Shown here: positions 1-64,000 of the stretch, piece after piece | Numbering within the stretch: the first letter of the stretch is position 1 | How the letters are laid out: every line of letters begins with the position of its first letter | Assembly: GCF_900102215.1 (NCBI RefSeq) | Contig: NZ_FNBG01000007.1 | Span: 62,001 to 126,000, forward strand | Source of the DNA: Fontibacillus panacisegetis | GTDB lineage: Bacteria > Bacillota > Bacilli > Paenibacillales > Paenibacillaceae | Direction of reading: 5' to 3' | DNA length: 64,000 bases | Made by a program: the position numbers and the translations under genes | The notes under the pieces: generated by a model | Told to the model about the DNA's origin: nothing | Databases searched by the model: none | The model's input: only the letters and a program-made list of their open reading frames with translations

Positions 1-27
1 CTTGCCGGAACCGTCAGAAAAAAGTAA
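1..27 (+). CDS. possible 3' end of an upstream gene
   Basis: The first frame is open from the window edge to a TAA at 25-27, giving eight residues that end in Arg-Lys-Lys. This could be the tail of a gene upstream, but so short a stretch proves nothing and no family can be named. Confidence 0.2.
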   Translation, partial: LAGTVRKK

Positions 28-71
28 GTTAATATATATACAACAAGCCATACTAGAAAAGAGGGTCATCT

Positions 72-737
72 ATGAAAATATTGATTATTGAGGACGACTC
101 CAGTATTCAGACGCTCCTTAAGCTGAGCCTACAGGTAGAAGGCTTTCAGGCGAAAGCGGTAGGTACGGTTGCGGACGGGTTGTCTGAGCTGGAAGCTGAA
201 CATAGCGACCTCGTTCTGCTTGATCTGATGTTGCCCGATGGATCGGGGTTTGAGCTTCTGCAAAGAATGCAGCAGGAATACACGTCGATTCCTGTCATTG
301 TTCTAACGGCAAAAAACGAGATGAACGATAAAATACTCGGTTTTCAGCTCGGGGCAGATGATTATTTGACGAAACCGTTTGAGACGAGAGAACTGCTAGA
401 ACGAATAAAAGCCGTTATGCGAAGAATGAAGGCCACGGTTCCTCCAGAAACAATCAGCATCGGATGTATTGAGATCGATAAACTAGAGCGTTCGCTCAAG
501 CTGAACGGACAACTGATCAAAACAACGAGCAAGGAATTTGATTTTATGTGGCTGCTATGCACAAATCCCAAGAAAGTTTTCACCCGTGAGCAGCTTCTTG
601 ATCGAGTATGGGGATTTGATTACTACGGTCACACCCGCTCGGTTGACATGATGGTCAATCGATTAAGAGAAAAAATGAAGCCTAACGATTATCTAGTCGC
701 CACCGTACACGGAACAGGCTATAAACTGGAGGTTTAA
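72..737 (+). CDS. OmpR/PhoB-family response regulator
   Basis: DNA-binding response regulator of 221 residues, the usual length. The N-terminal receiver has the acidic pair E7-D8-D9, phospho-acceptor D51 in LVLLDLMLPD and the conserved Lys in VLTAK. The C-terminal half is a winged helix ending in VHGTGYKLEV. An AAAAGAGGG ribosome site precedes the ATG. The sensor kinase gene starts 3 bp after the stop, so the two are co-transcribed and form a cognate pair. The ABC importer that follows is the likely target. The signal is unknown. Confidence 0.93.
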   Translation: MKILIIEDDSSIQTLLKLSLQVEGFQAKAVGTVADGLSELEAEHSDLVLLDLMLPDGSGFELLQRMQQEYTSIPVIVLTAKNEMNDKILGFQLGADDYLTKPFETRELLERIKAVMRRMKATVPPETISIGCIEIDKLERSLKLNGQLIKTTSKEFDFMWLLCTNPKKVFTREQLLDRVWGFDYYGHTRSVDMMVNRLREKMKPNDYLVATVHGTGYKLEV

Positions 738-740
738 GCT

Positions 741-2156
741 ATGGGGTTGCGGAATAAAATGTTTCTCCAACATGCCGTGACCATCATTATGCTGCTTGCA
801 GCGATGTATTTTGTTGTAAACTACACGCTGAACAAGAGTATGATTGAACGGGATACCCAGACACTCAGTCAGTATTTCGCCTTGCATCGTATTGAAGCAC
901 TAAAAATTGTTAGCGATAAAAAAATCAATATGGATGAGTTGTTTTCCGGGACCTATGCTCCCTTCATTGCTTCACACCTCGCCTCCAACATTAATTTGCA
1001 GGTTCAGCTTTTTGCTCCAGATGAGACTATCGTTGGCAGCAGTACGGATAAGGATAACTTGCTGAAACGAAGCGATATTACCGCCGCCTTGCAGGGAGAA
1101 GCCGCAACGGTGATTGCCGCAGGTGAAGGAACACAATATTTAATCTACTCCGCCCCCTTCTGGTACGAAGGAAAAATAGTCGGAGGTTTTCGATATTTGC
1201 TTGATTTGAATCAGAATATCCAGACGCTTAGTCAAATGAGAATCTGGTTCGTAGGAGCAGCCATTGGCTGTCTCATATTGTCTCTTTTTGCTACCTATTC
1301 CTTCTCCTCTTTTCTGATGAAGCCACTGCAAGCATTGCAACAAGCACTCAAGCTTGTGTCCGTAGGTGATTTCAGTAAAAAAATTAAAGTAGAAACGAAG
1401 GATGAAGTGGGAGAATTGGCGCAAAACTTCAATCAGATGTCTGATGCACTAGAGCATCATATCGAGATGCTGCATTATGAACAAGGTAAGCAGAAGGCTT
1501 TTTACGATAATATGACTCATGAATTAAAAACTCCTTTGACCTCTATCATTGGATTTTCTGATTTGATAGATAAATTGGATACTCTGGACAACATCCGTGA
1601 CTGTAATACGTACATCCGTAAGGAAAGCTCCCGCCTACTAACAATGGTGGAGGAGTTGCTTCAGACGTCGTTAAAGGGCGAGGAAGAATGGAGGATTAGA
1701 ATGGAGCTGGCTGATCTCAAGACACTTGTCACAGAAAGTCTGAGCATACTTCTTCCAACCATTCAAAAATCGCATATTACTTCTACGGTCAGAGGATCGG
1801 CAAGTGAAGTATATGTTGATCCAAAAAGAACTCAGCAAGTGCTATTCAATGTTATTGGCAATGTGATTAAGCACAGTGAATGTACGTATCTGGAAATCAA
1901 GCTGGCTGATCAAGGACAGTATTCCATCATACGCATTAAGGATAACGGTAAAGGCATTCCAGAGGATCAATTAACGAAGCTGTTTCTCCCATCATCAGAG
2001 AAGCAGGATCGCGAGATTTCCAGTGATACTCATGGCCTTGGACTGCCGTTAGTTAAACAGTTCATGGAATTGCAAGGCGGTGCAATCAACATTCAGTCCC
2101 ATGAAGGTGTCGGTACAGAAGTTCTGCTTAAATTCAATAGGTACTTACAAATGTAA
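741..2156 (+). CDS. membrane sensor histidine kinase
   Basis: Kinase of 471 residues. TM1 lies at about 9-29, an extracytoplasmic sensor at 30-163 and TM2 at about 165-190, followed by a HAMP linker (FLMKPLQALQQAL onward). The HisKA box NMTHELKTPL carries the phospho-acceptor His260. The C-terminal ATPase has an N-box near IGNVIKH and G-boxes DNGKGIP and HGLGLPL. The substitution of Lys-His for the usual Glu-Asn context in the N-box is mildly unusual. It sits 3 bp after the regulator gene. Binding-protein genes downstream suggest it monitors the transported solute, directly or through a binding protein; that is inference. Confidence 0.92.
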   Translation: MGLRNKMFLQHAVTIIMLLAAMYFVVNYTLNKSMIERDTQTLSQYFALHRIEALKIVSDKKINMDELFSGTYAPFIASHLASNINLQVQLFAPDETIVGSSTDKDNLLKRSDITAALQGEAATVIAAGEGTQYLIYSAPFWYEGKIVGGFRYLLDLNQNIQTLSQMRIWFVGAAIGCLILSLFATYSFSSFLMKPLQALQQALKLVSVGDFSKKIKVETKDEVGELAQNFNQMSDALEHHIEMLHYEQGKQKAFYDNMTHELKTPLTSIIGFSDLIDKLDTLDNIRDCNTYIRKESSRLLTMVEELLQTSLKGEEEWRIRMELADLKTLVTESLSILLPTIQKSHITSTVRGSASEVYVDPKRTQQVLFNVIGNVIKHSECTYLEIKLADQGQYSIIRIKDNGKGIPEDQLTKLFLPSSEKQDREISSDTHGLGLPLVKQFMELQGGAINIQSHEGVGTEVLLKFNRYLQM

Positions 2157-2160
2157 GCGC

Positions 2161-2178
2161 TGTTACAAAACTGATACA
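2161..2178 (+). promoter_or_regulatory. candidate response-regulator direct repeat
   Basis: TGTTACA at 2161-2167 and TGATACA at 2172-2178 start 11 bp apart, the spacing typical of PhoB/OmpR-family binding sites. They lie just after the kinase gene and before the transport genes. The word AACTGATACAA recurs at 6921-6931, ahead of the second binding-protein gene. Only the spacing and recurrence support this. Confidence 0.35.
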
Positions 2179-2217
2179 ATTCTGCGATTTTTCTGAGATA
2201 TAGGGGAGGTAAAGTAA

Positions 2218-3006
2218 ATGCCAGAGGATAAGAAAGGGCTTTCATGGTTTCGCCTCATCTTGGTTCAAGTCGTAATAGGCTGTCTGTTAATTGGCATTTG
2301 CTCTTATATCTTCCGAATTCCTATGAATGAAGTTAGCGTAGTAGCTCCATCGCAAGATGACCCAAACAGGTTTACTGGTATACCAATGCGTGTAAGCCTT
2401 ACTTATCCGGGTCTTGGAACCATCACCATTGATGATCCAAAGGAACTTCTTAAGCTGAAATCTTCTTTCTCAGACTTGCTCTCATCTGGTAATGATCGGA
2501 GACATAATAAATCTCCGCGTCTACTCCTTACTGGTATGATGGCCTATCTGGATCAGGAGGATATACCGTTTACGGTTGAGACAAATGCTTTTCGGTTCGG
2601 AGATGTATCGGTCAACTCGCTAAATGTAAGCGCGAACATTCGCAAGTTGCAGAGCACGTTGATTGACAAAGTATTAACAACATCGACGATCGGAAACGCC
2701 ATCGAAAAGAAAGATAACGAAGTGTTCAAGCTAGAGAACGGCGAGTTATTCTCTCTTTCATCGGACGAAAGGAAAGCGCTAATAGGCGAGGTTCGATCCG
2801 CAGCGCGCATTATAGATTTCAGCCATTTCGATAATGTAGAGCAGCAGCCGAATGCACATTTTGTCATTCAGCTTGAGGAGTACGATCAGCCGAGAAAACA
2901 CTGGATACATCTCGATCGATTCGGCAGCATCTATTTTGTCGTATATGACCTGCTTGATGAGACAAATCAAAGAGCCTATTTCAAACTCAACGACGCTTCT
3001 TATTAA
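2218..3006 (+). CDS. membrane-anchored extracytoplasmic protein of unknown function
   Basis: This 262-residue protein has one hydrophobic segment near residues 12-32 and then a soluble region of about 225 residues expected outside the membrane. I recognise no family. A strong GGGGAGG site precedes the ATG. It lies between the two-component pair and the first binding protein (gap 18 bp), so it is part of the same operon. A role as an accessory sensor or anchored partner of the importer is inference from position only. There is no Cys after the hydrophobic segment that would make it a clear lipoprotein. Confidence 0.8.
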   Translation: MPEDKKGLSWFRLILVQVVIGCLLIGICSYIFRIPMNEVSVVAPSQDDPNRFTGIPMRVSLTYPGLGTITIDDPKELLKLKSSFSDLLSSGNDRRHNKSPRLLLTGMMAYLDQEDIPFTVETNAFRFGDVSVNSLNVSANIRKLQSTLIDKVLTTSTIGNAIEKKDNEVFKLENGELFSLSSDERKALIGEVRSAARIIDFSHFDNVEQQPNAHFVIQLEEYDQPRKHWIHLDRFGSIYFVVYDLLDETNQRAYFKLNDASY

Positions 3007-3024
3007 GAAAGGGTGGGTTGAAGT

Positions 3025-4062
3025 ATGGCAAGACAGAAGAAAAATAAAAGTTCCATCATTATTTTATCCGTTATTGCAGTTGTATTAATCGCCGGATTCT
3101 TTGGTTACAAATCGGGGATTTTCGGTGGTAAAACCAAAGGGAAAATTACTGTCTATTCTATTTTCCAAGAAGAAGAGGCACGTAAAATTCTTGATAGATT
3201 TAAAGAAGAAACAGGCATTGATTATGATATCCTCCGTCTTCCAAGTGGTGAAGCGGTTTCTCGGGTTCAGAACGAAATGGCGAAGCCTCAAGCTGACTTC
3301 TTGATGGGTGGTCCAGCTGACTCTCACGTAGTTTTGAAAGACGCTGGAGCTCTTCAAGCTTATGTATCCCCTAACGCTTCTGACATCGCTGACAATATGA
3401 AAGATTCTGAAGGATTTTGGACTGGATTCTACTTGAATCCAATCGCTATCGGTATTAATGAAGATCGTTGGAAAGAAAAATATGGTAATGACCCATACCC
3501 TGAAACCTTCAAGGATTTGTTAGATCCTAAGTTTAAAGGTGAAATCGGTATGTCTGACCCAGCTACGTCCGGTACTGCTTATACTGCAGTTGCATCCCTT
3601 GCTCAAGTATGGGGTCAAGACGAAATGATCGACTTTGTTAGACAATTGCTGCCTAACTTGAAAGAAAGACCTAAATCCGGTATCGAACCGATTCAAAAAG
3701 CAGCTAAAGGCGAGTACACCATTGGTGTTACATTCCTTGGCGACCAACTCAAAATTAAAAAACAAGGCAATCCCATTGTCAGTGTCGTTCCTGAAGGAGC
3801 CGGTTATGAAGTCGGTGCTCTGTCTATCGTGAAAAATGGCCCTAACACTGAAGCTGCCAAGAAATTGATGGACTTCATGCTAACTGAAGAACCAGGTACA
3901 ATTTATACTTCATCTGCGTTCTCAGTATCAGTTAAACCATCTATCCCTGTTCCAGAAGGCGGTATCGACATCAAGACAACAAAATACAACACCTCCTATG
4001 ACTTGTGGACAGCAGCTTCTCAGCGTAAAGATTTGCAAAACGCTTTGAAGGATTTGAAATAA
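3025..4062 (+). CDS. iron/phosphonate-type ABC solute-binding protein, membrane anchored
   Basis: Periplasmic-binding fold of 345 residues resembling the Fe(III) (FbpA/AfuA) and 2-aminoethylphosphonate binding proteins, with GKITVYSIFQEEEARKI at the start of the mature domain, a GGPAD loop near residue 95 and a DPATSGT segment near 178. The N-terminus is basic and followed by one hydrophobic helix (about 10-28) without a lipobox Cys, so it looks like an uncleaved anchor, though cleavage by signal peptidase I is possible. It starts the transport part of the operon. A hairpin after the stop could give it higher expression than the permease. The substrate cannot be read from sequence. Confidence 0.85.
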   Translation: MARQKKNKSSIIILSVIAVVLIAGFFGYKSGIFGGKTKGKITVYSIFQEEEARKILDRFKEETGIDYDILRLPSGEAVSRVQNEMAKPQADFLMGGPADSHVVLKDAGALQAYVSPNASDIADNMKDSEGFWTGFYLNPIAIGINEDRWKEKYGNDPYPETFKDLLDPKFKGEIGMSDPATSGTAYTAVASLAQVWGQDEMIDFVRQLLPNLKERPKSGIEPIQKAAKGEYTIGVTFLGDQLKIKKQGNPIVSVVPEGAGYEVGALSIVKNGPNTEAAKKLMDFMLTEEPGTIYTSSAFSVSVKPSIPVPEGGIDIKTTKYNTSYDLWTAASQRKDLQNALKDLK

Positions 4063-4071
4063 AAGAGACAA

Positions 4072-4110
4072 GAGGCATTGTTAGAGGCTTGATGCTTAAG
4101 ACAATGCCTC
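4072..4110 (+). terminator. intra-operon hairpin after binding-protein gene
   Basis: Ten-base arms GAGGCATTGT (4072-4081) and ACAATGCCTC (4101-4110) flank a 19-base loop. No U-run follows, so it is more likely an RNA-stabilising or partly terminating stem. Such stems often let a binding protein exceed its permease and ATPase. Confidence 0.6.
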
Positions 4111-4146
4111 CTTCATTGAATAGCAGAAAGGTAGGTGTCGCCACCT

Positions 4147-5805
4147 ATGATGAAAGAAAAAAAAGGCACTGGGGAGTCGATGAAAAGGCTCTTCAAGGAT
4201 CCATCGTCACTCATACTTGTGCTTACTAGTTTTATTTTTCTAATTCTGTTCGTTATTTATCCGCTGATCGTCGTTGTATTTACATCAGGTTTTGACAACT
4301 GGGGTACTTTTTTCAGTAAACCACGGTATGGTAAAGCACTGCTTAATACGATCGTCAGTTCCTCTCTATCCGCTTTAACAGCAACCGTTGTCGGATTTAT
4401 ATACGCTTATGCAATCAACTATAGCAATATTAAGGGCAAGAAATTTTTCCGCTTCATCGCATTTATACCGCTCCTTGCTCCATCGGTAATGAGTGGTCTG
4501 GCGTTCCTGTTGTTGTTTGGCCGCGGTGGTATGATCTCCCAATGGCTGAATTCAAATTTTAACATTGAGCTAGATTTGTATGGCCTTCCGGGATTGTGGA
4601 TTGTACAGACGATCTCCTACTTCCCACTGGCATATATGACGATTACCGGCGTCCTGCGCTCCATTTCTCCTAACCTGGAAATTGCTGCGCAAAACCTTGG
4701 TGCGAGAGGCTTTAAGCTGTTCCGTACTATTACATTGAAGCTAGCTCTTCCGGGCGTAATCAATGCATTCCTGCTCGTAGCGATCAACTGCTTCGCAGAC
4801 TTCGGTAACCCAAAACTGATCGGTGGTAACTACAGCTTGCTGGCGGTAGAAATTTACGGGGAAATCATTAACAACGAACCTGGACTTGCTTCCGTTATGG
4901 GTATCATTCTCGTTATTCCTGCACTTCTTGTCTTTTGGCTTCAAAATAAGGTTCTCTCAAAAGGTTCCTACTCTACGATTACGGGTAAACCGGTATCCGG
5001 GCTGAAACGGATTACTACATCTAAGAAAACCGATACCATGCTCTTTATTTTTAACAGCTTGATTTCATTGTTCATTATTTCAATGTTTGCTATTACGATT
5101 CTGTACGCCTTTACGAAAAACTTTGGTCGTGACAATACCTTTACTCTCGACCACATTATGAAAGTAGTATTCAGCTCTTCAAGCCCAGCTGTTCTTAACA
5201 GTTTGGTGTTGTCTCTGATTAGTGCCGTTCTGGCCGTTGCTTTCGCTTTGGTACTGGCTTATGTTATCATTCGCAAACCGTTCCCAGGCAAAAAGGCGCT
5301 CGATTTTACCGCTGTATTACCTATCGCACTCCCAGGAACATTCGTAGGTCTGGCTTTAATTGTTGCATTCAGCAAAGGACCAATTGTTCTACAGGGTTCA
5401 GCGGCGCTCATCGTCATTGCCATGCTGCTCAAGCAGATGCCTGTCGGATATCGTGGATTAACGGCTGCCTTCAAGCAAGTGGATAAATCCATTGAAGAAG
5501 CTGCTACGAACCTTGGGGCGAACAGCCAAAAGACTTTGTCCACGATTGTATTCCCAATGCTGCAAAAAACCGTCGTAGCCAATTTTGTCTATGCGTTTAT
5601 GAAAAATATGAACACCTTGAGTACTATCATCTTCCTCATCACGCCGAAGTGGGTCGTGGCCGCTGTATCCATCTTCAACTACGCAGAGACCGGAACTTAT
5701 TACTGGGCAGCAGCAGTGGCTGTCGGCTTGATGGGTGCAACACTCGGAACGCTTGGAATTATCAAGCTGATCTTCCGCGACAAGGTAAAAATATTCGACT
5801 TCTAG
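4147..5805 (+). CDS. iron/phosphonate-type ABC transporter permease (two fused halves)
   Basis: Integral membrane protein of about 552 residues with two binding-protein-dependent permease domains in one chain, as in FbpB/SfuB proteins. Two EAA-type cytoplasmic loops, EIAAQNLGARGFKLF and EEAATNLGANSQKTL, contact the ATPase. About 12 membrane segments are visible. Start choice is open: GTG 4135, ATG 4147 or ATG 4180 (GGGGAG just upstream); 4147 is used because it follows an AGGTAGG stretch. The ATPase gene follows after 29 bp. It forms the channel for solute delivered by the anchored binding proteins. Confidence 0.88.
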   Translation: MMKEKKGTGESMKRLFKDPSSLILVLTSFIFLILFVIYPLIVVVFTSGFDNWGTFFSKPRYGKALLNTIVSSSLSALTATVVGFIYAYAINYSNIKGKKFFRFIAFIPLLAPSVMSGLAFLLLFGRGGMISQWLNSNFNIELDLYGLPGLWIVQTISYFPLAYMTITGVLRSISPNLEIAAQNLGARGFKLFRTITLKLALPGVINAFLLVAINCFADFGNPKLIGGNYSLLAVEIYGEIINNEPGLASVMGIILVIPALLVFWLQNKVLSKGSYSTITGKPVSGLKRITTSKKTDTMLFIFNSLISLFIISMFAITILYAFTKNFGRDNTFTLDHIMKVVFSSSSPAVLNSLVLSLISAVLAVAFALVLAYVIIRKPFPGKKALDFTAVLPIALPGTFVGLALIVAFSKGPIVLQGSAALIVIAMLLKQMPVGYRGLTAAFKQVDKSIEEAATNLGANSQKTLSTIVFPMLQKTVVANFVYAFMKNMNTLSTIIFLITPKWVVAAVSIFNYAETGTYYWAAAVAVGLMGATLGTLGIIKLIFRDKVKIFDF

Positions 5806-5834
5806 ATAAGTAGTTAAAAAAGGGAGTGAACCTC

Positions 5835-6914
5835 ATGGAACCACAAGTGCTTCTTGACTTAAAAAATGTAAACAAGGTGTTCGGCAATAACCATGTACTG
5901 AGAGATATAAATTTGCAAATTGAACGAGGTAAATTCATTACGTTTCTTGGGCCAAGTGGTTGCGGCAAGACAACCCTGCTCCGTTCCATCGCTGGGTTCT
6001 ATACGGTTGATGAAGGTGAGGTATGGATCGACGGCAAACAAGTTAACGACCTTCCTCCATACAAACGCGGCACACCGATGGTGTTCCAGGAATACGCATT
6101 ATTCCCTCACATGACCGTATTTGATAATATTGCTTACGGACTTGATATTAAAAAAAGACCTGAAGAAGAAATTGAGAAACGTGTAAAGGGGGCCCTCGCT
6201 CAAGTAAAATTGACTGGACTAGAAGGACGTTATCCGCATGAGATGTCCGGTGGGCAGCAGCAGCGTGTAGCCATGGCTCGTGCACTGGTTATGAATTCAC
6301 CGATTATCCTGCTCGATGAACCTCTAAGTAACCTTGATGCCAAGCTTCGTGAGGAGGTTCGGGTTGAGCTGCGGGGTATTCAACAGGATCTTGGGCTGAC
6401 AGTAATCTATGTTACCCATGACCAGCTCGAAGCTCTTTCCATGTCCGACTATGTCGTTGTTTTCAACAAAGGGGCTATTGACCAATACGGCACGCCACAT
6501 GAAATTTATTATGAGCCTCGTACACAGTATGTAGCGGATTTTATCGGTACGACTAATTTCATCGAAGCTACTGTATTGGAGCATAATGAACGTGAAGCAC
6601 TGGTGAGCTATGGAAAGGAAACTCCGACTAAAGTGCTTGCCAAGGTTCTTGTTAACAAAGGCGAGCAGGTATTGCTCAGCGTTCGTCCTGAATCACTTCG
6701 TATCAATCATCCCGATGGCGGAGAATTCTGCATTCGCGCTACTGTGAAATCCTCCATGTTCCTTGGCGAGAAGGAACGTTATTTCCTAGAGGACAATGCC
6801 GGTAAGGAATGGATTGTTGATGCCTATGACATAGGACAAACCCACTATACTGGAGAAGTAGTCATCACAGCCTCTGCGGACAAACTTCATCTCATTAAAA
6901 AAAACAATGACTAA
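5835..6914 (+). CDS. iron/phosphonate-type ABC transporter ATP-binding protein
   Basis: ATPase of about 359 residues that powers the importer. It has Walker A GPSGCGKTT near residue 40, the Q-loop FQEYALFPHM, signature MSGGQQQR, Walker B IILLDEP and the switch His in VTHDQLEAL. A TOBE-type regulatory domain fills the last 110 residues, as in FbpC/PotA subunits. An in-frame GTG lies 9 bp upstream, but the AGGGAG site fits the ATG at 5835 with 8-base spacing. An intrinsic terminator follows directly. Confidence 0.9.
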   Translation: MEPQVLLDLKNVNKVFGNNHVLRDINLQIERGKFITFLGPSGCGKTTLLRSIAGFYTVDEGEVWIDGKQVNDLPPYKRGTPMVFQEYALFPHMTVFDNIAYGLDIKKRPEEEIEKRVKGALAQVKLTGLEGRYPHEMSGGQQQRVAMARALVMNSPIILLDEPLSNLDAKLREEVRVELRGIQQDLGLTVIYVTHDQLEALSMSDYVVVFNKGAIDQYGTPHEIYYEPRTQYVADFIGTTNFIEATVLEHNEREALVSYGKETPTKVLAKVLVNKGEQVLLSVRPESLRINHPDGGEFCIRATVKSSMFLGEKERYFLEDNAGKEWIVDAYDIGQTHYTGEVVITASADKLHLIKKNND

Positions 6915-6931
6915 AAAACCAACTGATACAA

Positions 6932-6960
6932 AAAAAGGAAAACATTTCGTTTTCCTTTTT
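6932..6960 (+). terminator. intrinsic terminator of the importer operon
   Basis: A 12-bp stem, AAAAAGGAAAAC against GTTTTCCTTTTT, with a 5-base loop. It is mostly A-T but ends in a T-run and sits 17 bp after the ATPase stop. Confidence 0.75.
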
Positions 6961-6985
6961 GGCGTATAATTATAGTTTGTTTACT

Positions 6986-7000
6986 TGAGTCCATGACTCA
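6986..7000. promoter_or_regulatory. small palindrome upstream of second binding-protein gene
   Basis: TGAGTC-CAT-GACTCA is a perfect 6-bp inverted repeat about 100 bp before the next gene. It could be an operator; no regulator can be assigned. Confidence 0.25.
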
Positions 7001-7098
7001 GAAAAACCTGGAAAAGTGCAGGAATTCTACTCCATTTTTCTACTTTATTTTGTAAGTATCAGTATTGTTATCATTGTTTTGTTTATATAGAGGGGGCA

Positions 7099-8118
7099 AT
7101 GAGATTGCAAAAAAGGTGGTTCTTGATTCTACCTATTGTTGCTGTGGCACTGCTGCTGATCACAATTTATCCTAGGGAACCGATCAATAAACCGCTTAAG
7201 GTGTATGTTATTTTTCAGGAGGATGAAGGCCGTATACTACTTGAGAAATTCAAAAAGGAGACGGGTCAGCCTTATGAAATTATTCGTATGTCAAGCGGAG
7301 AGGCAATCTATCATCTGCTGGAAATGAACCCTTCAGGAATTGATGTAGTGCTTGGTGGACCCGCCGATTTGCATGAGCAATTAAAGAGCAAAGGCAAATT
7401 GTTGCGCTATTCCCCACGTATGAGTGATAAAATATCAGATGCCTACAAGGACAGCAGCGGTTACTGGACAGGAATGTACATGGGCAGTCTGGCTATTGGA
7501 GTCAACGAACAGGTATGGAAAAACGACCCTTCACTTTTATCTTTACCTATGCCAGAGAGCTACGAGGATCTACTGCAGCCACAATTAAAAGGCAAAATTG
7601 AAATTCCTGATCCTGAAACCTCCGGCACCGGGTATACCCTGCTTGCTTCTTTAGCACAGGAACGTGGCGAAGATGAAGCGATCCAGCTTATGTATGCATT
7701 AAAGAATCAGAGCTCTACGACGACCTTTTCTGGCATTTCCTCTGCCCAACGACTTGCTCTGGGTGAAGTTGCCGCAGTCGTAAGCTTTCTTGGCGATCAG
7801 CTGCGTTTCACCAATTCAGGCTACAGCATTCACTCCTCCATCCCTCCCCAAGCAGGTTGGGAGGTTGGAGGAATATCAATTTTAAAGAGCAGCACAAATA
7901 AAGATGCTGCCAAGAAACTTTTAGATTTCTTGCTTTCCAAAGATGCCCAAACAACATATATGAATTCCGCTTTCTCACGGCCTGTTATTCCAGGCATCAA
8001 AGCCAATTCATTATTGGAATCTGTGGAGATGGAGAACCAGCTCTCGACATACCGTTTTGATCTTGCCGCCTCTAATCATGATGAACTACTAAGTCGCTGG
8101 CGTGAGATTAATAATTGA
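7099..8118 (+). CDS. second iron/phosphonate-type ABC solute-binding protein
   Basis: A 339-residue paralogue of the binding protein at 3.0 kb. It shares the same opening (VYVIFQEDEGR), the GGPAD loop, the WTG-Y segment, DPETSGTGYT and the FLGDQL region. It also has a single N-terminal hydrophobic helix (about 6-24) and no lipobox Cys. It lies beyond the operon terminator, so it is probably transcribed separately, with an AGGGGGC ribosome site. It may widen substrate range, or serve as a sensor partner for the kinase. The end of the operon and a second copy with diverged surface residues point to duplication. Confidence 0.85.
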   Translation: MRLQKRWFLILPIVAVALLLITIYPREPINKPLKVYVIFQEDEGRILLEKFKKETGQPYEIIRMSSGEAIYHLLEMNPSGIDVVLGGPADLHEQLKSKGKLLRYSPRMSDKISDAYKDSSGYWTGMYMGSLAIGVNEQVWKNDPSLLSLPMPESYEDLLQPQLKGKIEIPDPETSGTGYTLLASLAQERGEDEAIQLMYALKNQSSTTTFSGISSAQRLALGEVAAVVSFLGDQLRFTNSGYSIHSSIPPQAGWEVGGISILKSSTNKDAAKKLLDFLLSKDAQTTYMNSAFSRPVIPGIKANSLLESVEMENQLSTYRFDLAASNHDELLSRWREINN

Positions 8119-8372
8119 GTATTTACTTCGTTTAGTCGAATCCAATACATTGGGCTAGTTGGGTGTAAAGCGGCGAGGACAAGCTATCGTTCAGACCCTC
8201 ACTGACTCGTCCTTTGTTATATATATCGCTATATAAGTCATTCTATCCAGAGCGATGAGCTTGCTGCATTTAATCCGTTGGTCTCGGCTATACGTGAAGC
8301 AGTAGCATCAGCGATCTTCCTGTTGCTGCAACAGGCTGGCTTTATCAATTCATGATAGGCGGGTTTCATCAC
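8119..8372. other. intergenic stretch without recognised features
   Basis: About 250 bp between convergent genes. I see no open frame with a ribosome site, no clean terminator and no repeat. It may hold degraded coding sequence. Confidence 0.4.
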
Positions 8373-8795
8373 TTATGAGTTCGGATATGTCTCTCTCAAG
8401 AAATGGACTGACTGAACAATTAATGCTTTCAGGATGTCCACATTAATATCCGCTACTTTATTGATATACACACACGCTTTTCCCGATGTATGCTTACCGA
8501 GATCATTTAACAGGGCTTCCCTCTCAGTATCACCAGTCGCAAAATATAAGCTAATCTTCGCTTTTCGAGGTGAAAAACCGACGAGTGGTGCGTCACCTTC
8601 ATGTCCAGTCGCATATTTGTAATGATATGAACCGAACCCAATAATGCTTGGTCCCCACATCTTCGCCTCATATCCCGTTGTTTCAGTAAATATGTCTAAC
8701 AGCTTATAGGCATCCTCACGCTTCTTAGTGTTATCTACGTTCTCAATGAACTCGATTACGCTGTTGTCGGTTTCCTTAGTTTTTTGTTCGTACAT
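8373..8795 (-). CDS. DUF1801 (YdhG-like) family protein
   Basis: About 140 residues. The core contains the family's features: an E-x-x-x-WGPSIIGFGSYHYKYATG-type segment, a GFSPRKAKISLY strand and a LGKHTSGKACVYINK segment. DUF1801 proteins are small cytoplasmic proteins of unclear function. The frame is open further upstream, but the ATG at 8795 has an AAGGAG site 10 bases away, while the nearer upstream ATG is too close to it. It is a single-gene unit, convergent with the binding-protein gene. Confidence 0.8.
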   Translation of the reverse strand: MYEQKTKETDNSVIEFIENVDNTKKREDAYKLLDIFTETTGYEAKMWGPSIIGFGSYHYKYATGHEGDAPLVGFSPRKAKISLYFATGDTEREALLNDLGKHTSGKACVYINKVADINVDILKALIVQSVHFLRETYPNS

Positions 8796-8896
8796 GAGCA
8801 GCATTCTCCTTTTAACTGTAATCATAATCATGACTTCAAGGTGAGTTTTAAATCAATTTTACCATAGGAGTCACTTCAAGCCTGTTCCACTTACAA

Positions 8897-8941
8897 AAAC
8901 CCGCAGCAACACTTTAAAAACAAGATAGCATCTGCGGGTTT
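8897..8941 (-). terminator. terminator of the ABC-F gene
   Basis: Ten-base arms AAACCCGCAG and CTGCGGGTTT. Read on the minus strand, a T-run follows the second arm about 50-100 bp after the ABC-F stop codon. Confidence 0.7.
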
Positions 8942-8991
8942 GTTTTCCAATCAAATCAGATTAGGGAGCCGTCAAGCTAATTCATTTGCTG

Positions 8992-10644
8992 TTATTTTTT
9001 CAAGCTATTTTGCCGCAATACACTAATCTCCTTCGATAAATCAATAAACATTTGATCTAATTTGGCATATTCCATGTCTTTAACCGTCAGCATGCTCAGC
9101 TTGCCCAGGACGTATTGACGCTCCGTTTCCAGCTTCAGAAGCTGCTGTTCATAGTCAACAGAAGTACTTTCCTTTTGACCTGGATCCCGCCGAATTCTAC
9201 CTTCTTCTATCCATAGGCTTTGATCCGTCACTCGATCCACAAAGTAATTGTCATGTGAGACTACAATAAGCGTTCCGGTAAAGCTGGAAAGCGTGTTTTC
9301 AAGCTGCTCGCGTGAAGGCAAATCCAGATGATTCGTCGGTTCATCTAAGATCAGTACATCTTTATCCTCAAGAATAAACGCCATAAGCTTTAATTTAACG
9401 CGTTCACCCATGCTCATATTTTCGATTGGCTGCTGCCACTGCCTGGAGGTGAATCCAAGGTGCTTCATCGTATTTTGTACCCAGGCGCGTTCTTCAAAGG
9501 TAGTTGTGTAAAATAAAGATTCAGGCTTTGCGTGTAAAGGAAGATCAAACACACTCTGTGTAAGGTAGCCAATATTTGCAGAGGGAGACACCCACAAGGT
9601 TCCATCATAGCTTTCATGGCCAGCAATCATTTGGAGCAATGTTGTTTTACCTGCACCATTTCCTCCACGGATTGCTATTTTTTCACCATGCTTTATTGTA
9701 AAATTAGCCTTCTCAAACAATACTCGTTCATTAAATTTCTTCGATAAATCCTTTACTTCCAGAAACCTCTTTCCGACCTTCTTGTTAGCCTCAAGTGAAA
9801 ATTTAACCTCAGCATCTTCGATCACACGCTCGATTTTATTTTCGGCTAATTCCTTTTCAAGCCGCTTTCGTTTGGACTTAATTTGTTGATCCGTCCTTTT
9901 TGCCTTTACACGGTAATACTCCTTGAAGCCTTCCTTTTTTGTCGATTCCCTATGGGCCTTCTCGGACCAAGACTGCAGCTCCGATATTTGTTCCTGAATT
10001 TGGCTTATCTTTTGCTGCTGCATAGCGTAATGATGTCTTTGATCCTCTCTATCCTTCTCACGTTTATTTCTATAGCTCGTATAGTTACCGTTATGAACTA
10101 CCAAGCCTCCCTGCTCCAGTGACCAAATAATTTGAGCGAATCGATCAAGAAAGGCTCGATCATGGGACACCGTAATGATCGTTCCTTTAAATTGTTCCAT
10201 CTGGTGCAACAGCACTTCCATACCTGCCTCATCCAGATGATTGGTCGGCTCATCCAGCAGAAGTATGTTAGCCTGAACCGCAAATGCCTCGGCTAATCGT
10301 CTCTTCAATTTTTCCCCACCGCTTAGCTCCGAGAACAGCACGTCTTTGGAAACCTGCCATTTCATCAGCAGCTTTTCCTCCAGATGATGTGAAACATGGC
10401 TGCCGAAGTCCTCTTCCTCTTGTCGGACATATTTTATTTTCAAATTGGGTTCTTCCCATCTTAGACTTCCCGAACATAATTCAAGTTCACCCGCTAAAAT
10501 TTGCAGCAGCGTCGACTTTCCTGAGCCGTTACGGCCAATCAGCCCGATTCTGCCCCCTTTTTTCAGCTTGGCGCTAATCTGCTGAAATACCTCTGTATTC
10601 CCAACCCGATAAGTGGCTTCATTTAATATCGCTTGTATTGTCAT
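8992..10644 (-). CDS. ABC-F family ATPase, probable ribosome-protection protein
   Basis: A soluble protein of 550 residues with two ABC domains and no membrane segments. Walker A motifs are GRNGSGKST and GGNGAGKTT, signatures LSGGEKLKRR and MSMGERVKLK, and both Walker B motifs continue into LLLDEPTNHLD. A charged coiled linker of about 90 residues joins the domains, and a C-terminal coiled extension follows. Length and layout match antibiotic-resistance ABC-F proteins of the Vga/VmlR type, which act on stalled ribosomes rather than transport. The long leader with a short uORF and terminator supports drug-inducible expression. Which drugs is unknown. Confidence 0.85.
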   Translation of the reverse strand: MTIQAILNEATYRVGNTEVFQQISAKLKKGGRIGLIGRNGSGKSTLLQILAGELELCSGSLRWEEPNLKIKYVRQEEEDFGSHVSHHLEEKLLMKWQVSKDVLFSELSGGEKLKRRLAEAFAVQANILLLDEPTNHLDEAGMEVLLHQMEQFKGTIITVSHDRAFLDRFAQIIWSLEQGGLVVHNGNYTSYRNKREKDREDQRHHYAMQQQKISQIQEQISELQSWSEKAHRESTKKEGFKEYYRVKAKRTDQQIKSKRKRLEKELAENKIERVIEDAEVKFSLEANKKVGKRFLEVKDLSKKFNERVLFEKANFTIKHGEKIAIRGGNGAGKTTLLQMIAGHESYDGTLWVSPSANIGYLTQSVFDLPLHAKPESLFYTTTFEERAWVQNTMKHLGFTSRQWQQPIENMSMGERVKLKLMAFILEDKDVLILDEPTNHLDLPSREQLENTLSSFTGTLIVVSHDNYFVDRVTDQSLWIEEGRIRRDPGQKESTSVDYEQQLLKLETERQYVLGKLSMLTVKDMEYAKLDQMFIDLSKEISVLRQNSLKK

Positions 10645-10677
10645 TAAGTCGTCCCCCTTTATTACGCGGGAGGAAAC

Positions 10678-10705
10678 AAAAAATCCCCCCGATGACTTCG
10701 GAAGG
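10678..10705 (-). terminator. attenuator terminator in ABC-F leader
   Basis: On the minus strand the 5' arm CCTTCCGA and the 3' arm TCGGGGGG pair over 8 bp (two G-U), with a 5-base loop, followed by A and six T. It sits 34 bp before the ABC-F start, between its promoter and ribosome site, so it should stop transcription unless prevented. Confidence 0.7.
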
Positions 10706-10841
10706 ACTAGTCGTCACAATATTTTTTCAAATCACAATAAAATCTGCAAATATTTCGCAGACACTTATATGAAAAAATGGGCAGACTAATCCTATTTTGG
10801 TTAAACAGCAAAAATGCTATTTCTACAAAAATATGATTAGT
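10704..10841 (-). promoter_or_regulatory. alternative pairing segments of the ABC-F leader
   Basis: Three short segments compete on the minus-strand RNA. Segment 1 is ACTAATC (10841-10835), which overlaps the uORF stop. Segment 2 is GGATTAGTC (10792-10784). Segment 3 is GACTAGTCC (10712-10704), which enters the terminator's 5' arm. Segment 2 can pair with either 1 or 3. A ribosome held on the uORF would hide segment 1, let 2 pair with 3 and weaken the terminator. A further small hairpin lies at 10743-10761. Confidence 0.5.
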
Positions 10842-10848
10842 TTTTCAT
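10837..10848 (-). CDS. candidate 3-codon leader ORF (Met-Lys-Asn)
   Basis: ATG AAA AAC TAA on the minus strand, with GGGTGA a few bases upstream, early in the ABC-F leader. Its stop codon overlaps pairing segment 1. Very short uORFs that sense stalled ribosomes are known in front of several ABC-F resistance genes. An alternative 5-codon frame starts just upstream. Confidence 0.4.
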   Translation of the reverse strand: MKN

Positions 10849-10883
10849 CGTTCACCCATCATCCCTTCAAACAATTTGTAATT

Positions 10884-10892
10884 ATTATAGCA
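10884..10892 (-). promoter_or_regulatory. extended -10 promoter of the ABC-F gene
   Basis: TGCTATAAT on the minus strand, a perfect extended -10. The -35 region is weak. Transcription from here gives a leader of about 230 bases carrying the uORF and attenuator. Confidence 0.6.
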
Positions 10893-10957
10893 GATAATCG
10901 CTAAGCCTGATACCTTATTCGGACGCAGCAAAACGAATCGCAAGTAGGTCCTTCAGA

Positions 10958-11068
10958 TTACGTTCCATCTAGTTTTGAGGTGATTTTTCTGTAGTAACCA
11001 GTAACCGTGTATCCATTTGGTTCTTTAACCCCATCTTTCGTTAGACGAAATAGCCTAATATCTCTCAT
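10958..11068 (-). CDS. possible small protein, 36 residues
   Basis: An open frame of 36 codons on the minus strand beginning Met-Arg-Asp-Ile-Arg-Leu and rich in charged residues, with a GGAGGA site 13 bases before the ATG (rather far). No family is recognised. It lies upstream of the ABC-F promoter on the same strand. Confidence 0.35.
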   Translation of the reverse strand: MRDIRLFRLTKDGVKEPNGYTVTGYYRKITSKLDGT

Positions 11069-11283
11069 ATGCTAACAACTTCCTCCAAGAACAATTAATA
11101 TTCGAGAAAAATCCTCTCGACATTTCAACACTATTTTTATTTTCGTTCCCCTCAACAGAGTCACTCATTACGTCCTATAAATATAAGAATATAGCGGGAT
11201 ATTCAATTTATATCATCCTCTCCAATAATAGAAACAGTCACATATTATTTTAAAATATTTCCAGTGCGAGAGGAGATCTGTGA

Positions 11284-13095
11284 GTGTTCAAAAGAATGTA
11301 CACGTTTACTACACTAGCTTTATCATTTTTGTTACTATGGTCCAGCTTGGCCAGTACAGGTTATGCCGCCGATTCTGAGCATGAGCAGCCGGATATCAAA
11401 TGGTCTCGATTATTCGGAGGAACTGCTTCAGTTGGTCAATCCGTTACCCCCACATCTGATGGCGGATACGTTGCAGTAGGCAACATTCAAAAAACTTACT
11501 ACACGCTGGATCATAAGAACGGTATTACGAATAACAAAGTGTATGCAATTAAAGTGGATAGTAACGGAGTTACTCAATGGGAACGCGATGTCACTAACAA
11601 CTCTGTTTATAGATACGATGACACCTACGCTTATGACGTAATAGAATCATCGAATGGAAGTATTATCATTACCGGCTATACAACAGATTATGTTGGCAAA
11701 CCGACGAACATTATTTACGTGACAAAGCTTGATGCAAGCGGAACTATACTATGGGATAAGGCGTATCCTCAATATTCTTCCTCCTACTACCATCTTTATG
11801 GGCAAAAAATAATTGAAACAGCAAGTGGCGATTTTGTGATTACCGGGTATGGCGCTTCATCTCCAGGATATGCTCCAGCCTATCTTCTGAAGATCAACCC
11901 TGATGGCGAAGAAATCTGGTACAGAACCTTGTGGCTGGATGACAATCAGTATTTTAATGATATCGCCGCTTCCCCTGATGGTGGAATCATCGCTGTCGGA
12001 GCCATTGATAATTTTTTTGATCCTTCTGTTAATGCTGCAATTACCGTTAAATTTAGTGAAAATGGTGAAACAGTATGGGAAAAAATCAAAAGAAATGATG
12101 GTGCTCAAAGACCTTCAGCCTTTGCGATTCACCCCGCCCGTGATGGAGGTTACATCATTACCGGTCAATTGTTTCAAAGCGTAAATTCAACCAGCTATAT
12201 TCAAAAAATAAATGAAACCGGGGATGTGCTTTGGGAAAAAAACTTCGACCCCGCAGCGGGAAATGACCTTTTTACTCAAATTCAATCTGTAGATGGCGGT
12301 TACGCCTTGCTTGGACGCAACACTACTGGAAATTACCCTGCCATTACAACGAAATATCAAATCGTCATTGTAAATGAAGATGGTGAATTAAATAAAACTT
12401 ATGCTTTCGGAGACTCTGACTTGAAAAGTGTAGGAAAAGGTATTGCAACCCCTGATGGTGGATACCTGGTCATAGGTACAGTGAAAAGAGGAGATTCTCA
12501 TCTGCAATTGGTCAAAATAGCTGGCACTCCTGGTGGGCCTACTGATCCAGAATTAACGAGAATACAATTTTCTCCCCATCAGCTCAAGCTATCCGTCGGT
12601 CAATCGGTCGGTAGTGTTGTTAATGCAGTATATTCCGATTCTTCCGTAACAGACGTGACTTATTCTGCAATCTATGCATCTCTTGATCCGAGCATCGCTA
12701 CTGTGAATTCATTTGGACAAATTACAGGGGTTCATCCTGGCAGCACTATCGTGACGGCAACCTACAGTGGACTGTCGACCACAGCTTCAATTGAAATAAC
12801 AACAGTTGGAGAGCCTCTTGGACACTTCTTTTTAGATTCTGATGAATACTCTCTCTCCATCGGAACAGAGCTGGACATAGCTGCTTTCTATACTGATGAA
12901 CTTGGAAGCACATCTATAGTTACATGGGATACCGACTTTAGTAGTGCTAATCCTGAAATCGCAACGATTGACGAAGAGGGGAACATCACTGGCGTTGCTC
13001 AAGGAATCACTTATATAACAGCTACCTATCATGGAATTTCTTACACAGCCAACGTCTGGGTCGTTCGTCCGTATGCGCCGCCTGCAGGCAAGTAA
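11284..13095 (+). CDS. secreted beta-propeller protein with Big2 domains
   Basis: Exported protein of 603 residues. The first 29 residues form a signal peptide ending near GYAA-D. Residues 35-420 hold about seven repeats built on DGGY-x-x-x-G strands (e.g. DGGYVAVG, DGGYIITG, DGGYLVIG), which fit a beta-propeller. Two bacterial Ig-like Big2 domains follow at about 425-510 and 515-597, each with the typical VTATYSGL/ITATYHGI end. The GTG start follows AGGAG by 8 bases. No sortase signal or S-layer domain is visible, so it is secreted or loosely wall-associated. Its ligand is unknown. Confidence 0.85.
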   Translation: MFKRMYTFTTLALSFLLLWSSLASTGYAADSEHEQPDIKWSRLFGGTASVGQSVTPTSDGGYVAVGNIQKTYYTLDHKNGITNNKVYAIKVDSNGVTQWERDVTNNSVYRYDDTYAYDVIESSNGSIIITGYTTDYVGKPTNIIYVTKLDASGTILWDKAYPQYSSSYYHLYGQKIIETASGDFVITGYGASSPGYAPAYLLKINPDGEEIWYRTLWLDDNQYFNDIAASPDGGIIAVGAIDNFFDPSVNAAITVKFSENGETVWEKIKRNDGAQRPSAFAIHPARDGGYIITGQLFQSVNSTSYIQKINETGDVLWEKNFDPAAGNDLFTQIQSVDGGYALLGRNTTGNYPAITTKYQIVIVNEDGELNKTYAFGDSDLKSVGKGIATPDGGYLVIGTVKRGDSHLQLVKIAGTPGGPTDPELTRIQFSPHQLKLSVGQSVGSVVNAVYSDSSVTDVTYSAIYASLDPSIATVNSFGQITGVHPGSTIVTATYSGLSTTASIEITTVGEPLGHFFLDSDEYSLSIGTELDIAAFYTDELGSTSIVTWDTDFSSANPEIATIDEEGNITGVAQGITYITATYHGISYTANVWVVRPYAPPAGK

Positions 13096-13114
13096 TCCTT
13101 TTAATTTTATAAAT

Positions 13115-13142
13115 AAAAAAGAGGGCCTGCGCCCTCTTTTTT
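13115..13142. terminator. bidirectional intrinsic terminator
   Basis: A perfect 12-bp stem AAAAAAGAGGGC/GCCCTCTTTTTT with a 4-base loop between two convergent genes; works in both directions. Confidence 0.9.
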
Positions 13143-13164
13143 ATCCCCTTCATTCTCCCCCGCA

Positions 13165-13866
13165 TCATACTAATTTTAAAGCTTCTCTGTTCAAGTCAAT
13201 TACATTGAATCTTTTCTGATCCTGAAGCAGCTTCGCAAGTTGATCTCGACATGCTCTCCCATTAGCCACAATTTCATTTAGCTCTTCCGGCTTTATCGCA
13301 GTAACGCTAGCCATAATGATCTTGTCATTCTCAAAAATCATCGCCGAAGATCTATTCTCATGCTCAATCCCAATCAGGACCCCTACACTTTCATTTTCTG
13401 TCATGTAACGATCATCTATGTCTATGTCCCAAAACTCGCTGGATACTACTCCATATGTATTTACCGCATTATAATAAGCTCCACTTTGCGCAGCATTGCA
13501 AGCCGCTTGAAATAACAATTGAAACAACCAAGTTTTATTTAGCTGCTCCATTGGCATGTTGATTAACTCTTCGGCGTTCGATTCAACATAGAGCTCTATT
13601 CCATGGCCATTTCCCGTTTCCTCATCTTCAAAATCATCTGACAATCCATCCGTTGCAATAATAATTGTGTTTGTTGTTCTAATAACCTTATAGGCCTGTC
13701 TTAAATCCGGCCACATTGGGTAGCCCTGAAAAGCCGGATTAATAATTGGAGCTAACACGTCATCCTCTACCCGGCCAATCTTCTCCCAAAAGGATTGTCT
13801 TGCTTCGTACTTTGCAATCCTTCTTTTATCCCTTGAAGACTTAAATATATTTTTTATAAAATTCAT
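13165..13866 (-). CDS. hypothetical cytoplasmic protein
   Basis: A 233-residue protein with no signal peptide or membrane segment. It has a short basic N-terminus, then a core with GYPMWPDLRQAYKV and TIIIATDGLSDDF segments. The second resembles proteins related to suppressor-of-fused, but I cannot confirm this. AAGGAG lies 11 bases before the ATG. It stands alone between a terminator and a divergent exporter operon. Confidence 0.7.
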   Translation of the reverse strand: MNFIKNIFKSSRDKRRIAKYEARQSFWEKIGRVEDDVLAPIINPAFQGYPMWPDLRQAYKVIRTTNTIIIATDGLSDDFEDEETGNGHGIELYVESNAEELINMPMEQLNKTWLFQLLFQAACNAAQSGAYYNAVNTYGVVSSEFWDIDIDDRYMTENESVGVLIGIEHENRSSAMIFENDKIIMASVTAIKPEELNEIVANGRACRDQLAKLLQDQKRFNVIDLNREALKLV

Positions 13867-13999
13867 AAGTATTCATTCTCCTTATCACTACTATATAAAT
13901 ACCTACCAACCCTTAAGAGATTTTATCATGACGGATTGTAAAAAAACAGCTGATCCCAAAAAACAGATATGTATTCGGATTGCCATTCCCTTCCTCCCC

Positions 14000-14030
14000 T
14001 TGACTTTCCTATAATAGGATAGTTTATGCT
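14000..14030 (+). promoter_or_regulatory. MerR-type promoter and operator
   Basis: TTGACT (14000-14005) and TATGCT (14025-14030) are 19 bp apart, longer than normal and typical of MerR-controlled promoters. A 19-bp near-perfect dyad, CTTTCCTATAATAGGATAG (14004-14022), fills the spacer. The operon it drives encodes a MerR-family regulator as its third gene, so autoregulation fits. Confidence 0.65.
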
Positions 14031-14062
14031 CGCCTTGCATACTAAACGAGGGAGTGAATGAA

Positions 14063-15007
14063 TTGGAGGCAATAAGGATTAACAAATTGAATAAAACGTT
14101 TAAAAATGGAAAAAAGGCTATAAGCAATTTCAACTTAACTGTCCCACAAGGGGAAATATTTTCTTTACTTGGTCCAAATGGGGCAGGAAAATCAACTTTG
14201 ATTAACATTCTAACGACTTATATATTACCTACTTCCGGCGAAATCACAATTATGGGATATGATCTGAGGAATGAAAGTCAGCGCATCCGAAACTGTATAT
14301 CCTGTGTTGCTCAACATACTTCCATAGACAAGCACATGTCCCTTAAAGAGAATCTTGAGTTTCAAGGCAGACTATTCGGTCTTGATTCTTCCACGATCTA
14401 TGCTCGTAGTGAGGAGTTGATTCAAACCTTCCATCTAGCAAAATATTGTGATTACAAAGTGTCGGAATATTCGGGAGGTGTAACAAGGCGGCTCGATATT
14501 GCGATGAGTCTAATATCCCACCCCAAGGTGTTATTTTTAGATGAGCCAACTGTTGGGATGGATATAGAATCAAGGCAGATTTTATGGCAAATGATTAGAA
14601 CGATTCAGGAGAAATTTAACACGACAATATTTTTGACAACTCATTATTTAGAAGAAGCTCAGTTATTAAGCAACACGATTTGTATTATGAAGGAAGGACA
14701 ACCTCTAATTCAAGGCAGCTTGACAGAGCTTAGACAATACTTCAATGAACCTGTCATTAGGGTGGAGCTTACCTCCGATGAGAATCCTGCAACTTTACTG
14801 GAGCATTTAAATACCCATAGCTATATCAAAAACATCAGAATCGAGGAAAACTCATTATATATTACTGTTGAAGATCGTACTCGGGATTTTGCTAGAACAA
14901 ATACAATTTTAAATGAAAATTATATTGATTTTTGTGCGGTAGAAATCCAGAAACCATCATTATCCGATATTTTCATGAAATTTACTAACGAGGAGGAAGT
15001 GGAATGA
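14063..15007 (+). CDS. ABC exporter ATP-binding protein (DrrA-like)
   Basis: ATPase of 314 residues for a drug- or peptide-type exporter. Walker A is GPNGAGKST, the signature SGGVTRRLDIAM is degenerate but typical of the DrrA/NodI group, and Walker B is VLFLDEPTVGMD. The switch His lies in LTTHYLEEA. The C-terminal 90 residues form the family's accessory domain. A GTG 9 bp upstream is in frame, but GGGAG fits the TTG at 14063 better. Its stop overlaps the permease start by 4 bp (ATGA), a sign of coupled translation. Confidence 0.88.
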   Translation: MEAIRINKLNKTFKNGKKAISNFNLTVPQGEIFSLLGPNGAGKSTLINILTTYILPTSGEITIMGYDLRNESQRIRNCISCVAQHTSIDKHMSLKENLEFQGRLFGLDSSTIYARSEELIQTFHLAKYCDYKVSEYSGGVTRRLDIAMSLISHPKVLFLDEPTVGMDIESRQILWQMIRTIQEKFNTTIFLTTHYLEEAQLLSNTICIMKEGQPLIQGSLTELRQYFNEPVIRVELTSDENPATLLEHLNTHSYIKNIRIEENSLYITVEDRTRDFARTNTILNENYIDFCAVEIQKPSLSDIFMKFTNEEEVE

Positions 15008-15747
15008 GAATCTTCAGCATTGTCTCCAGAAATGTGAAATGGAGATTTAAAAACATGGAGACCATAATTATGACACTCATACAGCCACTAATTTGGCTAT
15101 TACTCTTTACTACAATCTTTCAATCGGAAACGTTTATTGGGGATAACTACACAGCTTATACGCTTCCCGGGATTCTAATTCTCGTAACACTTACTTCATC
15201 AGGCATGAGTGGTATCTCAAATTACTCTTGGAAATCAGATGGCATCTTCTACAGAATATTTATTTCTCCTGTAAAAAGAAGCTCAATTGTCTTGGGCCAT
15301 ATTTTTGATGCCGCTATTTTAACTTTTGTAGAAGTTATCATACTATTTATAGTTTCATTTATCCTATCAGTCAAAATTGCGACAGGCATTCTCGGATTTC
15401 TGCTTATCATTGGTTTAATCTTCCTCAACGTTTTTTTTGTAGCAAGCTTATCCTATGCACTTAGTATTATTTTCAAGACAGAAAATTCCTTTTTGGCAAT
15501 TGTTAACACCTTAACGCTTCCTATATTTTTTGTCAGCACCTCCTTAATGTCGTATGAGTACATTCCAGTTGGTTACAAAATCCCAGTATCGCTAAATCCT
15601 TTTACACATGTTATAAACTGCATAAGAGATCTTATTTTACAAAATCGTATTGACTGGAGTTCGATTCTAGGAACATTTCTGTTGTTTCTGATTTTGGGTG
15701 CTTTGGCATTTATACTCGCATTACATTTGTTAAAAACCAGAAATTAG
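15004..15747 (+). CDS. ABC-2 type exporter permease
   Basis: Membrane protein of 247 residues with about six helices and the ABC-2 permease layout. It starts within the ATPase stop codon and together they would form a homodimer-type exporter. The MerR gene follows after 21 bp. Substrate unknown; an amphipathic drug fits the regulator's type. Confidence 0.87.
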   Translation: MRIFSIVSRNVKWRFKNMETIIMTLIQPLIWLLLFTTIFQSETFIGDNYTAYTLPGILILVTLTSSGMSGISNYSWKSDGIFYRIFISPVKRSSIVLGHIFDAAILTFVEVIILFIVSFILSVKIATGILGFLLIIGLIFLNVFFVASLSYALSIIFKTENSFLAIVNTLTLPIFFVSTSLMSYEYIPVGYKIPVSLNPFTHVINCIRDLILQNRIDWSSILGTFLLFLILGALAFILALHLLKTRN

Positions 15748-15768
15748 AGAATAATCGGGAGGGTTACA

Positions 15769-16605
15769 ATGCTGAGAATTAGTGATTTCTCCACACTATC
15801 ACAATTGAGTATCAAAATGCTTAGGCACTATGCTGACATTGACTTGCTTCCTCCAGGCTTCATAGATGAAAGTACTGGTTATCGATATTATTATGAAAAT
15901 CAATTAGCAATAGCTAACAAAATAAACATGCTGAAAAATATGGGGTTTAGTCTGCAATTAATCAAAAAAATGTTGTATGAATATGATGCAAATACCCATT
16001 TGATGAAGTTTTTGAGTTTACAGGAATTACAACTCCAAGAGGAAATGATCGAAAAACAAGAGAAAATACTATTAATTAGATCCATGATTAGACACTTGAA
16101 TTCTCAGAAAGAATCCTCAAAATATACAGTGACCAAAAAGAAAATCCCTCAGCGTCAAGTGATTTATCTACGTGCACAAATCAATCGATATCAGGATGAG
16201 ACTCTTTTGTGGATACAGCTCTCAACGATGGTGCACGAACAGAATATACGATTAAGCTATCCGTATTTCAGTACGACGATTTTTTATGAAGAAGATGTTC
16301 AAAATCAACATATTGATATAGAAGTCCAAAAATCCATTTCGGGGGATTATGACCATTTGCAAGCAACCAATATTAAACTTGAACAGGAGCAGACCGTAGC
16401 TTCATGCATCTATGAAGGAAATTATAACAAGCTTAGCGAAGTGAATGAAACAGTCGCTCACTGGATATTAGATAATGATTACGAGTTGTGCGGTTCCCAA
16501 TTCAATATATATCATATTTCGCCTGAAGAGGCTGATGAATCTGCTAATTTATTAACTGAGATTTGCTTTCCTATAAAGAAGAAAATCCAGGATAAAAATT
16601 ATTAG
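15769..16605 (+). CDS. MerR-family regulator with effector domain
   Basis: Transcription regulator of 278 residues. Residues 1-70 are a MerR winged helix (RISDFSTLSQLSIKMLRHYADIDLL). A coiled dimer helix follows at about 75-115, and then a GyrI/BmrR-like ligand domain. Such proteins twist long-spacer promoters into active form when a drug binds. It is the last gene of the exporter operon, and a matching 19-bp-spacer promoter lies upstream of the first gene. Confidence 0.87.
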   Translation: MLRISDFSTLSQLSIKMLRHYADIDLLPPGFIDESTGYRYYYENQLAIANKINMLKNMGFSLQLIKKMLYEYDANTHLMKFLSLQELQLQEEMIEKQEKILLIRSMIRHLNSQKESSKYTVTKKKIPQRQVIYLRAQINRYQDETLLWIQLSTMVHEQNIRLSYPYFSTTIFYEEDVQNQHIDIEVQKSISGDYDHLQATNIKLEQEQTVASCIYEGNYNKLSEVNETVAHWILDNDYELCGSQFNIYHISPEEADESANLLTEICFPIKKKIQDKNY

Positions 16606-16623
16606 TGGCCAAGGAGAACGGAG

Positions 16624-16812
16624 AAAATTCCTGCAAAAGTGCATCCTTTATACAGATACTAAGATCCCTGACTAAAATTCATGTAAAACTGCATCCTTTT
16701 TGGAACAAAATTCAGAAATACGCCTGTTCCGATTGAAAAAGCTGCACTTTCGCAGGTTTTTACGAAAAGAAGTGATCTTCATGGGCTAAAGCCTGCGCTT
16801 TTGCAGGAATTT
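16624..16812. repeat. four-dyad intergenic element, copy A
   Basis: Four short TGCA-type dyads: A1 16624-16650, A2 16674-16701, A3 16735-16761 and A4 16786-16812. Centres are about 50, 60 and 51 bp apart. A1 and A2 read CTGCAAAAGTGCATCCTTT-like on the plus strand; A3 and A4 read it on the minus strand. The two halves also share AAGATC between their units, so the whole is an imperfect inverted repeat of about 190 bp. It fills the gap between the MerR gene and the next response regulator. Confidence 0.75.
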
Positions 16813-16927
16813 GCTGACGAGTGGTCACAAATAGCTGTTGCAGGTGATCCTTGCTCAGTCCAATCCTGAGTATAGATCATCTATTTTTTTGTAATATAAT
16901 AAAAGAAAACAATTCAGGTGGCTTATT

Positions 16928-17608
16928 ATGGATACTATTCTAATTATTGAAGATCACGAGGATGTTAATCTCATGCTGGGACAAGCATTAACCGATGCAG
17001 GCTATCACGTGAAATCGGCTTATTCCGGTGTGGATGGACTCCATGACATCAAGAACAATACATATGATCTGGTTCTGCTCGACATCATGCTTCCCTACAA
17101 AAGCGGTGATGAAATACTTAAGGAAGTGCGGACTTTTTCCAACGTTCCTGTCATCATCATTTCCGCAAAGGACATGGTAGGCACGAAGATTGACCTTTTG
17201 AGATTGGGAGCAGATGACTACATTACTAAACCCTTCGATTTGGGCGAGGTTGTGGCCCGTGTTGAATCTAATCTGCGGCGTTCTCATAAGCATGTACAGG
17301 TGAATCGCGTTTTACAATATAAAGATTTAACGATCGATGACACTTCAAAGCGCGTTACAATAAACGATGCTGAAATTGACCTGACAGCAAAGGAATATAT
17401 GATATTGGAGATGCTGCTAAAGAACGTCGGCAAGGTTTTTACAAAAGCCAATCTCTACGAATCTGTCTGGCAGGATGAATATCTTGGTGATGACAATGCA
17501 GTTAAGACTCATATCAGCAATCTGCGCAACAAGCTAAAGAAAGCAAACCCGACTAAGGAATATATCGAAACGGTATGGGGACTTGGCTATCGCCTGCATA
17601 AAGATTGA
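16928..17608 (+). CDS. OmpR-family response regulator
   Basis: A 226-residue response regulator with receiver acidic residues E8-D9, phospho-acceptor D52 (LVLLDIMLP), Lys in VIIISAK, and a C-terminal winged helix ending VWGLGYRLHKD. It heads an operon of regulator, ABC ATPase, permease and kinase, the layout of bacitracin/lantibiotic-response systems. It likely controls the exporter genes behind it. An AGGTGG site precedes the ATG. Confidence 0.92.
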   Translation: MDTILIIEDHEDVNLMLGQALTDAGYHVKSAYSGVDGLHDIKNNTYDLVLLDIMLPYKSGDEILKEVRTFSNVPVIIISAKDMVGTKIDLLRLGADDYITKPFDLGEVVARVESNLRRSHKHVQVNRVLQYKDLTIDDTSKRVTINDAEIDLTAKEYMILEMLLKNVGKVFTKANLYESVWQDEYLGDDNAVKTHISNLRNKLKKANPTKEYIETVWGLGYRLHKD

Positions 17609-17699
17609 ATTATCGGTTTCCTTACACTCTTTTGGCTGCCCTTAACCTTTTCTAAACCTTTAGATCCTACACTAAAGCCAGAGAGGACAGGTGAGCGAA

Positions 17700-18623
17700 A
17701 TGAAACAATATGTTTTAAAAACGAACAGCCTGACAAAAAGCTACAACGGTGCATATGCACTTCGTGATCTATCGATTGCTTTGGAGCCGGGCAAAATCTA
17801 CGGATTAATCGGACAAAATGGTGCGGGAAAATCTACTTTAATGCGGATGGTGGCCGGACTTGCTTTTCCTACCGCTGGCAGCATTGAGCTTTTTGGCCAA
17901 AGTGGAGAAAAGGACCTGCAGGCTGAAAGAAAAAGACTGGGCTGCATGATCGAGTACCCTAGCATAACCCCTAATTTGTCAGCAAAAGATAACCTCACAT
18001 TGCACCGGATTTTAAGAGGTATTCCGAGCGAAACTATCGAAAATGAGCTGCTAACATTGGTAGGCTTAAGCGACACAGGGAAAAAGAAGGCTAAAAACTT
18101 CTCGCTTGGCATGAAGCAGCGTTTAGGTATTGCCATCGCCTTGCTCGGTGATCCAGAGCTGCTGATTTTGGATGAGCCGATCAATGGACTAGACCCATTG
18201 GGTGTTGTAGAAATAAGAAATCTATTGATCAAGCTGTGCGAGGAGCGGCATATGACCATCCTCATCTCAAGCCACAACCTGCCGGAGCTTTATCAGGTTG
18301 CGACCGACTACTTAATCATCCACCAAGGCAAGCTCATGCAATCCATTACTCTTGCAGAGCTTGAAGAAAGCTGTAAGCACCATTTCCTCATTAACTGTGA
18401 TCAGCCGGAAAAGCTGGTGAGCGTGTTGGAAGTGCAGCTAGATACGATTAATTATAAGGTTATGCCAGACAAAACGGTTAAGCTATACGATTATTTGGGT
18501 GAACAGGAATTCGTGGCTAAAACCCTTTATGAAAATGGGATTGCTGTTTCGAATTTTTCTATCCAGGGAGATACGCTAGAGGACTACTTCATTTCGGTTA
18601 TAGGAGGTGGTCTGAATGGTTAA
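17700..18623 (+). CDS. ABC exporter ATPase, bacitracin/lantibiotic immunity type
   Basis: ATPase of about 307 residues similar to BcrA-type immunity proteins. Walker A is GQNGAGKST, signature LGMKQRLGIA, Walker B LLILDEPINGLDP, with switch His in SSHNLPEL. Asn and Gly after the Walker B Glu-Pro are typical of this group. GTG 17691 is an alternative start; ATG 17700 is preferred because AGGTGA lies 5 bases upstream and the resulting N-terminus starts close to YVLKTNSLTK. Its end overlaps the permease start by 8 bp. Confidence 0.87.
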   Translation: MKQYVLKTNSLTKSYNGAYALRDLSIALEPGKIYGLIGQNGAGKSTLMRMVAGLAFPTAGSIELFGQSGEKDLQAERKRLGCMIEYPSITPNLSAKDNLTLHRILRGIPSETIENELLTLVGLSDTGKKKAKNFSLGMKQRLGIAIALLGDPELLILDEPINGLDPLGVVEIRNLLIKLCEERHMTILISSHNLPELYQVATDYLIIHQGKLMQSITLAELEESCKHHFLINCDQPEKLVSVLEVQLDTINYKVMPDKTVKLYDYLGEQEFVAKTLYENGIAVSNFSIQGDTLEDYFISVIGGGLNG

Positions 18624-19413
18624 TCTGATCAGGGCTGATCTATTCAAGCTTCGCAAATCAATGGCATTTAAAATCCTAGTCGGAATCACCACCGCAAGTG
18701 CCTTGCTTATGGTGATGATGGCGTATTGGATACCACAGGGCAAGATCGAGGCCAGCATGACCGGAATCGGATTCATGTTCTCTGATGTAAACATGATCAG
18801 CATTCTTGGTGCTGTGATCGCAGGTATATTTATTTGTGGCGATTTCGATACAAAAACTATCCATGATGCTATTACAACCGGGCATAGCAGGGGTACTGTC
18901 ATCGTTAGTAAGGCCATTGTATTCGGTTGTGCCGTAGCCTTCATTCTGCTTCCTTACGCTATCATTACAGGGATTGCTCTTGGCTCCGGTTCCAAGTTTA
19001 ATATGGGCTCCGTCGCTGTAGGATTTCTGCATTTATTAACTTCTGAGGCCGGTACAGTCTTTTCTGCATCAGAGATCTGGAAGTTGCTAGCGATCATGAT
19101 GACCCTGATCATCGTATATGTGGCCCAGCTTAGTATCTGTGTACCACTTGCCTTTGTTTTAAAGAAGCCTGTTCTTGTGGTTGCTATATATTATGGGTTC
19201 TCAATTCTCACTGCGCAGTTGATGGGAATCGCTAATAGCTCCCCAATGTTCGACCGTATATTTTCCTGCACACCATACGGAGGGAATTACACCTTTTTGA
19301 CATTGGATGCGGTCGCGGGAGATTTCATCAAGGCAATAGCTGTAAGTCTAGCATTTATTATTCTGATTCTTGCTGTCACATTCGCTCTATTCAGAAAATC
19401 GGAAATGAAGTAA
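18616..19413 (+). CDS. ABC exporter permease, bacitracin/lantibiotic immunity type
   Basis: Membrane protein of 265 residues with about six helices: one near residues 17-37, a GAVIAGIFICGDF segment, and the last helix at about 235-258. It resembles ABC-2 permeases paired with BcrA-like ATPases that remove cell-wall-active peptides. The start lies inside the ATPase gene with GGAGGTGG upstream, so translation is coupled. Confidence 0.83.
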   Translation: MVNLIRADLFKLRKSMAFKILVGITTASALLMVMMAYWIPQGKIEASMTGIGFMFSDVNMISILGAVIAGIFICGDFDTKTIHDAITTGHSRGTVIVSKAIVFGCAVAFILLPYAIITGIALGSGSKFNMGSVAVGFLHLLTSEAGTVFSASEIWKLLAIMMTLIIVYVAQLSICVPLAFVLKKPVLVVAIYYGFSILTAQLMGIANSSPMFDRIFSCTPYGGNYTFLTLDAVAGDFIKAIAVSLAFIILILAVTFALFRKSEMK

Positions 19414-19422
19414 ATCGAAGGG

Positions 19423-20325
19423 TTGGTGAGGACGTTGGTCATTGCCGTTGGTTTTTTAGTCGTAGTTGTTATAGTTCTCGTTCTATACATCGCCTATCTC
19501 CAGCTGCAGCTGCGCAGTATCAACCGGCAGCTTGATAAGCGTCTGACCAGAAATACACGACAACCGATCAGTCTGGAACTCATCAACCGTGAGCTAACCC
19601 GATTAACAGCAAATATCAACAAATGCCTAAAGGCGGAGGAAAACCTCCGTCTTGATAGCATTCGGGAGGAAAAACAGTTTAAAGAAATGATCGCGAACAT
19701 CTCGCATGATCTGCGAACACCGCTTACAGCAATCAAGGGATATCAGCAGCTTATGGAAACCAACGAGCTACCCGACGAGCAGCGAAAAAAGCTGCAAATT
19801 GCCCAAAAGCATGCCAATAAGCTAGGAGCCCTGATTGAACATTTCTTCGAGTACTCCTATCTTGTCAACGCCGAACCAAAGCCTAAGCTGGAGCGTATCA
19901 ACTTGACGAACCTCGTCACGGAATGCCTCGCGGAATCTATTACCGAATTTGAAAGGAAAAATTTACAGGTACGTGTTGAGGAAGATGATTCTGTATTTGT
20001 TCTTGCCGATAAAGAAATGCTAGTAAGAATCATCCAAAACCTGATTCGGAATAGTGCAACCCATGCCGCTGGAGACCTTGAGGTACGAGTATTTACTATA
20101 CAAAATAACAATGCAGTCGTTTCATTCAGAAATCCCGTAACAAGTCCAGCTGAAATAGATATCAACCGGATTTTTGATCGTTTCTATACCGCAGATCAAT
20201 CAAGAGGCGCGACTACAGGTCTAGGCTTATCTATTGTCAGGCTGCTGACCGAGCAACTGGGCGGCAGCACCAGCGCAGCACTGCAGAACGGATGCATAGA
20301 GATTCAAGTTGAGCTTCCCACGTAA
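19423..20325 (+). CDS. sensor histidine kinase with one membrane helix
   Basis: Kinase of 300 residues. One N-terminal membrane helix (about 3-26) leads straight into a coiled stretch and the HisKA box (NISHDLRTPL, His95). The ATPase has N-box NLIRNSATH and G-box TTGLGLS. With no sensor domain outside the membrane, it probably reads the exporter or peptides at the membrane. The start is uncertain (TTG 19423, GTG 19426 or TTG 19435), all near a GAAGGG/GTGAGG stretch. It closes the operon begun by the regulator at 16.9 kb. Confidence 0.88.
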   Translation: MVRTLVIAVGFLVVVVIVLVLYIAYLQLQLRSINRQLDKRLTRNTRQPISLELINRELTRLTANINKCLKAEENLRLDSIREEKQFKEMIANISHDLRTPLTAIKGYQQLMETNELPDEQRKKLQIAQKHANKLGALIEHFFEYSYLVNAEPKPKLERINLTNLVTECLAESITEFERKNLQVRVEEDDSVFVLADKEMLVRIIQNLIRNSATHAAGDLEVRVFTIQNNNAVVSFRNPVTSPAEIDINRIFDRFYTADQSRGATTGLGLSIVRLLTEQLGGSTSAALQNGCIEIQVELPT

Positions 20326-20371
20326 AAAGACCGTCTCGCAAGTAGAAGATCTACTTCCAAGTCGGTCTTTT
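20325..20371. terminator. terminator after kinase gene
   Basis: Outer arms AAAAGACCG and CGGTCTTTT enclose an inner stem AAGTAGA/TCTACTT. It is symmetrical and lies between convergent genes. Confidence 0.8.
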
Positions 20372-20382
20372 GTGATACTTGT

Positions 20383-20601
20383 TCACTCTTTCCTCTCCTT
20401 AATCATTTCGAGGAACTCCAGAATGATATCGGAAACAGCATCTTCTTCCGACGTATGAATGAATTTGCTAACTCTCATAATATCGCCTTTAAAAAGCTCT
20501 ATGAGCTTTAATGTAGATTCCGCATCATTCTGTCTGGCCTGCTGCAGTAGTTTTAGGAACTCATCATCCGGGATAACTCTTGGATCATTTTCCGCTTCCA
20601 T
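20383..20601 (-). CDS. RsoA-like region-2 partner of a split sigma factor
   Basis: A 72-residue helical protein that resembles sigma region 1.2-2 fragments such as RsoA (YvrHa) of Bacillus subtilis: LLQQARQNDAESTLKLIELF, then an acidic stretch and IILEFLEMI. It lacks a region 4. AAGGGGTGA lies just before the ATG, which supports the start. The gene begins 49 bp inside the end of the sigma region-4 gene, so both are made together. The pair would bind RNA polymerase as one two-piece sigma factor; that role is inferred from size, order and the adjacent YvrJ-like gene. Confidence 0.7.
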   Translation of the reverse strand: MEAENDPRVIPDDEFLKLLQQARQNDAESTLKLIELFKGDIMRVSKFIHTSEEDAVSDIILEFLEMIKERKE

Positions 20602-20894
20602 TTGTTCACCCCTTGTTGACTCATATTTAGCTCAAGGGCTACTTCACGCTCCGTCTTGTCCTGCATATAAATTTTATAAATTATAGTTCGTCCTGTACTG
20701 GAAGGAAGTGCATTGATCATTTGTCTAATGACAATCTTGTTGTCAGAAGATGAAGCGAAGCTGGTTGTGGCTGGCTCGATTCCATTGAATGAACATTCCC
20801 GTCTTTTGACAACCTTGGCTTTGTACTGAACCCTCCAAGCGATTCGGTATACTTCTCTACGATATTGCTCATATGCAGTTTGCTGTTCCTTCAT
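20553..20894 (-). CDS. SigO-like sigma factor subunit (region 4)
   Basis: A 113-residue protein. The C-terminal half is a sigma-70 region-4 helix-turn-helix (ALPSSTGRTIIYKIYMQDKT, EREVALELNMSQQGVNKWK). The N-terminal part lacks a recognisable region 2, which the overlapping downstream gene seems to supply. This is the SigO/RsoA plan known from B. subtilis. A strong GGGGGAGG site lies 5 bases before the ATG. The promoter motif upstream matches that of the divergent YvrJ-like gene, so it likely drives its own expression. It is shorter than SigO (about 176 residues). Confidence 0.7.
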   Translation of the reverse strand: MKEQQTAYEQYRREVYRIAWRVQYKAKVVKRRECSFNGIEPATTSFASSSDNKIVIRQMINALPSSTGRTIIYKIYMQDKTEREVALELNMSQQGVNKWKRKMIQELSRMMSS

Positions 20895-20927
20895 AACTAC
20901 CTCCCCCTTCCATATTCATCTTCTATG

Positions 20928-20959
20928 TATAGGGAAAAAATCAAGGTAGTCATACAACC
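20928..20959 (-). promoter_or_regulatory. candidate split-sigma promoter, leftward
   Basis: On the minus strand GGTTGT (20959-20954) lies exactly 21 bases before CTATA (20932-20928), within AAATGGTTGT and CCCTATACATAG contexts. The spacing and words match the rightward copy. The predicted leader to the sigma gene is under 35 bases. Confidence 0.55.
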
Positions 20960-21004
20960 ATTTCCACTGTTATTAAACCTATAATAACATTTTTTCTAAA
21001 AAAT

Positions 21005-21036
21005 GGTTGTCATATGTAGAGTTTTTTTTCTCTATA
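21005..21036 (+). promoter_or_regulatory. candidate split-sigma promoter, rightward
   Basis: GGTTGT (21005-21010), then 21 bases and CTATA (21032-21036), the mirror of the leftward copy. Ten bases, AAATGGTTGT, are identical in both. The start codon of the YvrJ-like gene lies about 38 bp downstream. Confidence 0.55.
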
Positions 21037-21073
21037 TAGTGAAAGGAACTTTCAAAGAAAGGTGGTCACGCAC

Positions 21074-21289
21074 ATGCAGGTCACAGATATTGTATCGATG
21101 GTTGCCAATGTAGGCTTTCCCGTCACACTTTGTTTTATATTAATTAAGTACGTCCTGCAAAATGTCGACGAAAAGCTTAGCAAGATGGAAGATTCATTGC
21201 AAAACTTGGCCCAGGAGATTCAGCGACTTGATGAATCTAATACAGAAATCAAATCTACAAACCATGCCAAACAGCATCAAGCCAAATAA
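21074..21289 (+). CDS. YvrJ-family small membrane protein
   Basis: A 71-residue protein: one hydrophobic helix (about 8-27, MVANVGFPVTLCFILIKYVL), then a charged amphipathic tail. This is the YvrJ pattern; B. subtilis yvrJ is a known target of SigO/RsoA. AAAGGTGG fits the ATG at 21074 (8 bases), so the in-frame GTG 12 bp upstream is less likely. It is divergent from the split sigma genes and shares their promoter motif. Function unknown. Confidence 0.75.
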   Translation: MQVTDIVSMVANVGFPVTLCFILIKYVLQNVDEKLSKMEDSLQNLAQEIQRLDESNTEIKSTNHAKQHQAK

Positions 21290-21346
21290 TCAGTTATGTC
21301 AGAGGAGTCGCACCCTTGGATAAATTATATGACGTTATCTCTTGCT

Positions 21347-22345
21347 TTAGAACTTCTCAAAAGGATAACGTAGCCCCCATTGCGTCCTAGTCTGATCCAA
21401 CAGTCTCATAATATCAAGCGACTCCTTAAGTTTCATTACCGGACTCTCTTTAAGCCCTTCAATAAGACATCTTCCTACCTCTTCTGCTTCATAAGCGTAC
21501 CCTTCCGCCTTGCGATCATCACGGAAAATCTCTTCACCCTCGCCATATACTTGCAGAGTAGCCTTTGTACTGTTTATGAAAGAAGGAACATGAATAACAC
21601 CCTTCGTACCATGGATATGCACACCATTGCTCAGTTCAAGTCGAACCGCACCATGCAGTGACGCTGTTCTTCCTTCGCCATAATCCAGCAAAAGCGAGAA
21701 ATGTTCGTCCACTCCGGTCTCCCCGATCTGAACAGTGCTCATTATATGAGCAGGCTCCGCACCAAACAGCATGGACGCAAACGATACAGGGTAGATTCCT
21801 ATATCCAGCAAGGCACCTCCTCCAAGCTCCGGATTAAACAGTCTTCCTTGCGGGTTCCAGTCGCTGCGGAATCCAAATTCCGCTTTAATTAACTTCACTT
21901 GTCCAATTCGCCCCGATTCCAACCACTCTCTTACTTTAATAATAGGCGGTAAAAATCGTGTCCACATCGCTTCCATCAGGAACACGTTATTCTTCCTGGC
22001 AAGAGCAATCAATTCTTCAAGCTCGGCACTATTAACGGTAAAAGGTTTTTCACACAGCACCGCTTTTCCAGCACGTAAAGCCGATGCAACATTGTCTTTA
22101 TGAAAAGGATGCGGGGTTGCCACATAGACCGCTTCTACGTCTGGGTCAGCTAACAGTGCATCATAGCTGCCATAAGACCGTGGGAGGTTATATTTTGCGG
22201 CAAATTGTGCAGCGCTTTGAGAATTGCGTGATCCTACGGCCACCCCTTCACCATTGCTCACATAAGGCAAATCCTTGGCAAACTTCTCTGCGATCGTACC
22301 TGTCCCGATAATTCCCCATTTTATTTTTCGATCAGTCACAATCAT
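21347..22345 (-). CDS. Gfo/Idh/MocA-family oxidoreductase
   Basis: NAD(P)-dependent oxidoreductase of 332 residues. The Rossmann fold starts with KWGIIGTGTIAEKFA; the family's YVATPHPFH and CEKPF motifs follow, the latter with the conserved catalytic-area Lys-Pro. The C-terminal alpha/beta domain holds FGFRSDWNPQGRL. The substrate is probably a sugar or inositol derivative but cannot be set. The gene lies 36 bp after the SGNH hydrolase gene on the same strand, so they may be co-transcribed. GAGGGGC precedes the start. Confidence 0.85.
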   Translation of the reverse strand: MIVTDRKIKWGIIGTGTIAEKFAKDLPYVSNGEGVAVGSRNSQSAAQFAAKYNLPRSYGSYDALLADPDVEAVYVATPHPFHKDNVASALRAGKAVLCEKPFTVNSAELEELIALARKNNVFLMEAMWTRFLPPIIKVREWLESGRIGQVKLIKAEFGFRSDWNPQGRLFNPELGGGALLDIGIYPVSFASMLFGAEPAHIMSTVQIGETGVDEHFSLLLDYGEGRTASLHGAVRLELSNGVHIHGTKGVIHVPSFINSTKATLQVYGEGEEIFRDDRKAEGYAYEAEEVGRCLIEGLKESPVMKLKESLDIMRLLDQTRTQWGLRYPFEKF

Positions 22346-22381
22346 CTCTGCCCCTCATCCTTAAATTTATTGAAATCGAGA

Positions 22382-23008
22382 TTAAATGGCTCCTACAGCC
22401 TTTAACCATGCTTCTGCAATCAGCCCATGACCTGCTGGAGAAGGATGAACACCGTCCGGAGTCCAAAATGCAGGATCAGCTTTAGTAGACGCCTCCGCGA
22501 ACAGACCATCCAGCGGAACAAGCACAGCTCCGAATTCTCGTGCAAGCTCACGAACTACATGAATTTTCGGGTCCAAATCAGCACGCCATAATTTACGATC
22601 TTCTGGAACTGGCAGGACAAATGGCTCCATCATGATCAATTTTACGTCTAATTTATCAGTTGCACGCTGAAGCAAATCGCGATATCTAGCCTCATATTGT
22701 TCTACTGGCGTGTTCTCGTTATTATCGAATCTGCGCCAAGTGTCATTAATTCCAATCATAATGGACAGCACATTTGGTTTTAACTCCAGACAATCTTTAT
22801 CCCAGCGTTCCAGTAAATCAATTGTCCTATTGCCACCGATTCCTCGATTCAAGAAAGTAATATTTTTTTCAGGATACAAATGCCCCACTCGCGAGGCAAC
22901 CATCAAAGAATAACCTACCCCTAGCGAAGCGCCATCCTCACGGTTGCGTCCCCAATCTGTTATACTATCACCTTGAAAAAGAACCACATCATTGTCATTA
23001 AGCAACAT
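22382..23008 (-). CDS. SGNH/GDSL-family hydrolase
   Basis: Esterase/lipase-type hydrolase of 208 residues without signal peptide. Block I is FQGDSITDWG with nucleophile Ser, block II has the Gly in GIGG, block III is GINDTW with Asn, and block V is DGVHPSPAGH with the Asp-x-x-His pair. Cytoplasmic members often deacetylate sugars or xylan fragments. The oxidoreductase gene follows, which hints at sugar metabolism; that is inference. Confidence 0.87.
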   Translation of the reverse strand: MLLNDNDVVLFQGDSITDWGRNREDGASLGVGYSLMVASRVGHLYPEKNITFLNRGIGGNRTIDLLERWDKDCLELKPNVLSIMIGINDTWRRFDNNENTPVEQYEARYRDLLQRATDKLDVKLIMMEPFVLPVPEDRKLWRADLDPKIHVVRELAREFGAVLVPLDGLFAEASTKADPAFWTPDGVHPSPAGHGLIAEAWLKAVGAI

Positions 23009-23150
23009 TCTATCTTCCGCCTCCCTATTAGATTAACCTGACTATATAATTATACTTGAATATCATGTCATCCTAAATATCATCAGGATTTTCTCTATGG
23101 TATAATTTCTGTGACATATGAACATACGAAACCTAAAGCGGAGGCTAATG

Positions 23151-23660
23151 ATGCTTACATTTGAACAAAAGCTTTCTATATTTGATTCCTTTCCTCAACT
23201 GGAGCGCAGAGATGTATCACTCGGGCGAGTAAATTACCATTATGAACAAAGTGTTTATGACAAAAAAACAGTGGTCTATCGCCTTCATCCGAACGGAAAT
23301 GGATACGTCTACGCAGGATTGCTGGAAGGTTATGAAGTTGACCCAAAAGGATTCGTTAACATTCGAGATTACGATGAGGAAAAACTACGCGACCTTGTTG
23401 AAAAATCTATTTCTTCCCTATCCGTTAATGAAAATATGGAGCGTAACTCAAGGGATGCTTCTTCCGAGTCGCCACAGCCAAGTCTAAACATTCAAACACA
23501 AGGAGGCGTTTGGGTAAACGCCAACGGTGAGCAATTAACGCTTAAATATGAAGATGACCTCTGGTATATTTACTCCGGGATCAGCATTGAGATGGTGTTT
23601 GAAACTCGCGAAGAGGCTGGTGAATATTTGGCTGAAGAAGGTTTCAACCCGCAAAAATAA
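23151..23660 (+). CDS. hypothetical protein
   Basis: About 169 residues, acidic, no membrane segment or signal peptide. A GGAGG site fits ATG 23151 (or 23148) rather than the earlier in-frame ATG at 23118. The N-terminal half has regular aromatic strands (VNYHYEQSVYDKKTVVYRLH); a Ser/Asn/Gln-rich linker precedes a small C-terminal beta domain. I recognise no family. Confidence 0.7.
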   Translation: MLTFEQKLSIFDSFPQLERRDVSLGRVNYHYEQSVYDKKTVVYRLHPNGNGYVYAGLLEGYEVDPKGFVNIRDYDEEKLRDLVEKSISSLSVNENMERNSRDASSESPQPSLNIQTQGGVWVNANGEQLTLKYEDDLWYIYSGISIEMVFETREEAGEYLAEEGFNPQK

Positions 23661-23683
23661 ATTAGATGATACTTTGTACTTTA

Positions 23684-23713
23684 CGCAGTCCTGTATGTCA
23701 GGGCTGCGTTTTT
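23684..23713 (+). terminator. intrinsic terminator
   Basis: CGCAG-t-CCTG against CAGG-g-CTGCG, then five T, about 25 bp after the hypothetical gene. Confidence 0.8.
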
Positions 23714-23867
23714 CGTTTTGTCTAACCTGACATTTAAAATTTTATTTAATTTTTTAAAAAAATAATTGCATTTAGACACAAAATGTTCAATAATTGATAT
23801 AGACACAAAAGACACAAAATGTTCACAATTATCAAAAAATCATCAACAGCCAAAGGAGCTGATTCTG

Positions 23868-23984
23868 ATGTGGGAACCTGGAAGCAGCAAATACAAAAGT
23901 AATATTTTCGGTTTGTTCATTGCGCTGGGCATTTTCTACGCAGTGTTCTATATCGTCTTCATATTGTCTACAGTACAAAATTAA
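23868..23984 (+). CDS. small single-helix membrane protein, 38 residues
   Basis: The open frame extends upstream, but AAAGGAG lies 8 bases before ATG 23868. The product has a short polar N-terminus and one helix (IFGLFIALGIFYAVFYIVFI). Function unknown; the strong ribosome site and clean topology suggest it is real. Confidence 0.6.
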   Translation: MWEPGSSKYKSNIFGLFIALGIFYAVFYIVFILSTVQN

Positions 23985-24175
23985 CAACTCATTTTTGCAA
24001 CCGTTATCTTTTGAAACATACCCATAAAATAACAAATTGAGATTAGGGCTGTTCCTTGTCATGTATGACTGCGGACTGCCCTTTTTATTCGTGTTCATTC
24101 CTGAAAAACAAGGTTTACCGCTATAATGAAAAGTGACAAGCATCCTGGCTCTGTCATTAGAAAGGACGGTCTATT

Positions 24176-24742
24176 TTGAAAAACCTATTAGTTACCGGTT
24201 ATCGGGCTCATGAGCTCGGAATATATAATAATAAGCACCGTGGCATTCCATATATTCGGCAGTCTATCACCAATCGGTTAATTCCTCTAATTGAAGACGG
24301 ACTGGAATGGGTCATTACCCCTGGTCAGTATGGAGTTGATCTATGGGCTATTGAAGCTGCCATCAGCCTTAAAGAGCACTACCCCCATTTGAAATGTTCG
24401 ATCATCACTGCTTTCAGCCATCAGGAAGAGCAATGGAATGAAGAGAAGCAGCATTATTATCGGGAACTTATCAGACAAGTCGATTATTATGGTGCAGTCA
24501 GCAAGGAAAAGTATATTGGAAGCTGGCAATTTATCGCTCGTGATGAGCTTCTTTTTCGCAAAACCGAAGGTATTCTTCTGGTGTATGATGAGGATGCGGG
24601 TGAAGCCAGCCCCAAGTACTTCAAACAGCGTGCATTTAAAAAGCAAGCAAACGAACAGTATGATGTGTATACGATCGGTTCTGAAGAAATTCAATTTCTT
24701 GCGGATGAAGCTCACTCGAATTCTGAAGTATTTTATGAATGA
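24176..24742 (+). CDS. YpsA-like SLOG-family protein (DUF1273)
   Basis: A 188-residue protein of the YpsA group. It opens with LLVTGYRAHELGIY and has the SLOG features GLEWVITPGQYGVDLWA and a C-terminal GILLVYDEDAGEASPKY. SLOG proteins bind nucleotide-like ligands; YpsA homologues have been linked to cell division and stress, but the exact role is unsettled. It begins with TTG after GAAAGG. It is a single gene upstream of the phosphorylase promoter region. Confidence 0.85.
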   Translation: MKNLLVTGYRAHELGIYNNKHRGIPYIRQSITNRLIPLIEDGLEWVITPGQYGVDLWAIEAAISLKEHYPHLKCSIITAFSHQEEQWNEEKQHYYRELIRQVDYYGAVSKEKYIGSWQFIARDELLFRKTEGILLVYDEDAGEASPKYFKQRAFKKQANEQYDVYTIGSEEIQFLADEAHSNSEVFYE

Positions 24743-24765
24743 TTTGTACGAAATGAGCTGCTAAA

Positions 24766-24780
24766 TGCAAACGTTTGTCC
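24766..24780. promoter_or_regulatory. LacI-type operator O1 of phosphorylase gene
   Basis: TGCAAACGTTTGTCC, with a perfect CAAACGTTTG core. The exact reverse complement recurs at 24933-24947, 167 bp away, close to 16 helical turns. Paired operators at such a distance suit DNA looping by a LacI-family tetramer. Confidence 0.6.
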
Positions 24781-24810
24781 GATCATTATTTATTTTGTGA
24801 ACAAAAATTT

Positions 24811-24831
24811 AAAAAAACCGCAGTTTTTTTT
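24811..24831 (+). terminator. weak A/T hairpin after ypsA-like gene
   Basis: AAAAAAAC-CGCA-GTTTTTTT. The stem is nearly all A-T, so this is a tentative terminator. Confidence 0.35.
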
Positions 24832-24896
24832 AGATCTTGTCATATTTTTTTATGATTTGATAGCCAATTCTACGATTTGTGTGCTAAAATATTCCT

Positions 24897-24910
24897 AGAA
24901 ATCGCTTACA
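24897..24910 (+). promoter_or_regulatory. cre-like site (CcpA)
   Basis: AGAAATCGCTTACA matches the cre consensus TGWAANCGNTNWCA except at the first base. It lies just after an extended -10-like TGCTAAAAT (24882-24890), placing it at the likely transcription start of the phosphorylase gene, which suits catabolite repression. The AATCGCTTACA part recurs in the amylase promoter. Confidence 0.55.
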
Positions 24911-24932
24911 CATTGGTATGCTATTTTTCGAT

Positions 24933-24947
24933 GGACAAACGTTTGCA
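24933..24947. promoter_or_regulatory. LacI-type operator O2 of phosphorylase gene
   Basis: GGACAAACGTTTGCA is the exact inverse of O1. The following bases make GTTTGCACAAAT (24941-24952), also present in the amylase promoter at 60238-60249. Confidence 0.6.
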
Positions 24948-25021
24948 CAAATCTATGTTTCTTTCGGAAATGTAATGCCAATGTCGTACTAGGAAATGAT
25001 ATTGAGGAGGACTTATCTAAA

Positions 25022-26638
25022 ATGAGTGAGAAGAAACTGCCTACAGTAGCTTATTTCAGCATGGAGTACGGACTGCATTCCGATTTTAAAATGTATGCCG
25101 GGGGTCTTGGAATTTTGGCTGGTGACTACATTAAGGGTGCTAAAGATATTGAAGCACCTCTCGTAGCAATCGGTATTAAATGGAAACAAGGTTACACTGA
25201 TCAAAGAATCGATGGAAATGGTAAACCTTATGACACTTACCACAATTATGTTTACGATTTCCTCGAAGATACTGGTGTTAAAGTAACCGTAAAAGTTAGA
25301 AACTTAGATGTTATTTGTAAAGTATGGAAAACCGAACAATTTGGCAATGCGCCTCTTTATTTGCTTGATACAGATATTCCTGAGAACAGTGATACTTGGA
25401 TTACTGGTCAATTGTATGGATGGTTTGGTGAAGAGCGTATCGCACAAGAAATCGTTCTTGGTATCGGTGGCGTAAAAGCTATGCGTGCTCTGCAAATCCC
25501 AATTGACGTTTACCACTTTAATGAAGGACACGCAGCTCTTGCTGCAACTGAGTTGATTCGTGAGAAAATGTCTTCCCGCAAGACGTTTGAAGAAGCTTGG
25601 AATGAGACAAGAGAAGAAGTTGTGTTCACTACACATACACCTATTAAAGAAGGTAATGAGACTCATCCAATCGACAAACTTGAGTACATGTCTGCATTCA
25701 ACGGTCTGACTCGCGACCAAATGGAGCGTATCGGTGGAAATCCTTTCAATATGACAATTGCAGGTCTTCGCCTCTCCCGTATTTCTAACGGTGTTGCTGA
25801 GCTGCATGCTGATACATCCAATAAAATGTGGAAAGAAGTTGCCGGTCGTTCCGAAATTATCGGAATTACTAATGCGATCCACACACCAACTTGGGTGGAC
25901 GAAAGAATTACTAAAGCTTACAAAGAAAACGGCGATATTTGGGCTGTTCACAATGAAGTTAAAGGCGAGTTGATCGACTTCATCAAGGAACGTACTGGTA
26001 TTGAGCTTAACAAGGACAATCTGTTGATCGGGTTCTCCCGTCGCGCAGCTCCATACAAACGCAGTGACTTGATCTTCTCGAAGCCTGAAGTAATCGAGCC
26101 ATATTTGAAATCCGGTAAAATCCAAATCGTATTCTCCGGTAAAGCTCATCCACTTGATGACGTAGGTAAGAAAATCGTTAGCAACCTCGTTGACATGATG
26201 AAGAAATATCCGAAGAGTGTTGTTTTCCTTGAAAACTACGATATGACAATCGGTGCTCAGCTTACTCGTGGATCTGACATCTGGCTCAACAACCCGCGTA
26301 GACCGCTTGAAGCAAGTGGTACTTCCGGTATGAAGGCAGCTATGAACGGCGTTCTGAACTGCTCCGTACTTGATGGTTGGTGGCCAGAGGCTTGCATCGA
26401 CGGCGAAAACGGCTGGCAAATCGGTGATGGCTTCGAAACAACTGATTTCGAAGTATTGGACCGTCACGATAGCGATGCGTTGTACGATGTATTGCTTAAC
26501 AAAGTAGTGCCAACTTATTATGAGAACAATGCAAAATGGGTTCAAATGATGAGAAAGAGTATCGAAACAACTTCTGAGTTCTTTGCTACTAAACGTATGC
26601 TCGACGAGTACTACAACAAGATGTATATTAAAGCTTAG
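25022..26638 (+). CDS. alpha-glucan (glycogen/maltodextrin) phosphorylase, short form
   Basis: Enzyme of 538 residues, the short AgpA-like form of GT35-related phosphorylases, which release glucose-1-phosphate from alpha-1,4-glucans. The N-terminus VAYFSMEYGLHSDFKMYAGGLGILAGDY is diagnostic. A FNEGHAA segment and SGTSGMKAAMNG follow; Lys438 should hold pyridoxal phosphate. GAGGAGG precedes the ATG. Codon use favours highly expressed genes. Cytoplasmic. It likely handles maltodextrins imported after amylase action, and shares operator words with the amylase gene 35 kb away. Confidence 0.92.
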   Translation: MSEKKLPTVAYFSMEYGLHSDFKMYAGGLGILAGDYIKGAKDIEAPLVAIGIKWKQGYTDQRIDGNGKPYDTYHNYVYDFLEDTGVKVTVKVRNLDVICKVWKTEQFGNAPLYLLDTDIPENSDTWITGQLYGWFGEERIAQEIVLGIGGVKAMRALQIPIDVYHFNEGHAALAATELIREKMSSRKTFEEAWNETREEVVFTTHTPIKEGNETHPIDKLEYMSAFNGLTRDQMERIGGNPFNMTIAGLRLSRISNGVAELHADTSNKMWKEVAGRSEIIGITNAIHTPTWVDERITKAYKENGDIWAVHNEVKGELIDFIKERTGIELNKDNLLIGFSRRAAPYKRSDLIFSKPEVIEPYLKSGKIQIVFSGKAHPLDDVGKKIVSNLVDMMKKYPKSVVFLENYDMTIGAQLTRGSDIWLNNPRRPLEASGTSGMKAAMNGVLNCSVLDGWWPEACIDGENGWQIGDGFETTDFEVLDRHDSDALYDVLLNKVVPTYYENNAKWVQMMRKSIETTSEFFATKRMLDEYYNKMYIKA

Positions 26639-26658
26639 GAACTTGTCCATCTCATAAC

Positions 26659-26692
26659 AAAAGGCTGATTCCTCATCGGAATCAGCCTTTTT
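26659..26692 (+). terminator. intrinsic terminator of the phosphorylase gene
   Basis: A 14-bp stem AAAAGGCTGATTCC/GGAATCAGCCTTTT with a 5-base loop and T-run. Confidence 0.9.
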
Positions 26693-26735
26693 ATGCTGAA
26701 CAGCAAGTCTCTAAATTAATCATAAGGATTACAGC

Positions 26736-27872
26736 ATGAAAAGAACGATCCTTTTAACCATTCTGGCCTTTCTGTGTCTCATCCCATCCAGCTTTGCCGC
26801 TTCTACGGTCAAAAACTATGTATTGGTAGACACGAAGAGCAGCCAGGCATTTATTCCCGTCCGATTGCTGAGCGAATTTACGGATACTGTGGTTTCATTA
26901 AATGCCGCAGAGAAGAAAATTCAAATTACAAGAGGAGAAACCCTGCTTACCCTTTTCACGAATCAAGCTACTGCCTACAACAACGAAGAAAAGGTAACGC
27001 TCAAGCAAGTGCCTTTTGCTGAAAACGGAACTACATATGTCCCCTTGCAGTGGATTAGCGAATCACTCGGATTATCTGTCAAGTGGGATAAAGACGCCTC
27101 ATCCTTACATATTTCATACAATGATGACAGTGTATCCGTACCTTTCATTACGCGCGGAAGCATACAAGCAGCAGCTTCCCCTATAGTCAGTGAACGAAAA
27201 ACTTACAAAGTTGGCTCTAAATCATTTTCAGTTCAAAAGGTGACCATCTCTCTGCTGCATCCTAAAATTGAGCTTGACGTAGCTCTAGCAGGTAACACCA
27301 TCGGCAAGGTTGAGGACCTAAGCAGCATAGCCAAACGAAATAAAGCGATTGTAGCCATTAACGGTACATACTTTGATGCCTACACGAAAAATGATTTTAA
27401 AACACCGTACGGATATATTGTGAGCAAGGGTGAGATTAAAAAAGTAAATCCCACAGAAAACAGAACCATTTTTACCTATGATAAAAATTCGCTTGCTGCA
27501 CTAATATATGGGCAGGATTTTACGGAAAAGTATGAGCAAGGATCAATTGAAGGTGGGCTTCAGGCTGGGCCAAGATTGCTAGTCAATGGAAAAGTATCTC
27601 TCGATGTCAAAAACGAAGGCTTCCGTGATCCGAAAATTTTAACTGGCGGCGGAGCCCGAAGTGCCCTTGGAATTACACGAGACCATAAGCTGATCCTGCT
27701 TACAACGAGTGGAGCGACCATTCCGCAGTTGGCTGAAATTATGAAGCAGGCCGGAGCATATCAAGCCATGAATCTGGATGGCGGTGCATCTAGTGGACTT
27801 TACCATAATGGCAAATACCTAACGACACCTGGACGTAAAATCAGCAACGCGATTGTCGTGAAGTACCAGTAG
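26736..27872 (+). CDS. secreted phosphodiester glycosidase-like protein (NAGPA domain) with stalk domain
   Basis: A 378-residue exported protein. Signal peptide at 1-21. Residues 25-130 form a copper-amine-oxidase N-terminal-like stalk domain (FIPVRLLSEFTDTVV, YVPLQWISESLGLSV), common in Paenibacillus wall-associated proteins. The C-terminal 200 residues are a DUF2233/NAGPA domain with AINGTYFD, GGGARSALGI and NLDGGASSGLYHNG. NAGPA relatives cleave N-acetylglucosamine phosphodiesters; the substrate here is not known. AAGGA precedes the ATG. It is a single gene after a terminator. Confidence 0.85.
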   Translation: MKRTILLTILAFLCLIPSSFAASTVKNYVLVDTKSSQAFIPVRLLSEFTDTVVSLNAAEKKIQITRGETLLTLFTNQATAYNNEEKVTLKQVPFAENGTTYVPLQWISESLGLSVKWDKDASSLHISYNDDSVSVPFITRGSIQAAASPIVSERKTYKVGSKSFSVQKVTISLLHPKIELDVALAGNTIGKVEDLSSIAKRNKAIVAINGTYFDAYTKNDFKTPYGYIVSKGEIKKVNPTENRTIFTYDKNSLAALIYGQDFTEKYEQGSIEGGLQAGPRLLVNGKVSLDVKNEGFRDPKILTGGGARSALGITRDHKLILLTTSGATIPQLAEIMKQAGAYQAMNLDGGASSGLYHNGKYLTTPGRKISNAIVVKYQ

Positions 27873-27903
27873 TGTGTTAGTATGGGCGTTGGTTCAACTC
27901 AGG

Positions 27904-28092
27904 TTTAAAGCCTGCTAAAGTGCAGTTTTTTTCATCAAAATTCCGGATTTAGAGCAAAAGCCTGCTTAACTGCAGCAATTCTGGTGTATAACAGCTAAAA
28001 TCGCTTTTCACCGGGTTAAAGGATGCATTTTCGCATTAAAATTGTGCAGAGTCTGCTGGAAGTTGTAGAAAACTGCATTTATGCAGCAATTT
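27904..28092. repeat. four-dyad intergenic element, copy B
   Basis: Dyads B1 27904-27932, B2 27957-27981, B3 28017-28043 and B4 28068-28092, centres about 50, 61 and 50 bp apart. Cores are CCTGCTAAAGTGCAG, CCTGCTTAACTGCAG, TGCATTTTCGCA and CTGCATTTATGCAG. B3 and B4 read best in the orientation of A3/A4; B1 and B2 are too symmetrical to orient firmly. The copy fills the gap after the NAGPA gene. Confidence 0.7.
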
Positions 28093-28155
28093 CTCATGTA
28101 TGTTCAACCAAAATCCCATCAATAAACTAATATACCAAAATAATGGATTTTCTAT

Positions 28156-28161
28156 TATAAT
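28156..28161 (+). promoter_or_regulatory. candidate -10 box before the DUF559-like gene
   Basis: TATAAT, with a poor -35. Transcription from about 28168 would include the hairpin at 28178-28220 in a short leader. Confidence 0.35.
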
Positions 28162-28177
28162 AGAAGTATGAGACGAG

Positions 28178-28229
28178 GAACGTCCCGCTACATTCTTAAA
28201 TGAATGGAACCGGGGCGTTCTTTTATTTT
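28178..28229 (+). terminator. terminator/attenuator hairpin upstream of the DUF559-like gene
   Basis: Arms GAACGTCCCG (28178-28187) and CGGGGCGTTC (28211-28220) pair over 10 bp with one G-U, an inner CATTC/GAATG stem lies between them, and TTTTATTTT follows. The ribosome site GGAGGG comes immediately after. With the -10 box only about 20 bp upstream, it could end most transcripts before the gene. Confidence 0.6.
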
Positions 28230-28244
28230 GGAGGGATGTTAACA

Positions 28245-28913
28245 ATGAACTTTGAGGATTCACATGATGCATTTATCCAGTACCATTTGATGAAAAGAAC
28301 GGGGGAACGGAGAGGTCGTTTAGGACGGGGACATCGGGAGGCTGAGAAGTTGTTTTGTCAGAATGTATGGTGGCCCCTTCGTGGTAACTTCGATGGCTTA
28401 CACCCTGAATTTGAGGTGCTCGATTGGCGAGGCATGTCCTATTTTTGTGATTTTGTCTGGCTGAAACAACCCCTAAAACTGGTTATTGAAATCAAAGGAT
28501 TTGGCCCGCATGTTCGGGATATGGATCGGCAAAAATACTGCAACGAGCTTAATCGTGAAACCTTTTTATCCTCCATGGGCTATCAGGTGATTTCATTCGC
28601 TTACGACGACGTTGCGCATCGGCCGGAGATTTGTATCACGCTTCTGCGTATGGTACTTGGTCGCTTTCAATCGTCCTCTTCACCTATCAGTCTAGAAAGT
28701 TTAATAGAACGAGAGATTATCCGACTTGCATATACACTATCCCGCCCATTACGTCCCATCGATGTAAAGACTCACTTGGATATCAATCATCGTACTGCCG
28801 TTCGAACACTACAATCTCTCGCGTCAAAAGGAATCTTCTCTTCGACACCTGGTATAAAAGGCAAACATGTTGTCCGCTATGAGCTTCAGCAATGTGCGTT
28901 ACAACTGCTGTAA
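28245..28913 (+). CDS. DUF559/Vsr-like nuclease-fold protein with C-terminal winged helix
   Basis: A 222-residue protein. The middle region resembles the DUF559 (very-short-patch-repair-like) endonuclease fold: CDFVWLKQPLKLVIEIKGFG gives an Asp and Glu-x-Lys metal site, and a YQVISFAYDDV strand follows. Residues 160-222 look like a winged helix (LSRPLRPIDVKTHLDINHRTA). GGAGGG with 9-base spacing sets the ATG at 28245. Function is unknown; DNA cleavage or a DNA-binding regulator both fit. It is flanked by two copies of the four-dyad repeat. Confidence 0.7.
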   Translation: MNFEDSHDAFIQYHLMKRTGERRGRLGRGHREAEKLFCQNVWWPLRGNFDGLHPEFEVLDWRGMSYFCDFVWLKQPLKLVIEIKGFGPHVRDMDRQKYCNELNRETFLSSMGYQVISFAYDDVAHRPEICITLLRMVLGRFQSSSSPISLESLIEREIIRLAYTLSRPLRPIDVKTHLDINHRTAVRTLQSLASKGIFSSTPGIKGKHVVRYELQQCALQLL

Positions 28914-28959
28914 TGAGTAAATTGACCGTGTGCTACAAAAAATCCGGATAGCTACTCCC

Positions 28960-29146
28960 AAAAACTGCAGAAAATACATCTTTTGCTCCATTCATATCAT
29001 CGTCAATCTAAATTGCTGCAAAAGTGCATCTTTCAACTTATAAATTTTAGATTCCACACAAAATAAAGCAAAAAGCCTGCACTTTCGCAGGTTTTTTGCT
29101 TTATTCGACTATCTTTAGTTAAAAAAAATGTACTTTTGCACGTTTT
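28960..29146. repeat. four-dyad intergenic element, copy C
   Basis: Dyads C1 28960-28984, C2 29012-29034, C3 29070-29098 and C4 29121-29146, centres about 50, 61 and 51 bp apart. C1 and C2 match the plus-strand unit (C2 reads CTGCAAAAGTGCATCTTT); C3 and C4 match its complement (C3 reads CTGCACTTTCGCAGGTTTTT, nearly identical to A3). The same two-plus-two inverted order as copy A. Confidence 0.75.
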
Positions 29147-29193
29147 TGTCATTCGCCACCAAACTGGTGACTAGAGGATCAGAGTTTGGGGCA

Positions 29194-30180
29194 CTACCGC
29201 AGATCTGCCGGATATTCAACTCCGATCTGACGTCTGGCTTCTTCCATGATTTCAGCCACAACGAGGGAGCTAGCGTGCGAATTCACACTGCACTCTCTTT
29301 GTCCTGATTGCACTAACTCAATAAACTCTCTCGCTTCATAAAACATGGATTCCTGCATTTGCGGCTGTCTCAAATCCTCAATCGTCCCATCTCGATAATA
29401 GATTTTGACATCGTATGGCTGATTTATCTTGTCAATAACAAGCGTTCCGTTCTCACCTTGAATTTCAGCTGGGAGGTAGGAATCGGATATTTTGGAGTAC
29501 ATAACAATAGCGTCCATATCCTCATATCGCATGATGATACTACCCTCCCCATCAACGCCTGATGAGAGCTTAATTCCAGTCGCCTGAATTGACTCCGGTC
29601 TACCGAATAATGTTACCATCGGATACAGACAATATGTACCCAAATCCATTAGCGCACCATTTGAAAATGTAGGATTAAATGCATTCAACACAGTACCTTC
29701 AAGAAAAGCATCATAACGTGATGAGTATTGACAGTAGCTTGCAAAATACCGTCTAATTCTTCCTAATTTGTACAGATTGTTTTTGATCACACGAAAATTC
29801 GGCATAAGCGTGGATTTCATAGCTTCCATAAGCAGCACATTATTCGCTTTTGCCGCTTCGATCATTTTCTTGGTTTCGAATACATTCGAACCAATTGGCT
29901 TTTCACATAAAACATGCTTACCATGATTCATACAAATGATAGCTTGTTCCATATGAAAGGAATTCGGACTAGCGATATACACAGCGTCTACCTTGTCGCT
30001 TGACACCATTTCCTCCAAATTCGTATATACATCAACATCATGATATTTGGCAGCAAAATCCTGACCTTTCTCTTTTGTTCGAGAGTATATTGCTGTCAAA
30101 GTAAATTGCTCTGTCTCCTCCGCAGCCTGAATAAAGCGTTCCGTGATCCAATTCGTTCCGATAATTCCGAATCGTAGCAC
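29194..30180 (-). CDS. Gfo/Idh/MocA-family oxidoreductase
   Basis: NAD(P)-dependent dehydrogenase of about 328 residues. The Rossmann motif LRFGIIGTNWITERF starts the protein; YIASPNSFH and CEKPIGSN are family motifs, and a conserved GTYCLYPM segment lies in the substrate domain. Two starts compete: TTG 30204, with poor ribosome site, and GTG 30180, with GAAGGGG 11 bases upstream. It is only distantly like the oxidoreductase at 21.3 kb. Substrate unknown. Confidence 0.85.
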   Translation of the reverse strand: MLRFGIIGTNWITERFIQAAEETEQFTLTAIYSRTKEKGQDFAAKYHDVDVYTNLEEMVSSDKVDAVYIASPNSFHMEQAIICMNHGKHVLCEKPIGSNVFETKKMIEAAKANNVLLMEAMKSTLMPNFRVIKNNLYKLGRIRRYFASYCQYSSRYDAFLEGTVLNAFNPTFSNGALMDLGTYCLYPMVTLFGRPESIQATGIKLSSGVDGEGSIIMRYEDMDAIVMYSKISDSYLPAEIQGENGTLVIDKINQPYDVKIYYRDGTIEDLRQPQMQESMFYEAREFIELVQSGQRECSVNSHASSLVVAEIMEEARRQIGVEYPADLR

Positions 30181-30269
30181 TACCGACTCAACCCCTTCAC
30201 TCAATTTCTTTCTTCTCTTTATAGTATTTTCTCTTAAATGACATCATATGTCCACTTCTCAATGTAAAT

Positions 30270-30299
30270 AACCGCCCGGATGGCTTCGTCCAGGCGGTT
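30270..30299 (-). terminator. hairpin between small ORF and oxidoreductase gene
   Basis: AACCGCC and GGCGGTT arms with inner GGA/TCC pairs and a GC-rich loop. It is strong but lacks a long T-run. Confidence 0.55.
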
Positions 30300-30305
30300 C
30301 ATTCA

Positions 30306-30530
30306 CTATATCATGTTGGTACTTGTGCTATGAGTGGCTGCCTTTTCCTGTAGCATGTATTCCCTCAATTTCCGATCTGCAGTTCCACTGCTGACTGAGA
30401 TCACCTTGTCAACCAGCAGCTTGGGAAATGATTTCTTCTCATACTGTTGTTTGCTGGAATGGTGAATGATTTCATACAAAAGCCCCACTTGCCCCTTGCC
30501 TCCTTTCTGATGATGAACTAAGATGCGCAT
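30306..30530 (-). CDS. possible small protein
   Basis: An open frame of 74 codons after the CYTH gene. No ribosome site precedes its ATG, but AAAGGAGG lies 10 bases before an internal GTG (30485), which would give a 59-residue product. No family is recognised; no hydrophobic helix. It may be co-transcribed with the CYTH gene 42 bp upstream. Confidence 0.45.
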   Translation of the reverse strand: MRILVHHQKGGKGQVGLLYEIIHHSSKQQYEKKSFPKLLVDKVISVSSGTADRKLREYMLQEKAATHSTSTNMI

Positions 30531-30572
30531 GACGTTATAAAATCACATGAACAGCGTTTGCACTGTACTTCT

Positions 30573-31091
30573 CTATATATGCAGATCATGGCTATTATTA
30601 TTCCGCTGAAGCTCTCTCCACACCGTTTTATTGCTAAATTGCCTATTTGAGCTGATATCTTCACCAAACCAATAGGGAATATGAAATTCCGCAGCTTCTT
30701 GCTCCGACGTAAATTCAACCTCCAATACAATAAAATCAATTTGGTGGTATTGATCCATTTCTACCGTGATGCCCTCCCATTGCGCTGTTGTCCGCGTTTT
30801 AATCAAAGGGGTAAAATTAAAGGCACTGAATATTTGCTCATATATTTCACCCGAAATCGAGTACTCGACTTCCTCACGGACAAGTCCATTTCCGTTTTTA
30901 AAAGTATGTGTATACGTGACATCTCCGGAGAGTTTATCCACGATTTTTCTCACTCGCAATTCCTGATCCTCATCCATTGCTATGTAAGTCTGATCGATCA
31001 CTTGCTCTGATATAACCTTAAGTTGACCTTCCTTTATTAACTGTTCCGGGAATTCTTTAAGCAGAAATTTACGTTCAATTTCAAGTGACAT
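30573..31091 (-). CDS. CYTH-domain protein (triphosphatase family)
   Basis: A 172-residue CYTH protein. The N-terminal EIERKFLL motif supplies the metal- and phosphate-binding acidic and Lys residues, and LRVRKI, VLEVEF and alternating charged strands line the tunnel. Family members act on triphosphate substrates such as tripolyphosphate, thiamine triphosphate or RNA ends. The substrate here is not determined. AAGGAGG precedes the ATG. Confidence 0.87.
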   Translation of the reverse strand: MSLEIERKFLLKEFPEQLIKEGQLKVISEQVIDQTYIAMDEDQELRVRKIVDKLSGDVTYTHTFKNGNGLVREEVEYSISGEIYEQIFSAFNFTPLIKTRTTAQWEGITVEMDQYHQIDFIVLEVEFTSEQEAAEFHIPYWFGEDISSNRQFSNKTVWRELQRNNNSHDLHI

Positions 31092-31214
31092 ATCGATTAT
31101 CCTCCTTAATCTTTAAGCAAACATTCAGTAGCCTTTCAAGTGTCATTAAGTATGACCCTCTAAACTACATCTATAACATTCATTATACGAACTCGTACAC
31201 AGGGGGACAATCAC

Positions 31215-33014
31215 ATGAAAATGATTCAGAACATGAAAATCGCATCTAAAATCCGGCTACTCTCCATCAGTTTTTTTATTTTTCTAATTGTCATCGGCAC
31301 TGCGGGCATCACGCAAATTTACAGTGTGAATGCTAAATTGGAAGAGCTAAACAATTCCAGACTTATTCCAATCGTAGAGCTTGAACAAATCAAGTCCGAC
31401 ATGGAATCTACAAGATCACTGGCAAACTCATATATGGATGCAAGTGATGATACTGAACGGTCAACCATTCAAGAGGAGCTTAAAACATACCAATCTTCTA
31501 TCAAAAATGGACTATCCCCATTCAGCGACGAAGCTGAGGTGAACAACGTATTCACTCTTTTCGATACATATAGCTCTGCTCTTGAACAGTTTGTGGAACG
31601 CTTTAGTTCTGGTAAAGATAACTTGGGCGGCCAGCCTCCAGCCGAACCAGCAGCACAGGCAAATCCGACGGAAAATAAAGGTGATGATTCAGGAACCGGA
31701 GAGAATAATCCCAGTGCTCCACAAAATGGCGGTCCTACCGAAATGGCGACATTGGATCAATCTAAAAATGATCTCATCAAATCCATGGATGCCTGGATAG
31801 ACAAGCACATTCAAGCCGCTCAGCATACTTATGAGGACAGCAAAGTCGTATATAAAACTACTACGGTATCTTTTATCGTCTTATTATTGATCAGCGCCTT
31901 AGTCACAGTAGTTTTATCCATCTTTATTACGCGGACCGTAGTAAACCCTGTTGCAAAAGTAACAGCCAAGCTAAAGGAAATTTCGCAAAATAACGGTGAC
32001 CTAACAGGAAGGATCGACTACGACAGCAAGGATGAGCTGGGAGAACTGAGCAGCAGTTTCGATGCCTTCGTCGCAAAACTTCAAGCTATGATTTCGGAAA
32101 TAATTACTTCAACGGGAACGATTTATACTTCAAGCGAAATACTTAGTGAGGTTACAGGTAATACAACAGCATCCCTTCAGAGTGTGTCCACTACAATTAG
32201 CGAAATTGCAGAAGCAACCATTGAGAACGCAGCCGTTGCAGAAGAGACGACCGCCAGCCTGACCGAGATGGCCAAATTTTCAGAATCCACAGCTGTTGCA
32301 AGCAAGAGAACTGCGGATACGAGCAAAAAAGTGAAGGAAGCCGCCCAATCAGGTGCAGCCAGAATTGAAGACATTACGTCATCTATGAACGATATCGACT
32401 TTGCCGCCCAATCTGTGTCTGAGACGATCTACCAATTGAACGAATCTTCTAAGACGATAGGTGACATCAGCTCATTAATTTCCGGTATATCCGCTCAGAC
32501 TAATTTACTCGCTCTCAATGCCGCCATTGAAGCTGCTCGTGCAGGTGAAGCTGGCAGAGGTTTTTCAGTTGTCGCAGACGAAATCAGAAAGCTTGCTGAT
32601 GAGAGCAATGTGGCGGCACAGGAGATCGCTAGGATGGTGTCAGAAAATCAGAAAAAAACGATAACCGCCGTTACATCAACAAAAGAAGTTACGGACAAGA
32701 TCCTACTCGGGGTTCAAAAAAGCGCAGAGGCCAACGACAGTATTGTTCATATTCTGGATAGCATCGGGACCATCGTCACTCAAATTGATCAAATTGATTA
32801 TGATAATGAACAGCAGGCCAACAGCAGCCGGGAAATGGAACAAGCCCTGCAAAATATTGCGGAGTCAACCAACGACATCGCTAGCGGTACAGAGCAGATC
32901 AATGCCAGCATTCAGGAGCAGCTGAGTACGATGAACGAAATTGACCATACGGCGGATAGTTTATCACAAATGGCGAAGAAATTAAGAGAAATGACTGGAG
33001 GATTTAGAGTCTAG
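31215..33014 (+). CDS. methyl-accepting chemotaxis protein
   Basis: A 599-residue chemoreceptor. TM1 is at about 13-33 and TM2 at about 211-233, with an extracellular four-helix-type sensor between. A Pro/Asn/Gln/Gly-rich insert (about 138-178) interrupts the sensor, which is unusual. HAMP follows TM2, then a long helical signalling domain with hairpin tip [21 protein letters not shown] and a [15 protein letters not shown] stretch. It signals through CheA/CheW. No ligand can be named. Its last 33 bp overlap the end of the convergent DUF4097-like gene. Confidence 0.93.
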
Positions 33015-33800
33015 ATAAATCTTGCGAAGATAAAATTGTCCTCCTCTTACTTCAGCACAATATGATCTTCCACCATTTTTATAAGTATAGATAGAGCCCT
33101 GCGAGGTAATTGGAAAATCACTTTTGAATTGACCGGATATTTTTTTGAATTCCAGAACAAACCCCTCATGATCAGGCATAGACACTGTAACACTTGCTCC
33201 GGTTGACACAGATTGGATTTCATTAGGCACTACAAATGAGTGGAGATTTATTCCTCTGCCGGTTGCATTGACGTGAATTTGGAAAATTTCGCCTGCTATT
33301 TCTACTTTGGATGAGGTTGAGCGCAAATTCAGCTTATAGATGACTATATCTTCTGCCGCAAAATGAGTGCCTATCGCATTTATTTCGCACTTATCATATT
33401 TACCTGATATAGTTGCATGACTGGAAGTAAGTCTGAATTTGGCCAGCCCAGCCTCCAAGTTTTGAATAAATACATGACTGCCTACACCATTCATTGAAAA
33501 GGAATGCAGCTTTTTCTTAGGAAGATATACTTCCAGAACCGTTGTATTAATATTGAAGCCAATGCGACTATATTTCCTTCTGCCATCAGCTATTCGGAGT
33601 ATTCCAGCCTGCAGGTCAACTTGAACAAGCTTCTTATCTGAGAAGCTATTGCTCGTATACTGGATGATTCGGACATCATCCGTCTCACTGGCCAAAATTC
33701 GTACTTCTCCAGTCAACCATTCCAGAGAAATCGCCGTCACAGCATCTACTATATGTTGTTCTTTTCGTAGAATCATTAAATTACTATTAAACACCATCAT
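32982..33800 (-). CDS. DUF4097-like beta-solenoid protein
   Basis: A 272-residue protein with no signal peptide. It consists of repeated short strands ([42 protein letters not shown]), as in DUF4097 proteins. Its ATG overlaps the TetR gene's stop (ATGA), so translation is coupled and TetR probably controls it. Its 3' end overlaps the chemoreceptor's by 33 bp on the other strand. Function unknown. Confidence 0.75.
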
Positions 33801-34474
33801 TCATCCACTCCTGCTCGATCATCTGTCCTGTATCCTCCAAGTTCAGCGTGACGCGAAGTAATTTTATCAATCAGTTCATCACTTACAATGTCCGCTCCTA
33901 ACAGTCTCATCATGTGCTGCAGGAATTTAAGGCGCCGCATTGTCTCACTTCTGCTTCGCTCGAACAAGACAGGATTAATCCATATGTTAACGAGCAGCAT
34001 AAATACCTCCGCACATTCGGCAGGATATTCTACCGTAAGTGAACCATCCACTTGTCCATCAATCATCAACTTGGCTATAACAGGTGCATCTTTATTTACA
34101 CCTTCCTTAATTCCAGTCATCACAAATTGCGGATTTTTGATTTGCGTGCTTAAAATATCGTCGATTGAATGTGCCTCAGGATCAGATACAACATGCTCCA
34201 AAATAAGGATCAGCTTCTCCCGAGCGCTCGCAGCTTTCGTGTTCTGAATCAACTCATTCAGCATTCTCGCTGTATATTGAAATTGCTTCTTCATCACAGC
34301 ATCCAAAATATCTTCTTTTGATTTAAAATGGTGATAAATCGCTCCCTTCGACATCCCAAGCTCAGCAATAATATCCTGAATACTTGTTTTCTCGAAGCCT
34401 TTTTCCGTGAACAGTTTAGTGGATACAGACATAATTTGTTCTAATGTCAGCTCAGGATATTTATTTCTTGCCAT
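33797..34474 (-). CDS. TetR/AcrR-family regulator
   Basis: A 225-residue repressor. The helix-turn-helix lies at about 25-47 (TSIQDIIAELGMSKGAIYHHFKSKE, split here into its two helices TSIQDIIAEL and SKGAIYHHF). The C-terminal ligand domain is variable. AGGAGGG precedes the ATG. A 17-bp dyad lies 23 bp upstream, so it likely represses itself and the coupled DUF4097-like gene. Confidence 0.9.
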   Translation of the reverse strand: MARNKYPELTLEQIMSVSTKLFTEKGFEKTSIQDIIAELGMSKGAIYHHFKSKEDILDAVMKKQFQYTARMLNELIQNTKAASAREKLILILEHVVSDPEAHSIDDILSTQIKNPQFVMTGIKEGVNKDAPVIAKLMIDGQVDGSLTVEYPAECAEVFMLLVNIWINPVLFERSRSETMRRLKFLQHMMRLLGADIVSDELIDKITSRHAELGGYRTDDRAGVDE

Positions 34475-34496
34475 AGAATAAAGCCCTCCTTTATAA

Positions 34497-34513
34497 ATAC
34501 CGACCGTTGGTAT
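34497..34513. promoter_or_regulatory. TetR operator candidate
   Basis: ATACCGACCGTTGGTAT, with ATACC/GGTAT arms around a near-symmetric centre, just upstream of the TetR gene. Similar ATACCNACNGTNGGTAT-type words serve several AcrR-group repressors. Confidence 0.65.
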
Positions 34514-34554
34514 CTATATTAGTTAAATAACTACCTCATGTCAATTTCAGAGCT

Positions 34555-35730
34555 TCATTTTTTTGATATAGATGTATATCCCGTCTTCTCCACTAATTCC
34601 TGACCCTGAGGGGATAATATCCATTCAATCAATTGATCTACATTCGGATTCGGATGATCATCATTTCTTGTAACCGCATAAAACTCTGCAGCCAGTGGAT
34701 ATTCACCGCTACTGATTGTGTTGCGATTTGGCGCTACTCCATCGACCTCAAGCAATCGAATATTCCCGTTCTGAACCATTTCGGTGGCAAAATACAAGAA
34801 TGAGAATCCAAGCGCATTTTTATAATTCCGATAATCTGCCGTTTGTTCGATAATTCCTCCCATGCCTGAGACGACATCCTTAAGTGGAGGTGACATTAAC
34901 GTTTTTCCATTCATTACTTTTTGCAGCATCGTCTGACTGCCACTACCTTCTGGACGCTGAAATGGACGGATTTTTTCCTTGTTGCCACCAACTTCGTCCC
35001 AATTTGTAATTTTTCCTGAATAGATGTTCTGAATTTGCTCAGTGGTTATCCCTTTAACCGGATTCTCAGCATTCACAAAAAACACGAAGGCCTCGCGTCC
35101 GATCGGAGTCAGCTTCAATTCAACGCCCTTTTGTTCTGCCTCTTCAAGCTGTCTGGCGGAAGGCCCCGCAACAAAAATCACATCCACTTTACCTGTCATC
35201 AGATTGGTATATGCTTCGGGCGTTGTATTTACCATGACTTCACTGTCGTATGGATCATATCTTTTCCCTGGATACACAGCCTGTGCAAAAGCTGAGTATA
35301 ACGGATATAATGCTGTCGCTCCATCAAGCCTTGGAAGATCGGCCTCAAGAGATAAATTTGAAGGCTCATCAAGTGCAGCGATTTTTACATTTTTTTGAAA
35401 AGGTTCGTATTCACTAACATCAACACCTTGCTCACTTACGGTCGAAATGCTATTATGATACGCTCTATTAATCTCGTAACCAGTAACAATAAGCCCCGCA
35501 ATAAGCAGCAATACGAGTAAAGACATATTGATGATCCGAGGTCTGAGGGGGATGAATAATCGTACTATAAGATAGAGGATCAATGTGATCGAAATTGTAG
35601 CGATAAGTGGGACATAAAACTTGTCACCACCCATTAATGAGACGTATATCATCACAAAAAATCCGAAAAAAACAATGCAAGGAATCAAAGCTATACAGAT
35701 AAGTAATTTAGGCCACCAGTTTCCGTTCAT
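34555..35730 (-). CDS. PstS-like phosphate-binding domain fused to membrane helices
   Basis: A 391-residue protein. Three membrane helices occupy about residues 8-95. A periplasmic phosphate-binding fold follows, with DGATALYPLYSAFA (the PstS phosphate loop), an IYSGKITNWDEVGG segment and PEGSGSQT. PstS is usually a free lipoprotein; here the domain is tied to a small membrane module and no pst permease genes lie nearby, which suggests sensing or scavenging. GGAGG lies 7 bases before ATG 35730; an in-frame ATG 21 bp upstream lacks such a site. Confidence 0.8.
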   Translation of the reverse strand: MNGNWWPKLLICIALIPCIVFFGFFVMIYVSLMGGDKFYVPLIATISITLILYLIVRLFIPLRPRIINMSLLVLLLIAGLIVTGYEINRAYHNSISTVSEQGVDVSEYEPFQKNVKIAALDEPSNLSLEADLPRLDGATALYPLYSAFAQAVYPGKRYDPYDSEVMVNTTPEAYTNLMTGKVDVIFVAGPSARQLEEAEQKGVELKLTPIGREAFVFFVNAENPVKGITTEQIQNIYSGKITNWDEVGGNKEKIRPFQRPEGSGSQTMLQKVMNGKTLMSPPLKDVVSGMGGIIEQTADYRNYKNALGFSFLYFATEMVQNGNIRLLEVDGVAPNRNTISSGEYPLAAEFYAVTRNDDHPNPNVDQLIEWILSPQGQELVEKTGYTSISKK

Positions 35731-35791
35731 ACCCAAACCTCCAAAATTCATATATCTCTAGTATAAAATTCATTAAAAATATTTGGAAGGC

Positions 35792-35834
35792 AAAAAAACC
35801 GTCCCAATGAATTTGATCATCGGAACGGCTTTTA
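35792..35834 (-). terminator. terminator of htpG
   Basis: On the minus strand GCCGTTCC pairs imperfectly with GGGACGG, followed by seven T, about 25 bp after the htpG stop. Confidence 0.65.
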
Positions 35835-35855
35835 ATTGGGAAAACAATTTCCTTA

Positions 35856-37736
35856 TTAAACCATCACTTTGCAAATATTGTTTGTAAACTCTACAGGGTC
35901 CTGAATTGGCAAGCCTTCAATCAAGAGTGCTTGATTGTAGAGCAGGTTGGTGAACAGATCTAGCTTCTCTTTATCGTTCGCATAGGCGTCTTTCAGCGAT
36001 TGGAACACCTCATGCTGTACGTTGATTTCAAGAACTTTTTCTGCTTTGACTTCCTGGCCGCTAGGCATAGCATTTAACACCTTTTCCATCTCAATCGTTA
36101 CTTCACCCTCTGTAGAGAGGCATACCGGATGAGATTTCAAGCGTTTAGAAGCTTTTACCTTGACTACTTTGCCAGACAAAAGTGAGCTCAAATGCTCAAA
36201 CAGTTCTTTATTGTCGTTCTCTTCATTTTTAGCTTCTTCATCTTTTTCGTCCGGCTCAATACCAAGGTCGCCGCTGGATACGTTTTTGAATTCTTTTTCC
36301 TTATAATTCAGTATCATTTTGATTGCGAATTCATCGATATCATCAGTGAAGTACAGAATTTCAAAGCCTTTATCTGCGACAAGCTCACATTGAGGAAGTT
36401 TTTCCAGACGTTCTACTGATTCACCAGCCGCATAGTAAATATACTTTTGATCCTCTGGCATTCTAGATACGTATTCATCCAGCGATACAAGCTTTTTCTC
36501 TTTGGAAGAAGTGAACAGGAGAAGATCCTGAAGCACGTCCTTATTCATTCCGTAATCATTGTATACGCCAAACTTCAATTGACGGCCAAAGGATTCATAG
36601 AAATTCTCGTATTTCTCACGATCATCCTTCAGTAAGGATTGAAGCTGACTCTTGATTTTGCTTTGAATATTTTTGGCAATCAGCTTCAATTGACGGTCGT
36701 GCTGCAGCAATTCCCGGGAAATGTTCAGCGACAAATCCTCGGAATCCACCATACCTTTAACGAAGCTAAAATAATCTGGCAGCAAATCTCCACACTTGTC
36801 CATAATTAACACGCCGTTGGAGTACAGCTCAAGCCCTTTTTCATATTCCTTCGTGTAATAATCAAACGGCGTCTTCTCAGGAATGAACAGAATCGCGTTA
36901 TATACAACTGCACCGTCGGCTTTAATGTGAATGTGGGAAATCGGTTTATCAAAACCGTAGCGCTTCTCCATGTAGAAGTTGTGGTAGTCCTCATCTGTCA
37001 GCTCACTTTTGTTCTTGCGCCAGATTGGAACCATGCTGTTAACGGTTTGCTCTTCTTTGTATTCCTCAAACTCACCTTCAGCGTCCTCTTTAGGACGATG
37101 TCCGGTAACATCCATTTTGATAGGGTATCTAATAAAATCAGAATATTTCTTGATGATCGACTTCAAGCGGTATTCTTCCAAATACTCGTCGTAGCTATCA
37201 TCTTCTGTATTTTCTTTAATGGTCAAAATAATTTCCGTACCTACAGTTTCTTTATCAGCTGGTTCAATACTGTAGCCGTCTGCTCCAGTTGATTCCCATT
37301 TATATGCTTCGTCACTGCCCAACGCACGGCTAAGTACGGTAACCTTGTCAGCAACCATAAATGCAGAATAGAAGCCTACACCAAATTGGCCGATAATGTT
37401 ATGTCCATCTTTCGCTTCGTTTTCGTTCTTGAAGGCAAATGAACCGCTATTCGCGATAATACCCAGATTGTTCTCCAGATCTTCTTTCGTCATCCCGATC
37501 CCTGTATCGGTAATAGTCAAAGCACGGTTCTCTTTATCGATGGTCAATTTAATGAAATAGTCATCTTTGTTGAATACCAACCCATCATCGGTCAGAGCCT
37601 TGTAGTATATTTTATCGATAGCATCACTTGAATTCGAGATTAGTTCTCTAAGGAAAATTTCCCGCTGTGTGTAGATAGAGTTGATCATCATTTCCAGAAG
37701 TCTTTTCGATTCTGCTTTAAATTGTTGTTTAGCCAT
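35856..37736 (-). CDS. htpG: molecular chaperone HtpG (Hsp90)
   Basis: Hsp90 of 626 residues. The N-terminal ATPase has [21 protein letters not shown] and [15 protein letters not shown]; the middle domain has the [15 protein letters not shown]-type segment (here with Met), and the C-terminal domain dimerises. It refolds and holds client proteins in the cytoplasm using ATP. GGAAGGAG lies upstream of the ATG. A perfect CIRCE element 38-64 bp upstream implies HrcA control. Confidence 0.96.
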
Positions 37737-37773
37737 TACTAATTTAATCTCCTTCCTCTATAGAACGATTTTG

Positions 37774-37800
37774 TTAGCACTCTCATACAAAGAGTGCTAA
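37774..37800. promoter_or_regulatory. CIRCE element (HrcA operator)
   Basis: TTAGCACTC, nine bases, GAGTGCTAA: a perfect match to the heat-shock operator bound by HrcA, 38 bp upstream of htpG. Confidence 0.95.
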
Positions 37801-37856
37801 CTCATAGTTTTATCTTACAAATTCTGTTTTTCGATGTCAACATCTATCTCGAAACC

Positions 37857-38540
37857 TTAGATCAATCTCTGGCTTGTGATACGCTCTCTTAATGTATTAC
37901 CGACCTTACTCTTCATCCGTACCACTGTTTCATGAACATCTTTCGCTTCGGTAATCGCTGAGATCACAGCCACGCCATCTGCTCCGGCTTTAATCACTTC
38001 AGCGGCACGCTCCTCCGTTATCCCGCCAATACCGACCAGTGGCACATGTATTCCATTCTCACGCAGCTCGCACAAAATCGCAGTCCCTTGTACCTCATGT
38101 GCATCGTCCTTGGAATGTGTTGGATAGATAGGGCCAATTCCAAGATAATCAGCTCCCTGTTGCATAGCAAATCTGGCCTCACTTACCGTATGTGCGGACA
38201 CACCGAGGATGCGGTCACCGATTTTAGCTCGAACTGCTTCAGCATTTTCATCATCCTGTCCGATATGGACTCCATCCGCATCGATTTCCAGAGCCAAATC
38301 CACATCATCATTGATGATAAACGGTACTCCTTCCGCTCGACATAACGCTTGAATTTGAAGAGCTAGTCTTAAAAGTTCTGTCCCTTGGAGTGCATCAGCA
38401 CCCTTTTCACGGAATTGCACAAGAGTTACTCCTCCAGAAAGAGCAGCTTTAACTATCGTAATCGGGTCAGATGCTTTACAATTTACGCTGCCTACGACTA
38501 GATACATCTGCAGATAATGTCTGATTTGATCTTGATTCAT
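37857..38540 (-). CDS. thiE: thiamine phosphate synthase
   Basis: ThiE joins hydroxymethylpyrimidine diphosphate and thiazole phosphate into thiamine phosphate. About 227 residues, a TIM barrel with VQFREKGAD, FIINDDVDLALEIDADGVHIGQ-type phosphate and Mg motifs (shown by INDDVDLA and DGVHIGQDD), and LGIGPIYPT. An in-frame ATG lies upstream, but the ATG at 38540 overlaps the thiD stop as ATGA, which suits coupled translation. Last gene of the thi operon. Confidence 0.94.
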   Translation of the reverse strand: MNQDQIRHYLQMYLVVGSVNCKASDPITIVKAALSGGVTLVQFREKGADALQGTELLRLALQIQALCRAEGVPFIINDDVDLALEIDADGVHIGQDDENAEAVRAKIGDRILGVSAHTVSEARFAMQQGADYLGIGPIYPTHSKDDAHEVQGTAILCELRENGIHVPLVGIGGITEERAAEVIKAGADGVAVISAITEAKDVHETVVRMKSKVGNTLRERITSQRLI

Positions 38541-39409
38541 CGCACAATCTCTAATCTGCGGCGGTACGCCCAATGATTCGTTGGCCCATGTCCTCCACCT
38601 ATGCCCAAGCTATCTTCTATAGCAAATTGAATGTAGGTTCTGGCCATCTTAATAGATTCTTCCGCTGACATTCCTTTCGCCAGACCAGCAGTAATCGCTG
38701 AGGAAAAGGTGCAGCCAGTGCCGTGCGTATGAACAGTGTGTATTCTTGTATGCGCAAATTCAGTAAACGAACGCCCGTCATATACCAGATCAACAACCTC
38801 CTCTTGATCCTCAGCAGCATGACCACCCTTAATAACAACCATAGAGGGCCCGAAATCCATAAGATGCCTGGCAGCCTCACGTATATCGGTCATCGAGTTG
38901 ATCTGAAGTCCAGTCAATACCTCTGCTTCCGGAATGTTCGGTGTTACTATACGAGCTAATGGCAGCAAGCTTGATGTGATTGCCTCTACCGCCTCAGATT
39001 GCAGCAGCTTAGCCCCGCCTTTAGCCACCATTACGGGATCAACTACAACCTGTCTCCATCCAAAATGTGAAATGCGATCCGCGACAGCTCTGATAATCTC
39101 CGCACTAAATAACATTCCTGTCTTCAATGCATCAAGTCCAAGGTCGCCGCCTATGGCATCGATCTGTTGAACAACCGCATCGACCGTGAGAGGATATACC
39201 CCATGAACGCCTAATGTATTTTGCGCAGTGACAGCCGTAATGGCAGACATTCCGAAGACGTCCAGTTCTTGAAAAGTTTTAATATCAGCTTGAATCCCCG
39301 CGCCACCGCCGCTATCTGATCCAGCAATCGTTAACGCTCTAGGAACATTCTGATTCTGATTTGCATCCGTCACTTGATTCATTAAAGTCTCTGAAGCTTC
39401 TCCTTTCAT
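38537..39409 (-). CDS. thiD: hydroxymethylpyrimidine (phosphate) kinase
   Basis: ThiD of 290 residues phosphorylates hydroxymethylpyrimidine twice. Motifs include ALTIAGSDSGGGAGIQAD, VVDPVMVAKGG, VTPNIPEAEVLTG and HTHGTGCTFSSAI with the catalytic Cys/anion hole. An N-terminal extension of about 20 residues precedes the fold; a later ATG (codon 10) also has AAAGGAG upstream. It starts 3 bp after the thiM stop. Confidence 0.94.
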   Translation of the reverse strand: MKGEASETLMNQVTDANQNQNVPRALTIAGSDSGGGAGIQADIKTFQELDVFGMSAITAVTAQNTLGVHGVYPLTVDAVVQQIDAIGGDLGLDALKTGMLFSAEIIRAVADRISHFGWRQVVVDPVMVAKGGAKLLQSEAVEAITSSLLPLARIVTPNIPEAEVLTGLQINSMTDIREAARHLMDFGPSMVVIKGGHAAEDQEEVVDLVYDGRSFTEFAHTRIHTVHTHGTGCTFSSAITAGLAKGMSAEESIKMARTYIQFAIEDSLGIGGGHGPTNHWAYRRRLEIVR

Positions 39410-39411
39410 TA

Positions 39412-40257
39412 TTACACTTCCTCTACTTTTCTAGTAACGAATTCTTTAACAGCCGCATGTCCTTTAAGCGAATGAGGATGCAGCTTAGCCAATTCATCTA
39501 GAAAAGCAATCTGAAAGCTTCCCGGTCCAACCTCGGCCGTTCGTTCTGCCGCTCGTGAAGCTGCCGCTCCATAAAACGCTAACCCCGCTGTTCCTGCTTG
39601 TAAAATATCGTCCTCTATTGCTGCAAAAGCGCCCAACACCGACGTAAGCAAGCACCCTGTTCCGGTCACCTGAGTGAGAAGTGCATCCCCACCGCTAATG
39701 ATTCGATAACTATCTCCATCGGTAATGATATCTTCTTTGCCGGTAATTACGATTACTGTTCCTAATTCTCGAGAGACTCGAATAGCCAATTCAATATTCG
39801 CTGCAGCATCACTGCCTGATTCTCCAACGTCTACGCCTTTGATTTCACGCGCCTCGCCTACCAAATGTGCAATTTCCGACGCATTTCCGCGCACAAGTGA
39901 TACCTTTACCTCTCGTAAAATTTTCAGCGCTGAATCCGTTCGAAACTGTGTTGCTCCCGCCCCCACCGGGTCGAGCAGCACTGGTACACCATGCCTATTG
40001 GCCGATAAGCCAGCTATGATCATCGCTTCCACTTGCTCGCTAGACAAAGTGCCAATATTCAGCACAACGGCTCCAGCAATTTTGGCCATGTCTGCCACTT
40101 CTTCAGGAGCATAAGCCATCACAGGTGAAGCACCTAAAGCATACAATCCATTCGCTGTAAAATTCGTAACCACAACATTCGTTATATTATGAACCAATGG
40201 CTTCAGCTTCTGCACCTTAACTAACAAACCAGACAATTCATGATCAGCAATACTCAT
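39412..40257 (-). CDS. thiM: hydroxyethylthiazole kinase
   Basis: ThiM of 281 residues salvages thiazole by phosphorylation. It opens with [28 protein letters not shown] (hallmark parts PLVHNITN and GASPVM), and has [16 protein letters not shown] and [15 protein letters not shown] with the catalytic Cys. Second gene of the operon. Confidence 0.94.
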
Positions 40258-40276
40258 TCTATTCTTCCTCTCTTTT

Positions 40277-40966
40277 TTATATATTCATAGTCACAGGAAC
40301 AGGCCACTCCTCCAGCTTATAAGCCATATCCCAAAACATATATTCAAGCTGGCAGCTCAGCATAAAATGCTCTCTCATCCTGGCAAGCTCCTCATCCGTC
40401 GATTTCAAAGCCCATTCATCCAGTCGGTTGCAAAATTTGGACGTCACTCCATCAGCATGGCTGCCATAAAAATGAATCCACTCATAGAATGGATGACGTT
40501 CAGTAGGTTTAACCTCGTCTAGCAATCTTTGGCCAATATCCAAATAAGTCCAAGGACAAGGCAGCAGCACCGCCATAATCTCTCCGAGACTTCCTTCATG
40601 TGCAACGGTCAGCATATGACGAATATAGTGGTGCGCTGATGGAGATAACGGATAACCCTGAAGCTGCTCATAGCTTACACCTGCCATCCTGCAAAAATTG
40701 TTATGCGGATGAATCTCACTGTGCAAAATAAACTGGATCTGCTCGTTAAATACTTCTATTTCCTCTCTAGTACTACTTTTAGAAATCGCTATCCCATAAA
40801 TTCGCATGTAAGCATTCAAATATTCAAAATCCTGCTTCACATAATGTATGAGCTGCTCCTTTTTCAAATTCCCCTCGGCTATCCCGCGTACAAAAGGATG
40901 ATCATAAATCGCTTCAAAAATATAGTTTCCTTGCTGACGAAGCTCCTGAGAAAAACTCAATTTCAT
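40277..40966 (-). CDS. tenA: aminopyrimidine aminohydrolase / thiaminase II
   Basis: TenA of 229 residues releases hydroxymethylpyrimidine from damaged thiamine. The catalytic Cys lies in [17 protein letters not shown] and FYGS-D segments also fit. First gene of tenA-thiM-thiD-thiE, directly behind the TPP riboswitch, so the operon is a salvage set. Confidence 0.93.
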
Positions 40967-41035
40967 CCACCTCCACAGTTTTAAGTAATGGGAGGAAGTC
41001 CCTGGTTAAGGAGTGTTCCGATACCAAGGTAAAGC

Positions 41036-41067
41036 AAAAAAAGCCACCCCAGATCGGGAGCGGCTTC
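41036..41067 (-). terminator. riboswitch-controlled terminator
   Basis: On the minus strand AAGCCGCTCCC pairs with GGGGTGGCTT (one bulge), followed by seven T. It lies between the TPP aptamer and tenA and should form when TPP is bound. Confidence 0.75.
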
Positions 41068-41112
41068 ATAGTGATCTGCACCATTACATCGGATGCGCAG
41101 CGTCATTATTCC

Positions 41113-41207
41113 GTGCTCCACTTTCCTACGCTAGTGCGAACTAGATCAGGTTCAAAGGGTCCAAGATATACTCTTGTCTCAGCCGCTAACGGCTCCCCTA
41201 GTGGACT
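41113..41207 (-). ncRNA. TPP riboswitch (thi box)
   Basis: On the minus strand the conserved blocks appear in order: GGGGAGCC, CTGAGA, ACCCTTTGAACCTGATCTAG and a GCGTAGGAAAGTGG end. It precedes the thiamine salvage operon with a terminator between, an off-switch layout. Confidence 0.95.
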
Positions 41208-41271
41208 TCCTATTCATTTATAAATAATGTATCGAGATTTACAGTAGATGTCAAACATGATTCATGTCTCA

Positions 41272-42429
41272 TTACATTGCATTCGTAATAATTTGAATAA
41301 CCTCTTCTAATTTAGGTCGACGAGGATTCGTTACTGCAGTCGCGTCTTTCATCGCGTTTTTCGCGAGTGTCTCAATATCCTCTTCCTTCGCGCCCATTGC
41401 CTTGAATCCGCCCGAAACCCCCAGATCCGAAGACAATCTTACGATCGCATCAATTGCCAGCTCCGCCGCATCACGAGTGCTAAGACCATACGTATTTTCA
41501 CCAAGAAATTCAGCAATCTCTGCGTAGCGCTTCGTACGTGCAATCAAGTTAAAGCGGCATACATGCGGCAGTAATAGCGCATTACACAATCCATGCGGCA
41601 AATTGTAAAAACCGCCAAACTGATGCGCAATAGCATGCACATAGCCGAGGTTCGCGTTATTAAACGCCATTCCGGCAAGAAACTGCGCATATACCATTTG
41701 TTCGCGTGCTTCCATATCCTCACCGTTGGCAACAGCACGCGGCAAAAACTCAGGGATAATCTTCATTGCCTGAATCGCGCAAGCATCCGTAATCGGTGTT
41801 GCCGCTGTGGACACATAGGATTCAATGGAATGAGTCAAAGCATCGAGACCAGTTGCTGCTGTAAGAAATGGCGGCATTTTGACCATAAGTACCGGATCAT
41901 TAATGGAAAGCAGAGGAGTTACGTGCTTATCGACAATCGCCATTTTAACCTTGCGCGAAGTATCCGTAATAATCGTAAACCTTGTCATTTCACTCGCAGT
42001 TCCTGCTGTAGTGTTGATTGCGACTAACGGAACAATCGGATTTTGCGACTGATCCACACCCTCATAGTCGTGTATTTTCCCTCCGTTGGCCGCAACTAGT
42101 GCTATACCTTTAGCAGCATCATGGGCACTTCCCCCACCTAAGGATACGATGGAATCACATTTTGAATCGTTGTATACCTTTAATCCTTCTTCTACATTCT
42201 GATCTGTAGGGTTTGGCTGAGCTTTCGGAAAAATCTCTACTTGCAGTCCGGCTTCACGAATAATGGATGCGATTTCCTCGGATAGCCCGAGCTTGTGAAG
42301 TCCCTCGTCTGTGACAATAAGCGGTTTCTTACAGCCAATACCGACAAGACGAGGCCCAACCTCTTTTACTTTGCCTTGTCCAAACAAGTTAACCGATGGC
42401 ATGAAAAATTCGCTGGTATGATTTGTCAT
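41272..42429 (-). CDS. iron-containing alcohol dehydrogenase (type III)
   Basis: A 385-residue type III dehydrogenase. The nucleotide site has SLGGGSAHDAAKG; metal ligands lie in DALTHSIESY, HAIAHQFGG and NLPHGLCNA. Relatives reduce aldehydes or oxidise alcohols and diols with NAD(H). The open frame extends 31 codons upstream, but AGGAGG lies 5 bases before ATG 42429. A single gene; which alcohol is unknown. Confidence 0.92.
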   Translation of the reverse strand: MTNHTSEFFMPSVNLFGQGKVKEVGPRLVGIGCKKPLIVTDEGLHKLGLSEEIASIIREAGLQVEIFPKAQPNPTDQNVEEGLKVYNDSKCDSIVSLGGGSAHDAAKGIALVAANGGKIHDYEGVDQSQNPIVPLVAINTTAGTASEMTRFTIITDTSRKVKMAIVDKHVTPLLSINDPVLMVKMPPFLTAATGLDALTHSIESYVSTAATPITDACAIQAMKIIPEFLPRAVANGEDMEAREQMVYAQFLAGMAFNNANLGYVHAIAHQFGGFYNLPHGLCNALLLPHVCRFNLIARTKRYAEIAEFLGENTYGLSTRDAAELAIDAIVRLSSDLGVSGGFKAMGAKEEDIETLAKNAMKDATAVTNPRRPKLEEVIQIITNAM

Positions 42430-42638
42430 GGTGTCCTCCTGAAAATGTACATGATCATGCTGCAAATTGTCTAACCTATTCAAATCAGCATTATTGTGCC
42501 CGTAGTAAGTTATTTTACGCACAAGTTTCTAGAGTAAACCTCATCAAACCGTACGTCCGACTGTCTAACAATTTTTTAAACAATATCCATTTGAGGCATG
42601 AAAATAAATTCGCTGTATATTTCTTTTTATGCATAAAA

Positions 42639-42697
42639 ATGCTCCCCCTGTAGTAACAGGTTTTTGTTATTTCGCCTGTCTACCGTATGGGGAGCAT
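42639..42697 (-). terminator. terminator of the pilus operon
   Basis: On the minus strand ATGCTCCCC pairs with GGGGAGCAT, an inner CCTGT/ACAGG stem lies between, and T-run follows, right after pilO. Confidence 0.8.
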
Positions 42698-42698
42698 A

Positions 42699-43340
42699 TC
42701 AATTGTGTTCTTCATCCGATGTTTTAGGCAAAATGGGTTTCTCCAGAATAGGCTCATAGCTTGGATCAAAAAAGGCGACAAAAGACAAATCTACGACGGC
42801 GTCACCATAAGTTTCACCTTTCTTTAAATTAAACGAAGAAACAAAGATCAGCCTTGGAAGTTTTTCAAGTCGGTCAACCCATTCAATTACATCAGTAACT
42901 TTACCATCTACCGTAAGATTTACAACCATTTCCTTTACTCCATTATCAGATGTTCCGTTAGTTTCAGCATTAGTTTGACTGCTTGATTCATCTTGTAGTT
43001 CTATTTCTGATTTCTCCTGAAAGCCAATTGACCCGTTCTTAACTGAAACATTTGTTAACTTATTAATCACATCCAATTGAAATATCAACTGCTCTGTATT
43101 ATCCCAAAGTGGAACTGCGGCTTGAACCACTCTTTCATCAATATTATACTTCTTTGACATCTTTTCATCCAACACGCTCTGTAAGGTTTCAATCTGGGTA
43201 TTCACTCGATTCTTCTCAGCTTTGAGATCAGACAACTGCTGATGGGAAGGCAAATACACCCAAACATACATAATAATCAATAAAAGAAAAGCGGTACTCG
43301 TAATCAAAAGGAGCACTGAGCGATTATGCATGTTTCTCAT
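42699..43340 (-). CDS. pilO: PilO-like pilus assembly protein
   Basis: About 213 residues. An N-terminal helix (about 9-28) is followed by a coiled region (residues 35-65), a Ser/Asn-rich linker and an alpha/beta fold (VVNLTVDGKVTDVIEWVDRLEKL parts), the PilO layout. It partners PilN in the inner-membrane alignment complex of type IV pili. GAGGGGGA lies 7 bases before ATG 43340, inside the end of the pilMN gene (17-bp overlap). Confidence 0.8.
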   Translation of the reverse strand: MRNMHNRSVLLLITSTAFLLLIIMYVWVYLPSHQQLSDLKAEKNRVNTQIETLQSVLDEKMSKKYNIDERVVQAAVPLWDNTEQLIFQLDVINKLTNVSVKNGSIGFQEKSEIELQDESSSQTNAETNGTSDNGVKEMVVNLTVDGKVTDVIEWVDRLEKLPRLIFVSSFNLKKGETYGDAVVDLSFVAFFDPSYEPILEKPILPKTSDEEHN

Positions 43341-44826
43341 CTGCAAATTCCCCCTCTTTCTGCCCTTTATCATTCAGATCATTTTTCCATTGAATTTTAT
43401 ACGTTCCAATCCATTTTTTACTCTCATTTACTGTATCGGGTGTAAAAGATTCAAGCTTTACGTCTTTTACAAAAGATATTTTCCTCAGTTCGATCAAAAA
43501 CTCTGCAATTTCATGAAATTCATGAAAGCTAACTTGTACTTTTAATGAATCCGTTTCCTTTAACAGATAAGTATACTCTATCGATGTTAGGTTTGAGGTT
43601 TCAAGCTCCTCACTTATCGGTAGCCGTGAATCAAGCTGCCACCAAACATCTTTTGCAGACATTTTGTTTTTATTGACAAATTCAATAAATTCTGTAGGGT
43701 CCGTGTACTCATCCTTACTCAACTCGCTAATCTGAAGCTCTAAACCGGAAGCAGTCTCACTTAAAGCTGCAAGCTCGGATTCGTGATCTTTGATATCACT
43801 TTGATTCATCATATATAAGGTTAAAATAACGCCCAGACACATTATCCAGCCCAGCCCAATAACAACAAAAGTTAAAGGTATACTTGTCTTAATTGGTGTT
43901 GATTCTGGAAGTAAATTTACACTTTTACTTCCTCGTTCCCTAATAGCCAATCCGAAAGGTACGATATAATCTATTGCATCGAAATCGAATACATCCACCT
44001 TGATGTCTGGTTGCTCCGTGCGAAACTCGGATACAAGATTCTCTCGACCTCGCCGTTCGCCGGAAACTACAACCTTGGTAATACGTGATTCGCCATTACG
44101 AATGCTATATTGGTAGAAATTCAGGAGTCTCGATAGCTCAGCATTAATACTTCCGACTAATTCGGGAGTAAATTCTTTCTCAACAACCTCCTGATGCGAG
44201 TATTCATTAAGCACTCTCATAAAAACAGGTAGATCATTGTGAAAAAGATATACTTCTGTACTTTCTTTATCCAAATGCAGCAGCATCGTATCCTCAAGCG
44301 GTTCATTCAAGACTTCTTGAATCGTTCTCGCCAATGCCATGGAAGATAATTCAGCGGTTTTGACTTTAAGCCCAACGTCATTAAGTAATTCATTACACTG
44401 TTCTATCCAATTATGACGTGATGCATATACGAGGACCTCCGTCGAATCCTCAGTTGAAGTTGCAGCTAAATAATCATATACCGGATCAGCAAAAGGAAGA
44501 TGCAGCGTTGTCTCAACTTCGAGATCTACTAATTGATCTAATTCTCGTGCATTAACCGTTCCCACTTGGAGCTTGCGAATAATAATATGTGAGGTTGGCA
44601 TCGATAAAGTGACTGCCATTCCATAGATTTTCTCACTTTTAACCCATGCTTTTAGCTGTTTCCTTAGCTCATCAGAAAAGTGGAATTTTTCACCATCTGT
44701 AACAGCCTCTTCAAATGGAAAAAAACCGTATTTTTCTACTTCCCATTCCTTTTTTTTCTTCACCGTTACATAACGGATTCCACTTGGGTCTATCGTTAAG
44801 CCCATATGTCTATTGACAGCCAACAT
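43324..44826 (-). CDS. PilM-PilN fusion protein
   Basis: A 500-residue protein that seems to join two usual proteins. Residues 1-300 look like PilM, an actin-like ATPase fold (MGLTIDPSGIRYV, LEVETTLHLPF, TKVVVSGERRG). After SVNLLPEST, a PilN signature, come a membrane helix (about 316-338), a coil and a PilN-like periplasmic domain. In most species PilM binds the N-terminal tail of PilN, so a fusion would make that contact permanent. PilO overlaps its end. Confidence 0.82.
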   Translation of the reverse strand: MLAVNRHMGLTIDPSGIRYVTVKKKKEWEVEKYGFFPFEEAVTDGEKFHFSDELRKQLKAWVKSEKIYGMAVTLSMPTSHIIIRKLQVGTVNARELDQLVDLEVETTLHLPFADPVYDYLAATSTEDSTEVLVYASRHNWIEQCNELLNDVGLKVKTAELSSMALARTIQEVLNEPLEDTMLLHLDKESTEVYLFHNDLPVFMRVLNEYSHQEVVEKEFTPELVGSINAELSRLLNFYQYSIRNGESRITKVVVSGERRGRENLVSEFRTEQPDIKVDVFDFDAIDYIVPFGLAIRERGSKSVNLLPESTPIKTSIPLTFVVIGLGWIMCLGVILTLYMMNQSDIKDHESELAALSETASGLELQISELSKDEYTDPTEFIEFVNKNKMSAKDVWWQLDSRLPISEELETSNLTSIEYTYLLKETDSLKVQVSFHEFHEIAEFLIELRKISFVKDVKLESFTPDTVNESKKWIGTYKIQWKNDLNDKGQKEGEFADEKHA

Positions 44827-44842
44827 AATCCATCACATCCCG

Positions 44843-45598
44843 CTAATTGAATATAGAAAGATAAAAACTAATGATTGTAGATCCAAAAGTAAACGATAAT
44901 AATGACCCTATAAGCAGGAAAGGTCCAAATGGGATCGGTTGTTTAGGCTTGATCAATTTGAATAGCATCAATCCCCCGCCTACCACACTTCCTATTAGAC
45001 AAGCTATTATAAATGCCGGGATTATATTATAGAGACCCAACACCCAACCAAGTAAACAAAATAGTTTAACATCACCTGATCCCATTCCACCTCGAGTAAT
45101 TACTACAATAAATAGAAGTACGCCACCACCAGCTATTGCTCCCCAAAAATGAAGCCATATGGATTCCAGTGGATACAACAAGCGTAATACGAGGAAGAAA
45201 GGTGTGAACACTAGTAAAATCCGATTAGGAATAAGCATATATTTCAAATCAGAAACCGTAATCATAACAGACAAACTAACTAACAGCAGTCCAGTTAACG
45301 TTTCCCAAGAGTTTCCAAAATTAAGGTATATCCACACAAATAACAAACCTGTTGCTAATTCCCCTAATGGGTAAAGCGGTGATACACGAGAGCAGCAATG
45401 CCTGCATTTTCCGCGTGATAGCAAATAACTAATAACAGGTATAAGATCGAAAGGCTTCAATCGAGTCTCACAGGATGGACATCTTGAAGGTGGATGTACG
45501 ATTGATTCTCGTACAGGCACTCGAAGTCCAACTACGTTATAAAAGGATCCCAGGATCAGACCAAGGATGAATAGATAGGATGAAATAAATAGAGTCAT
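44843..45598 (-). CDS. pilD: prepilin leader peptidase / N-methyltransferase
   Basis: An A24-family membrane peptidase of about 251 residues that cuts and methylates prepilins. The N-terminal domain has two zinc-type Cys pairs, CPSC and CRHC; catalytic Asp residues lie in SDLKYMLIPN and GMGSGDVKL. About eight helices. The open frame continues upstream to a TTG, but AAAGTGA suits ATG 45598. It follows pilA. Confidence 0.92.
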   Translation of the reverse strand: MTLFISSYLFILGLILGSFYNVVGLRVPVRESIVHPPSRCPSCETRLKPFDLIPVISYLLSRGKCRHCCSRVSPLYPLGELATGLLFVWIYLNFGNSWETLTGLLLVSLSVMITVSDLKYMLIPNRILLVFTPFFLVLRLLYPLESIWLHFWGAIAGGGVLLFIVVITRGGMGSGDVKLFCLLGWVLGLYNIIPAFIIACLIGSVVGGGLMLFKLIKPKQPIPFGPFLLIGSLLSFTFGSTIISFYLSIFN

Positions 45599-45640
45599 TT
45601 GTAGGTCACTTTCTTTTGGTAGATAATAGAATGAAATTAA

Positions 45641-45674
45641 TACCAGGGACAAGATAGTAATCTTATCCCTGATA
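45641..45674 (-). terminator. intra-operon hairpin after major pilin
   Basis: On the minus strand ATCAGGGATAAGAT pairs with ATCTTGTCCCTGGT around a 4-base loop, without a T-run. It probably stabilises or partly ends pilA mRNA, giving more pilin than pilD. Confidence 0.65.
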
Positions 45675-45692
45675 AGAAATCTGATCCCATAC

Positions 45693-46103
45693 TTACTGAG
45701 CCATTATTTGGGCCTTGGTAAATTTTACGGTTTTACCGGTTGTTACCATTACTAAGTAATCGCCAGTTTCTTCAGATACATCTATCAATGTAGTCGCAAC
45801 AACTAATGCTTGTTTATTACTTGGCAAGTAAAGTGGGCTATCCAAAAATTTATCAGTTTGAAGTTTTTCCAATGTCACATCCGCAAGAGTTCCATTTGTC
45901 TTATCGGCAGCGTGAAGACGTGCGGCCTCATAAATTTGACGTGCAGTAGCCAAATCAGCCTTTGTTTTTGTATTGTCAATTATATTCCCGATCAACGGAA
46001 CTGCGATTACTGCAATTACAGCAATAATTACGATAACTGCCAGAAGCTCAATCAATGTAAAACCTTTCTCCTCTTTCTTCAAACGCTTCAATACCATTTG
46101 CAT
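45693..46103 (-). CDS. pilA: major type IV prepilin
   Basis: A 136-residue prepilin. Short basic leader, then the peptidase site G|FTLIELLAVIVIIAVIAVI with Glu5 and a long hydrophobic helix. The globular part ends with TTGKTVKFTKAQIMAQ and lacks a Cys pair. AAGGAGG precedes the ATG. It lies between pilC and pilD and a hairpin follows. Resembles ComGC/PilA pilins of Gram-positives. Confidence 0.9.
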   Translation of the reverse strand: MQMVLKRLKKEEKGFTLIELLAVIVIIAVIAVIAVPLIGNIIDNTKTKADLATARQIYEAARLHAADKTNGTLADVTLEKLQTDKFLDSPLYLPSNKQALVVATTLIDVSEETGDYLVMVTTGKTVKFTKAQIMAQ

Positions 46104-46180
46104 ATTTATGCCTCCTTGATTATAAAAATACTAACATTCAGACTGCCCCTTTGTGATATTCTCGAAGTTAGTAAAGCAAC

Positions 46181-47389
46181 CTATCCAACGTTGGAATACA
46201 ATGTGAACATCGGCAACATGATCGCCATCACAATCATTCCAATGATCCCTGCCAAAAACACAATAAGCAGCGGCTCAATCAATGATTTAAGACGATCCAC
46301 TGTATTATCGACATCCATCTCGTAGAAGTCAGCGACTTTACCGAGCATTTCATCCAACGCTCCCGTCTCTTCCCCAATCGCAATCATCTGCGTCACAAGC
46401 GGAGGAAATACCCACGCCTTCTTGAGCGGGTCTGACAGCGGATTTCCTTGACGGAGAGAGTCACTTGATTGGTGAATATAACCACTGATCACTTTGTTGC
46501 CTACCACCCCCTCAACTATAGATAGTGATTGCAATACCGGTACTGAACTGGCATATAACGAAGACAAGGTCCTCGTCATTTGGGCGATTGCCCCTTTTTG
46601 CATGACCTTACCAAATACAGGTATTCTCAACTTTGCATAATCTATTAGATAACTGCCTCTTTCGCTGCGCTTCATGAACAGAAAAGCTACAACGATGACA
46701 AGAACAGAACCCAACCATATATACCATTGATTCGAAATACTTTCACTTAATGACAGTACCATTTTCGTAATTAGCGGCAATTCAGCATCAAATGAGTCGA
46801 ACATTTCTACAAACTGAGGTACTACACCTTGCAACAAGTAAATAACAGCAGCAATCGACAATAACCCAACTATAATGGGATAAGTCATCGCCGACTTTAT
46901 TTTCTCCCTTACGATATGGTTCTTCTCAAAGAACATCGCCAATCGATCAAGCGTACCATCCAAATCACCGGACTCCTCGCCTGAACGAATCATACTAATA
47001 AACAACGGGGGAAATATTTTTTTGTGTTCCTGAGCAGCCTGCGAAAAGGATAATCCTCGTATTAATGCTGAACTAACTTCAGCTAAAGCCTTTTTAAGTG
47101 GTTTACTCTCCGTTTGCTGAGCTAGTATCATCGTTGCTTCTACCATCGGAACTCCCGCACGCATCAATGTCGCAAATTGACGACAGAAGATTACAAAGTG
47201 AATACTTTTTACAGGGTTACCGATATAAATATCTGTTGTAAGTACAGTTTTACGAATTTCCTCTACAGACAGCACCGTTAATCCTCGCTTGCGAAGCTCC
47301 TCTACTGCAGAGGATTTGTCCGTCGCCGTGAATTTCCCCTTAAGATGTTTACCTGAATTGCTCTTCACATGGTACATATACTGAGGCAT
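46181..47389 (-). CDS. pilC: pilus inner-membrane platform protein
   Basis: A 402-residue GspF/PilC protein with two repeated cytoplasmic domains, each carrying the FCRQFATLMRAGVPMVEAT- or TRTLSSLYASSVPVLQSL-type motif, and three membrane helices (about 170-190, 218-238 and 375-398). It docks the assembly and retraction ATPases. The gene starts 41 bp inside the end of pilT, with GGAAGGAGG upstream. Confidence 0.92.
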   Translation of the reverse strand: MPQYMYHVKSNSGKHLKGKFTATDKSSAVEELRKRGLTVLSVEEIRKTVLTTDIYIGNPVKSIHFVIFCRQFATLMRAGVPMVEATMILAQQTESKPLKKALAEVSSALIRGLSFSQAAQEHKKIFPPLFISMIRSGEESGDLDGTLDRLAMFFEKNHIVREKIKSAMTYPIIVGLLSIAAVIYLLQGVVPQFVEMFDSFDAELPLITKMVLSLSESISNQWYIWLGSVLVIVVAFLFMKRSERGSYLIDYAKLRIPVFGKVMQKGAIAQMTRTLSSLYASSVPVLQSLSIVEGVVGNKVISGYIHQSSDSLRQGNPLSDPLKKAWVFPPLVTQMIAIGEETGALDEMLGKVADFYEMDVDNTVDRLKSLIEPLLIVFLAGIIGMIVMAIMLPMFTLYSNVG

Positions 47390-48437
47390 TATTAGAGCCT
47401 CCTTCCACCATATATGTCTTAGCTACCGAGTGATGTATTCGTCCCGACTGAATCATCTCCTTGATGGACATCTCCAACGTGCGCATCCCTAAATGAAAAC
47501 TGGTTTGCATCACACTCTTGATCTGATGATTTTTCTCTGAGCGAATCAAATGACCAACGGCTGGTGTGTTAACTAGAATTTCAGTTGCACAGCCCCTTCC
47601 GCTTCCATCAACGGTCGGTAATAATCGCTGGGAGATGACCGCAACGAGAACTGAAGACAATTGCATTCGGATTTGACCCTGCTGATGACCGGGAAAAGCG
47701 TCAATAATTCGGTCAATCGTTTGCACGGCGTCACTTGTGTGCAAAGTAGCTAATACGAGATGCCCCGTTTCAGCAGCTGTAATAGCCGCTGAAACGGTCT
47801 CTAAATCACGCATTTCTCCGACAAAAATAACATCAGGGTCCTGTCTTAATACCGACCTGAGACCACTTTCGAAAGTCTGAGTATCCCTGCCTACTTCCCG
47901 CTGATTAATCATTGAATTCTTATTTGTATGAATGTACTCGATAGGATCCTCAAGTGTAACAATATGCTTGGACTGATTTCGATTAATAAAATCAATCAAA
48001 GCAGCAACTGTTGATGATTTTCCACTGCCTGTCGGACCCGTTACAAGAATAAGACCCTGATTCTTATCAGCAAACGAGGCAACAACTGAAGGAAGCTTTA
48101 ATTCCATCAAAGAAGGTACGCTAAGTGCAATTCTCCTCACTGCAGCACTAACATATTTTCTTTGCCTGTATACATTAATTCGAAATCGGGAAACACCTGG
48201 TAATTCATACAGAAAATCAATCTCGCCTATTGAGTGAAACAACCCCTTTTGTTCTTCATCAAGCAAGCTTAAAGCCATACTCTCTGAAGCTTCTATTGAG
48301 ATCGGTGACTCGCCAATCGCAACCAGTGAGCCATTAATTCTCATCATCGGAGGTGTCCCAACGGATAAATGCAAGTCAGATGCTTGTCTCTTATGTGCCT
48401 GATTTAACAAATCAAGCATCATTATTTTCCCATCCAT
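47349..48437 (-). CDS. pilT: pilus retraction ATPase
   Basis: PilT of 362 residues. Walker A GPTGSGKSST, Asp box VTLEDPIEYIH, Walker B DPDVIFVGEMRD and His box TGHLVLATLHT. PilT drives pilus retraction, twitching and DNA uptake. Its presence distinguishes this set from simple Com pseudopili. Starts 15 bp after pilB. Confidence 0.93.
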   Translation of the reverse strand: MDGKIMMLDLLNQAHKRQASDLHLSVGTPPMMRINGSLVAIGESPISIEASESMALSLLDEEQKGLFHSIGEIDFLYELPGVSRFRINVYRQRKYVSAAVRRIALSVPSLMELKLPSVVASFADKNQGLILVTGPTGSGKSSTVAALIDFINRNQSKHIVTLEDPIEYIHTNKNSMINQREVGRDTQTFESGLRSVLRQDPDVIFVGEMRDLETVSAAITAAETGHLVLATLHTSDAVQTIDRIIDAFPGHQQGQIRMQLSSVLVAVISQRLLPTVDGSGRGCATEILVNTPAVGHLIRSEKNHQIKSVMQTSFHLGMRTLEMSIKEMIQSGRIHHSVAKTYMVEGGSNNASVYVPCEEQFR

Positions 48438-48452
48438 ATAATCCCCCTGCCA

Positions 48453-50117
48453 TTATGTTGCAACAGTTTCCCTAAGTACTTCCTGCAATGTTGTAATTCC
48501 CTGAATAACCTTATCTATGCCATCATCCATCAATTGAATCATCCCTTGCTTGGCAGCCGCTTCACGGAGCTCATTCAATGAAGCCGATGAATTAATAAGC
48601 TCTCTTATTTCATTATTAATAAAAAGAACCTCATGAATGGCTACTCGTCCCCGGTATCCCGTCCTGTTACAGCTGCCGCAGCCCTTACCCCGATATAAAA
48701 CCTCAGGATGCGCTCCACGACTTTTTAAGAAGACAGCTTCCTGACCAGTTGGAGCAACCTGCTGCTTACAATCGTTGCACACTCTTCTAACTAGACGCTG
48801 CGCAACGACCCCAATCAATGATGAAGCAATTAGATACGATTCAACTCCCATATCGCGAAAACGTATAATGGAGCTGATCGAATCATTAGTATGCAACGTG
48901 GATAATACGAGATGACCCGTTAATGATGCGCGGATCGCTATTTCTGCAGTTTCACTGTCACGAATTTCACCGACCATCACGATATTTGGATCTTGCCGCA
49001 AAATGGAACGAAGCCCTGCTGCAAAGGTCATTCCGATGTTAGGGTTAACCTGAACCTGATTTATTCCTTCCAGCTGATATTCAACAGGGTCCTCTACCGT
49101 AATAATATTTCTTTCTTCATCATTAAGGTGACTAAGGGCAGAATATAGCGTCGTCGACTTACCGCTACCTGTTGGACCAGTAATGAGTAAAATCCCGTAA
49201 GGTCGTTCAATCATTTCTTTGAACATTTCAAGGTTATGATTATTAAAACCTAGATGACTAATAGCTTTAAGGCCTGTACTCAAATCGAGCAGCCGCATTA
49301 CAATCTTCTCTCCATGCACCGTAGGCAACGAAGATACGCGAATATCCACGACTTTAAAATCAGCCTGAAACTTCATTCTTCCATCCTGAGGAAGTCTGCG
49401 TTCGGCTATATTAAGTTGGGACATGATTTTGAGTCTGGCAATTATGTATCCTTGCATTTGCTTTGGAATAGTTCTTTCTTTACGCAGCACACCATCAATC
49501 CGGTAACGAATGGTGACTCCATTTTCACCCGGATCCACATGGATATCTGACGCACGCAGCTGTATAGCCTGTTCAATCATTTGATTTACAAGTCGTACTA
49601 CCGGCGCATCTTCATCCGTAATTTCAAGCTCACCGATTTCTTCCGGTGTGGATAGATCAACCATCATTTTGCTCATTGAATCTTGAAGCCCATAGAAACG
49701 CGCCAATGCGCGCTGTAATTCATCCTTGCTTGAAATAGCCGGTTCAATTCGAAAACCAGTACTCATTCTCAATTCTTCAATAGCAAAATAATCCAGCGGG
49801 TCCGTCATGGCTACCATAAGTCTATCGCCATCTTTGTAGAACGGAATGACTTGATAACGTCTGGCTATACTTTCAGGGATAATCTGCGCTATAGCCGGAT
49901 CAATCTGATACTTAAATAAACTTACGTGAGGAATCCCTAGCTGAAATTCCAATACTTCTATTAGCTGCTGCTCAGTTATGTAACCTTGCGTAATGAGCAG
50001 ATCTCCAAGTTTCTGCTTACTCTTTCTTTGCTCCCGCAATGCCTCCTGAAGCTGATCTTCCGAGATGATAGCGCTTTCTACAAGCAAATCACCTAATCTT
50101 TTTTTTATAGCAACCAT
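48453..50117 (-). CDS. pilB: pilus assembly ATPase
   Basis: PilB of 554 residues: an N-terminal MshEN/GSPII_E domain (1-150), Walker A GPTGSGKSTT, VEDPVEYQLEG, DPNIVMVGEIRD and STLHTND, and a zinc knot VCNDC/CGSCNRTG near the C-terminus. It powers pilin polymerisation. First gene of the pilB-T-C-A-D-MN-O operon. GGGGG precedes the ATG. Confidence 0.94.
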   Translation of the reverse strand: MVAIKKRLGDLLVESAIISEDQLQEALREQRKSKQKLGDLLITQGYITEQQLIEVLEFQLGIPHVSLFKYQIDPAIAQIIPESIARRYQVIPFYKDGDRLMVAMTDPLDYFAIEELRMSTGFRIEPAISSKDELQRALARFYGLQDSMSKMMVDLSTPEEIGELEITDEDAPVVRLVNQMIEQAIQLRASDIHVDPGENGVTIRYRIDGVLRKERTIPKQMQGYIIARLKIMSQLNIAERRLPQDGRMKFQADFKVVDIRVSSLPTVHGEKIVMRLLDLSTGLKAISHLGFNNHNLEMFKEMIERPYGILLITGPTGSGKSTTLYSALSHLNDEERNIITVEDPVEYQLEGINQVQVNPNIGMTFAAGLRSILRQDPNIVMVGEIRDSETAEIAIRASLTGHLVLSTLHTNDSISSIIRFRDMGVESYLIASSLIGVVAQRLVRRVCNDCKQQVAPTGQEAVFLKSRGAHPEVLYRGKGCGSCNRTGYRGRVAIHEVLFINNEIRELINSSASLNELREAAAKQGMIQLMDDGIDKVIQGITTLQEVLRETVAT

Positions 50118-50377
50118 ATTTAACCCCCATTTTCGTTAAAATCAAGTTCAAGAGAGAGGTTGCAAACTCTTAAAATAAATAGGTACTTATACCCAAACCA
50201 GCTTCCTTTTCATATTCAGGTAATGTTTCATCAAAACTATTGCAACTAAAGTCGCACTAACATACACTAATTATAATCTTTGTTGGAATTAATACAACAT
50301 ATTCTCTCAAATATAATAGTCTTAAAGTAACAGTTTTTTTATAATTGTTGCGACGATACTCTTAGGAGGATATAACT
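50118..50377. other. divergent promoter region of pilus operon and large secreted protein
   Basis: About 260 bp, A/T-rich, carrying promoters for both directions. A TATAAT-like -10 lies at 50339-50344 for the rightward gene with a weak -35. I looked for a c-di-GMP riboswitch, common before pilus genes in Clostridia, and found none. Confidence 0.45.
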
Positions 50378-53300
50378 ATGAAAAATACGATTAAACAAAA
50401 GCACATTTCAATTCTGTTAATCATTTCGTTTTTCATCGTGATGTTCAGTACTTTAGGAGCAAAACTGGAATACGCGAATGCAGCAGGGCAAACAACCATC
50501 AAAATGCTCGAAATAACAGAGAATGGGACATCTGATCTTACAGGGCTATCTAATAGTGCCTTCAAGCTTGATTTAACAACATACAGTATGAAGCAATTCG
50601 TCGCTTCACGAGATTATCTGGACGGAAAATATGATGCCGTTTACATAGGAAAAGGAACCTACAGTACAGCAATACCTGCTGGAGTGCTCAACACAAGTAC
50701 TAAACAAAACGACATAACAAATCTTAAAGCTACTGAACTAAAACACTATTTTGTTAACAAAGGGCTTCCATTAATTGTTTATGGAGACACTACTACCGGT
50801 GCCTTAAAACAATCTACTGACGGTAAATTGCATAAATTCATTACTTCGGTTCAGAATAAAAGCAATGTAAGCTTTGTTAACTCTAGTGAAATAAGCAATG
50901 CAACAACATTTGCTAATAAAACATCATTACTGACAAAAGCAACTGTTCGCCCCCAACTTACAATTGTCAGCAAACCAAGTGAATATGCTAGCACTAACAA
51001 AATATATACGAGGGGTGAAACACTCACCTATAGCTATAACATTACCAATTCCAATAATCTTGGCAATCTGGAAGTAAATCTGTACATTGGAATCGACAGC
51101 GCCGTTCCATTTACCACGAAACAGCTCGTTGCTTCCACAACTGTAACAGCGAACAACGGCACAATTTCCTATTCACTGCCTCGCGGCTATTCCGGTCCAA
51201 GGTACTGGCGTCTTGAGCTAGTAGATCTCAGTAGCGGTCTCAAGGATGTACATGCTGGCAGCTTTCGATTTAAAGATGAGACCAAAGTAATCAATGTTCT
51301 GCAATATAGACCAAATAATAGCGGTGACGATGCAGGTCTCGATAAGGATCATAATTTTGACAGCAGCTATCTCGTTAAATCTGGGGATTATGAGATTAAA
51401 TTTACGGCGACTACGGTCAATAGCTTTAATGGTGGTGGTGGCTCTTATGGATATGAAAAATTTCAGGCATACGACATGCTGATTTTCGGATTCGCTCATG
51501 AATATAAAGAGTATGCTTTCATTGAAGTTCAAGCAGCAAGAGAAGCGTTATTGAGTTATATCAATTCTGGAAAAAGTGTCATGTTCACTCATGATACCTT
51601 CAACCCTTATAGCAGAGAAGGTTATAGAAGTGAATACTGGAACAATTTTAGAGCTATTGCTGCTATGATTGATCCTGCAAATAATGTAGGTAATATCAAC
51701 AACAGCTACACTACATCAACAAAGAGGGCAAACTCCGGCTTGCTAACTGATTTTCCTTTTGTATTACCAAACGATATTGAGGTGATGAGCACACACGGCC
51801 AATACTACACACTTGATCTCGAGGACCCTGATGTGATTCCTTGGTATAACTTATCTGGAGGCGGGCGTACAGTCGGTGATAGCTGGAACCACTACTATGC
51901 CTATTCTAAAGGTAATATTACCTTTACGAATTCAGGTCACTCTGGACAAACCACGACCGGATATACCGAAGGTGAGAGACAGCTCTTCCTTAACACAATG
52001 TATCGGGCATTCACAATGGCTAATCATGGCCCAGTCATTACCGTGTTCTCGCCTGAAGAATATGACTCGGTAAAGGACAATTTCATACCTACATTCAATG
52101 AAATTCCTGTTCATTATCAAGTTGATGATCTTGATCTGGGTGATACCAACCTTACTACCTCGGTTAACTTCATTTATAATGGACAAACCTACAGCAAGAT
52201 ACCTGCTCGCAGCATCATTTCGGGCGATACCATTAACATGTCTTTTGAAAATCCTCTGCCTAATGGGGGGGACTTAATCGTAGAAATTATTGCAACGGAT
52301 AGTAAAGGGGCACAATCTAAAAAGCAGATTAAAGTAAAGGTCAAGAAGGTAAGCTCCAATCTGGAGCTGTCCCGCAGCTTCTCCAACAATGTTGTAAATA
52401 ATAAAGTGGACACTGGAAGTACGGTTACGATGAATTATACGATTACGCCAAAGCCGATTGCTGGCAGCGGATCATCGATGAGCGTAACTAATATTCAGTT
52501 CAAAGAGACACTTCCTCCAAATCTGGAAGTCTCATCTTTGCCTACTGGTTTCACAAAAACCGGAAATGTCACAACGGGATACACGATCTCAAGAAACTTG
52601 AGCAATATTCAATACACAAAGAAAGGTACTGACACGTTATATACAGCAGATCCTGTCACTTTCTCAATTACAGCCGTACCGATAAAACGTGGATTCTATC
52701 CCTTAAATAGTGCCACACTCACTTTTAAGGACATCGGTCAATCATCTAATTTCACATTACCGTTTCCAGGCTCTACATTAGAAGCTGTAACCAAGCTGAC
52801 CTCGCTCAGTTTAAGTGACAGGACTATTTTAGTTGGAGATTCACTGAAACTGTTCCCGACCTACACTCCCGGGGATTTAACCGATGTACCTTTTACTTGG
52901 TCATCGGATAAACCAGGCATTGTAACAGTCGATAACACGGGTACTATTAGAGGCATCGCCGAAGGAACAGCAAGGATCACAGTCACAGCGCTGGACGGCA
53001 GCAATTTGTCAGCCACAGCCAATATTACAGTCGTTAAGCCCGGACTATTTATTAACGGACCTGATGAAGTAGCTGTGGGTGAAAATATCACTTTGACATC
53101 AAGATTAATGGCTGCAGATTACGAGCAAGTCACTTCATATTCCTGGAGTATTGATTCAGGCAGCAGCTTCTTGTCGATCAGTCCAACAAATCAAGCATCA
53201 ACAACAGCTACTGGTATCAACAAAGGAACTTCTACCGTTAAACTAACGGTTATTACGAATAAGGGCAACACTTATACAGCGACAGCAACGGTTCGAGTTG

Positions 53301-54109
53301 TCAAAAGACTAACGGGTCTTCATTTAGATGGAACGACACTCTTTGTTGGGGAAAGCGCAACATTAACTCCTCAATTTACACCTACGGATGCTTCAGACAG
53401 GACGGTAACTTGGCAAACGAGCAATGCCAGCATTGTGTCAGTGACTCCAGCCGGAGTTGTCACTGGCGTAGATAGTGGCGAAGTTACCATCACCATCAGA
53501 TCACAAGACGGGAGTAACTTAACTGCTTCAGCGATTGTTCGGGTTATTCAACCGAATCCAACCTTTACAGGACCAGATACTGTTGATTTAGGTCTCCCCC
53601 TTCCTCTAGATGCTGAAATGCAGTCTTCTGTGACAGATCCGATTGTAGCGTATAGCTGGAGCGTAAATCCGTCCTCTACTGGTGGCGTTATAATCCAAAG
53701 CCAGTCAGGAAGCTCTATTGATTACCGAGCAACCAAACAAGGTGAGATAGTTGTTAAGGTAGTAGTCACCACTCAACTTGGCAGAACCTACGAATCTGCT
53801 CCAAAAAGTATCACAATTAATCCTGTTGCTCTGGGGCTGCCAGATAGCATTATTGTTTCAGTTAATGATACAAAGGAGCTATTTGCCTCACTAAGCTCTG
53901 GTCCAGTATACGGTAAAGTTAATATTAAAGATTTCCTTATATGGAATAGCGATAACCCAAGCACCGTAAGCATAAATAGTGACGGGAAAATCACTGCTAT
54001 TAAAGAGGGCTCTGCAAATATTACCGTTCAATCCAGATATGATTCAACTGTATCTGCTACAACAAAAATTATAGTTAAGAGAAAATTCGACGATAAAGGA
54101 AAATATTAA
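50378..54109 (+). CDS. very large secreted protein, DUF5057-like with Big2 domains
   Basis: Exported protein of 1243 residues. Signal peptide ends near residue 36 (YANAA). The N-terminal 560 residues resemble DUF5057 (KMLEITENGTSDLTGL, DYLDGKYDAVYIGKGTYS, a glutamine-amidotransferase-like YDMLIFGFAHEYKE segment). A beta-sandwich region and at least three Big2-type domains follow (e.g. DGSNLSATANITV, DGSNLTASAIVRV). No sortase motif. It sits between the pilus operon and the minor pilins on the opposite strand; a surface or pilus-linked adhesin role is inference. Confidence 0.85.
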   Translation: MKNTIKQKHISILLIISFFIVMFSTLGAKLEYANAAGQTTIKMLEITENGTSDLTGLSNSAFKLDLTTYSMKQFVASRDYLDGKYDAVYIGKGTYSTAIPAGVLNTSTKQNDITNLKATELKHYFVNKGLPLIVYGDTTTGALKQSTDGKLHKFITSVQNKSNVSFVNSSEISNATTFANKTSLLTKATVRPQLTIVSKPSEYASTNKIYTRGETLTYSYNITNSNNLGNLEVNLYIGIDSAVPFTTKQLVASTTVTANNGTISYSLPRGYSGPRYWRLELVDLSSGLKDVHAGSFRFKDETKVINVLQYRPNNSGDDAGLDKDHNFDSSYLVKSGDYEIKFTATTVNSFNGGGGSYGYEKFQAYDMLIFGFAHEYKEYAFIEVQAAREALLSYINSGKSVMFTHDTFNPYSREGYRSEYWNNFRAIAAMIDPANNVGNINNSYTTSTKRANSGLLTDFPFVLPNDIEVMSTHGQYYTLDLEDPDVIPWYNLSGGGRTVGDSWNHYYAYSKGNITFTNSGHSGQTTTGYTEGERQLFLNTMYRAFTMANHGPVITVFSPEEYDSVKDNFIPTFNEIPVHYQVDDLDLGDTNLTTSVNFIYNGQTYSKIPARSIISGDTINMSFENPLPNGGDLIVEIIATDSKGAQSKKQIKVKVKKVSSNLELSRSFSNNVVNNKVDTGSTVTMNYTITPKPIAGSGSSMSVTNIQFKETLPPNLEVSSLPTGFTKTGNVTTGYTISRNLSNIQYTKKGTDTLYTADPVTFSITAVPIKRGFYPLNSATLTFKDIGQSSNFTLPFPGSTLEAVTKLTSLSLSDRTILVGDSLKLFPTYTPGDLTDVPFTWSSDKPGIVTVDNTGTIRGIAEGTARITVTALDGSNLSATANITVVKPGLFINGPDEVAVGENITLTSRLMAADYEQVTSYSWSIDSGSSFLSISPTNQASTTATGINKGTSTVKLTVITNKGNTYTATATVRVVKRLTGLHLDGTTLFVGESATLTPQFTPTDASDRTVTWQTSNASIVSVTPAGVVTGVDSGEVTITIRSQDGSNLTASAIVRVIQPNPTFTGPDTVDLGLPLPLDAEMQSSVTDPIVAYSWSVNPSSTGGVIIQSQSGSSIDYRATKQGEIVVKVVVTTQLGRTYESAPKSITINPVALGLPDSIIVSVNDTKELFASLSSGPVYGKVNIKDFLIWNSDNPSTVSINSDGKITAIKEGSANITVQSRYDSTVSATTKIIVKRKFDDKGKY

Positions 54110-54159
54110 ACAAAAAGGCATTACGCTAGCGGACAACTGCTAAGCGTAATGCCTTTTTG
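54109..54159. terminator. bidirectional intrinsic terminator
   Basis: A long stem, CAAAAAGGCATTACGCT against AGCGTAATGCCTTTTTG, between the secreted-protein gene and the convergent minor-pilin operon. Confidence 0.92.
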
Positions 54160-54175
54160 TCACTGATTCCTATGG

Positions 54176-55936
54176 TTAGTTAGAAATCAGCCTTCTGCTT
54201 TTAACCTGCACACTCAACTTTTCAACCCGGGGCAAGGCAGCCGATTGATTTTCAAAAAACTGATCGTTATACTCAATTACGAAACGCGACTTATCTTTAT
54301 CCCGCTCGGCTTCTGTGATGTGGAAGTTAAAGTCACTGCCCGTATCCTCAACATCACCGCGAACTGCATTAATGGTTAAAGTACCTTTTGAGAAAAAGCC
54401 ACCATTCAGCCAAAAAATGGATCCAACACCGTATAGCTCTGCTGTATCATCAGTGTAAAAAAACGCATCCAGTGTATTGGGATTGCTTGAAGAGTAGCTT
54501 CCGTGATTACTCGGTGCATCGACACGGTTAATAAAGATTTTACCCTTTGAAATCATCATTAGCTGTTTACGATCATCTCCCATACCTCGTATGATCGCAT
54601 CCTGTAACGTAGTTTCTCCTAAAGTATAAATTGTTGCATCCACCAATACATTCCCTGAAATGGTTACATCGCCAGTTACCAAAATGTTGCCCTTAATCGT
54701 TAATTTCTCATTAAGATTTGGATTGTAGTTCATGATTTTCAGATCTCCATTTACGATAAACCATTTAACACTGCTGCCATTTACCCCTTGCTGTGCATTA
54801 TTAGTAAACTCCAGAGCTTTATATTCGATACCATCCAGCTCCAGGTCACCATCAAACAACTTTGACCCGGTAATATTTTTAAATTGAGCAATATAATTAT
54901 CGTAATCCGCTTTCTTACTCAAGTACTCATTCATCGCATTCGTATCATTAAGATCAAGAGGAGGTGTTGGCTTGACTGGGGGTGCGTTCATTTTTGTTAC
55001 ACCATATGATACTAATTTGTCGGAAAATGCAGTGTAATTACCAGAATCTATGGCATTTTTTATTTCCGATCTCGCGGTATCTATGCCTGTCGCTTCCGTA
55101 GCCTTATCAATAAACGTCTCCTCAACATTTATTGATACAAATTTCTTATTACTGCGAATTTGAATTTGATTTTTGGAAATACCCAGTAAATCTTCAATTA
55201 GCGGATTACTTGAACGAAGATAAGAAGTATAGTCACCCTCTTCACGCCCCCGTGGCGTCACCCCCGTCAAATTATGAACCTTGATCGCATCCAGAGATTG
55301 TACAAACACTTTATTGTCATCTTTCAAATCCAATCGAGGATACGCTGCTTTAATCCACTTATCTATTGTGAAATATTTGTAATCAGCCCAATTATCAATC
55401 TTCAATTCATTACCTGCATATACACTACCCTTTGGACTATAGACCGCACCATTTATAATTACATCCTTCTCCGAGCCGAAGGCATAGTTCAGAAATTCTG
55501 GATAGGAACTAATGATAACCTCCTGCTGTAATGTACGCCTCGTTTCGTTAACTATTGCTTCAGCAGTAAGCTTCACACTATAACTAGTATGATCTGCAGC
55601 AAGTGGCAGTGGTTCAATGCTAATAAGCTTACCTCCAGCACTGTTAAGTTTTGTATTGGTGATTTTATTTTTTAACTCATCCAACTTAGTTTGCCGCATA
55701 TCAATGGCTAAATCCACAGGTCGCATCGCTTTTCCATCATATTGCGCCACAAGGTAAGCCACCGCTTCGTCCAATGTTTTCTCAGCAAGATGAAGGCTTT
55801 GAACATTATCTTCAGCTTTCTCTGTTCGGTTTGCTCCGCCAAGAGCAGCACCCATAACAGCCGTTGCTAAAATTAGGAAAATAACAACCATGAACATCAC
55901 CAAAACGAGAGCGTAACCACGTTCATTTCGAATCAT
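54176..55936 (-). CDS. PilX-like pilus-associated protein with bactofilin-like repeats
   Basis: A 586-residue protein. It opens RNERGYALVLVMFMVVIF, like PilX-type N-termini without a canonical Glu5. An alpha region follows, and residues 380-500 form repeated short strands (GDLKIMNYN, GNILVTGDVTISGNVLVD) typical of beta-solenoid or polymer-forming proteins. Last gene of the minor-pilin operon, 11 bp after the PilW-like gene. It may be a pilus tip or surface structure component. Confidence 0.75.
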   Translation of the reverse strand: MIRNERGYALVLVMFMVVIFLILATAVMGAALGGANRTEKAEDNVQSLHLAEKTLDEAVAYLVAQYDGKAMRPVDLAIDMRQTKLDELKNKITNTKLNSAGGKLISIEPLPLAADHTSYSVKLTAEAIVNETRRTLQQEVIISSYPEFLNYAFGSEKDVIINGAVYSPKGSVYAGNELKIDNWADYKYFTIDKWIKAAYPRLDLKDDNKVFVQSLDAIKVHNLTGVTPRGREEGDYTSYLRSSNPLIEDLLGISKNQIQIRSNKKFVSINVEETFIDKATEATGIDTARSEIKNAIDSGNYTAFSDKLVSYGVTKMNAPPVKPTPPLDLNDTNAMNEYLSKKADYDNYIAQFKNITGSKLFDGDLELDGIEYKALEFTNNAQQGVNGSSVKWFIVNGDLKIMNYNPNLNEKLTIKGNILVTGDVTISGNVLVDATIYTLGETTLQDAIIRGMGDDRKQLMMISKGKIFINRVDAPSNHGSYSSSNPNTLDAFFYTDDTAELYGVGSIFWLNGGFFSKGTLTINAVRGDVEDTGSDFNFHITEAERDKDKSRFVIEYNDQFFENQSAALPRVEKLSVQVKSRRLISN

Positions 55937-55947
55937 GTATGTTCCTC

Positions 55948-56496
55948 CTAAAATCCGAATTTGCTATCCAGAGTAAGCTGGCTTGTGTGCCCGCCTTGAT
56001 CCTGACTTAGAGACAGCTTAATGTTAATCATTCCAGTACTGCACTCATTTGGGTCCATGCTTGTACTGCTGCATTCTAATGTTATGTTTGACGCTTGTGG
56101 TATATCAGAAACATCAACTATGATATTGGAGCGAATCTCAAATTCAACGGTATCAATAATGAGCTTGCCTTTAGAAGAACTTCCATCATTCTGAATATAT
56201 ATCTTTTTTGTACCTCCTATACCCGAGATTAGTTCAATCCCTTGGTTCCCTCCATCATCAATTCTCTTGATCCTCTCCGGTGCAAACGTATACAATTCAT
56301 TAATTACCGTTGACATAACCAGATCAGCTTCATCACGCAGCTCGTTTTCAATTTGAATCTTTTGATAAGAATTAATACCGAAAGTAATGGCAGTAAAAAT
56401 AACACCCGCAATTAGTGAGACTAACGTTATAGCAGCAATCAGCTCAACCAGCGTGTAGCCTTGCTCAGAGCGTTTTGTTTTAACGGATTCTCTCAC
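55948..56496 (-). CDS. minor prepilin (PilW-like)
   Basis: A 182-residue prepilin with leader RSEQG|YTLVELIAAITLVSLIAGV and Glu5. The C-terminal part has two Cys (ECSSTSMDPNEC) that may form a disulphide. GTG start with GGAGGGG about 10 bases upstream, 17 bp inside the preceding gene. Confidence 0.85.
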   Translation of the reverse strand: MRESVKTKRSEQGYTLVELIAAITLVSLIAGVIFTAITFGINSYQKIQIENELRDEADLVMSTVINELYTFAPERIKRIDDGGNQGIELISGIGGTKKIYIQNDGSSSKGKLIIDTVEFEIRSNIIVDVSDIPQASNITLECSSTSMDPNECSTGMINIKLSLSQDQGGHTSQLTLDSKFGF

Positions 56497-57025
56497 TGGT
56501 TATGTACCCCTCCACTTCAGTTGTATTACGCGCACCGCTTCTTCCATCTTCTCGTTCCACTACGACATTGACAGGAAACAGCAATTGGGCCATATTACGT
56601 TCCTCCTGCTTCACGCTACTCAGCATTGTATCAGAGTTATGTAAATCTCGTTGATACTCTATCGTTAGCTTAAACCGCACATCATTGACAAGAGGATTTA
56701 GAATTTCATTGAAAACCGATGCATTACTAACTAGCTTACTGACCTCAGGGGGGCATCCAGTTGTTAAGTCACATTTTATGTCATATTTTCCGTCTGTAAT
56801 AAAATATTTCTTAATTTCATCAAACGGCTGTTTCTCCAGATACACAAGCGCATTCCGTGCCAGATTGACCATTACTGTCTTATTCTGATTGCCTTTCGCA
56901 TAATCCATAGAATTTATAAAGAAAGCCGTTAATGACAACGTTACAATTGAAAAAATAACTAGTGCCGCCACTACCTCAACAAGGCTAAATCCAGACTCCT
57001 CCGTTACTTTATGGCCCCTGTACAC
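56480..57025 (-). CDS. minor prepilin (PilV-like)
   Basis: A 181-residue prepilin, leader TEESG|FSLVEVVAALVIFSIVTLS with Glu5. A Cys pair (CDLTTGC) lies near residue 90. GTG start after GGGGATAGGAGA. First gene of a three-gene minor-pilin operon, likely initiating pilus assembly. Confidence 0.85.
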   Translation of the reverse strand: MYRGHKVTEESGFSLVEVVAALVIFSIVTLSLTAFFINSMDYAKGNQNKTVMVNLARNALVYLEKQPFDEIKKYFITDGKYDIKCDLTTGCPPEVSKLVSNASVFNEILNPLVNDVRFKLTIEYQRDLHNSDTMLSSVKQEERNMAQLLFPVNVVVEREDGRSGARNTTEVEGYITSERIR

Positions 57026-57128
57026 TCTCCTATCCCCTCATTCGCTTATCATATAAGAACATGACTTTTGTACTAATCCTATTTTACTATAACCTTCATG
57101 AATTTCCCATAAATTAAGAATACTATTT

Positions 57129-57373
57129 TCATATATTCAATACATTCTCGAGCCTATTCAGATCTATTCTTGTGACTAGATCGCTATGATGCCAATGCTG
57201 TGCACATCCCGATAGTAATCTTCCGTCCCCATTATTTGCTCTATTTGATTTGCAGCAATTTCTTTTCGTAATCCACAAATAAGTAAAAGTCCTATACCAG
57301 TAACCCGGTATAGGACTTTTACACAATCGTAATCAATATCGACAAAACCTAGTCTTTTTAACGATCCTTCCAA
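57129..57373 (-). pseudogene. decayed DUF116-like fragment
   Basis: The last 33 codons before a TGA at 57129 read LLSGCAQHWH then VTRIDLNRLENVL, clearly like the C-terminus of the DUF116 gene at 63.75 kb (LLNYCGCARHWH, VTNIELERLKTML). Upstream similarity continues only in another frame (DYY opposite NYC), consistent with a 2-bp insertion. No intact gene is possible here. It overlaps the amylase 3' end and terminator. Confidence 0.6.
57283..57322 (-). terminator. terminator of the amylase gene
   Basis: A perfect 16-bp stem GTAAAAGTCCTATACC/GGTATAGGACTTTTAC with an 8-base loop, 36 bp after the amylase stop. Confidence 0.85.
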
Positions 57374-60174
57374 CGCTGAACCGTTGCCGTAAATGTTTCC
57401 CCGCCGCCTGCAGTCGTTTTGGTACGGTTATTAATATCGCTGCCATTGCTGTTAGTCTCAACCGCTGCCCAACTTCCACGAGTGAACTTGTACGAAATCG
57501 TTGTACCAGCTGCTAAGTCAAGCTTAATGCTGTATGTTCCATTAGACTGACGAGTAAGCTGATATGCCGGGTCTGCAGGATTCCAGCTATTGAAATCTCC
57601 CGTAATATATACCGCATCGCTTGTCGTCGTATTGGTTGGAACATTGACTGTAAAGGTCAAGCTGTCCGGTTGCGGTTCACCTTGGCTGATGCTGCCATTA
57701 ACCAAAGTTGAAGTTCCGGTTGAGAAGTGGTAGTTGTTTCCACTATTGTTATCCCATGTTCCGCCGCCATTATTGAAGGCAGCTGTAATTCCCGTAGCCG
57801 TTCCAACCGGCAAAGTAATTGTGAAGTATCCCGGATGAGTTGCTGCAGTCATTGGCACACCAGGTGCAGTCGTCCAGTTGCTTTCACCGTCTACTTTATA
57901 GTGAATATAAGGAGTAGTGAAAGATGTCTTGTAATAAATCGTTACATTATTTCCTTGAGGTGTCGTAACAGTAACACTACTGCTATGTCCGGATACATTC
58001 CCCGCTGCATCCTTGGCTTGCACTGTGTAACTATATGTTGTATTTGCCTGTAAATTAGTGTCCTGATAAGAGGTTGTGGTCACTGTCGTCAGCAATACAT
58101 TGTCCCGATAAACTTCATATCCGGTAACCCCGATATTGTCAGTTGAAGCGCTCCAACTGAGCTGAGCTGTATTAGAGCCAGCCAACGTAGCCGTTACATT
58201 ATCCGGTACGGTAGGAGCCTGTGTATCCGGAGTGATAACTGGCGTCGTCACCTCTGCCGCACTGCTGAATGCAGAGAGATTGCCTGCTGCATCCTTGGCT
58301 TTTACCGTGTAAGAATAAGTTGTTGCCGATTGCAGTCCAGTGTCACTATAGGAAGTTCCTGGTACCGTAGCAATCTTTACCCCATTCCGATAAACCTCGT
58401 ATTCAGTAACTCCAACATTGTCTGTTGATGCGCTCCAGCTAATGTTAGCTGCTGTATCCCCGTTTAATACTGCTGTTACATTATCAGGAACCGTTGGTGC
58501 CTGTGTATCTGCAACAGTCTTCTTCACCGCCAAGACTTTATTTGAGTTTTCTCCTACCGTTATCGTAATTTGTTTGCCTGTTGCCCCGCCGGACTGTACA
58601 GTAACTGTTTCTGAAGTGTTTAACAGATTGGTAAGAACAGCTCCCACTGTCAACGAGCTTTCAGCTCGAAGTGGAATTGTCTGAGTAATCGAGCTTCCCG
58701 AGTTGTTGAACACTGAAATCACTTCATCGCCAGCATTCGAACCTGCATCGATTTTCCGTGAGAATGCATACAGATTCGCAGCCGACCACATTTCTCTTTG
58801 CTTACCTGTACGGAGTGCAGGGTAATCCTGGCGAAGCTTGTTAAGCTTAGCTACGTATTGATACGTGTCCGTGTTTGTATTGAAGTAATCCGTAATTACG
58901 TTACCATTGCTATCACGCTTCACCATGGACCAGCGATTCCATGTATCAGCAATCCCACCAGTGATAATAGAGCCATTTCCATTTCCTTTATTCTGCTCAG
59001 TACCCTGGAATACAACAGGTACACCGCGTACTGTAAAAATAAAGGTCAACGCATTTTGCAGCTTTTGCACATTCCCACCAGTCTCGGTCAAGAAGCGGTT
59101 GCGGTCATGATTATCAATGAATGTAACCATGTGGTTCTCGCTGCCATTATAGAGTGAATCCTGTGCTAACGTTGCCTTAATGTTAGTGTCAAAGGATTGT
59201 CCATAAGCGAAGCTGTTCAGAATTGAGAAAAACAGTGGGAAATCGAGCATGCCCCATTCAGCATTGCTGCCTACCCAGCGCGATACAAACTCGGCATTTC
59301 CGTCAAAGTTCTCCCCGAAGGATTTAACTCCAACATATTGCTCAAGCTCGTGGATCACCGAAGGTTTAATGAGCTTCGCTGCATCAACACGCATCGCATC
59401 GGCTCCTGTATAATCAAACCAGCCTTTGATTGAGCTGAAGATCGCATTCTTGGCAGCTGCATTATCGTGATCGATATCATCAAGACCTGCCAAATCATGA
59501 TTTTCAATATAATCCTGAGCCCACTGTGTATAATTGCCGTCTACCAAGGACCAGTTGATATCACCATTATGGTGGTACCACGCCGGATTATTGAATGGAG
59601 CTGCCGGCTGAAGACTAGGAATATCATAATAATTGTTCGTACCAAGCATATAGTCTCCAATATGATTTGGAACTACGTCGATGATTACTCTTATTCCCAA
59701 ATTGTGAGCACTATCAACCAATTCCTTCAGCTTTTCTTTGGTACCAAAATACGGATTGGCTTTATTAGGATCTTTCACGTTGAAACCGTGATAAGCTGTA
59801 TTTCTGCCTGTACCGTTATTATCGCGGCTAGTTACCTGAGGTTCTGCAACAGGTGAAATCCAAATAGCAGTATATCCCATTCCTTTAATGTATGGAAGCT
59901 TATCAATAACCCCCTGCCAGTCGCCGCCCTTCATATATCTGAAATCCTCTTCAGATGATTCCCCATAACGTATCGCTGATCCAGTCGCATTGTTTGAAGA
60001 ATCACCATCATGAAATCTATCGACCATGATTTGATAGATTGTATCATTTTCGTCAAAGCCCAGACTTGCTGCTTCCGCTTTCTTAACAGGACCTAAAACA
60101 CCAGTAAACAATGAAACTACTACTGCCAATGCTGCGATAACGCTTATCCCTTTTTTTACTCTCTTAAACTTCAT
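57358..60174 (-). CDS. secreted GH13 alpha-amylase with FN3 and starch-binding domains
   Basis: An extracellular starch-degrading enzyme of 938 residues. Signal peptide to about residue 36. The GH13 barrel has DVVPNH (166-171), RVDAAK with nucleophile D264, acid/base E288 in FGENF and FIDNHD with D357; overall it resembles the cyclodextrinase/CGTase-like GH13 branch. A C domain, two FN3 modules (about 560-735, closely alike), a CBM25/26-like module (about 742-830) and a CBM20-like C-terminal module follow. GGGAGGG precedes the ATG. The promoter carries a cre-like site and a LacI-type operator. Confidence 0.93.
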   Translation of the reverse strand: MKFKRVKKGISVIAALAVVVSLFTGVLGPVKKAEAASLGFDENDTIYQIMVDRFHDGDSSNNATGSAIRYGESSEEDFRYMKGGDWQGVIDKLPYIKGMGYTAIWISPVAEPQVTSRDNNGTGRNTAYHGFNVKDPNKANPYFGTKEKLKELVDSAHNLGIRVIIDVVPNHIGDYMLGTNNYYDIPSLQPAAPFNNPAWYHHNGDINWSLVDGNYTQWAQDYIENHDLAGLDDIDHDNAAAKNAIFSSIKGWFDYTGADAMRVDAAKLIKPSVIHELEQYVGVKSFGENFDGNAEFVSRWVGSNAEWGMLDFPLFFSILNSFAYGQSFDTNIKATLAQDSLYNGSENHMVTFIDNHDRNRFLTETGGNVQKLQNALTFIFTVRGVPVVFQGTEQNKGNGNGSIITGGIADTWNRWSMVKRDSNGNVITDYFNTNTDTYQYVAKLNKLRQDYPALRTGKQREMWSAANLYAFSRKIDAGSNAGDEVISVFNNSGSSITQTIPLRAESSLTVGAVLTNLLNTSETVTVQSGGATGKQITITVGENSNKVLAVKKTVADTQAPTVPDNVTAVLNGDTAANISWSASTDNVGVTEYEVYRNGVKIATVPGTSYSDTGLQSATTYSYTVKAKDAAGNLSAFSSAAEVTTPVITPDTQAPTVPDNVTATLAGSNTAQLSWSASTDNIGVTGYEVYRDNVLLTTVTTTSYQDTNLQANTTYSYTVQAKDAAGNVSGHSSSVTVTTPQGNNVTIYYKTSFTTPYIHYKVDGESNWTTAPGVPMTAATHPGYFTITLPVGTATGITAAFNNGGGTWDNNSGNNYHFSTGTSTLVNGSISQGEPQPDSLTFTVNVPTNTTTSDAVYITGDFNSWNPADPAYQLTRQSNGTYSIKLDLAAGTTISYKFTRGSWAAVETNSNGSDINNRTKTTAGGGETFTATVQRWKDR

Positions 60175-60231
60175 CTCCTATAGCCCTCCCATTTGATCAA
60201 TATCACATCTTTAAAACGATATGCTCATTAG

Positions 60232-60245
60232 GTGCAAGTTTGCAC
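60232..60245. promoter_or_regulatory. LacI-type operator of the amylase gene
   Basis: GTGCAAGTTTGCAC, perfect 6-bp arms. GTTTGCACAAAT (60238-60249) is shared with the phosphorylase O2 site. Confidence 0.55.
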
Positions 60246-60248
60246 AAA

Positions 60249-60262
60249 TGTAATCGCTTACA
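60249..60262. promoter_or_regulatory. cre-like site of the amylase gene
   Basis: TGTAATCGCTTACA is palindromic (arms TGTAA/TTACA) and fits the CcpA cre consensus. It lies next to the operator above, about 75 bp before the amylase ATG. AATCGCTTACA is shared with the phosphorylase promoter. Confidence 0.6.
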
Positions 60263-60509
60263 TTTTATTAACTCCCCTCCTTCGAAAATGTTCGAAAGCA
60301 GCGAAATCAACAGATTGATAATAATCATATTGGATGATGTTGAACGAACTTCACTATCCACTATTTTCATAATAAGGAACCGGTTTCCTGAATTTAACAT
60401 AACATTTGTCATCTTATTGGTCAATACCATATTTTTGAATATATTATTTTTTGTCACAGAAATAAATCCTTCGAATCAGATCATTCAAAGGACTTATGCA
60501 TCCAAATAA
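60263..60509. other. intergenic stretch before amylase gene
   Basis: About 250 bp between the LacI regulator's stop and the amylase promoter sites. Only a TTCGAAAATGTTCGAA repeat (60281-60296) stands out; no gene with a ribosome site was seen. Confidence 0.4.
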
Positions 60510-61553
60510 TCATTTATATCTTACACTTGATCCTCTTACTACCAACTGAGGTTCTATCCAGGTTTGGAAAGCCGTTTCCTCAATGTCTGTCACATCATTA
60601 GCTAAAGTGTTATCGTGAATGATGTCCATCAGCACCTCCGCTGATTTTACGCCAAGTTCAAACGTGTCCATATGCAGACTAGTTAAAGGTGGTGTCGTAT
60701 ACGGAGCCAGAGGTTCGTTATCAAATGTAACAATTCCGATCTCCTCCGGAACAGAGATGCCCTTTTCCTGCAATCGTCTAAGCGCACCATATGCCACATA
60801 ATTGTTCATGCATATGATTGCATCTGGAAGAATAGGAAGGGTGAGCATCTTTTTTATAATTTCATATCCATTCTCTTCGTTATTTCCTTCAGGAAAACAC
60901 CACACCGGATTTACGTTTAATCCCTTGCTGCGCAGTATATCTGTATACCCGGAAAATCTCCGCAAAAATAATGATTCATTTTTTTGTCCACCAATAAATC
61001 CGATTCTGCGATACCCTTGAGATAATAAATGCTCTGTTATTTTCTTGGCTCCAAGTCGATTATCAATGTCTACACTATGGAATCTCTGTTCAGTTTCCAA
61101 ATCTCCGAGCGCTACAAACGGAAATTTCATTTTCTCCAAATCTGCTGCTGTTTCCTTATCCAGAATAGAATTATCTATTATAATTGCATCCGCCTTCTGA
61201 CTTAATGCATACCTATTCAGAAATTTGCGGCCTTCTCCTTGAGTTACGTTACAGATCGTCAAATCATAATTTTGCGGCCCCACAATGCTCTCTACTCCAC
61301 CAATAATATTATAGAATAAATTGTTCAAAAAATCGTTTCTACGTGAAAGGTCAATCATAAGTGCAATATTGTTGCATCTGCGTTTGGCTAATCCTGTAGC
61401 TATGCTGCTCGGAATGTAGTTCATCTCTTTCATAATGGTTCTGATTCTATCTTTTGTTGCATCCGAGATATGTGGTGAATTATTTAATACTTTCGAAACG
61501 GTAGACTTAGCCACATTAGCAGCCTTCGCGATATCATTAATTGTAACCTTCAC
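60510..61553 (-). CDS. LacI-family regulator
   Basis: A sugar-responsive repressor of about 347 residues. The helix-turn-helix VTINDIAKAANVAKSTVSKVL opens the protein, followed by the hinge YIPSSIATGLA and a periplasmic-binding-like effector domain. The open frame starts at ATG 61574, which lacks a ribosome site; AAAAGG lies 10 bases before GTG 61553, giving the usual MKVTINDIA start. It lies directly upstream of the amylase gene on the same strand and most likely controls it. Confidence 0.88.
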   Translation of the reverse strand: MKVTINDIAKAANVAKSTVSKVLNNSPHISDATKDRIRTIMKEMNYIPSSIATGLAKRRCNNIALMIDLSRRNDFLNNLFYNIIGGVESIVGPQNYDLTICNVTQGEGRKFLNRYALSQKADAIIIDNSILDKETAADLEKMKFPFVALGDLETEQRFHSVDIDNRLGAKKITEHLLSQGYRRIGFIGGQKNESLFLRRFSGYTDILRSKGLNVNPVWCFPEGNNEENGYEIIKKMLTLPILPDAIICMNNYVAYGALRRLQEKGISVPEEIGIVTFDNEPLAPYTTPPLTSLHMDTFELGVKSAEVLMDIIHDNTLANDVTDIEETAFQTWIEPQLVVRGSSVRYK

Positions 61554-61675
61554 AGGACTCACACCTTTTGCCATAATATTTATAATGTAACATATTTACC
61601 CATTTTAATTTATTAAATTACTATTTATTACACTATATTTTGATAAAATGATCTCAGTAATCCCCCCCTACCAAA

Positions 61676-61689
61676 TGAAAGCGTTTTAT
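61676..61689 (+). promoter_or_regulatory. weak cre-like site before the stress-protein gene
   Basis: TGAAAGCGTTTTAT matches the cre consensus at 12 of 14 positions, missing the final CA. It lies just upstream of an extended -10 (TGGTATAAT, 61705-61713). Confidence 0.35.
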
Positions 61690-61704
61690 TATTATGATAA
61701 ATAT

Positions 61705-61713
61705 TGGTATAAT
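61705..61713 (+). promoter_or_regulatory. extended -10 promoter of the stress-protein gene
   Basis: TGGTATAAT, 32 bp before the ATG; poor -35. Confidence 0.5.
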
Positions 61714-61744
61714 AAACTTAATAATAAACTAGGAGGGAACGACT

Positions 61745-62188
61745 ATGACAACTAACAGTAACATCCTAGTGCCGTTTGATGGCTCCGATAGTGCACAGGC
61801 AGCCTTGCGTATAGCCATCGATATAGCGGTAAAGTTTGACGAAGCAGTCCTTTTAATTCATGTTCAGCCTAGCTTCAGAACACCTCATAGCAAGATTTTT
61901 TTCAGTGAGGAGGATATACGCAGCTATCAACAATCACTGTATGAGGAAGCGATCGCTTCAGGAGTTCAAATTCTTAAGGAGACTGGAATCAAGTACGAGA
62001 CAAAGCTTCTGATCGGTATTCCGAAAGAAGAAATCTGCAAGGAAGCGCACAACCGTCGCGTTCGTTATATCGTTATCGGTTCACGCGGGTATAGCCCTTT
62101 TGTAGGCAGTGTTCTAGGCAGTGTGAGTCAGGGTGTACTTAATATTGCAAATTGTCCGGTGATGGTTGTTCCTCCCCCAGATAAATAA
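61745..62188 (+). CDS. universal stress protein (UspA family)
   Basis: A 147-residue UspA protein that can bind ATP: ILVPFDGSDSAQAAL at the start, and the G-2x-G-9x-G(S) loop in GSRGYSPFVGSVLGSVSQGV (Gly, then the GS pair) ahead of CPVMVVPP. Usually linked to starvation or stress. AGGAGGG precedes the ATG. Confidence 0.92.
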   Translation: MTTNSNILVPFDGSDSAQAALRIAIDIAVKFDEAVLLIHVQPSFRTPHSKIFFSEEDIRSYQQSLYEEAIASGVQILKETGIKYETKLLIGIPKEEICKEAHNRRVRYIVIGSRGYSPFVGSVLGSVSQGVLNIANCPVMVVPPPDK

Positions 62189-62212
62189 CAATTTCTTTTA
62201 ATATAATACAAG

Positions 62213-62258
62213 AAGAGGCTTTCCCATAAGTAGATGGTTCTACTTGAGATTGCCTCTT
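62213..62258. terminator. bidirectional terminator
   Basis: AAGAGGC/GCCTCTT outer arms and an inner AAGTAGA/TCTACTT stem, between convergent genes. Confidence 0.75.
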
Positions 62259-62261
62259 TAT

Positions 62262-63656
62262 CTATATCAGCTTATGAGCATACCACTTGTCCCCTCTAAA
62301 TCTCCAGGCAAAGATCATTCCGCGAATGCCCCATTCGGCAACCATAGCAACCCACACGCCCATTATACCGAAATTCAGAGTGATTCCCAAAAAATACCCC
62401 AGTATTACACGGAACAACCACATCGTGAGCAAGGAAGAGATCGACGTAAAGCTTGAATCACCAGCTGCGCGCAGTGCAGACGGCAAAATAAAGCTACACG
62501 ACCATAAAAAAGGCTGTGCAATCGCATTTAATAGAGTCAATGCAAAGATAGTAGAAATGATCTCTTCAGGAGGTGAGAACAATTTCATTAATAAAGGGAA
62601 TAGGGGCAACAACACCACAATTCCTATTATAAAGAACACTGTGGAAAGTCCGAGAAATGACTTAATAAACTTTCTGGCATCTTGAATATCTCTGCGCCCA
62701 ATACACTGTCCTACCACCGTTACAACAGCGATACTTAATGCCGATGAACCTATTTGATATACAAGAGCTATGGAGCCACTAATTGCATTTGCCGTAATCG
62801 CAAAGGTTCCCAATTGAACGATAAATGTCTGTGTTAACAGCTTGCCACCATTAAAAAACATCTGTTCCGCAGCAAACGGAAGTCCGATAAACATAATTTT
62901 CTTAAGCATAGAGAAATCGATGCTCAGCGCATTTTTTATTTTGAAGCGTAGTGTCTGATTATATTTCAACAAATAGATTAAGGAAGTCACCATACCTAAT
63001 ACTCTTGCCAGAATCATAGATATGATGAGGCCCCTGACACCCATATTAAAAATTGTAATCAACAATACATTTAAACCAAGAAATGTTAAGTTCATAATTA
63101 ACGACAACCGCAAGCATGCTCTTGTTTCAGCAACACCGCGGAGCACACCGCTTACTGCCTGAAATATAGCGATAAATGGATAAGAGATACAGCTGCCGAT
63201 GAGATAAATTTTGGCGTTCTGAAGCACATCAGCATCTGCGTTACCAAAGAGTAAATTTAAGGTAGGAGTATGAAAAACAATAACAAAGCTGCTGAGTAGA
63301 ATAGACAGGATAGCAACTGCCGAAACAGCTTGAGATGCAGCTCTGGATACCATTTCCAGATTGCCGCTGCCTTTATATTGCGCAACGATCACGGTTCCGC
63401 CTGTTGCTACTGCAACAAACACGTTAATCAGAAAAATATTTAGTGAATCGACCATGCTGACCGCACTCACCGCTGCAACACCGGAGGAGCTAACCATTGC
63501 AGTATTCAGCAAGCTCATCAAAATAATGAAAGCCTGATCTACTAAAATAGGGATAATAATAGAGATAATTTGCTTGTAATCCATTGAATTGCCTGTAAAA
63601 TATTTGTTCAATAGCGTTGCTGAATTTTGTTGTAAGCTCGGCCTGATTCTATTCAC
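62262..63656 (-). CDS. MATE-family efflux transporter
   Basis: A 464-residue membrane protein with about twelve helices and the two-half MATE layout, with GGTVIVAQYKGSGN after TM2. MATE proteins exchange Na+ or H+ for drugs or metabolites. Start is uncertain: GTG 63656 with AAAAGG right next to it, or ATG 63584 (MDYKQII) with only AGG upstream. Confidence 0.85.
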   Translation of the reverse strand: MNRIRPSLQQNSATLLNKYFTGNSMDYKQIISIIIPILVDQAFIILMSLLNTAMVSSSGVAAVSAVSMVDSLNIFLINVFVAVATGGTVIVAQYKGSGNLEMVSRAASQAVSAVAILSILLSSFVIVFHTPTLNLLFGNADADVLQNAKIYLIGSCISYPFIAIFQAVSGVLRGVAETRACLRLSLIMNLTFLGLNVLLITIFNMGVRGLIISMILARVLGMVTSLIYLLKYNQTLRFKIKNALSIDFSMLKKIMFIGLPFAAEQMFFNGGKLLTQTFIVQLGTFAITANAISGSIALVYQIGSSALSIAVVTVVGQCIGRRDIQDARKFIKSFLGLSTVFFIIGIVVLLPLFPLLMKLFSPPEEIISTIFALTLLNAIAQPFLWSCSFILPSALRAAGDSSFTSISSLLTMWLFRVILGYFLGITLNFGIMGVWVAMVAEWGIRGMIFAWRFRGDKWYAHKLI

Positions 63657-63752
63657 CTTTTATCACTTCTTTAGCTGAATTATGTTAGACACATCATCGA
63701 TCTTCTATTATACCACTCCTGAAAATAGTTTACAGTGATGGCGACTAGGAGA

Positions 63753-64000
63753 TTATGACAAATCACTAACATGCAGCATCGTTTTGAGTCTCTCAAGTTC
63801 AATATTTGTGACGATCCCGGTCTCATGCCAGTGTCTGGCGCATCCACAGTAATTCAACAGTACACACTGTGGTTCATAACCAAGCTCCTTCGCTTTGTAT
63901 CCTCCAGAGATGAGGTTCAAAGGGCATGCTACCCCGACGATACCAATATTCCCCCTATCCTCATGTTGATGTCCAAATGCTGTAGAAGCATGCGGGATCA
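63753..64000 (-). CDS. DUF116-family protein, 5' part outside the window
   Basis: The C-terminal 82 residues of a DUF116 protein. Cys-rich motifs GVACPLNLISGGYKAKELG and LLNYCGCARHWH suggest a metal or cluster site. The family is often predicted to be membrane-linked; function is unknown. A decayed copy of the C-terminus lies at 57.13 kb. The 5' end is cut by the window. Confidence 0.75.
   Translation of the reverse strand, partial: IPHASTAFGHQHEDRGNIGIVGVACPLNLISGGYKAKELGYEPQCVLLNYCGCARHWHETGIVTNIELERLKTMLHVSDLS

Follow-up and report, generated by a model that had tools for sequence, protein, structure and literature searches.

REP sequences and their RAYT enzymes provide the standard example of how a repeat found across a chromosome can be linked to a single enzyme. 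In the excerpted text of PMC2817692, the REP palindrome is maintained through complementary changes and the RAYT gene has an inverted repeat on either side; in the excerpts of PMC3733652, one end of the palindrome carries a GTAG/CGTC tag. MITEs and the BOX and RUP elements of pneumococcus are likewise short, non-coding and dispersed (PMC3049150, in excerpt). In OMEGA systems (IscB/TnpB), a RuvC-type nuclease is combined with a structured RNA.

In this study, a stretch of DNA of 64,000 nucleotides (the window) was analysed. It holds three copies of a 190-bp intergenic module, two of which flank the gene of a predicted nuclease. The best reading of the locus is a REP/RAYT-like system in which an unrelated nuclease takes the place of the RAYT; this nuclease would bind, cut and mobilise the module, and we consider this reading probable. 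As in the REP/REPIN-RAYT systems excerpted from PMC2817692 and PMC8049555, a high-copy intergenic palindromic repeat is present and the enzyme gene adjoins its own repeat. The enzyme differs, being a PD-(D/E)XK-winged-helix protein and not a Y1/HUH transposase. The unit is also different: it is a four-dyad module of 190 bp with fixed geometry, its halves do not covary, and the GTAG/CGTC tag of the REP excerpts is missing from its consensus (TGCA class of three genomes). Unlike MITEs, BOX and RUP, the module has four internal sites at fixed spacing and is tied to a nuclease gene, and neither a separate terminal inverted repeat nor a target duplication was found for it.

Geometry of the module

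Copy A (16624..16813; core-centred spacings 50/61/51 bp) has a MerR-type regulator gene (15769-16605) on one side and, on the other, a gene that is response regulator-like by eye (16928-17608). Copy B (27905..28093; 50/61/50) has the nuclease gene downstream of it, and copy C (28959..29147; 51/61/51) lies 45 bp past the nuclease stop codon, 3' of the gene, which is the usual side in relatives. None of the copies is assigned to a strand. No listed ORF of at least 90 aa overlaps them, and they were unmatched in Rfam at gathering thresholds, whose only matches in the window, ncr1575 and a TPP riboswitch, fall outside the copies. Units 1-2 share one orientation and units 3-4 have the opposite one, in agreement with the earlier note.

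The reality of the three copies, with four dyads each, was confirmed by the window sequence and by a genome-wide excess of dyads. CTGCA-N4-TGCAG (at most one mismatch) occurs at 11 sites in the window, eight of them inside A, B or C; 100 shuffles gave a mean of 2.0 and a maximum of 7. Four-unit composite scores were 77 (A), 66 (B) and 65.5 (C) against a best of about 28 when these 464 kb were Markov-resampled as a control; the scoring matrix had been trained on the very sequence scored, window included. Throughout the genome of origin, 696 dyads of this type were detected, versus 41 for the reversed control. Thirteen modules were scored in 464 kb, and those of the window are intergenic, as in a high-copy intergenic repeat. 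The core-centred spacings of ten modules (A, B and C plus seven hand-picked from the 464-kb composite scan) were 50-51/61-62/50-51 bp, which contradicts a chance pattern, for which further four-unit copies should be missing or the spacing lost elsewhere. Inter-dyad distances counted at least twice (at most one mismatch, 464 kb) were solely 50-51, 61-62, 111-113 and 161-164 bp. A three-unit pattern at this spacing was found in 45/295 family genomes, with 0 matches for the control pattern. The module is dispersed in tens to probably more than 100 copies per genome.

The spacings are near whole helical turns, and the four units of one module resemble each other. In a half-swap test of 40 loci, 914/1440 positions paired within the same unit (0.635), versus 931.7/1440 (0.647) expected from sister-unit halves. 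The halves do not covary, so the units look like DNA sites and not RNA stems; the test gives no support to stems or a cruciform, or to the folded four-stem RNA that had been suggested. Helical-turn spacing and the lack of covariation between halves fit putative protein binding on one face. A guide-type or structural four-stem RNA, serving the nuclease as RNAs serve TnpB and IscB, would agree with palindromic units lying 3' of the gene, at a median of 47 bp past the stop codon in 39 loci. This reading is very improbable: same-unit halves pair no better than sister-unit halves, the units of one module are alike, their sequence tracks the winged helix, and the window copies have no Rfam match. 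The locus also departs from OMEGA systems in its PD-(D/E)XK-type nuclease model.

The nuclease gene between copies B and C

The gene at 28200..28913 (+ strand; conserved part translated from 28245) is likely the partner of the module, a role missed in the earlier note. Its product is predicted to be a PD-(D/E)XK nuclease that carries a winged helix at its C-terminus, resembles DUF559 proteins and has a TnsA-like fold. The upstream neighbour in the window encodes a phosphodiester glycosidase; the downstream one (29194-30204) is oxidoreductase-like by eye only. The window protein matches DUF559 (PF04480) at E 2e-5, above the family cut-off, and 10/15 aligned members match at E <= 0.01. The features of the PD-(D/E)XK superfamily, a catalytic D...ExK on a stranded core, were recovered: D69, E82 and K84 are invariant in 60/60 aligned sequences (from the best 80 of 555 relatives, plus the window), and strands were modelled at 52-59, 65-74 and 77-84. 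An AlphaFold model built from the alignment (mean pLDDT 84) was used instead of the single-sequence model (pLDDT 36). Its top PDB match was TnsA of Tn7, likewise a PD-(D/E)XK nuclease whose C-terminal part is a winged helix, at a weak similarity (E 5e-4; TM-score 0.27 over the chain). The winged helix is matched by MarR-type proteins as well. Tn7-like elements encode TnsB and TnsC alongside TnsA, and it is TnsB that binds the ends of Tn7. In the present system the motif follows the winged helix of the nuclease itself, and the window gene stands between glycosidase and oxidoreductase-like genes.

From 555 confirmed relatives the best 80 were taken as the set of nuclease loci, which for this reason leans to the clade of the window. 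Alignment A1 comprises 14 of 30 loci plus the window, and alignment A2 59 of these 80 loci plus the window. This family of small nucleases occurs mainly in Paenibacillaceae. Carriage of the nuclease by phages or plasmids was rejected: one plasmid record and no phage records matched it. Among PADLOC defence proteins, the window protein and L120 were unmatched; three weak matches (E 8e-4 to 0.017) fell on the winged-helix part of L125. In the excerpts returned by literature searches naming DUF559, no repeat partner was found, and the excerpted literature on the repeat and on DUF559, including PMC2817692, PMC1189080 and PMC8049555, contained no description of this repeat-nuclease system.

A RAYT partner is ruled out, as the partner matches DUF559 and not Y1 (PF01797). 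Seven Y1-transposase matches were detected in the genome of origin. None adjoins a module, contrary to the nearby RAYT-type transposase considered earlier; the flanks of these seven genes gave at best 18-22 of 32 core letters and no module.

Dyad sequence and the winged helix

The nuclease (E <= 1e-30) was present in 45/45 pattern-bearing genomes and absent from 94/250 others (Fisher p = 9.5e-9), and the pattern occurred in 26/41 genomes with the closest nucleases (E <= 1e-100) versus 19/254 others (p = 4e-15), p-values that overstate independence because the genomes are related. Two genomes counted as nuclease-free (G025 and G038) hold a diverged relative, as seen in a profile search. The strict TGCA pattern was absent from 15/41 genomes with the closest nucleases and from 156/201 nuclease-bearing genomes, which is explained only in part by other motif classes.

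Among the best 80 of 555 relatives, the four-unit geometry was detected near-downstream of the nuclease gene in 46/74 loci, versus 1-2 of 69-80 in five control flank bins. In this set the near-upstream flank held it in 1/80 loci, so that the module is chiefly downstream, in contrast to the repeats on both sides of the RAYT gene in the excerpted account; at the window locus, modules lie on both sides (copies B and C). When the same 80 loci were scanned with no preset motif or spacing, the 49-53/58-66 box was chosen in 34/80, about one being expected if all cells were equal. In a separate comparison with 40 control geometries, 34/80 nuclease loci failed to beat them all.

Although the geometry is constant, the dyad sequence shifts together with the nuclease and follows its winged helix most closely. 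A second dyad class, TAACNGKA-N5-TMCNGTTA, was in excess in some nuclease-bearing genomes: G253 (492 vs 80 control), G285 (371 vs 71) and G181 (349 vs 97). Its excess was seen in 0/11 genomes lacking the nuclease at E <= 1e-30, and was not seen in 15/28 nuclease-bearing genomes of the genus. Spacing is retained across motif classes and genera, which supports the earlier proposal of selection on geometry. Protein and motif distances were correlated (Mantel r = 0.75), with a higher partial r for the winged helix (0.52) than for the nuclease domain (0.25), in 39 loci, one of 40 having been left out because its protein is a fragment. In the spacer control on the same modules, r was 0.71 for units and 0.42 for spacers, and 0.68 versus 0.20 for pairs with diverged spacers; shared ancestry of the gene and its adjoining module accounts for part of the correlation. 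Co-evolution of repeat and enzyme, and a repeat presence that tracks enzyme presence, are likenesses to the REP/REPIN-RAYT systems as excerpted (PMC2817692, PMC8049555). Paralogues with different motifs occur within one genome (for example, L147 and L170 of Cohnella sp. OV330).

Modules dispersed over genomes of soil bacteria akin to Paenibacillus and tied to a probable nuclease, with site versions that match enzyme versions, suggest a new kind of enzyme-plus-repeat system. The chances seem evenly balanced that this is an undescribed bacterial class, in which a TnsA-like nuclease reads a phase-locked four-dyad module through its winged helix, orthogonal versions each with their own nuclease share a genome, and the module is copied chromosome-wide without an HUH, DDE or serine/tyrosine recombinase of its own.

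Dispersal and origin of the modules

We propose that the module is the four-site DNA recognition element of a family of small PD-(D/E)XK-winged-helix nucleases. Its four imperfect dyads are arranged ->-> <-<- at intervals of about 5, 6 and 5 helical turns and would serve as binding sites for the winged helices of several nuclease molecules. Binding on one face of bent or wrapped DNA would bring the catalytic domains to the module, and dyads and spacing would be under lasting selection because the protein reads them. A module of the gene's own kind usually follows it closely. The nuclease, aided by host repair or other factors, may have spread the 190-bp module, which would be a non-autonomous repeat, much as RAYTs do with REPINs. 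If so, a different bacterial family would independently have arrived at a repeat-enzyme pair, here with a restriction-type nuclease and several sites in a rigid geometry, which would indicate that such pairs evolve repeatedly. This system would offer a testable code between winged helix and site, with differing pairs coexisting in one genome, and would explain the presence of intergenic dyads, hundreds of them so far unaccounted for, in Paenibacillaceae genomes.

A REP/BIME-like dispersed unit, also raised in the earlier note, is supported by the hundreds of dyads per genome and by sharp ends at the outer dyads in one species group. In copies from G281 and G248 (27/32 chosen copies cleared the score and length filter), the dispersed module extends about 10 bp beyond the outer cores, and no sequence is shared further out; the outer dyads at its ends are inverted relative to each other. 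The 190-bp modules of this group have related spacers. In the genome of origin recent spread is not seen, since its non-MITE copies share no visible spacer similarity. One locus was followed across three genomes and revealed neither a clean empty site nor a target-site duplication; one genome has a partial module there and another a remnant, which fits loss and not insertion, and no target duplication could be read because there was no empty site.

An ordinary MITE or passively amplified repeat with an incidental nuclease link would be consistent with 40 scored places in the genome of origin, which sit within a separate, recent MITE that has terminal inverted repeats as its own ends, and with the longer shared flanks of one G253 subfamily and of the G028 copies. 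These MITE ends are absent from copies A, B and C, and the G281/G248 copies stop at the outer dyads. Association with the gene and motif-protein matching also speak against such a repeat, and the near-downstream geometry largely contradicts it, unless the downstream module is an independent operator; we hold this reading to be very improbable.

The nuclease might instead be a chromosome-organising or regulatory DNA-binding protein whose modules are fixed, host-beneficial sites (for wrapping, the nucleoid or gene ends), dispersed long ago and not by the nuclease. Spacing close to whole helical turns would suit this role, as would the position of 40 fetched G281/G248 modules, 37 of which have neighbouring genes in tandem or convergent orientation and 3 in divergent orientation. 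These counts come from a crude ORF model that also places 10/40 partly over an ORF, and 8 orthologous pairs are counted twice. We find it unlikely, since the catalytic residues are invariant in the 60 sequences above, in one species group the 190-bp module is a discrete unit whose sharp ends and related spacers give it a copied look, and paralogues with different motifs in the Cohnella genome are odd for a housekeeping protein. The stability of shared modules favours an organising role and counts against the proposed spread by the nuclease; slower change of dyads than of spacers suits both readings. In gene-adjacent module pairs, units were more alike than spacers in 16/16, a result that is merely supportive because the pairs were hand-picked and only some are orthologous. 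Eight modules are at orthologous sites common to G281 and G248, two related species, and are stable there. At these eight loci the dyads changed less than the spacers (31/433 versus 97/782 positions, p = 0.0045), as counted at the non-core dyad positions, which are fairer than core positions because the loci were chosen by exact core matches.

Module geometry and distribution

The three four-dyad copies described in the earlier note were recovered, each with four dyads of the CTGCA-N4-TGCAG (TGCA) type, at 16624-16813 (A), 27905-28093 (B), and 28959-29147 (C). Measured on the core, centre spacings are 50/61/51, 50/61/50, and 51/61/51 bp, respectively. In a 464-kb sample of the genome, made up of the window and 20 systematic stretches, inter-dyad distances seen at least twice, with up to one mismatch, were 50-51, 61-62, 111-113, and 161-164 bp; no distance recurred in a Markov-resampled control. 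A four-unit scan of this sample yielded 13 full modules scoring above 65 (about one per 36 kb; control maximum about 28); three of these belong to the window, and a MITE contains at least three. Genome-wide, 696 dyads were counted at up to one mismatch, versus 41 for the reversed pattern.

The four-dyad module is carried as cargo by this MITE, a recent element with its own terminal repeats (by eye), within which 40 scored places were found (query included; identity 91-96%). Copies A, B, and C lie outside it. The MITE (L074-L103, e.g., G000:C27:77700-78400) is about 460 bp long with the terminal repeat AAGRGGCTGTCCCAAAAGT, size and repeat being judged by eye. In another genome, G144, three modules are repeated in tandem about every 216-221 bp (L233, G144:C18:906782-907343).

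An exact three-unit TGCA-type pattern (37-40, then 48-51 bases between cores) was detected in 45 of 295 Paenibacillaceae genomes and in 12 of 19 genera; the reversed control gave 0/295. Forward and reverse matches numbered 94 and 95 in G253, and 49 and 36 in F. panacisegetis (G000). Places matching on both strands are about 51 bp apart, as expected for a symmetric four-unit module.

A probable nuclease gene beside the modules

Copies B and C flank a gene (28200-28913, + strand) that encodes a PD-(D/E)XK protein with a C-terminal winged helix. Pfam assigns the protein to DUF559 (E 2e-5, above cut-off), and D69, E82, and K84 are invariant across 60 aligned sequences. An AlphaFold model built from the alignment (mean pLDDT 84) has a stranded nuclease-type core followed by the winged helix. 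TnsA ranks first among its matches in the PDB (E 5e-4, probability 1.00, TM-score 0.27); the Bax1 and R2 retrotransposon nucleases also match, as do MarR-type proteins over the winged helix. Within the genus, 31 of 40 genomes carry this gene family (1-8 matches each, E <= 1e-20); in a sample across the phylum it occurs in 6 of 398 genomes (E <= 1e-12), five of them Paenibacillaceae, including G000, and one from another bacterial family. That one homologue (L236, in the 1.6-Mb genome G419), the only one outside Paenibacillaceae in the sample, could be a transfer or contamination; no module was found beside it.

All 45 genomes with the TGCA pattern encode the nuclease (E <= 1e-30), while 156 have the nuclease only, 94 neither, and none the pattern alone (295 genomes, Fisher p = 9.5e-9). 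Two of those 94 (G025 and G038) have a diverged relative by profile search. Where the best nuclease is closest to that of the window (E <= 1e-100), the pattern is present in 26 of 41 genomes, versus 19 of 254 others (p = 4e-15).

The best 80 of 555 confirmed nuclease loci, from Paenibacillus, Cohnella, Saccharibacillus, and others, were scanned without a preset motif across 4256 spacing cells. In these best 80, the 49-53/58-66 box was picked in 34, and in 46 the canonical box beat 40 equally sized control boxes (expected 2). Scores of z > 3.5 were reached in the near-downstream flank at 46/74 loci versus 1/80 near-upstream, and at 2/80, 1/80, 2/72, and 1/69 in four farther bins. For 40 loci of this set with z > 3.5, the first spacing is 50-51 in 37, the middle is 60-63 (61 in 26), and the third is 50-51 in 38; in 39 of the 40, the stop codon precedes the start of the first unit by a median of 47 bp (range -3 to 598). 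Among 12 additional loci from the phylum search, two of them from G000, five exceeded z 3.5. A second nuclease paralogue of G000 (L244, G000:C60:49217-49870) is flanked by a four-unit module with another motif (51/63/51, z 4.9).

Dyad motifs as probable DNA sites

Modules beside other nucleases carry other dyads, including TAACTGGA-N5-TCCAGTTA, types containing TTACCGTTA, TGTAC types, and more; across nucleases the motif varies and the geometry is constant. Counts of the second dyad class, the one with the N5 loop, cover 39 genomes from the genus. The class exceeded the control in 13 of 28 nuclease-bearing genomes (e.g., G253 492/80, G285 371/71, G181 349/97) versus 0 of 11 lacking the nuclease, where ratios were 0.44-0.81 (Mann-Whitney p = 4e-4). 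The few places listed for G152 and G233 have spacings of 51/62/51-52. From the counts of both classes, G253 bears an excess of TGCA and second-class dyads; it has three nuclease matches (E <= 1e-30).

Protein and motif distances are correlated over 39 loci (Mantel r = 0.75), with the winged helix predicting the motif better than the nuclease domain does (partial r 0.52 versus 0.25; both p < 0.001). Shared ancestry accounts for part of this correlation, not most of it, because by plain identity the spacers of the same modules correlate with the protein less than the units do (0.42 versus 0.71; 0.20 versus 0.68 for pairs with spacer identity < 0.55). In all three genomes tested, gene-adjacent units are more similar to their own genome's dispersed units than to dispersed units from two other genomes; for two of the three the margin is small.

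A folded RNA with four stems had been proposed earlier. Were the dyads RNA hairpins or cruciforms, halves of the same unit should pair better than halves from sister units. Half-swapping at 40 loci gave 0.635 for same-unit and 0.647 for sister-unit halves (Wilcoxon p = 0.14), and ten G000 modules had no same-unit excess, so neither structure is supported. The dyads look like DNA sites, not stems.

We suggest that the four dyads may be bound by the winged helices of several nuclease molecules. Spacings of about 5, 6, and 5 turns would put all sites on about one DNA face, the whole-number turns becoming exact if the DNA were wrapped (helical repeat about 10.2 bp), and the ->-> <-<- dyad order would give a symmetric complex. 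Copying would likely proceed through cuts by the nuclease domain, then repair. The main rival, to which we give about a quarter of the probability, is a chromosome-organising role. The nuclease and module system follows a logic like that of REP/RAYT without belonging to it: the enzyme class differs, the gene generally has a module on its downstream side only, and unit halves do not covary. Literature searches of open PubMed Central text found no description of such a repeat and nuclease system.

The copied unit and its decay

In 27 copies from the related genomes G281 and G248 aligned on the dyads, information falls near background about 10 bp beyond the outer cores, and pairwise identity is 49% in spacers and 26% in flanks. 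One G281 module, used within a query, matched modules along its whole length; G248 and G243 together have 28 such places (counted among 94 matches), and their borders agree to within a few bases. The copied unit in this group therefore looks like the 190-bp module itself, the consensus of which forms a long imperfect inverted repeat.

Eight modules, among 24 and 16 fetched, occupy orthologous sites in G281 and G248; of the remainder, one more locus was followed in the other genome. Substitutions at the eight loci rise from 2.8% in cores (a biased value) through 7.2% at non-core unit positions and 12.4% in spacers to 18% in flanks. Over these nine loci decay was seen and no insertion into an empty site: one of the eight modules lacks a unit in G248, and at the further locus 109 bp are missing from G248 between units 2 and 4, with only a remnant left in G243.

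Rfam matches in the window are the sRNA ncr1575 (10677-10880, - strand) and a TPP riboswitch (41106-41209, - strand). A second repeat, roughly 246 bp long (G281, L262:1559-1808), has many matches in G243 and G248; it is present in G281 and missing, with sharp borders, at the orthologous place of G248.
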